Virus record (IMG/VR): IMGVR_UViG_3300033144_000557 | Coordinates: 1 to 25,186 of that record | DNA length: 25,186 nucleotides | Strand: one strand, 5' to 3' | Origin: a virus | Shown here: in pieces, positions 1 through 25,186 of the stretch | Layout: every line of letters starts with the position of its first letter | How positions within the stretch are numbered: position 1 is the stretch's first letter | Position numbers and translations under genes: made by a program | Notes under the pieces: model-generated | Database searches by the model: none | Seen by the model: only the letters and a program-made list of their open reading frames with translations | What the model was told of the DNA's origin: nothing

Positions 1-1572
1 AAAATGTTCACAGATAAAGTTGTACCAATATCCGTTAACTATCCGTTTTTCTTCAAGCCAATCCAAGATGGTATGGACCGTCCAAAAACCGAGTTGGCGT
101 ATAGAGTCCCAGCTTCAAAGCTTACTCGACGTAAACTAGAAACTAACGAGCAACTTAGAGAATTACAAGGTCTTGATACAACTATAGACTGGAAAAACAC
201 GGGGGACAACTCTTACGATGGTGAGAAATTAAAATTATTAGCACACGACGAATCAGGAAAATGGGAACGACCGGACAATATATTAAACAACTGGCGAGTT
301 ACAAAAACTACACTAAGACTAGGCCGAAGAATAGTAGGCAAGTGTATGATGGGCTCAACTTCAAACGCATTAGATAAAGGTGGAAATAACTTCAAAAAAC
401 TTTACTACAGTTCAGATGTTACAAAAAGAAATAGAAATGGACAAACGTCTAGCGGACTCTATTCTTTCTTCATACCTATGGAATGGAATTACGAAGGATT
501 CATGGATACTTTTGGATTACCTGTATTCACTTCAAGCGAAGATAAAAAAATTGGAAGAGATGGTTTACCAATTGAAATTGGAGTTATCGAACACTGGGAA
601 AACGAAGTTGAAGGATTAAAAAATGATAGTGATAGTTTAAATGAATATTATAGACAATTTCCAAGAACTGAAGCTCATGCTTTTAGAGACGAAACTAAAG
701 ACAGTTTATTTAACTTAACTAAAATATATCAACAGATAGATTATAACCACGAAGTAAATAACATAAAGTCTACCACTAGAGGAGCTTTTATGTGGGAAAA
801 TGGAATTAAAGATTCAAGAGTATTATTTATACCTAGCGATAGCGGTAGATTCTTAATATCATGGGTTCCTCCTGTTACATTGCAAAATAATATAATAATA
901 AAAAATGGTATTAAATATCCAGCAAACGATCATATGGGAGCCTTTGGTCTTGATAGTTACGATATTTCTGGTACTGTTGACGGTAAGGGTTCTAACGGAT
1001 CACTTCATGGATTAACTAAGTTTTCAATGGAGGATTGTCCTCCAAATCACTTTTTTTTAGAATACATAGCTAGACCACAAACAGCTGAAATATTTTTTGA
1101 AGAAATACTCATGGCTTTACATTTTTATGGTATGCCTATATTAGCTGAGAATAACAAACCTAGATTTTTATATTATTTAAAAAGAAGAGGTTATAGAGGC
1201 TTTAGTATGAATAGACCTGATAAGATTTGGAATAAGTTATCTACAACGGAGAAAGAAATAGGTGGAATACCTAATTCAAGCGAAGATATAAAACAAGCAC
1301 ATGCTGCAGCTATTGAAAGTTACATAGAAACATATGTTGGTGAAGTAGAAGGATCCATGGGAGATATGTATTTTCAAAAAACATTAGAAGATTGGGCAAC
1401 ATTTAATATAAATAACAGGACAAAGCACGATGCAACTATAAGCTCTGGATTAGCAATAATGGCCTGTAATAAGAATAGATATAAACCAGTCGCTGACAGA
1501 TCTGTTAAAAAGGTTTGTTTAGGTATAAAAAAATATAATAACAAAGGAAGTTTATCACAAATAATAAAATAG
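1..1572 (+). CDS. terL: Terminase large subunit (5' truncated by the window edge)
   Basis: This is the ATP-driven DNA-packaging motor and headful nuclease. The frame is open from base 1; the first ATG, at position 4, is probably an internal methionine, because no Walker A P-loop precedes the Walker B-like LLAHDES. Counting from that Met, the catalytic Asp-Glu are residues 82-83. They are followed by the coupling motif GSTSN, about 35 residues on. The C-terminal half has the RNase H-like nuclease pattern: GLDSYD with D317 and D320, ILAENN with E382, and KHDATISSG with D476. Together the ATPase and nuclease motifs make the call strong. The N-terminal part of the ATPase, including Walker A, should lie just upstream. 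The stop TAG directly abuts the ATG of the portal gene, so the two are probably translationally coupled. This is the only gene here ending in TAG. The first ~350 bases use CGN arginine codons far more than the rest. Confidence 0.9.
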   Translation, partial: KMFTDKVVPISVNYPFFFKPIQDGMDRPKTELAYRVPASKLTRRKLETNEQLRELQGLDTTIDWKNTGDNSYDGEKLKLLAHDESGKWERPDNILNNWRVTKTTLRLGRRIVGKCMMGSTSNALDKGGNNFKKLYYSSDVTKRNRNGQTSSGLYSFFIPMEWNYEGFMDTFGLPVFTSSEDKKIGRDGLPIEIGVIEHWENEVEGLKNDSDSLNEYYRQFPRTEAHAFRDETKDSLFNLTKIYQQIDYNHEVNNIKSTTRGAFMWENGIKDSRVLFIPSDSGRFLISWVPPVTLQNNIIIKNGIKYPANDHMGAFGLDSYDISGTVDGKGSNGSLHGLTKFSMEDCPPNHFFLEYIARPQTAEIFFEEILMALHFYGMPILAENNKPRFLYYLKRRGYRGFSMNRPDKIWNKLSTTEKEIGGIPNSSEDIKQAHAAAIESYIETYVGEVEGSMGDMYFQKTLEDWATFNINNRTKHDATISSGLAIMACNKNRYKPVADRSVKKVCLGIKKYNNKGSLSQIIK

Positions 1573-3771
1573 ATGCAAATAAAAACTTACAATGGTAGTT
1601 CTTTTCCAGATCAGGTGGTACCTGACGAGGTCAAAGCAAGTATTGATTACGGCAAGCAAGTAGGTAGAGCTATTGAAGGAGATTGGTTTAGTGGTACTAG
1701 ATCAACAGTGTCTGGCAGGTACAACACTAACTTCAATAATTTTAGAATGCTAAGGTTGTATGCTAGGGGAGAACAATCTGTACAAAAATATAAAGATGAA
1801 CTTGCAATAAACGGCGATTTAAGTTATTTGAATTTAGATTGGAAACCAGTTCCAATTATACCAAAATTCGTAGATATAGTTGTTAATGGAATGGATAGTA
1901 AGTTATATGATGTAAAAGCTTATGCACAAGATCCTGAATCGTTAAAACAAAGAACAGCATACGCTTCTGCTTTAATGAGAGATATGCAAGCAAAGTCTCT
2001 TATAGAAAAGATAAAAAATGTAACGGGTATGGAGTTGTATAGCACTTCAAATCCAGAAGAGTTACCAGAGAATCAAGAGGAGTTGAATGTTCATATGCAA
2101 TTAACATATAAACAATCTATAGAAATAGCGGAAGAAGAAGCTATAACAAACACATTGGCTTTTAATAAATACGAATTAACAAGAAGAAGAGTTTCTGAAG
2201 ATCTAGTAGTGTTAGGTATTGGTGCTGTAAAAACTAACTTTAACCTATCTCAAGGTGTTACAGTTGACTACGTAGATCCAGCTAATTTAGTTTATTCCTA
2301 CACTAATGATCCTAATTTTCAAGATTTATGGTATGTAGGTGAAGTTAAATATATAAGTTTAAGTGAAGTTAAAAAAGAATTTCCTCACTTAACAGATAGT
2401 GAATTAGAAAGAATACAGCAATTTCCAGGTACTGAAAGTTATAACTATGAGTATAATGGAAGAAGAGACGGTAACAATATAGCTATATTATATTTTGAAT
2501 ATAAAACCTATAGTAATCAAGTTTTTAAAATAAAACAAACGCCTACAGGTTTAGATAAAGCTATTGAAAAGCCAGACACTTTCAACCCACCAAAAAGTGA
2601 TAACTTTGAAAGAGTAAGTAGGTCTATAGAAGTTTTATATAGTGGTGCTAAGATATTAGGTCAAGACATGATGTTAAAGTGGGAGTTGGCTAAAAATATG
2701 ACTAGGCCAAACTCCAACTTAGTTAAAGTTAATATGAATTATAATATATGTGCACCTAAAATGTATAAGGGCCGTATAGAATCTTTAGTTGGTCGTATGA
2801 CTGGTTTTGCTGACATGATTCAATTAACTCATTTAAAGCTACAACAAGTATTAGCTAGAATAGTTCCTGATGGTGTTTTTTTAGATGTTGATGGTTTAGC
2901 TGAGGTTGATTTAGGTAATGGTACAACATACAACCCTCAAGAAGCTTTGAATATGTATTTTCAAACTGGTAGTATAGTTGGTAGGTCAATGACACAAGAC
3001 GGTGGTGCTAACCCTGGTAAAGTTCCAATACAGGAATTACAAACTTCTTCCGGTGGACAAAAAATGCAAAGCTTAATACAGACTTATCAATACTATCTTC
3101 AAATGATGAGAGATGTGACTTGTCTTAACGAAGCTAGAGATGGAGAAGATATGTATAATTTAAACTTATACGAGTTTGGTATATATTTAGAGTTAATGCC
3201 TGATGAAGAGGAAAAAGCTCAATTAGAAAACAGTATACAAGTGTCACTTCAAACACAAAGTATAAATCTAGAAGATGCTATTGAGATAAGGGAAATTAAA
3301 AATTTAAAACTAGCTAATCAAGTTTTAAAAATAAAAAGAAAAAAGAAAGCCGCGGCAGACCAGGCAGCTGCTCAAGAAAACATGAGGGTACAAGCAGACG
3401 CTAACGCTCAAGCTTCTGAAAGAGCTGCTTTAGCTGAAATGCAAAAACAACAAGCTTTAGCCGAAACAACTCTACAAATAGAGCAGGGTAAGTCTCAATT
3501 TGAAATAAATAGAATGCAACAAAAAGCTCAAATAGATATGGAGCTTATGCAGGTTAAGTATGAGTATGATAAACAGCTTAAGCAAATGGATATAGAAAGT
3601 ATAGGCAAAAAAGAAATGCTTATAGAAGATAGAAAAGATAAGAGAACTAGACAAGAAGGAACTCAACAAAGTCAAATGATAAACCAAAGACAACGTCAAG
3701 GATTACCAATAGATTTTGAAGGTGCTGCAGAGCAAGTAAACTTGAAATTAAATGAAATGAACAACGAGTAA
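1573..3771 (+). CDS. Portal protein
   Basis: Predicted portal, the dodecameric ring at one capsid vertex through which terminase pumps DNA and to which the tail attaches. At 732 residues it has the usual size for podovirus portals such as that of P22. The call rests on its place directly after terminase and before the capsid protein, on its length, and on its architecture: a mixed alpha/beta body to about residue 585, then a basic stretch (KIKRKKK, residues 586-592), then a long Ala/Gln/Glu/Lys-rich segment to about 700. That segment is almost certainly helical and probably coiled coil, like the barrel or crown of long portals. The final ~30 residues are Gln/Asn-rich. The ATG follows the terminase stop with no gap and without a Shine-Dalgarno sequence. 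No catalytic motif is expected. A different head-vertex protein is possible but unlikely in this position. Confidence 0.85.
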   Translation: MQIKTYNGSSFPDQVVPDEVKASIDYGKQVGRAIEGDWFSGTRSTVSGRYNTNFNNFRMLRLYARGEQSVQKYKDELAINGDLSYLNLDWKPVPIIPKFVDIVVNGMDSKLYDVKAYAQDPESLKQRTAYASALMRDMQAKSLIEKIKNVTGMELYSTSNPEELPENQEELNVHMQLTYKQSIEIAEEEAITNTLAFNKYELTRRRVSEDLVVLGIGAVKTNFNLSQGVTVDYVDPANLVYSYTNDPNFQDLWYVGEVKYISLSEVKKEFPHLTDSELERIQQFPGTESYNYEYNGRRDGNNIAILYFEYKTYSNQVFKIKQTPTGLDKAIEKPDTFNPPKSDNFERVSRSIEVLYSGAKILGQDMMLKWELAKNMTRPNSNLVKVNMNYNICAPKMYKGRIESLVGRMTGFADMIQLTHLKLQQVLARIVPDGVFLDVDGLAEVDLGNGTTYNPQEALNMYFQTGSIVGRSMTQDGGANPGKVPIQELQTSSGGQKMQSLIQTYQYYLQMMRDVTCLNEARDGEDMYNLNLYEFGIYLELMPDEEEKAQLENSIQVSLQTQSINLEDAIEIREIKNLKLANQVLKIKRKKKAAADQAAAQENMRVQADANAQASERAALAEMQKQQALAETTLQIEQGKSQFEINRMQQKAQIDMELMQVKYEYDKQLKQMDIESIGKKEMLIEDRKDKRTRQEGTQQSQMINQRQRQGLPIDFEGAAEQVNLKLNEMNNE

Positions 3772-3793
3772 TTATTAACTATTATATTATATT
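3772..3793 (+). promoter_or_regulatory. AT-only leader before the scaffold-position gene
   Basis: The gap after the portal stop is nearly all A/T and ends ATTATATTATATTATG, including the start codon. It shares a TATTATATTATG-like core with the leaders before 6802 and, in shifted phase, before 15696. It could be a phage promoter core (TATA-rich), an unstructured ribosome-landing leader, or both. There is no purine-rich Shine-Dalgarno element. Confidence 0.35.
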
Positions 3794-4891
3794 ATGTCAG
3801 AAGAAATAAAAGAAAATGAGGCAGGAGAATTGTCTCAAGGTGAATTCAAAATGAAGAAAAAGCCGAAAAAATTTAACAATGATACACAAATATCAAAAGT
3901 AGATTTGTCAAAAAAAGAAAAAGACAAAGTCGAAGAAACAGAAGATAAAGTCGAAGAAACACCTGTAGCTGAAGAAAAACAAGAGGTTTCAATAAGTGAA
4001 GTAAAGAAAGAGGATACTGAAGAAGTTAAAGAACCTGTAGTAGAAAGTGAACCTATTAAAGAAGAAAAGGTTTACGAATTACCTTCAGAGTTTAAAAAAC
4101 TAGTAGACTTTATGAGCGAAACTGGAGGGACTTTAAAAGATTATGTTAGGTTGAACACGGATTATTCTGAAATGAATGAAAACGCGATACTTAAAGAATA
4201 TTATAAGTCAACAAAACCACATTTAGATAACGAAGAAATAGACTTTATAATGGAAGATAATTTTTCGTTTGATGAGGACATTGACGAAGAGCGAGATATA
4301 AGAAAAAAGAAACTCGCTTTTAAAGAAGAAATTGCTAAAGCCAAAAACTTTTTGGAAGAAACAAAAGCTAAATACTATGAGGAGATCAAGTTGAAACCCT
4401 CTGTAAGCCAAGAACAACAAAAAGCTATGGATTTTTTCAATAGATATAACAAAGAACAGGACGTTAGAAAAAACAAATTGAATAAATTTGAAAACGAATC
4501 TAAAGAATATTTTGCTAAGGATTTCAAAGGTTTTGAGTTTAACCTTGGTGAAAAAACATTTAGATACGACGTTAAAAATGTAGATAAGCTAGCCGAAGAT
4601 CAAAGTAAACTTCAAGGACTTGTAGGAAAGTTTCTTTCAGGTGAAGAAGAAATAGATCACAAAGGTTATCATAAAGCTCTATATGCTGCAGATAATGTAG
4701 ATGATATAGCTAATCATTTTTATGAACAAGGTAAAGCTGATGCTGTAAAAGAAATGATAAATAAATCTAAAAACGTTGAAACGGCTTCTAGGCCACAAAA
4801 CAACGAAGAGTTATTTATTAATGGTTTTAAAGTTAAAGCTATATCAGGCGTCGATAGTTCTAGGTTAAAAATAAAAAGTAAAAAAAAATAA
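3794..4891 (+). CDS. Acidic charged protein, putative scaffolding/assembly protein
   Basis: The function is inferred from position (between portal and capsid genes) and composition; no domain is recognised. Residues 1 to about 95 are low-complexity and rich in Glu, Lys, Asp and Val, with two copies of a DKVEET-type repeat near residues 45-56. The middle, about residues 100-250, alternates acidic and basic residues in helix-like runs (for example IRKKKLAFKEEIAKAK). The C terminus is basic, ending KIKSKKK. A disordered acidic N terminus, helical core and basic C-terminal tail are typical of phage scaffolds, whose basic tail docks on the capsid protein. No cysteine and no membrane segment are visible. 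The start ATG follows an AT-only leader without Shine-Dalgarno. An alternative is a minor head protein packaged with DNA. Confidence 0.55.
   Translation: MSEEIKENEAGELSQGEFKMKKKPKKFNNDTQISKVDLSKKEKDKVEETEDKVEETPVAEEKQEVSISEVKKEDTEEVKEPVVESEPIKEEKVYELPSEFKKLVDFMSETGGTLKDYVRLNTDYSEMNENAILKEYYKSTKPHLDNEEIDFIMEDNFSFDEDIDEERDIRKKKLAFKEEIAKAKNFLEETKAKYYEEIKLKPSVSQEQQKAMDFFNRYNKEQDVRKNKLNKFENESKEYFAKDFKGFEFNLGEKTFRYDVKNVDKLAEDQSKLQGLVGKFLSGEEEIDHKGYHKALYAADNVDDIANHFYEQGKADAVKEMINKSKNVETASRPQNNEELFINGFKVKAISGVDSSRLKIKSKKK
3926..3961 (+). repeat. Two-copy 15-base direct repeat, 21-base period
   Basis: The 15 bases AAAGTCGAAGAAACA occur at 3926-3940 and again at 3947-3961. The 21-base period is exactly seven codons, giving the protein repeat KVEET-ED-KVEET. 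This looks like a small in-frame slippage duplication within the acidic N-terminal region of the scaffold-position protein. Confidence 0.85.
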
Positions 4892-4909
4892 AACTTAAAA
4901 CTAATAATA

Positions 4910-6373
4910 ATGGGATTAATTGATATGACTCCAGGTATTGCGCCAGCTCAAAAGAGATTGGCACTAAATACTAACTATTTAGATTTTACCGGAGATGAGG
5001 GAGGAAATTTTGCACAGCAATACCTTCCAGAATTATACGAACAAGAAGTAGAGCGTTATGGAAACAGAACGTTATCTGGCTTTTTAAGAATGGTTGGCGC
5101 TGAAATGCCAATGACATCTGATCAAGTTGTTTGGTCTGAGCAAAATAGATTACACGTTGCTTACAAAAATAACGAGATTGCAGAGGGTGCTAATAACGGT
5201 ATACAAGTTACTTTGAATCTTGTAGATGCTCAAACACCTAATGGTGTTATTAGACCAGGTGCTACTATCTTGTTAACTGACACTGCTACTGGACTAACTA
5301 GCTGTAAAGCACTAGTTCAAACTGTTACAGAAAATGCAGCTGGATTAAATAATATACTTGATTGTACTATTTATGAAGGTGATTATGGTGATGTTAGCGA
5401 GCAAATTAAAGAAGGTGCTGATCTATTTGTTTATGGTTCTGAATTTGCTAAAGGTTCAACTGGAATGAATGGTACTATTCAACCACAATTTACTCAGTAT
5501 TCAAATACACCAATAATCATGAAAGATAACTTCGAGATTAATGGTTCTGATACTGCACAAATTGGATGGGTTGAAGTAGCTACTGAAGATGGTACATCAG
5601 GATACTTATGGTATTTAAAGTCTGAGTCTGAAACAAGATTACGTTTCGATGATTACTTAGAAATGTCAATGGTTGAAGGTGTTAAATACACTGGAGCAGA
5701 TGTAGGCTTTTCTTTTGGAAATAGTGGTAATGCATTAGTTAAAGGTACAGAAGGTTTATTCGCTGCTATAGAAGACAGAGGTAATATTTACTCTGGTTTC
5801 TCTGGAGCGCCTCAACCAGGTAACGGTGCTTTAGCTGATTTTGATGAAATACTAAAGCAATTAGACAAGCAAGGTGCTATTGAAGAAAACATGTTATTCT
5901 TATCAAGATCTACTGCTCTTGATTTTGATGATATGATTGCTGCTCAAGCTGGTGGTGGATATAATTCTGCTCAAGCTGTTTCTTATGGTTTATTCGATAA
6001 TGAAGCTGAAATGGCACTTAACTTTGGTTTCTCTGGTTTCAGAAGAGGTTCTTATGACTTCTACAAAACTGACTGGAAATACTTAAACGATGCTACAACT
6101 AGAGGTATGGATCACCAAATTGATGGTGTTTTAGTACCAGCTGGAACTACAACTGTTTATGACCAAATGTTAGGATCTAACATTAGAAGACCTTTCTTAC
6201 ACGTAAGATATAGAGCTTCTGAAACAGAAGATAGAAGATACAAGTCATGGATCACTGGATCTGTGGGAGGTGCTTACACTTCTGATCTTGATGCTATGAG
6301 AGTTAATTTCTTATCTGAAAGATGTTTAGTTACACAAGCTGCTAATAACTTCGTGTTATTCAAAGGAGCTTAA
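4910..6373 (+). CDS. Major capsid protein (HK97-fold, crAss-like type)
   Basis: Predicted shell protein of the icosahedral head. It has 487 residues, close to the size of capsid proteins in crAss-like phages, and sits after the portal and scaffold-position genes. The N-terminal segment has features I associate with that family: EQEVERYGNRTLSGFLRM, then SDQVVWSEQNRLH, at about residues 40-85. The remainder is rich in Gly, Ala, Thr and aromatic residues, as expected of a mixed alpha/beta capsid fold. It has few cysteines. The ATG at 4910 is preceded by an A/T-rich leader (AAAACTTAAAACTAATAATA) with no Shine-Dalgarno. Synonymous codon use is very uniform (Arg mostly AGA, Gly mostly GGT/GGA), as expected for the most highly expressed virion gene. 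The fold call is from motif and context, not a structural comparison. Confidence 0.87.
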   Translation: MGLIDMTPGIAPAQKRLALNTNYLDFTGDEGGNFAQQYLPELYEQEVERYGNRTLSGFLRMVGAEMPMTSDQVVWSEQNRLHVAYKNNEIAEGANNGIQVTLNLVDAQTPNGVIRPGATILLTDTATGLTSCKALVQTVTENAAGLNNILDCTIYEGDYGDVSEQIKEGADLFVYGSEFAKGSTGMNGTIQPQFTQYSNTPIIMKDNFEINGSDTAQIGWVEVATEDGTSGYLWYLKSESETRLRFDDYLEMSMVEGVKYTGADVGFSFGNSGNALVKGTEGLFAAIEDRGNIYSGFSGAPQPGNGALADFDEILKQLDKQGAIEENMLFLSRSTALDFDDMIAAQAGGGYNSAQAVSYGLFDNEAEMALNFGFSGFRRGSYDFYKTDWKYLNDATTRGMDHQIDGVLVPAGTTTVYDQMLGSNIRRPFLHVRYRASETEDRRYKSWITGSVGGAYTSDLDAMRVNFLSERCLVTQAANNFVLFKGA

Positions 6374-6404
6374 TTATTTATTAACATTTTAAAATATAGA
6401 AATT

Positions 6405-6743
6405 ATGGCAATTATAATAGCAAAAGACAACACAATCCTTAATTGTGATAATGTTGCGTCAATCGTACAAGGTGATAGTGATACAAAGTACATTGTTAGT
6501 TACGAAGCTAATGGTAGTGCAGCTAAAGAAATTGAGTTCGAAAGATCTCCTTCTTTAACCGCTGCTTTGTTATATACTAAAGCAAACAAGCAAGAGGCCA
6601 AAGGTGAAGAATTGGAGGTTGTTGCTAAAGGTGCTATCGCACCAAGTCTTAATAAAGCTGTAGCTGCTGGTAACGGCGCTGGAGGTGAAGTTAAGATTGT
6701 AGGAAGAGGATACGTACCTTCTAAGGTAACTGAATCAAACTAA
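6405..6743 (+). CDS. Small uncharacterised protein after the capsid gene
   Basis: I do not recognise this 112-residue protein. The first ~50 residues look like short beta strands (MAIIIAKDNTI, KYIVSYEA), followed by an Ala-rich helical segment (LTAALLYTKANKQEAK). The last ~30 residues are a Gly/Ala/Val-rich tail containing GNGAGGEVKIVGRGYVP. It has no signal peptide or membrane segment and one cysteine. It lies 31 bases after the capsid gene and is followed at once by a strong terminator, so it is probably co-transcribed with the head genes. A head decoration or cement protein is a reasonable guess from position and size, but nothing in the sequence proves it. No Shine-Dalgarno precedes the ATG; the leader is A/T-rich. 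Confidence 0.7.
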   Translation: MAIIIAKDNTILNCDNVASIVQGDSDTKYIVSYEANGSAAKEIEFERSPSLTAALLYTKANKQEAKGEELEVVAKGAIAPSLNKAVAAGNGAGGEVKIVGRGYVPSKVTESN

Positions 6744-6753
6744 GTAAACAATT

Positions 6754-6779
6754 AAGATCCCGCTTCGGCGGGGTCTTTT
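6754..6779 (+). terminator. Intrinsic terminator with TTCG tetraloop
   Basis: An 8-base stem, GATCCCGC (6756-6763) with GCGGGGTC (6768-6775), closes a TTCG loop in C(TTCG)G context, the extra-stable UUCG tetraloop. All pairs are Watson-Crick except one T-G. Flanking AA/TT can extend the stem, and a TTTT run follows. This is one of the very few GC-rich spots in the window, 10 bases after the stop of the 112-residue gene. Confidence 0.9.
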
Positions 6780-6780
6780 A

Positions 6781-6801
6781 TTAATTATTATATTATATAT
6801 T
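6781..6801 (+). promoter_or_regulatory. AT-only leader before the 253-residue gene
   Basis: Between the terminator T-run and the ATG at 6802 lies only A/T, ending ATTATATTATATATTATG with the start codon. Because a strong terminator lies directly upstream, this leader is the best candidate in the window for a promoter that restarts transcription, though readthrough or antitermination would also explain expression downstream. It matches the leader at 3781-3793 closely. Confidence 0.4.
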
Positions 6802-7563
6802 ATGGAAAAAGAAAAAAAAGCACCTACTAAAAAGTGGGAATATAAAGATAGAAATTATTATCTAATAGGAAATAAAGCTCCACTAACTCATACCATACCA
6901 AGTAAACACACTAGAAGATATCCTTTAGTTTGGTTTGACGAAGAGAAAGGTTATGAAAGAGAATTAAGATATGCTACAAATCAAGAGAGTATTTTTGTAG
7001 ATGAACAAAAAGGTCAAGTGACTCTTAAGCATGTTGTATTTGAAGGAGGTCACATGATGGTTCCTAAAGAAAAAAGAAATTTACAAGAGTTTTTAAGTAA
7101 ACACCCACATAGAGGTGTTATATTCGCTGAATATGATGAGCAGCAAGTTGCTCATTCAGATTTAGAGGATATGGAAATGCAAGTTATAGCTATGAACATG
7201 TGTTTACAATTAGATGTAGATATGATGGAAGCTATAATGAGAACAGAGTTAGGTTCTAGAGTATCAGAAATGACTTCTAAAGAACTTAAAAGAGATGCAC
7301 TGCTATTTGCTAAAAGAAATCCTGAGCTGTTTGTAGAATTAGCTCAAGATGAAAATGTACAAATAAGAAACTTTGGTATAGTAGCTGTAGAAGAAGGTTT
7401 CCTAAAGTTAGATGGGGATCAAAGAACTTTTAAGTGGGGAAGTAATGGGCGTAAATTGTTCACAGTTCCATTTGATGAAAACCCATATTCAGCCTTAGCT
7501 GCTTGGTTTAAGACTGATGAAGGTTTAGAGGTTTATAAAACCTTAGAGAAAAAACTTAAATAA
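6802..7563 (+). CDS. Uncharacterised phage structural-module protein
   Basis: I cannot assign a function to this 253-residue protein. The N terminus is very Lys-rich (MEKEKKAPTKKW). Residues ~15-110 look beta-rich, with HVVFEGGHMMVPKEKRNLQEFLSKHP, a pattern I associate with proteins of marine phage head-tail modules. The middle (~115-190) is helical and acidic, with ELAQDENVQIRNFGIVAVEEG. The C terminus holds FKWGSNGRKLFTVPF followed by a helix ending in KTLEKKLK. It has no membrane segment or signal peptide. The gene is bracketed by two intrinsic terminators (6754-6779 and 7579-7606) and has an AT-only leader, so it may form a single-gene transcription unit. Its position between capsid and tail genes suggests a head-completion or connector role, which is inference only. 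Confidence 0.7.
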   Translation: MEKEKKAPTKKWEYKDRNYYLIGNKAPLTHTIPSKHTRRYPLVWFDEEKGYERELRYATNQESIFVDEQKGQVTLKHVVFEGGHMMVPKEKRNLQEFLSKHPHRGVIFAEYDEQQVAHSDLEDMEMQVIAMNMCLQLDVDMMEAIMRTELGSRVSEMTSKELKRDALLFAKRNPELFVELAQDENVQIRNFGIVAVEEGFLKLDGDQRTFKWGSNGRKLFTVPFDENPYSALAAWFKTDEGLEVYKTLEKKLK

Positions 7564-7578
7564 CAAGTGATAATAAAT

Positions 7579-7606
7579 AGGTGGCCTAACCGCCACCTTT
7601 TTTTTT
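7579..7606 (+). terminator. Intrinsic terminator with nine-T tail
   Basis: The stem GGTGGC (7580-7585) pairs perfectly with GCCACC (7592-7597) around a six-base loop CTAACC; A7579-T7598 can add a pair. Nine T residues follow (7598-7606). It lies 15 bases after the stop of the 253-residue gene and 14 bases before the next ATG, so it separates the head genes from the tail genes. Confidence 0.92.
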
Positions 7607-7620
7607 AAACATAAAAAGAT

Positions 7621-8607
7621 ATGGCTATAAATGTAAACACGGTATATACAACAGTGTTGAGTATTCTTAATAAAGAACAAAGAGGGTATTTAACACCAGA
7701 TGAATTTAATAAAACAGCAACTCAAGTTCAATTAGAAATTTTTGAAAACTTGTTTGCTGATTATACCCAGTTTCTAAGAATGCCAAAGCTAGAAACAGAG
7801 TATGCTTCTAAAGTAGACCACGCTTATGAAGAAATTCAATTTTTTGAAGAAACTAAAGAAGCTGAAAGTTTTGAGTTTCCAAACATATATGAACAACCCA
7901 ACTCTTCAGGTGTTTTAGATGCTATGATAACTAATGCAGGTGTAGATAACGTAGATGGATTAGCAACTACTTTTGCAGTAACAGGATCTGGCTCGGGTTG
8001 TATAGTTGATGTAGATGAAACAGGTGGCAATGTAATGTCTATAAGTATAAACGAACCTGGATCAGGTTATAAAGTGGGTGATATAATAGGTATAGTTTCA
8101 GGTGTGAGTGAAGCTAGGTTTGTAGTAAAATCTTTAACTCCAGGTGTTTACAGATTAGGCTCTGTTTACTACGTTGACTACCCTAATAACACTGAAATAT
8201 CTATACTAGATAAAAGAGAATATAACCAACAGATACTATCTCCAATACTACAACCATCTAAAAACTTTCCTATAGCAACTTACCAAAAAGACAAACTAAC
8301 TGTTTACCCTCCTTTTGAGAATCAAGCAACTAGTAATATATTATTTAACTATGTTAGAAAACCTAAGAACGTTGTTTGGGCTTATGGTATTGGTGATTTA
8401 GACCAATATATATGGGATCAGGCTTATACTGGAGCTTCTGCTATAACTCCTTCAACTGGCTCTGTAGATTTTGAATTAAGTGAAACTTTTCAAACTCAAG
8501 TAATATTAGAAGTTTTAAAGTATAGCGGTGTAATAATTAAAGATCCGCAAATAATTCAAGCTGCTGCTCAAGAATTACAAGCTAACGAAGCAAATCAAAA
8601 AAGATAA
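7621..8607 (+). CDS. Putative tail ring/connector protein with inserted beta module
   Basis: This protein has 328 residues. Residues 1-85 and ~180-328 look like one helical-rich body (VYTTVLSILNKEQRGYLTPDEFNKTATQVQLEIFENLF, split here by feature: the start LTPDEFNKTATQVQ is a pattern seen in phage ring or connector proteins). Residues ~100-170 look like a separate beta module containing FAVTGSGSGCIVDV and NEPGSGYKVGDII, a Gly-rich 'GSGY..GD' pattern common in phage tail and baseplate proteins, seemingly inserted into the body. The C terminus is Ala/Gln-rich helix (IIQAAAQELQANEANQKR). The next gene begins three bases after the stop, which points to co-translation. By gene order it would be one of the tail rings below the portal in crAss-like virions. 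The exact ring cannot be assigned from sequence. Confidence 0.6.
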   Translation: MAINVNTVYTTVLSILNKEQRGYLTPDEFNKTATQVQLEIFENLFADYTQFLRMPKLETEYASKVDHAYEEIQFFEETKEAESFEFPNIYEQPNSSGVLDAMITNAGVDNVDGLATTFAVTGSGSGCIVDVDETGGNVMSISINEPGSGYKVGDIIGIVSGVSEARFVVKSLTPGVYRLGSVYYVDYPNNTEISILDKREYNQQILSPILQPSKNFPIATYQKDKLTVYPPFENQATSNILFNYVRKPKNVVWAYGIGDLDQYIWDQAYTGASAITPSTGSVDFELSETFQTQVILEVLKYSGVIIKDPQIIQAAAQELQANEANQKR

Positions 8608-8610
8608 AAA

Positions 8611-9744
8611 ATGGGATTAATAAAAGAAACAAATGCTCAGTACTATTCAGGCCAGCAAAGTTTTGTAGGTTATGGTGGAACTGACTACCAATGCACATTT
8701 GATACTAATTTAATAGACACGATTTTTGGTGTTTCTAATACTAATTTCAGTATAACTATAGACAATGTTCCTGTAAGTGAACAAGACTATCAACTGTTAT
8801 ATCCCAACATAATTAGATTTAGTGCTGGTGCAATCCCACCTGAAGATTCTTTAATAGTTGTAAAACTTAATAGACCTTCAACTGAAAATAACTACGGAGG
8901 TTACGAATATATATCACTAGTTGATGTTATAAATAACTTTATGTTTGCTTACGTTGGTGTTGATAAAATAATACCTAGAGTAAAAAGATCAGATGTTATT
9001 TGGCACGCTAAAAGAGGTTTACAAGAATTTTCTTATGATACTTTAAAATCTATAAAATCTCAAGAGTTAACTATACCACCGAGTCTTTCTGTTATAATCC
9101 CACAAGATTATGTCAATTATGTTAGAGTTTCTTGGGTAGATGAGTCCGGTGTTCAAAGAACTATATATCCAACTGACACATTGACAATGTCCCCTACTGA
9201 ACTTCCCTTACAAGATGCTGAGGGTGTTCCTACTCACGATAACTTAGAAGACAACTTGTTAGCATCACAGTCTTTAACTGAACAAAGATGGAAAACCGAA
9301 AACGTAAATAATATAACAGGTTATCTAGAAGGCGACGATACTTTTGTGTATAGTTATGATTGGTGGAAGTTAAATTACGGTCAGAGATATGGTTTAGAAC
9401 CACAATATGCTCAAAGAAACGGTTGGTTTTATATAAATAGAAGAGAAGGTAAATTTAGTTTTTCTGGAAATCTAGCTGGTAAGTTAATAATTTTAGAATA
9501 TATATCAGATGGGTTAGCTTACGAAGACGATATGAAAATACCTAAGATGGCAGAGCAAGCCATGTACATGCATATAGCTTATTCTATATTATCAACTAGA
9601 GCTAATGTTCAAGAATATCTTGTTCAGAGATTTAAAAGAGATAGATCAGCACAGTTGAGAAACGCTAAAATAAGATTGCAGAACATAAAATTAAATGAAA
9701 TAATACAAGTATTTAGAGGTAAATCTAAGTGGATTAAAAATTAA
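8611..9744 (+). CDS. Tail ring / tail tubular-like protein with N-terminal beta domain
   Basis: This 377-residue protein is a predicted adaptor or tail ring. The C-terminal ~70 residues (MAEQAMYMHIAYSILSTR, then RNAKIRLQNIKLNEI and RGKSKWIKN) follow a pattern I recognise from conserved tail proteins of crAss-like phages, here reaching the very C terminus. Residues ~10-90 look like a small immunoglobulin- or T7-fibre-like beta domain: NFSITIDNVPVSEQDYQLLY, then a strand and a turn ending SLIVVKLNRP. The middle holds WHAKRGLQEFSYDTLK, also typical of head-tail connector helices. It starts three bases after the preceding stop and ends two bases before the large muzzle gene, so rings and muzzle are made from one message. 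The call as a virion tail component is strong; the specific ring number is not assignable. Confidence 0.72.
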   Translation: MGLIKETNAQYYSGQQSFVGYGGTDYQCTFDTNLIDTIFGVSNTNFSITIDNVPVSEQDYQLLYPNIIRFSAGAIPPEDSLIVVKLNRPSTENNYGGYEYISLVDVINNFMFAYVGVDKIIPRVKRSDVIWHAKRGLQEFSYDTLKSIKSQELTIPPSLSVIIPQDYVNYVRVSWVDESGVQRTIYPTDTLTMSPTELPLQDAEGVPTHDNLEDNLLASQSLTEQRWKTENVNNITGYLEGDDTFVYSYDWWKLNYGQRYGLEPQYAQRNGWFYINRREGKFSFSGNLAGKLIILEYISDGLAYEDDMKIPKMAEQAMYMHIAYSILSTRANVQEYLVQRFKRDRSAQLRNAKIRLQNIKLNEIIQVFRGKSKWIKN

Positions 9745-9746
9745 CT

Positions 9747-12700
9747 ATGGCTCAAATGAAAAACAATTTCGTCAAGTCTAAAATGAATAAAGACTTAGAC
9801 GATAGGCTTTTACAACCCGGAGAATATAGAGATGCTAGAAATGTAAACGTAAGCAGATCAGAAGGAGACGACGTAGGTGCTTTAGAGAATGTTTTAGGTA
9901 ATACATTTTACACTAATTTCACTAACAATAATCCAAACGTTGAAATAATTGGTTATATAAAAGATGAGGAAACTAACAGTATATTTGCTTTTTGTACAGA
10001 TTACACTGACGAATCGTTTAACAACTTAAATAATCCAGCTCCATATAATGCTAAATGTTTAATAGTTTACAAACCTGGATTTGGACCCGCTAAAATCATA
10101 GTTGAAGGTAGATTTTTAAACTTTTCTAAAACACATAAAATATTAAATTCAGATTTACTAGAAGATTTATTGTTCTGGACAGATGACAGAAATCAACCTA
10201 GAAAAATTAACTGGAAAAAAGCAGCTGAAGATCCAAACTATTACTATGATGAAGATCATATATCAGTTGCTAAGTATTATCCATATCAACCGCCTTTACT
10301 TCAAAAAGAAACTACACTAGATTCTACAGAGTTTGAATTGTGGGATACAGACTATCCAGGTGAAGATGTGGGTGCTGGAATTCCTTCTACTTATTATAAA
10401 ATAATAGGGCCAAACCCTCAAGAAACTATAAATAAGTTAAGAGTAGGTATGGAAGTTATATGTTATACTACAAGTGCTGGTGACAATTATTCTTTTCCTA
10501 AATTTAGAGCTTTTATAATTGAAAGAAAATCAACAACTACTGGAACTCCAAATTTTGCTTACTTCAAAATAAACTTAAATCAATCTGTAGCACCATTGAG
10601 TGGCGGTAATGACGTTACTCCTTTTGAAAGTGAGAATTTAAGTTCAATAACTTTCGCTTCAGCTACTAGTCAAAACCAGTTTGATGAATACTTAACACCT
10701 CATCAATATTTAAAATCTTCAGATTGGAGTGGTTTAAGCGTTGCTGTTACTGGTTCTGCTTGGGTTGTACAGGTTGGTATGCAAATAACTAGCCACGAAA
10801 TAGCAAACCCACCGATAATAACAGAAGTTGCTGAGGTAAGAGATAACACTACAGGTTATGTAACTGGTTATCAAATAACATTAGATAAATCTTGTCAAGA
10901 TCCTTCTATTGATAATAATCTTACCGGTCAGTATGCTTATCTTAGTTGGTACAATCCTAATTACATAAGCTCTTGGCCTGGTGATAGATTACTTATGGAA
11001 GATAAATTTATAAGGTTTGCTTATAGATTTAAGTTTGATGATGGTGAATACTCGTTAATATCTCCATTTACTCAACCAGCTTTCATACCTAAGCAAAATG
11101 GATACATAGTGACTGAAAGTACACCCGGTGTTGATAATAACTTTTCAGATCAAGCTATATCAATAGCTAGTAGTACAACCATAAGTACTTTCGAAAACTC
11201 TGTTAATAATGTGGATATACAAATACCTTTTGAGTTTAACTGTAATGAACTAAAAGACAGATTAAAAATAGAGGAAGTAGATATAATATACCACGAGTCT
11301 GATGGTTTAGCTATGTCTATTATAGAAACAATACCTCTAACTGATCCAGGTTTTTCTCAAAATAATACTAAAATATTTACTTACGATTATCAATCTAAAA
11401 AGCCTTTTAGAACTCTACCAGAAAAAGAAACAATAAGAGTTTTTGACAAAGTTCCTGTAAGGGCTAAAACTCAATCTGTATCGGGTAATAGAGTTATATA
11501 TGGGAATATACTAGATAAACATTCACCACCAGAGAGTTTACCTTATAATGTTACTATAAGTGAAAAATATACACCTGGTAAATACTCTAGAATAGGAGAG
11601 AATTATCCAGAGGTACGTAAACAAAGTTTATTACCGGCGGTTGCTTACCCGTATCACACTGTTAAACAAAACAGAACATACCAAGTAGGAATAGTGTTGT
11701 CAGATAGATATGGAAGACAAACAGATGTAGTGCTTTCTTCATTAACTAACTTTGCACAAAGTCAAGATAATAGCGATGAGCAATTTGATGCATCTACTGT
11801 TTATCATCCTTACCCAGATAGCGTAGAAGATTTACTACCTTCTGATTGGATGGGAGACTCTATAAAACTTCTTTGGACTGATGTAATACCAAGTACACTA
11901 GCTAATATAGAGGGTTATCCAGGTTTATACAAACCTAAAGAGTATGTTAAAATAGGTGAACAAAACTTAGACAATGGAGGAGCTTTTGTTCCGCAAGGAG
12001 ATAGTAATGCTGATAAATATAACAATGTAACTGTAGGTGATATAATAACAGCTGTAGAACTAGAAGAAGAAGAACCATTTATAGGTGTTGTAGACGGTGT
12101 TATACCATCAGGCGTTGATAATAACTATCCTAATGGTGCTATATTTTTTCAACCTGATGTTGAAATAGCACTTGATGAACCGGTTACCTTTCACTCACCT
12201 GGAAACGCCCTTGGTTTTTATACTTATAAAGTAGTGGTTAAACAGCAAGCTGAAGAATATTATAATGTTTATTTAGGACAAATAACAAACATCACTACTG
12301 ATCAAGTGGTTTTGAAAAACACTGGTGGTGGTGCTGCTCTTCAATATAGAGACTTTTATTGTACTAGTTTAATATCTGACAATGTAAATAAAATTCCTGC
12401 GGATCTTATTGAGGTAACTCCAGAGCAAACTCAATTTGGTACCAGTGATACATTAGTTTACCCTAGAGTAGGTGCACATGTTAAACCAGGTGATGAAATA
12501 GCGGATTATTCAACACAATTTTACTATGGTCAAACTCCCGCGTCTATTGCTGCTTGGGGTAAAATGAAAGACTTAGGTTTTCAAGAACCTCAAGATGCCT
12601 CTGTTGAATATCCAAAGTCTAAAGGTGTTTGGTCTGCTTCTAACAATCCTGTTATGGTAGCTTTAGGTATGGCAGATAGAAGATCAATAGGTATTCACCC

Positions 12701-13952
12701 TGACAATACTAGTTCTCAAAGTATATTTGCAGCTGTAGAAGTTAAGCCAACAGAAACTAGATTAGACATATATTGGGAAACGTCAACTACTGGGTTAATA
12801 TCATCTTTAAACAATGAAATATCTGATGGGCCTAGTGCTACTCCAATACCACCAGATCCAGATCCATTTGAACCGCCTGTTAAAGCAGATGCTATTAGAT
12901 ATACAAATTGTTCTGACAATAGTGACTTTGTATATTCTAGCTTGCCTTTTGATTTTGATGGTGAGAACATAACTGCTTTTATATATAATTGTGAAACTTA
13001 CGATTTAGCAAGTGAGTTTATAGGAGATTTACCAGAAGGACAAGATACTATTACACAAGATGAAGTAACAGGTGTTACTGATTGTAATGTAGTTTGTTTA
13101 AGTGAATATACTAAATGTGCAGACTCTTGCGATCTAAGTGCTCCTAATACTGTTTATTTTGATTCTGACGAACCATATGTTGTTTTTGAATTAACTATAA
13201 CGGGTTCTGAAGTTTGTTATACTAGAGAAGGAAGTTATCAAGGTCAACCTACTCCAAATGTAGAGTTTGTTAGAAGTATAAACGATCCTTGCGATGAAAT
13301 AGAATGCAGAACTTTTATTTATGATTTAGCTAAATGTGTTGAAAGCACAAGTGGTCCAGGAAATTTAAGAATTAGAAAAAGTATAATAGAAGGTCAAGGC
13401 TTTCAAACAGGTGACGTTGTTGTTGTTCAATTTGCAGCTTATAAGACTTGTTATACTATAGAGGGTGAGTCTTGCGATACAGTTCTCAATGGAGGTTTGA
13501 TAGCTATAGAAAACTCAACTGCTACAAACTGTGCGGATGAAAGATGTATACAAGAAGAGCCTGTTAGTTACAGATACTTCTTTAACAACCCTTCTGCTAC
13601 TGATGGTTTAAGTTGTGATTTCTCAACACAAGGAGCTGTAGTTGTTAGGTTTGAAGATACATATTCACCAATGCCAAGTGATGGACCATGTGTGGTAAGA
13701 GTTGACTTCTTACACTTAAATCCTACTCCTCCAGATCAATCATGTTGGATTAGAGATAATGGAAATCCAGGTTTTAACTTGGCAGCATGGGGAGAAACAA
13801 ATGAAGCTACGTGGAACGAAGCGGTTGCAAATAACACAGCTGCAGATGGTTTAGAGGTTTATCCAGCTACTAATGCTAGTGTTAATGAAATATGTCCTTT
13901 ATGTGTGTCTGATGCAACGGACGATGGAATTAATCCAGATCCAGGAGGTTAA
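9747..13952 (+). CDS. Large tail stabilisation / muzzle-like protein
   Basis: This 1401-residue protein opens with SKMNKDLDDRLLQPGEYRDA and SEGDDVGALENVLGN (residues ~10-50), a hallmark of the large stabilisation or 'muzzle' proteins that close the tail tube in crAss-like and related marine phages. Residues ~50-1040 are beta-rich with many Asp, Asn, Thr and Tyr, consistent with a beta-propeller or multi-strand tail protein; they hold only six cysteines. From residue 1055 to 1386 there are 19 cysteines, arranged in three repeats of about 70-75 residues (listed separately). A Pro/Asp linker (PIPPDPDPFEPP, ~1033-1044) precedes that region. The protein ends in NPDPGG. The gene is followed after 13 bases by a 570-residue gene that looks like the remaining part of the same functional protein. 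No signal peptide or membrane segment is seen. Confidence 0.78.
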   Translation: MAQMKNNFVKSKMNKDLDDRLLQPGEYRDARNVNVSRSEGDDVGALENVLGNTFYTNFTNNNPNVEIIGYIKDEETNSIFAFCTDYTDESFNNLNNPAPYNAKCLIVYKPGFGPAKIIVEGRFLNFSKTHKILNSDLLEDLLFWTDDRNQPRKINWKKAAEDPNYYYDEDHISVAKYYPYQPPLLQKETTLDSTEFELWDTDYPGEDVGAGIPSTYYKIIGPNPQETINKLRVGMEVICYTTSAGDNYSFPKFRAFIIERKSTTTGTPNFAYFKINLNQSVAPLSGGNDVTPFESENLSSITFASATSQNQFDEYLTPHQYLKSSDWSGLSVAVTGSAWVVQVGMQITSHEIANPPIITEVAEVRDNTTGYVTGYQITLDKSCQDPSIDNNLTGQYAYLSWYNPNYISSWPGDRLLMEDKFIRFAYRFKFDDGEYSLISPFTQPAFIPKQNGYIVTESTPGVDNNFSDQAISIASSTTISTFENSVNNVDIQIPFEFNCNELKDRLKIEEVDIIYHESDGLAMSIIETIPLTDPGFSQNNTKIFTYDYQSKKPFRTLPEKETIRVFDKVPVRAKTQSVSGNRVIYGNILDKHSPPESLPYNVTISEKYTPGKYSRIGENYPEVRKQSLLPAVAYPYHTVKQNRTYQVGIVLSDRYGRQTDVVLSSLTNFAQSQDNSDEQFDASTVYHPYPDSVEDLLPSDWMGDSIKLLWTDVIPSTLANIEGYPGLYKPKEYVKIGEQNLDNGGAFVPQGDSNADKYNNVTVGDIITAVELEEEEPFIGVVDGVIPSGVDNNYPNGAIFFQPDVEIALDEPVTFHSPGNALGFYTYKVVVKQQAEEYYNVYLGQITNITTDQVVLKNTGGGAALQYRDFYCTSLISDNVNKIPADLIEVTPEQTQFGTSDTLVYPRVGAHVKPGDEIADYSTQFYYGQTPASIAAWGKMKDLGFQEPQDASVEYPKSKGVWSASNNPVMVALGMADRRSIGIHPDNTSSQSIFAAVEVKPTETRLDIYWETSTTGLISSLNNEISDGPSATPIPPDPDPFEPPVKADAIRYTNCSDNSDFVYSSLPFDFDGENITAFIYNCETYDLASEFIGDLPEGQDTITQDEVTGVTDCNVVCLSEYTKCADSCDLSAPNTVYFDSDEPYVVFELTITGSEVCYTREGSYQGQPTPNVEFVRSINDPCDEIECRTFIYDLAKCVESTSGPGNLRIRKSIIEGQGFQTGDVVVVQFAAYKTCYTIEGESCDTVLNGGLIAIENSTATNCADERCIQEEPVSYRYFFNNPSATDGLSCDFSTQGAVVVRFEDTYSPMPSDGPCVVRVDFLHLNPTPPDQSCWIRDNGNPGFNLAAWGETNEATWNEAVANNTAADGLEVYPATNASVNEICPLCVSDATDDGINPDPGG
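12909..13547 (+). repeat. Three tandem cysteine-rich protein modules
   Basis: Within the muzzle-like protein, cysteines recur in register: C1055/C1123/C1197 open each unit after an aromatic residue; C1082, C1157 and C1235 follow (the last two as CYT-x-EG); and C1113-C1117, C1182-C1187 and C1262-C1267 close each unit as a near pair (CDEIEC and CADERC in units two and three). Spacing of equivalent positions is 68-80 residues. DNA identity between units is low, so the repeats are old. Confidence 0.7.
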
Positions 13953-13965
13953 TAAAATATAGATT

Positions 13966-15678
13966 ATGAGTTTAGTTATAGAAGTAGATTTTTTTAATTC
14001 ATATATAGTAAGAAAAGTAAGGTCACAAAGGTCTAACGTTTTCTTTTCACAAAATGGTACGTGGTGGCCTGGAGCTACTAAGCAAGGTGGTTATGGTACT
14101 TACGCTAATCAATCCGCAGATAATTGGTACATAGAAGAAAGCAGGATAAGAGGTGGCTTTAACAACGCTTCAACTAGACAAGGAGTTAGAGCTTATTTAG
14201 ATGATCCAAATCCACTTCAACAAAATAGAAAAGCAACTTTAATATACTCAGGTATATATAACTCTAGAACTGGTATTAATCAAACTAACGTATTTTCTGT
14301 AGGAACAGACATAACTAGATCTATGGATCCTTCACATGGTAGTATACAGTTAACTTATGCTGAGGACACCAACTTGATAGTTTGGCAAGAAAATAGAATA
14401 CATAGGGCTTTAATTGACAAAGACACTATATATACAACAGAAAGTGGTACTCAAACTCAAGCAGGTGCAGCTGTAATAGGTCAGTTAACACCATATAAAG
14501 GAGAGTATGGAATAAGTAAAAATCCAGAATCTTTTGCAATATATAACTATAGGAAATACTTTGCTGATCGTAATAGAAATGCTATAATGAGGTTATCTAA
14601 TGACGGTTTAACTGAGATAAGCATGTATGGTATGATGGATTGGTTTAGAGATAATTTAGCTGAAATGAATTTTGATAGTTCAGTTAACAATTTCAAACCT
14701 TTTATATCTTGCACTGTTTCAGAAGTAGCTGGTGCAAACTCTTTTATATTAAATGTAGAAGGAGATAATATAGATTTGATAACTCCAGGGATGCAAATCA
14801 ATTTTGGCAACGGTGTTTTTACGCCTAACGATTTAACGGTTAGCGTAATATTAGATAATAATGGTTCTAAAAAGCTATTTTTAAGTGGTCCTGTAGTTGA
14901 TCAAAGAGAAGTTGGAGACGTTGTTAACTTTGAAGTAAGCAACAAGTCGCAAATAATTGGTGGTTGGGATATACATAATAAAAACTATGTTGTGTCATTA
15001 CAAAGGACTCCAGGTATGAAAGATTTTAATACTGGTAGTATAGGTCATAAAGATGAAACTTTAGTGTTTGATGAAAAAATAAACGGCTGGGTTTCGTTCA
15101 TGGATTTTATACCTAGCTTTATGTTTAGTATTGTAAATAAATTCTACACTACATTAAAGAATGATGTTTATGAACATTACTATGATGACGTTCCTCAGTT
15201 AACTTTTAGGTCTAGATTCTATGATGTAGATTACGGTTCAGATATAACCTTTGTGTTTAATCAAGGACCTTCCATCATGAAGACTTTTAGCACTATAAGT
15301 TATGAAGGAAGTAGTGGTTGGGAAGTGGAAGCTTTTAAATCTGGTAAAGAAGGTTTTGATTCGGTGGATGGCACTTGGGTTGAGTTTGCTGATGACATAA
15401 AAAGAATAAGAAGTTACGCTGAAGGCTTGTATTTAGATCCAGTTACACAACAACCAACAAGAGCTGGTTTTAATAGAAAAGAAAATAAGTATGTTGCGAA
15501 CTTAGTAGCTAAGTCTACACCTAGACCTGGTGAAGTTAGATTTGGTCCAGACTTAACAGGTATAAAAGGTTATTTTGCAACAGTTAAAATAAAAACCGAT
15601 GAGACAACTGATCCAGGTGGTATTAAAGAATTATGGTCAGCTGGTACAGAGTTTTCTCAAAGCAATGGTTTTCAATAA
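13966..15678 (+). CDS. Second muzzle/stabilisation-type tail protein
   Basis: This 570-residue protein contains EYGISKNPESFAIYNYRKYF followed by ADRNRNAIMRLSNDGLTEIS and YGMMDWFRDNL (residues ~184-230), a block I associate with the distal half of the stabilisation or muzzle protein in crAss-like and marine phages. Flanking sequence is beta-rich with many aromatic residues (FFSQNGTWWPGATKQGG, about residue 27 onward), and the C-terminal ~100 residues carry 'APRPGEV-like' loops (STPRPGEVRFG) and a final strand-rich tail. It has a single cysteine, in sharp contrast to the C terminus of its upstream neighbour. The gap to that neighbour is only 13 bases and both are in the same direction, though in different frames. 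The likely role is closing and stabilising the tail tube together with the 1401-residue protein. Confidence 0.72.
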   Translation: MSLVIEVDFFNSYIVRKVRSQRSNVFFSQNGTWWPGATKQGGYGTYANQSADNWYIEESRIRGGFNNASTRQGVRAYLDDPNPLQQNRKATLIYSGIYNSRTGINQTNVFSVGTDITRSMDPSHGSIQLTYAEDTNLIVWQENRIHRALIDKDTIYTTESGTQTQAGAAVIGQLTPYKGEYGISKNPESFAIYNYRKYFADRNRNAIMRLSNDGLTEISMYGMMDWFRDNLAEMNFDSSVNNFKPFISCTVSEVAGANSFILNVEGDNIDLITPGMQINFGNGVFTPNDLTVSVILDNNGSKKLFLSGPVVDQREVGDVVNFEVSNKSQIIGGWDIHNKNYVVSLQRTPGMKDFNTGSIGHKDETLVFDEKINGWVSFMDFIPSFMFSIVNKFYTTLKNDVYEHYYDDVPQLTFRSRFYDVDYGSDITFVFNQGPSIMKTFSTISYEGSSGWEVEAFKSGKEGFDSVDGTWVEFADDIKRIRSYAEGLYLDPVTQQPTRAGFNRKENKYVANLVAKSTPRPGEVRFGPDLTGIKGYFATVKIKTDETTDPGGIKELWSAGTEFSQSNGFQ

Positions 15679-15695
15679 TAATATAATATAATATA
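15679..15695 (+). promoter_or_regulatory. AT-only leader of pentamer repeats before the GNAT gene
   Basis: The whole gap between the tail gene and the acetyltransferase gene is built of the pentamer TATAA repeated, ending TATAATATAATATAATG with the start codon. It contains consensus-like TATAAT boxes and no Shine-Dalgarno. It is the third AT-only pentamer-type leader in the window and could act as promoter, ribosome-landing site, or slippage-prone spacer. Confidence 0.35.
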
Positions 15696-16091
15696 ATGAA
15701 ATTAACAACTAGAGAAGTAATAAAAGAAGATTTTAAAAACATAGATAAATGGTGGTATGAATGGCAGGGGTCTATAGTTCCTCATGATATATTACCTAAG
15801 ACTGGTTTTATGGCAGAGGTTGACGGTGTTCCAGTTTCCGCTATATTTATGTTTAAAACTAATTCTAACAGCGCTGCTATACAGTGGGTTGTTTCAGATA
15901 AAAACTACAGAGAAGAAAATAGAGGAGAAGTATTAACAGAACTAATAAAAGCTTGTGAGGAAGAATGGAAGAAAGATGGTGGACAATTCTTGTTCTTTTG
16001 GGGTAACAACAGTAAGTTTAATAAAAGTTTAGTAGATATGGGCTTTTCTATGGGAGCAACTGATTATACTGAATTAATTAAAAAAATATAA
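15696..16091 (+). CDS. GNAT-like N-acetyltransferase of phage type
   Basis: This 131-residue protein belongs by pattern to the GNAT fold, which transfers an acetyl group from acetyl-CoA to an amine. Visible order: strand and helix TREVIKEDFKNIDKWWYEW, LPKTGFMAEVDGVPVSAIFM (strands 2-3, ~residues 36-55), AAIQWVVSDKNYREENRGEV (strand 4 and the acetyl-CoA loop), a helix, then FLFFWGNNSKFNKSLVDMGF with the typical late GNAT 'N..l...lGF' signature. The pyrophosphate-binding loop is degenerate: REENRGEV rather than the usual R/Q-x-x-G-x-G/A. Short GNATs of this kind are often found beside phage tail genes, with unknown substrates. It starts after an AT-only leader and ends one base before the next ATG, so it is embedded in the virion operon. 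Modification of a virion or host protein is possible; activity is uncertain. Confidence 0.75.
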   Translation: MKLTTREVIKEDFKNIDKWWYEWQGSIVPHDILPKTGFMAEVDGVPVSAIFMFKTNSNSAAIQWVVSDKNYREENRGEVLTELIKACEEEWKKDGGQFLFFWGNNSKFNKSLVDMGFSMGATDYTELIKKI

Positions 16092-16092
16092 C

Positions 16093-16665
16093 ATGGGTAA
16101 CAAAGCAAAAGACGCCTACGAAGAACAAAGTGCTAACGATCCAAAACTTAATAACATGAAAAATGCTATTAATAATCTTGGTCGTAGAGCTAGGATAAAA
16201 GAGCAACAGTTGAATTATTTAGTTAGAAATCGACAGGCGGCTATAAACCCTTACGAAAATATAACTAACGAATTTGCTAACTTGCCAGTAGCTACTAAGG
16301 CTTCGGAGTTTGAAGCTGAACAAGCTGATATAGCTTTAGCTAATACATTAGATACTATGGCAGCTACCGGTCAAAGCGCTGGTGGTGCTACTGCTTTAGC
16401 ACAAGCTGCTTTACGAAGCAAGAAAGGTATATCTGCTAAACTTGAACAACAAGAAGTAGCTAATGCTAGAGCTGCAGCTCAAGGCGCTGATAACGTACAA
16501 AAACTAAAAGCAGAAGGTGAAAAGTTTAGGTTTAGTATTACAGAGAAAAGACAAGATGCTGATATAAATAGAACAGCTAATCAATTAGACGCTGCTAGAA
16601 ATGCCGAATTACAAGCTCAATCAGCAATGAACCAGATAGAATTAAACAATAGTATATACAGTTAA
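16093..16665 (+). CDS. Ala/Gln-rich putative internal virion (ejection) protein
   Basis: This 190-residue protein is predicted to be nearly all helical. The first 40 residues are polar and basic. Then INPYENITNEFANLPVATKA (~residues 51-70) leads into an Ala-rich block with ANTLDTMAATGQSAGGATAL and AQAALRSKKGISAKLEQQEV (~83-120). The C-terminal half is Ala/Gln/Glu/Asn-rich and probably coiled coil. The TG.sAGGATALAQAAL..K pattern is one I associate with small internal virion proteins, comparable in size and composition to T7 gp14, that are packaged and then ejected into the cell envelope. It lies one base after the GNAT gene and one base before the 782-residue gene, so translation is probably coupled. 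It has no cysteine. The ejection role is inferred from composition and position. Confidence 0.62.
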   Translation: MGNKAKDAYEEQSANDPKLNNMKNAINNLGRRARIKEQQLNYLVRNRQAAINPYENITNEFANLPVATKASEFEAEQADIALANTLDTMAATGQSAGGATALAQAALRSKKGISAKLEQQEVANARAAAQGADNVQKLKAEGEKFRFSITEKRQDADINRTANQLDAARNAELQAQSAMNQIELNNSIYS

Positions 16666-16666
16666 T

Positions 16667-19015
16667 ATGAGTTACAGTAAGCCACAAACTAATTACGAGC
16701 CTTATAGAGATATCTATAAAGAATCTAGACAGCTTTATAACCAAGCAATGGATGAACAAGCTACTAGAAACGCACAAAACTTAAGTACAGTTGTTAATAC
16801 AACTATGGGTGCCATTAGCGAACAGGTTAAAAAGAAAAAAGGTTTAGAAGCTTTCTCAGCTGAGTCACTAAAAAGATCTAACAAACTAAACGATAAGGTG
16901 GCTAAGTTTGGTAGTCCATATGATGATTTTAATAAGAAGAGTGAGGAGTTTTTCTTTGGTCTAATAGGTGAGTTTAACGATATACAATCTGCCTTAGACA
17001 ATGGTACACATAAAAATCCTCAACTAGCACGACAAGATTTAGCTAGAATAGAAAGATTAGTAGACCAGTATAAAGAAGGTATAGGTGACGTTTTAGCTAC
17101 AGGACAGATTATAGATGATGCTATGGAAATTTACAGAAAAGAGGGAGCTGGTGCTGCTGGTACCCTTAGTGTAACTGGAGCATTAGCACCTCAGCTAAAT
17201 ATTATAGATAAAATGAGAAGAGGTGGTAGTTTAGCAAATGACATAAGTATAAGTCATGATGGTGGTAGCATAATACTTACCGACACGAAAACAGGTGCTA
17301 TACTTAACATGGATGAGTTTAATAAAGCTGTAGTAGATAAAAACAATCCATATATAAAGTTAGTTCCAGATCTTAAAGAGCAATTAAAAGACGGTTACGA
17401 TTTTTTTACAAAAGATAAACAAGGTCAATACCAAGCTAAATACACTACGGTTTCAGATGCTGATCCAAATGATCCTAACGCACAAAGATATATGACTGAA
17501 GTTCAAGAACAAGAACTTATAGAGTCTTTAAAAGGAGGTCCACAGATAGATTATAGAACAGGTAAGCCAACAAAGTTTTTAGACGGTGGTATGTTTAGAG
17601 CTATTATAAGTGAAGAAGGAGAAAGTATATGGGAGGATATGATGCCTACTAGTATAACAAAAGATTTAGAATACCCAGATCCACCACCTGTTTTTGGATC
17701 TCCTGAGTATGAAGAGTATTACAATACTTTTTACGGACCTATGTTATCTTACATGTCTGAGAAAACAGTTACTGAAAACACTCAAGATATAAGAAGAGAA
17801 AGCGTAGAGAACAGAATGAAAGCTGCTCAAGCTAATGAGCCTAAAGTAGACGCTGATGGAAATCCTACAGCTAGAGAATTAAACAAACAATTAGGAAGAG
17901 ATGATTTTGATGCACCTGGCGCGTCTAGATTGAGTCAAAGATTTATTACATCTAATAACGTTAAGGAAGACGAAGAGCTCATTAAAAACGCTAAGGTTGG
18001 ACAAGTGGTTACATTATCAAATGGTAAGAAATACAAGAGAACGCTTGCACAGCCACAAGACCCAGGAATTGTAACTGATAAAGAAAACTTACCAACAGGT
18101 GGTAAACAAAGTAATGCAACAAGTAATACTAACATAGCACCTGGTCAAGCTGTTAATGTACAGCAAACAATACCAGCTAACAACACTGCAGCTCCTGCTA
18201 CAGCTTCAAGTGCTAATAATGGTTATAGTGCTAATGTAACTGTAGACCCTCAAACAAATGCAGTAACTTTTGACTTTAATGGCAAAAAAGTAGATGCTAG
18301 TAAAGCTGTAAGTGGTTATCCGGTTATGAAAATGAAAAACGATGGTGATGATTATATAAGATCAATGGGTAACTTTGAAACATTAATGGGAAGTTCTAGT
18401 GGTGGAGGTGTTACAGGTTATGGTTTTAGTGGTGCTAACCCTGCTTTAGCAAACCTGTTTAAAAATGCTAAAGGAAGTAATAACGAGGAGAAGTTTATAA
18501 ATTCAGTAAATGATTATATAATAGGTCAAGATAACGGCAAGAAAGAGTATGGAGGTAAGCAAACTATATTAACTGACTTAGGTATATCTAGATCAGAGTT
18601 TGACGCTTTACCTGAAGACGTAAGAAAAGAATTAGTTGATTGGAAGTTTAACAGCGGTAGAGGAACAACAGATCTTGTTATAATAGCAAGCGGCGGAGAC
18701 TGGGATGGTGATAGAGCTTTTAGATTTAATTCTCCAACATCTGCAGAACTTGTTGTTAATGATCCGTCTAACCCAGGAAAGAAGAAACCTATTGACTTGA
18801 AAAATCTTGATGTTGCCAAACTTAAAGCAGCTAGACAAGAACTGTATGAAAAGAGAATAGAGGGATTGAAAAATGGTATAGCTTTGTTCAAGAGTAATCC
18901 AAAAGCTAAAGGAGCATTTGATCCGAACGCTAAACCAAAAAACAGCACAAAAACTTATGCTGAAATACTAGAATTCGCCGAAGACGGTTATAATAATTCA
19001 CAAAAATATAGATAA
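16667..19015 (+). CDS. Large virion-associated protein with possible lysozyme-like domain
   Basis: This 782-residue protein is a candidate cargo or ejection protein. Residues 1 to ~340 are helical and charged (QARNAQNLSTV-type Ala/Asn-rich starts, then long helices). Residues ~370-420 are polar. Residues ~485-530 form an Asn/Ala/Thr/Pro-rich linker (VQQTIPANNTAAPATASSAN). After it comes a globular stretch, about 575-700, with TGYGFSGANPAL, an EYGGKQTILTDLGISRSEFD segment and then LPEDVRKELVDWKFNSGRG (648-666). The 'D-x-K-F-N-S-G-R' core resembles the conserved helix of phage muramidase-type peptidoglycan hydrolases, where a similar D..xN.G motif supports the active site, but I cannot point to the catalytic Glu with confidence. 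The C terminus is Lys-rich. The gene starts one base after its neighbour and ends 11 bases before the giant ORF. A role in crossing the cell wall at infection would fit. Confidence 0.55.
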   Translation: MSYSKPQTNYEPYRDIYKESRQLYNQAMDEQATRNAQNLSTVVNTTMGAISEQVKKKKGLEAFSAESLKRSNKLNDKVAKFGSPYDDFNKKSEEFFFGLIGEFNDIQSALDNGTHKNPQLARQDLARIERLVDQYKEGIGDVLATGQIIDDAMEIYRKEGAGAAGTLSVTGALAPQLNIIDKMRRGGSLANDISISHDGGSIILTDTKTGAILNMDEFNKAVVDKNNPYIKLVPDLKEQLKDGYDFFTKDKQGQYQAKYTTVSDADPNDPNAQRYMTEVQEQELIESLKGGPQIDYRTGKPTKFLDGGMFRAIISEEGESIWEDMMPTSITKDLEYPDPPPVFGSPEYEEYYNTFYGPMLSYMSEKTVTENTQDIRRESVENRMKAAQANEPKVDADGNPTARELNKQLGRDDFDAPGASRLSQRFITSNNVKEDEELIKNAKVGQVVTLSNGKKYKRTLAQPQDPGIVTDKENLPTGGKQSNATSNTNIAPGQAVNVQQTIPANNTAAPATASSANNGYSANVTVDPQTNAVTFDFNGKKVDASKAVSGYPVMKMKNDGDDYIRSMGNFETLMGSSSGGGVTGYGFSGANPALANLFKNAKGSNNEEKFINSVNDYIIGQDNGKKEYGGKQTILTDLGISRSEFDALPEDVRKELVDWKFNSGRGTTDLVIIASGGDWDGDRAFRFNSPTSAELVVNDPSNPGKKKPIDLKNLDVAKLKAARQELYEKRIEGLKNGIALFKSNPKAKGAFDPNAKPKNSTKTYAEILEFAEDGYNNSQKYR

Positions 19016-19026
19016 TACAATTCAAT

Positions 19027-22000
19027 ATGAGCGATAACAAGGAATTAGAATTACCAGAAGATTTTGTTTTAATTGAAGAAAACGAAGTAGAGGTTCCAAC
19101 TGACTTTGAAGAAGTTGATGATGAGGAAAAAAAGAAAAAAGCTGCCACAGTAAACTCTGCGAATGTGGTAGCGGTAGAGACCGATCAACCCTCGATAATA
19201 CCAAGTACAGGGAGTATAATATCGGAAAGTGGAGAATCAGAATCAGTAGAAGAAGTAAGTGAACCAGAAGAAGAAAAAGACTCATCTACAGGTACTAGAG
19301 TAGACTTAAAAAAGATAAGTGATAATCAAATAGCTGCTAGAAAAGAGGAGTTACATAAGATAATAAAAAAGAAAACAAATCTAAAAACTTCTGGTAGAGA
19401 TAAGAATATAAACTTAGACAAAGAGTTAAAGATAGATACTGGTGATGATAAGTTAGATTTGTTCATAACAGAATACTTAGAAGATAAAAGAAGAAACAAT
19501 ATGCCTGTAACTAGAGAGCAAGTTGTTAAAGCTGCTTTATCTAAGTCTTTTGATTTTATGAGTGATATAGGTGCTATAAATCCAGAAGCTGTTACTATAA
19601 AGATAGACGAAAATAATAACTATGGTATAGATGAGGATTTAGTAAAACAAAAAAAGTCTATACAAGAAGAACTAGGACCTGATTATGAAAATGCAAAACT
19701 AGTAGGTATAATACCTAGATTTAGCGGAGACATAGAAAGAATAACTACTGATGTTGATGTTATGTCTCAAGACGATGTTACATCTGGTGGTGAAATATTT
19801 GATGCTTCTGGTAGGTTATTGAAAAAACCTGTAGAAGAAAAAGTAGTTCAAGAAGATATAGATTTAGTTAAAGGTAAGAAATTATCTAGTGGAACCAAAC
19901 TTGTGTTTGAGGTAGATGGAAAGTTAAAATATGTTATGGCTCCTTCAAGTATAGATATAGGAGGTAAAAGCTTGAGTGACATTGAAGTGGACGCAAGCGT
20001 AGATATCAAAAGACCATCTGACTATAACTTACAAATGACTAAAAGAATTAACAGCGTACCGTATACATCTAAGTTGTACAACCCTAATATGGACGCACAA
20101 TACTTCGCTGTTAATGATGATGGTACTTTAGAGCTTGATGTTAACTTAAGCTTTGACAAGGCAGCTGAAGAATTTGCAGATGATATATTAAATGGTGAAA
20201 TAACAAGTGAAGATCTTGCGGGTAAAAAAGATAAAAACACAGGAGCTTCAGATCAAAGAACAGGTTTTAATTATGACACTTGGGCTGACTTTGGTTTTTA
20301 CTATAATGAAGAAGATGGTAAAATATATGCTAATGTAGAACTTGACGAAAGAGGCGAACCAGTTAAAACAAGTGAGGGGATTATAAAAGACGCTACCACT
20401 GGTGAACCTGCAAAGTCTATGCTTGCTACTAACCTAGATGCTGACGAAATAGGTGTGGTAACTCCTGAGAATCCACAAGAATGGTATGACAACAATCAAC
20501 GAAATAAAAGAAACTACCAGTCGGTAGATAGATCTAAAAGTAACAAAGATCTTGTAAAATTCCTAATAGAAAACAAACAGCAAGCTAGAAAGTCTTTTAA
20601 TTCTGATATAATAGAAAGAGATGTAAATGCTCAAACCCAAAGAGATTTAGAATTTCAGCAAAAACAATTAGTTATAATTAACCAAGAAGTTAAGATATTA
20701 AAAGATAGTATGGAAGGTCCTGGTAGCAACACAGCTATGTTTAACACCTTCAAAAAGACAAGTGCAGATAACCAAACAAGATTAAATGATCAATTAAATC
20801 CTTTAGCAGCTGACTTAACATCTAAAGCAGCTGAAATAGATAGGTTATACAAAATGCACGAAAATGGGGAGAAAATAAATATAAAAGCATATAATAAACT
20901 TTTCAAAAAGTTTGAAGCTGATAGAGCTAAATACAATAGAATGGTTGAAGTTCTTGACATGCCTATGACAGAGGAGTTTGGTTGGACTAGTAAAGGAGGT
21001 AAAAGACCTTATGAAACTGAAGAGGGTAAAAGAGCTTATGAAGTTATAATACACAAAGATACAGGTTTAGAAATAGTTATAGGGTATAACGATAATATAA
21101 AAGATGTAAATAATAAACTTTACTTTGATAGAAGAGCTGGAAAGGCTATGACAGTTAATGACTATATAAAACAACAAAAAGGTTATGCTGACGAGTTTGC
21201 TGTAAATGCTCTTCAAGATATGAAAAAATTAGAGTATCTTGGCTTTCTTTACCAAGATGCTAGCTTAAGTATAAACAAAAGATACGCAGCAACGTTTGAA
21301 AGAGAAAAGATACTTCACGATATAGCTAAAGAAAAAGCTCTTGATAACGCCACTATTGCAGACTATAGTAAAAGAACGTTAAATCAATTCACTGATAATT
21401 ACTTTAGAGCAATGAGTGGTTTTGTTACTTCTGTTGTTAGAACAATGTCCCAAGGTGGTAATCTAGTTGGTTTATATGACGAAGAAGATATGAAAACCTT
21501 TGATCAAGGTATAAAACAAATGCAGAGAGAGTTTGAAGCTGCATCTTCAGTTTTTGCTGTAGATGAAGATAATGTTTTTAGACAAGCTTTTTCTGAAAGC
21601 TTCGCTGGAAAAGCTCATGCTGCAATGGTTGATATGATCTTTGACGTTTTAGTTACTAGAGGTTTAGGTAAATCTTTTACTTTTGCTAAAAGTGCTAGTA
21701 AAGTTAAAAAAGCAAAATCGTTAATGTCAACAATGATGAGAACACCTACGATAGCTGGTGCCAAATCATTAGCTTCTATGGGAGGTAAAAATATAATAAA
21801 GCAAACTGTTGGGATGATGACAAACCCAATGTTCTTAAAAATAGCAAATGATATGGATAAGCAAATGCAAGATCCTAGATTTGCTAGCATGAGTAGTTCT
21901 CAGAAGTATTTATATACCATGGGAACTTCTTTTGTTATGGGTAAATTAGAACAATTAGGTATTGATTTTGCTACGGAGAAAGTAGGTGGCAAAGTTATAA

Positions 22001-25000
22001 ATCATATATTAGAAAAAGCTTTTGCTACGGGAGGTAAAGATATTGCTAGAAATGTAGATAACATTATAATAGAGTACATGAAAAACGGTGCTTTAAAAAC
22101 TGGAAAGTTTATAGGAACCGGTGGTATTAAAATGACAGGTGAGGGTTTAACTGAAGTTTCTCAAGACGTATTCGATTGGTCCGCTGCTAACATGTTAAAT
22201 TATTTAAAGGGTTATAATGGAGCTGAAGCAGGAAATGCTGCAACAGGTTTTTATAAGCCAGACTTTTTCTCTAAAGAAAACATGGATCAGTTGTTTGAAA
22301 CTTTTGCACTTGGTGCTATAGCTACTGGACCTGTTGCTGTTATAGGTACAACTGTAGAAATGATACAGGATTTTGGTGCAGATAAGTTAGCTAAGTTAGC
22401 AGATAGCCAATGGTCAAGTTTATATATACTTAGAGATAGTGACAACATAAAGACCTATGTAGATCAGATGACTTTAGAAGCTGAAACTGAAATAAGTAAA
22501 GCTAAAAATGTAGAAGAAGCTACAGCTATAAGAGAGAAGTATGATAACAAGATAAAATCAGCTGAAGATTTTCACGACAAGATACAATCTATAAACCCTA
22601 ACTTGAGCTCTGCAGATCAAAGATTAGCTTACTCATTGCTTACAGAGTTGGAAACTATAGAGAAATCTTTAACAAACCCTGATGGAACAAAGAAAAATCC
22701 AGAATTAAATAAAGGTAAATACGATAGAATAAAAACTATAAAAGAAGAATTATCTATATTAGGTGATAAAGCAAATCAAAATGTACAAGACTCTATAGAC
22801 AGAGCTAACGAAACTAATGACGTTAAAACTTCTATAATAGTAACAAGTCCTGATCAAGATACTAATTCTCAAATAACAATTGAAGATGTTTCTCAGAAAG
22901 ATATAGATAAAGCTATTAATAACGTTAATAATGGAGGAGCTGCTATATTACAGAATTCTAACGGAGAGCAGCAAATAATAATATCTAAAGACACTGATGT
23001 AGAAACTTTATTGAATCATGAAAAAAGACATGAATTTTTTAGAGAGGCTTTAGCGAAGAATCCACAAGCTGGTAAAAACATGGTGGATATTATAAGAACT
23101 TATCTATCAAATTCACCTGGCAACCAAAAAATAGCTAAAGAAATAGAAAAGTTTTACGAGCAGTATGAAAATGATCCTGATTATACTCAAGAAGAACTAA
23201 ATGAAGAGTTTATAATGTTGTTTGCTGATAGACTAACTGACAAAAATTTAGTTAATAGAATAAAAGACGATAGATCTTTAGGACAACAACTTAAGTTTGG
23301 TATAAAAGATATATACAGAAGAGCTTTTAATATACCTATAAAAGAACCTAAAAATATAGATGACGTTATAGACTTAATAAAAGAATCTAGATCTGCTTTA
23401 GAAACAGGTAAAAAATCTAAGAGACTACAAAGATTTGCTGATGAAGGTTTCGCAGAAGACAGAGATATAAAAACTACTGGACCTAGAAATAGATCACAAG
23501 TAAAAGAAACTAAAGCGGCTAATACAGAGATAAAACAAATTGGTGAACAAATAAATAGTATTGCTGCTAACGCTAATACAGCTGCTGATGTACAAACATT
23601 ATTATATAATGACCTGTTTGCTGAAGATGCTCCACCTAAAACATCTAACTTAGTAGACAATATTATTAAAGCTCAGTTAAGAAAAAATGGTATCGATGTT
23701 GATAAAGCTGATGCGACAGTTTATGATCAACCTTTGTATGGTCCAGACGGTATAATACAAGAGATTAAATCTCACTTTATTGAAAAAAGTTTAATGAGAT
23801 TTGATCCAAGTAAAAATGACAATGTTGGAGGGTTTGTAGTTTCTGAGTTAGTAAACTATAGAATAGGTGATATAACAAACAAGTACAAACCTAAGCAAGG
23901 CACTATATCTATAGATAAACCTACAAGTACTGGTAAAGCTTTTGACGTCGAAGATGCTAATGCAACTTCTGATATAGAAAGAAGAGCTGAATTTAGAAAA
24001 GAAAAAGTAATTCCAAGGTCTAAGTTAAAAAGTAAAGTACCTGGCTTTGTAGATCAATCATTAGAAGATAATATAGAAACAGCTATACTAGAGATTAGAG
24101 AAGGAGTAAGACCTAAAGCCGATTCAAAAGAATTTTTACCATTTGTTAAGAATGTTATAGAACAAAAGCTAGCCCCTACAGTTAAGAAGCAATTAGGTAC
24201 TTGTAAGAATTATACAGATTTTATGAGAATGAAATTCATACCTAAAATGAGGGAAACTATGACACCTCAGTTTTTCGTTCAACTAGAATCTATGACTAAA
24301 CCTTCTGAAAGATTATTTACTAAACCACCAGTTAGATTAACTAAGCAAGCTGATATAGATAAAGCTATGCTTGATGATAAAGTGTACGTAGAAAATACTA
24401 AGCAAGGTGTTAACTTGTATGAGTTCAAAGATTTTACAGACAAACAACTAGTAGATTATTTACTACCACCATTAAAAATTACAAGTAAAAAAACTGGTAA
24501 AGAAGTTAAAAGTGGTTTAAGAGGTAATAGAAAGACAACTATCGCTACTGGTTCTAGTTTTGAACTAGGTAAGGATATGATACCTAGTATATTTAAAGGT
24601 GATCCAGAATTAGCTTTAATATCTAAAAAGATTCAGAGAGATCCTAGATCTATGATGATGAAGAAGCCTCCGCTTAATTTCACCCCAGATGATATCACTC
24701 AGTTGTTAAAACTTTCTAGAGCTTTTTCTAAAAATGATGTAGCAAGAATACTTGAACTAAGTAAAGATCCTATAAACGAAAAAACTAGAGATGGTATATT
24801 CAAAAGTGTTTTAAATGCTGCTAAAAAAGGTTTCTTAACACAACAAGTTATAGAGGCTGGTAAAATGGGTAGTGGTGGTAGACAGACCTTCTATGGAGAC
24901 GCTAATAGCAAGTATAACAACTACGCTATGGCTAAGAAAAAAGGTATAGAAAAAGTAAAAAAATATTTTAAAACTACTGATGGAGAGTATATTCAAATGG

Positions 25001-25186
25001 CTGATGCTGTTATTAAAGATGGTAGAGTTGTAGAAATAAATAAAGACAAATATAAGAAAAACGTAAATTCTAGGGTAGATTACGTACCTATACCTGGTAG
25101 ATTATTTTGGGGTAATAAAGATCCTCAATACCAAGAGTTAATAAAAGAGGCTAATAAAAATGGTGTTAAGCCTAGTTTATCTAAAA
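19027..25186 (+). CDS. Giant putative virion cargo / polyvalent protein (3' truncated)
   Basis: The frame opened by ATG at 19027 has no stop to the window end: 2053 complete codons, and the gene continues. I do not recognise it as a named protein. In order: an acidic N terminus (~residues 1-95, Glu/Ser-rich); a polar mixed region; a long helical region (~500-760); an Ala/Gly/Met-rich, partly hydrophobic stretch (~830-1125) with GEGLTEVSQD at 1038-1047 and a hydrophobic run TFALGAIATGPVAVIGTTVE starting at ~1092; charged helices (~1130-1270); an HEKRH zinc-peptidase motif at 1331-1335; FDPSKNDNVGGFV at 1592-1604, resembling sigma region 2; then basic sequence. There is no DxDxD RNA-polymerase motif. 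Such multidomain giants next to ejection genes in phages are often packaged and injected, so that is the favoured role. The leader (TACAATTCAAT) has no Shine-Dalgarno. Confidence 0.85.
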   Translation, partial: MSDNKELELPEDFVLIEENEVEVPTDFEEVDDEEKKKKAATVNSANVVAVETDQPSIIPSTGSIISESGESESVEEVSEPEEEKDSSTGTRVDLKKISDNQIAARKEELHKIIKKKTNLKTSGRDKNINLDKELKIDTGDDKLDLFITEYLEDKRRNNMPVTREQVVKAALSKSFDFMSDIGAINPEAVTIKIDENNNYGIDEDLVKQKKSIQEELGPDYENAKLVGIIPRFSGDIERITTDVDVMSQDDVTSGGEIFDASGRLLKKPVEEKVVQEDIDLVKGKKLSSGTKLVFEVDGKLKYVMAPSSIDIGGKSLSDIEVDASVDIKRPSDYNLQMTKRINSVPYTSKLYNPNMDAQYFAVNDDGTLELDVNLSFDKAAEEFADDILNGEITSEDLAGKKDKNTGASDQRTGFNYDTWADFGFYYNEEDGKIYANVELDERGEPVKTSEGIIKDATTGEPAKSMLATNLDADEIGVVTPENPQEWYDNNQRNKRNYQSVDRSKSNKDLVKFLIENKQQARKSFNSDIIERDVNAQTQRDLEFQQKQLVIINQEVKILKDSMEGPGSNTAMFNTFKKTSADNQTRLNDQLNPLAADLTSKAAEIDRLYKMHENGEKINIKAYNKLFKKFEADRAKYNRMVEVLDMPMTEEFGWTSKGGKRPYETEEGKRAYEVIIHKDTGLEIVIGYNDNIKDVNNKLYFDRRAGKAMTVNDYIKQQKGYADEFAVNALQDMKKLEYLGFLYQDASLSINKRYAATFEREKILHDIAKEKALDNATIADYSKRTLNQFTDNYFRAMSGFVTSVVRTMSQGGNLVGLYDEEDMKTFDQGIKQMQREFEAASSVFAVDEDNVFRQAFSESFAGKAHAAMVDMIFDVLVTRGLGKSFTFAKSASKVKKAKSLMSTMMRTPTIAGAKSLASMGGKNIIKQTVGMMTNPMFLKIANDMDKQMQDPRFASMSSSQKYLYTMGTSFVMGKLEQLGIDFATEKVGGKVINHILEKAFATGGKDIARNVDNIIIEYMKNGALKTGKFIGTGGIKMTGEGLTEVSQDVFDWSAANMLNYLKGYNGAEAGNAATGFYKPDFFSKENMDQLFETFALGAIATGPVAVIGTTVEMIQDFGADKLAKLADSQWSSLYILRDSDNIKTYVDQMTLEAETEISKAKNVEEATAIREKYDNKIKSAEDFHDKIQSINPNLSSADQRLAYSLLTELETIEKSLTNPDGTKKNPELNKGKYDRIKTIKEELSILGDKANQNVQDSIDRANETNDVKTSIIVTSPDQDTNSQITIEDVSQKDIDKAINNVNNGGAAILQNSNGEQQIIISKDTDVETLLNHEKRHEFFREALAKNPQAGKNMVDIIRTYLSNSPGNQKIAKEIEKFYEQYENDPDYTQEELNEEFIMLFADRLTDKNLVNRIKDDRSLGQQLKFGIKDIYRRAFNIPIKEPKNIDDVIDLIKESRSALETGKKSKRLQRFADEGFAEDRDIKTTGPRNRSQVKETKAANTEIKQIGEQINSIAANANTAADVQTLLYNDLFAEDAPPKTSNLVDNIIKAQLRKNGIDVDKADATVYDQPLYGPDGIIQEIKSHFIEKSLMRFDPSKNDNVGGFVVSELVNYRIGDITNKYKPKQGTISIDKPTSTGKAFDVEDANATSDIERRAEFRKEKVIPRSKLKSKVPGFVDQSLEDNIETAILEIREGVRPKADSKEFLPFVKNVIEQKLAPTVKKQLGTCKNYTDFMRMKFIPKMRETMTPQFFVQLESMTKPSERLFTKPPVRLTKQADIDKAMLDDKVYVENTKQGVNLYEFKDFTDKQLVDYLLPPLKITSKKTGKEVKSGLRGNRKTTIATGSSFELGKDMIPSIFKGDPELALISKKIQRDPRSMMMKKPPLNFTPDDITQLLKLSRAFSKNDVARILELSKDPINEKTRDGIFKSVLNAAKKGFLTQQVIEAGKMGSGGRQTFYGDANSKYNNYAMAKKKGIEKVKKYFKTTDGEYIQMADAVIKDGRVVEINKDKYKKNVNSRVDYVPIPGRLFWGNKDPQYQELIKEANKNGVKPSLSK
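23017..23208 (+). other. HExxH zincin-like metallopeptidase motif inside the giant ORF
   Basis: NHEKRHEFF places H1331, E1332 and H1335 in the HExxH pattern, where the histidines bind zinc and the glutamate activates water. About 58 residues on, QEELNEEFIMLFADRL offers E1393 or E1394 as third zinc ligand on a predicted helix, the usual gluzincin arrangement. The motif follows a strand-like QQIIISKDTDVETLL, matching the strand-helix order of zincins. HExxH can occur by chance, but these flanks make a real domain likely. Confidence 0.6.
23800..23889 (+). other. Sigma-region-2-like motif inside the giant ORF
   Basis: RFDPSKNDNVGGFVVSELVN (residues 1591-1610) followed by YRIGDITNKYK resembles the 'FDP..G..F..Y....IR..I...' helix of bacterial sigma-70 region 2.1, a motif also met in giant phage proteins. 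Only this short block is recognised; the DNA-melting part of region 2 is not evident, so function as a sigma factor is not claimed. Confidence 0.35.

Follow-up and report, generated by a model that had tools for sequence, protein, structure and literature searches.

Among the closest described counterparts of the locus analysed here is gp44, the muzzle of phage phiCrAss001 (crAss001). Muzzles of this type plug the tail tip as hexamers that gate ejection, and their fold comprises a propeller, IG domains and a crass domain. In the portions of the crAss001 structure paper drawn on here (PMC10172136), its crass domain is described as built from loop insertions of IG2, namely E-F (residues 453-904) and G-H (residues 940-1012). 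The same portions propose that the crass domain is likely to touch the cell, that muzzle length varies through insertions into the crass and IG2 regions, and that such insertions alter the tail-tip surface.

We analysed a 25,186-nucleotide stretch of a marine crAss-like phage (IMG/VR record IMGVR_UViG_3300033144_000557, positions 1 to 25,186; the window). ORF 9747-13952 (+) encodes a 1401-aa protein, has TerL, portal and head protein genes as neighbours, and matches phrog_14478 at 1.9e-50; the next ORF, 13966-15678, aligns with a region further along that profile. The second ORF also matches PF25731 (crAss_MUZ, 34.6 bits) and PF25729 (crAss_MUZ_C, 34.8 bits), with a cut-off of 27 for each. No Pfam model matched the window N-half, PF25731 was matched by 7 of 22 aligned muzzle N-halves, and profile searches of both halves against PDB sequences gave no match. 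Analysis by hhalign revealed that the two window ORFs correspond to the N- and C-halves of a single ORF in phi38:1, elemoF and the related contig L043. From the phrog_14478, Pfam and hhalign matches, we therefore identify ORF 9747-13952 as the N-half of a crAss-type muzzle that is divided between two genes. The sequence-only reading had called the protein muzzle-like; its family is borne out by the profile match and by the structural match to the crAss001 muzzle described below, but the ORF is the N-half alone and not the whole protein. The muzzle is fused as one ORF in L043, L146, phi38:1, elemoF and crAss001, and a two-gene muzzle is the rule in the marine clade, among the matches listed. 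In the fused L043 protein, a short loop joins the two conserved strands that flank the split in the window. The features of the locus are as follows.

9747..12866, + strand: muzzle N-half core, residues 1-1040, matching phrog_14478 and ending in the conserved strand LDIYWETSTTGLISSLN
12840..12881, + strand: Pro/Asp-rich linker TPIPPDPDPFEPPV, common to the tail-less relative L002 (DPDPFLPPIIEK, followed directly by a stop)
12882..13100, + strand: Cys unit M1, residues 1046-1118, with C1055, C1082, C1113 and C1117; resembles the first unit of relatives L003 and L004
13101..13316, + strand: Cys unit M2, residues 1119-1190, with C1124, C1128, C1157, C1182 and C1187
13317..13559, + strand: Cys unit M3, residues 1191-1271, with C1197, C1235, C1243, C1262 and C1267
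13560..13916, + strand: M4, a possible divergent fourth Cys unit, residues 1272-1390, with C1290, C1315, C1333, C1383 and C1386
13966..15678, + strand: muzzle C-half, a separate gene of 570 aa, matching PF25731 and PF25729, with first strand IEVDFFNSYIVRK

The 1401-aa ORF contains 25 cysteines, of which 19 lie at residues 1055-1386 (nt 12909-13904) and 6 earlier, exactly as the sequence-only reading had counted; clustering this strong was equalled by 0 of 20,000 shuffles, and the 13 other window ORFs listed have 0-4 cysteines each. The positions given earlier are right in general, apart from an opener placed at 1123, which is really C1124, and a missed group. With the latter, the cysteines fall into four groups, the candidate fourth (C1290-C1386) carrying a CW at 1333 and a CxxC at 1383/1386. 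An assembly or frame artefact was ruled out as the source of the tail by its open frame and the conserved gene order, and composition argues against a recent foreign insertion (GC 0.36 in the tail vs 0.34; GC3 0.15 vs 0.18).

The tail had also been described as three tandem modules in register. The register of the cysteines is weakly supported, the triple-register statistic being 8 where the null averaged 4.4 (P 0.022 with random placement, 0.027 with gap permutation). Smith-Waterman comparison of the six pairs among M1-M4 gave uncorrected P values of 0.044 to 0.82, which are not significant. Similarity of M4 to the other units was likewise not significant (M3-M4, P 0.044-0.053 uncorrected). 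In hhalign comparisons, a profile combining M1 with the corresponding units of L003 and L004 scored against M2 at a level reached by 0 of 60 shuffles, M2 vs M3 was equalled or exceeded by 4 of 60, and the remaining shuffle-controlled profile comparisons were reached by 7 to 57 of 60. That the tail consists of three diverged, old repeat units is plausible, not proven.

Searches for relatives of the tail were consistent with the earlier statement that it belongs to no named family. Pfam-A yielded no family at E ≤1 for residues 1036-1401 and none at 0.01 for residues 1041-1401, so that no lectin or enzyme family in Pfam matches the tail, and PHROGs gave no match. The best PDB hit by sequence (E 0.74) and the matches in plasmids were at chance level, phage sequences returned nothing or E values of 3 or more, and genome contigs returned none. 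Among viral contigs, the window tail found none, the L004 tail found L004 alone, and the L003 tail found only L003 and L004. A scan of ten viral records found no tail, a weak null since even L004 went undetected with M2+M3. An HMM of the module, run on 148 homologs, gave nothing past E 0.3 beyond its own members, whose scores are circular because the HMM contains them.

An AlphaFold2 model of residues 1-1040, built with 46 alignment rows, had a pLDDT of 72.6 and a pTM of 0.71. Comparison with 975 chains by VIA-align placed the crAss001 muzzle first (7qol_P, Z 11.5; 7qok_A, Z 11.4; next chain, 8.7), pairing model residues 62-1022 with residues 66-934 of 7qol_P, such that residue 1022 falls against 934. 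The fit is coarse and covers the N-half only (474 and 470 residues, rmsd 5.7-6.7 Å, with 5.7 Å over 474). Foldseek returned the same two entries at the top (E 8e-5 and 1e-4) with a poor global superposition (TM about 0.1). By eye, window RLDIYWETST resembles gp44 SINIEYTEGD, and EESRIRGGFNNAS of the C-half resembles gp44 ESKVNIDGRYDKN. The extension, of about 360 aa, begins directly after the final strand and helix of the core and the Pro-rich linker. Taken with the span of the G-H insertion (940-1012), the pairing of 1022 with 934 and the likeness of the strands lead us to infer that the muzzle gene is divided, and the Cys extension attached, where the IG2 G-H insertion begins; this insertion contributes to the crass domain at the tail tip. 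A model of the tail from a 3-row alignment had a mean pLDDT of 34.5, too low to read cysteine pairing.

In a quick IQ-TREE core tree of 46 rows (the window and 45 loci), the window and L002 are sisters (SH-aLRT 97), and L003 and L004 (IMG/VR 3300012936_000553 and 3300012936_000108) adjoin this pair with support of 100. L002, the nearest relative of the window, has no tail, and no second copy was found elsewhere in its 64,587-base contig (0 matches). On this tree, either L002 lost the tail or tails were exchanged. The L003 and L004 tails share with that of the window their position, linker and Cys columns, and have a similar first unit; L004 differs in having about two units followed by unrelated sequence, and the L003 tail runs off its contig. 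Counted in putative units, the tail ranges from zero in L002 through about two in L004 to three or four in the window. Semiglobal alignment of M1+M2 with the L004 tail scored at a level reached by 0 of 1000 shuffles, or 3 of 1000 with the cysteines held. The score of M1 with the opening unit of either the L003 or the L004 tail was reached by 2-10 of 1000 shuffles (P 0.001-0.004 in a second comparison), and the match of the second L004 unit to M2 or M3 was weak, the best being M3 (12/1000 semiglobal, 168/1000 local). In the muzzle C-half of L004 (10849-13224), across the gene split from the tail, an insertion of ~220 aa with extra cysteines lies near the N-terminus.

Between L003 and L004, the core has an amino-acid identity of 0.81 (dN 0.122, dS 1.02) and the tail an identity of 0.50 (dN 0.426, dS 1.06), a 3.5-fold higher tail dN that comes from one pair with dS near saturation. 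Tail dN/dS is about 0.4, all four cysteines of the L003 tail are kept in L004 despite 50% tail identity, and the tail frame is open in the window, L003 and L004.

In relatives, too, the core stops at this motif, and tails at this site were compared across the clade. Of the 148 homologs, 123 were used; once L133 was dropped as the same contig as L034, there were 122 different contigs in which the muzzle N-half is complete and the end of its core defined (109 clusters at 90% core identity). A tail of at least 100 aa was present in 98, while 1 had a short tail, 21 had none and 2 were fused to the C-half. In a separate survey of 80 loci, 15 ran off the end of their contig and were excluded. Single-linkage BLAST grouping of 102 tails, including those of the window and L146, gave 11 groups, the largest of 72 (10 groups without L146, later seen to be fused), and the window tail was a singleton. 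It is also the most Cys-rich of the 102, at 5.26% (next, 3.44%; median, 0.99%). A Pfam scan at E ≤0.01 of 77 aligned tails, comprising the window and 76 others from the 102 after near-duplicates were removed by hand, matched Big_9 in 3, Cadherin in 3, FlgD_ig in 2, and REJ, DUF7619 and crAss_MUZ_C in 1 each. The Big_9, Cadherin, FlgD_ig and REJ matches in these few tails are to extracellular beta modules. Tail state was alike in 168 of 178 pairs with core identity of at least 55%, so exchange is occasional and not rapid as a general rule; of the 10 discordant pairs, 8 involve L047, a possibly truncated ORF. The absence of the tail in L002, its fast evolution between L003 and L004, and about ten unrelated tail groups at the same position indirectly favour the earlier suggestion of an exposed, exchangeable element.

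Several other observations were made on the muzzle N-halves of the clade. The L047 protein (906 aa) has a much shorter tail than the 91%-identical L051, by truncation or sequence error. An extra ORF lies between the muzzle halves in L020 (11614-12483; 289 aa, 7 Cys) and L021 (10767-11432; 221 aa, 5 Cys), whose N-half tails are themselves Cys-rich. Two other positions of the core are decorated: residues 209-354 of the L022 N-half match Fib_succ_major (E 6.6e-20), and residues 1034-1122 of that of L079 match a SUEL lectin below cut-off (27.2 vs 31.4 bits). Part of the N-half in L015, L049, L050, L057, L076 and L081 matches window gene 7621-8607, which suggests an inserted domain common to these six proteins and that gene; L015, L050, L051 and L061 also carry the 7621- and 8611-type genes in duplicate.

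We favour, with a probability of roughly 55%, the reading that the tail decorates a muzzle of known kind: it would face the host, be exchangeable and probably be stabilised by disulfides. With the tail model at so low a pLDDT, its exposure, disulfides and fold are putative. In the proposed arrangement, the extension would fill the loop that leads from IG2 strand G into the G-H insertion, and the strands of the C-half would complete the muzzle fold in trans. From its place at the G-H loop of the tail-tip crass domain, six copies of the tail would project from the distal muzzle. After release, the 19 cysteines may form mostly intra-unit disulfides in oxidising sea water, yielding small rigid beads that could contact a glycan or receptor on the cell surface, and that might be gained, lost or replaced without upsetting the gatekeeper core. 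More tentatively, the split at the IG2 G-H loop could have created a free C-terminus at the tail tip that serves the marine clade as a display port for unrelated modules; in the lineage of the window, a previously undescribed family of disulfide beads, varying in unit number, would then determine what the phage touches on its host.

The cysteines could instead form intermolecular disulfides, between neighbouring muzzle subunits or between the tail and the C-half, that keep the hexameric tip locked until the phage infects, in which case contact with the host would be incidental. The odd number of tail cysteines must leave at least one either free or linked to another chain, and two studies describe disulfides that stabilise the tail barrel and hubs of crAss001 (PMC10172136) and lock the tail of phage Milano (PMC10811340). 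Yet the close relative L002 encodes a muzzle without the Cys tail, the C-half offers few partners with its single cysteine, and the 3.5-fold dN of the L003/L004 tail contrasts with the slow evolution expected of a clamp, which makes this unlikely. The absence of the tail in L002 and its quick change between L003 and L004 would equally suit a dispensable, decaying extension without specific role, tolerated at a permissive C-terminus. This we regard as distinctly improbable in view of the tail dN/dS of about 0.4, the retention of all four cysteines at 50% identity, and the frame kept open in all three tails. Very unlikely, finally, are zinc-ribbon-like modules in which CxxxC, CxxxxC and CxxC motifs hold Zn, so that the units fold before release, while still in the reducing cytoplasm. 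A close Cys pair does close each unit (1113/1117, 1182/1187, 1262/1267, 1383/1386), but such pairs are not significantly enriched (5 pairs given 19 Cys in 332 residues, P 0.10), spacings vary widely between units, and no Pfam match of any kind was obtained. The marine clade turns the proposals of the crAss001 paper on muzzle insertions and cell contact into a testable natural series, in which tails at one defined site are present, absent, replaced or fused across many contigs; if tail type tracks host, tails could provide host-range markers for uncultured marine crAss-like phages.

In the open-licence PMC papers searched, a split muzzle gene with a Cys tail was not found. Variation of muzzle length by insertions is already known from the portions of PMC10172136 cited above, and the split gene with this Cys tail is apparently new. 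The Milano study (PMC10811340) describes an earlier case of disulfide-rich phage tail components; Milano has a contractile tail and is another type of phage, and the parallel with the window, whose disulfides are putative, implies no homology. Cellulophaga phage phi38:1 gp97 (1324 aa, 3 Cys) and Flavobacterium phage elemoF gp22 (1493 aa, 6 Cys) are homologous by hhalign to parts of both window halves, and are single ORFs without a Cys tail. The phiCrAss001 muzzle gp44 (7qok/7qol) belongs to the same family by profile and is the best structural match; it is encoded by a single ORF (1371 aa) and its 10 cysteines are scattered, whereas the window divides its muzzle between two genes and has a Cys-rich extension where they part.

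Follow-up and report, generated by a model that had tools for sequence, protein, structure and literature searches.

Gene content of the window and its phage setting

The window analysed here is the entire IMG/VR record IMGVR_UViG_3300033144_000557, a stretch of 25,186 bases whose left end cuts a terminase gene and whose right end cuts a giant open reading frame (ORF). Translation of the giant ORF from the ATG at 19027 remained open to the contig end (25185/25186), giving 2053 codons with no stop, just as an earlier note on this DNA, which described a single uninterrupted frame of at least 2053 codons reaching the window edge, had read it. The principal genes are as follows.

1..1572, + strand: terminase large subunit, 5' end missing (profile match)
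1573..3771, + strand: portal protein (profile match; phage portal matches)
4910..6373, + strand: head structural protein (PHROG 13704 match), probably the major capsid protein
16667..19015, + strand: 782-aa gene immediately 5' of the giant; relatives carry a 625-700-aa gene in the same slot
19027..25186, + strand: giant ORF of at least 2053 codons, truncated by the contig end; final gene of the late virion module (ORF call and synteny)

The match to the terminase begins at profile position 231, and between this gene and the giant lie the portal, the head structural protein and other genes for virion proteins, identified by PHROG and profile matches. Terminase relatives in GenBank were found in MW202828.1 (66% identity) and Elemovirus (46%), and also in Cellulophaga, Tenacibaculum and Maribacter phages, and the portal matches fell in the same phage groups. 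By sequence the source is placed as a podovirus (short-tailed phage) akin to Elemovirus, Pachyviridae and Pervagoviridae, and its host is probably a marine member of the Bacteroidota. Relatives of the giant C-terminus in bacterial genome collections came mainly from marine bins, many being Bacteroidota, and probably represent phage contigs that strayed into them.

Gene content and synteny with the flavophages bore out the late-gene location of the giant. The same final slot of the same late module is filled by a 3694-aa gene in elemoE 6-9C (Elemovirus gp18), a 1691-aa gene in phi38:1 (gp101) and a 1935-aa gene in phi18:3 (gp123), and the equivalent position in MW202828.1 is taken by a gene of 3859 aa. 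The products of elemo gp18 and phi38:1 gp101 are annotated as structural proteins, and the phi18:3 record lists gp123 as a structural component of the virion, 'based on experimental MS/MS proteomics analysis'.

Two further observations concern the late module itself. The adjacent ORFs at 9747-13952 (1401 aa) and 13966-15678 (570 aa) match separate parts of PHROG 14478, a virion structural protein, and may thus represent one structural gene of the relatives that is split here. The module also contains an acetyltransferase-like gene, a 131-aa ORF (15696-16091) matching PHROG 17252, whose counterpart by position in MW202828.1 carries the annotation of an acetyltransferase subunit.

Relatives of the giant and the N-terminal virion module

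Used as a direct query, the window giant gave no match in phages, in IMG/VR (single-protein patterns) or in 20 related records, because these giants diverge so rapidly. Relatives were instead reached stepwise, through the terminase, then the C-terminal domain of the giants of neighbouring phages and then an alignment (A2). The search with the C-terminal domain yielded at least 471 confirmed stretches, of which 80 were kept, and the set used below comprises 74 long or full-length giants of related marine viral contigs from among the matches listed. The closest homologues among these matches (L117, L180 and L181) aligned to window residues 1286-1922 with E ~1e-62. Since the best homologues are 2,980 aa long, the complete window protein probably has about 3,000 residues or more.

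The N-terminal module of about 34 giants in the set is also present in elemo gp18, phi38:1 gp101 and phi18:3 gp123 (E 1e-85 or better). The N-terminal part of the window protein joins this module through two weak profile steps only, the first from the window to the L117 family (probability 76%, E 2e-5) and the second from the L117 family to that of the three cultured phages (probability 98%, E 1e-12), which defines one further feature.

22135..22776, + strand: residues 1037-1250, one part of the N-terminal virion module (linked weakly, by profile, to the phi18:3 gp123, phi38:1 gp101 and elemo gp18 family)

As the syntenic last late gene, phi18:3 gp123, combines the MS/MS annotation with the N-terminal module of the giants, carriage of the window giant in the virion is indirectly supported.

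A gluzincin-type domain in the middle of the giant

The earlier note had pointed to H1331-E1332-x-x-H1335 as the core of a zincin-like peptidase, and HEKRH was indeed found at residues 1331-1335. The features of this domain are as follows.

22885..23451, + strand: zincin (gluzincin-type) domain, residues 1287-1475 (profiles, alignments and AlphaFold2 model)
23017..23031, + strand: HEKRH, residues 1331-1335, predicted to supply two zinc-ligand His and the general-base Glu (motif and invariance)
23206..23208, + strand: E1394, predicted third zinc ligand (invariant in 65/65; helix in the model)

Shuffles of the window protein produced HExxH in 0.3% of trials, so rarely because the protein has only 10 His. 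Among the 74 giants the motif occurs in 70, in exactly one copy in 69, while the shuffles gave a mean of 0.37 and a maximum of 2. Two of the four giants lacking HExxH carry HExxxH instead, L127 with HEILGH (residue 1400) and L148 with HEMVGH (residue 1005). With the window and L117 as its sole starting sequences, a profile collected 67 giants, all of them with HExxH. Loss of the motif in close homologues, which the earlier note had named as evidence that would speak against a peptidase, was looked for, and the HExxH residues were retained in every one of them.

Alignment of 65 domains left just four columns without variation, H1331, E1332, H1335 and E1394, the same four as in an independent alignment; an acidic residue (Asp or Glu) occupies position 1401 in 64 of the 65. 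As for the Glu pair at 1393-1394 that the earlier note had seen in a helical 'EEF..LFADRL' context, the sequence EEFIMLFADRL is present from residue 1393, but by alignment only E1394 is predicted as the third ligand, because it is invariant whereas 1393 is Glu in 46/65. Outside the active site the domain diverges rapidly (mean column identity 20%). The window has KR inside its HExxH, where its relatives mostly have a hydrophobic residue followed by Leu or Gly. The zincin profile also matched elemo gp18 (E 1e-12) and the MW202828.1 giant (E 3e-7), matches recovered in profile-profile comparison as well; the latter protein (L002) has two HEFGH motifs, at residues 1615 and 2500. No usable name for the domain was obtained from the Pfam, NCBIfam or PHROG models. 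On this conservation, a zincin-type domain in the giant late protein is judged to be real.

AlphaFold2 run on the 65-domain alignment gave a model with a mean pLDDT of 79.7, in which blocks from about 1342 to 1421 exceeded 90 and the region around HExxH lay in the high 80s. HExxH lies on a model helix spanning 64-83 and E1394 on a helix spanning 127-143, and a third ligand contributed by a Glu of a downstream helix is, in the model, the gluzincin pattern. A Foldseek search of the PDB returned no significant match for this model or for that of the middle region described below. A second structural comparison placed zincin chains of lethal factor at the top of its list with low Z (up to 4.7 for the N-terminal domain and about 3.0 for the catalytic domain) and a putative zinc metallopeptidase in lower rows, all Z being in a range possible for a common arrangement. 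Among the best viral fold matches (lowest E 6e-3) were large phage proteins with MuF-C, PolyVal ART, IrrE-like or large-polyvalent domains in their names.

A tentative sigma-70 region-2-like domain and the C-terminal parts

The zincin is followed by a region that the window shares with a substantial part of the set.

23497..24819, + strand: middle region common to about 32 other giants, residues 1491-1931 (alignments and AlphaFold2 model)
23557..23976, + strand: tentative sigma-70 region-2-like domain, residues 1511-1650, the first part of the middle region (profile and fold resemblance)

Structural comparison of a window-derived AlphaFold2 model of the middle region gave AlgU as its first row (Z 5.2 over 81 residues), with WhiG, SigA and a chain of the AR9 non-virion polymerase also listed for the same stretch. 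The window-derived profile of the region had four matches only in the PDB, one of which was a sigma factor, in register, at E 0.48. Against E. coli sigma region 2 this profile scored 21.4, while the best of 60 column shuffles reached 11.6 and 29 other segments scored 16.0 or less, the top one overlapping the sigma-2-like region itself. Two other segments scored equally high (24.8 and 22.9) against full-length sigma factors, but not against region 2 alone, and the hhalign probabilities of the sigma match were low (3-9%). The domain is under the Pfam cut-off, as is Sigma70_r2 where it appears at the corresponding place in L124 and L149.

A profile seeded from the giants that resemble sigma region 2 reached the window at E 5e-6, and the sigma-2-like profile matched 165-272 residues downstream of HExxH in 48 of 70 giants, the window included (about two thirds). 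When enlarged and compared with the PDB, it placed sigma factors at ranks 1-3 (E 0.008-0.05), a result that is partly circular, the seed giants having been chosen by the E. coli sigma-2 profile. The window-derived data (the model, the region profile and the profile-profile score) were not chosen in this way and indicated the same place, less strongly. Sigma region 4 gave no match in 28 middle regions, where a diverged copy could escape detection. The domain resembles the sigma-70 family in profile and fold, in register with region 2, and differs in lying under the Pfam cut-off, in the failure to find region 4 and in being embedded in a giant chain. The evidence is weak but converging, and we tentatively regard the domain after the zincin as sigma-70 region-2-like. 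As a separate matter, a stand-alone frame of about 250 aa with Sigma70_r2 above the Pfam cut-off was seen in the records of L123, L100, L150, L131, L102, L132 and L122, and by sequence the phages of these seven records probably also encode a separate sigma factor.

HAD motifs occur in order in 69 of the 74 full-length homologues, and the window chain ends before the HAD domain. The C-terminus of the homologues is well kept, with mostly 40-60% identity across about 800-1000 residues, and by comparison with these homologues the complete window giant is expected to include a HAD-phosphatase-like domain and to end in a conserved C-terminus. Assignment of the C-terminal domain as a polynucleotide kinase (PHROG 415) was dropped, as the ordered DFDDT, LTAR and DD motifs correspond to the HAD phosphatase half. 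One chain would hold at least two unlike domains, the zincin in the window and the HAD domain indicated by the motifs of the homologues, with the sigma-2-like domain as a tentative addition. The earlier note made no mention of the sigma-2-like domain, and the HAD domain and C-terminus lie past the contig end.

Comparison with known giant virion proteins

Polyvalent phage proteins with zincin-like MPTase domains were described by Iyer et al. in 2017 (PMC5512222), and the window giant is a polyvalent protein with MPTase of this type. It shares with them a very large size and late-gene origin, HExxH with a Glu on the following helix and unlike domains in one chain, and the HExxxH variants of some relatives have a precedent in the HEXXXH form described there. 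It differs in that its zincin has no Pfam, NCBIfam or PHROG name and in the sigma-like domain, which PMC5512222 does not mention. The invariance, the predicted helices and the late-module setting uphold the earlier note's view of a polyvalent giant containing a zincin. Its reading as a whole, in which the giant would be an injected effector or a self-processing virion polyprotein, is partly supported.

The Schitoviridae virion RNA polymerase (vRNAP), typified by that of phage N4, is similarly a late-gene product of ~3,000-3,500 residues with an HExxH domain in its chain (PMC12633501, PMC5512222); that of N4 is expelled into the cell and starts transcription (PMC12633501, PMC5512222). In contrast, no polymerase domain was found in full-length relatives of the window giant, and the window-type zincin lies mid-chain, ahead of the sigma-2-like and HAD domains. 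An N4-like vRNAP, which would have a T7-like RNA polymerase domain, was accordingly rejected: neither the window part nor any of three full-length relatives gave a match to an RNA polymerase family. The giants of the cultured phages and of MW202828.1 share the final late slot but differ from the window type in that the sigma-2-like and C-terminal domains were not detected in elemo gp18, MW202828.1, phi18:3 or phi38:1, and those of phi18:3 and phi38:1 also lack HExxH.

Proposed function of the giant

We propose that the giant is an internal virion protein of a short-tailed phage, with its parts in the order N-terminal virion/ejection module, gluzincin-type peptidase, sigma-2-like domain, middle domain, HAD-like domain and conserved C-terminus. 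It would be packaged in the virion and taken into the cell together with the DNA. Either in the head or following entry, the zincin would cut its own polypeptide and so free the downstream modules to act in the cytoplasm. We give this reading a probability of about 0.5. The steady position of the single motif, with the N-terminal module before it and the downstream domains after it, and the conserved general base argue for an active peptidase at this point in the chain, and the reading is consistent with the confident model, in which the predicted ligands lie on two helices, and with a late-module slot shared with annotated virion giants, one of them by MS/MS. The simplest reading would be that the giant cuts itself while entering the cell or once inside, and self-cutting was proposed in 2017 for this protein type (PMC5512222). 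Phage P1 DdrB, cut before packaging and with its C-terminal MPTase as the putative autoprotease, is a precedent (PMC5512222). Against it stand the N4 vRNAP, which has a similar HExxH domain and is packaged uncut (PMC5512222), the atypical KR within HExxH and the lack of a significant fold match to a solved peptidase. Nor is the zincin essential to this class of giant, since phi18:3 and phi38:1 have virion giants without the motif.

The zincin could instead act on the host as an injected effector, cutting proteins of, for example, defence or transcription and not the giant itself, the alternative that Iyer et al. proposed for polyvalent MPTases (PMC5512222). The existence of zincin-less phages, as expected if the need is host-dependent, and the fast divergence outside the active site would agree with this; however, a dispensable effector tied to particular hosts would be expected to be less steady than this domain, present at a constant place in 70/74 giants, and we consider this reading unlikely. 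It is somewhat less likely still that the zincin matures head or ejection proteins during virion assembly in the manner of a prohead protease. While the late-module position would suit such a role, and phage P1 DdrB, whose C-terminal MPTase is a proposed autoprotease, is cut before packaging (PMC5512222), HExxH is missing from the giants of the syntenic phi18:3 and phi38:1, whose portal and terminase are related, and a covalent part of an internal protein of ~3,000 residues would be an odd maturation enzyme.

More improbable again is that the HExxH domain is no peptidase but a structural metal site or an oxidative enzyme like the alphaKG-HExxH proteins. Radical SAM (alphaKG-HExxH) enzymes are named beside zincins for the similar C1 domain of N4 vRNAP (PMC12633501), and the zincin fold matches are weak; nevertheless, the HExxH Glu and the downstream helix Glu are both invariant, as in gluzincins, and the polyvalent MPTases have the same layout (PMC5512222). 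A mere structural zinc site would not require E1332, so its invariance favours an active peptidase. A chance match, for which the length of the protein and the unusual KR might be cited, is ruled out by the shuffles and by the four residues conserved in 65/65 domains.

The sigma-2-like domain suggests a virion-delivered sigma-like module, which the zincin might release. It can be envisaged, as an unlikely extension, that in many marine Bacteroidota podoviruses a virion giant with a sigma-region-2-like domain enters with the DNA, is freed or exposed by the zincin and steers host RNA polymerase to early phage promoters, the injected sigma-like factor thus filling the role of the injected N4 polymerase. 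What is new here is mainly this tentative sigma-2-like domain behind the zincin of a polyvalent giant; if real, it would represent a new way for a phage to begin transcription from the virion, and injection of such a self-cutting protein may help the phage to take over transcription. While zincin polyvalent proteins are a known type, the family offers a natural test of what their peptidase cuts: among its related cultured flavophages Elemovirus has the zincin, whereas phi18:3 and phi38:1 lack it. A variant was seen in L095 (873-4565, minus strand), where the HExxH ORF has just 1231 aa and stops shortly after the zincin; the giant of this record may be divided into separate genes.
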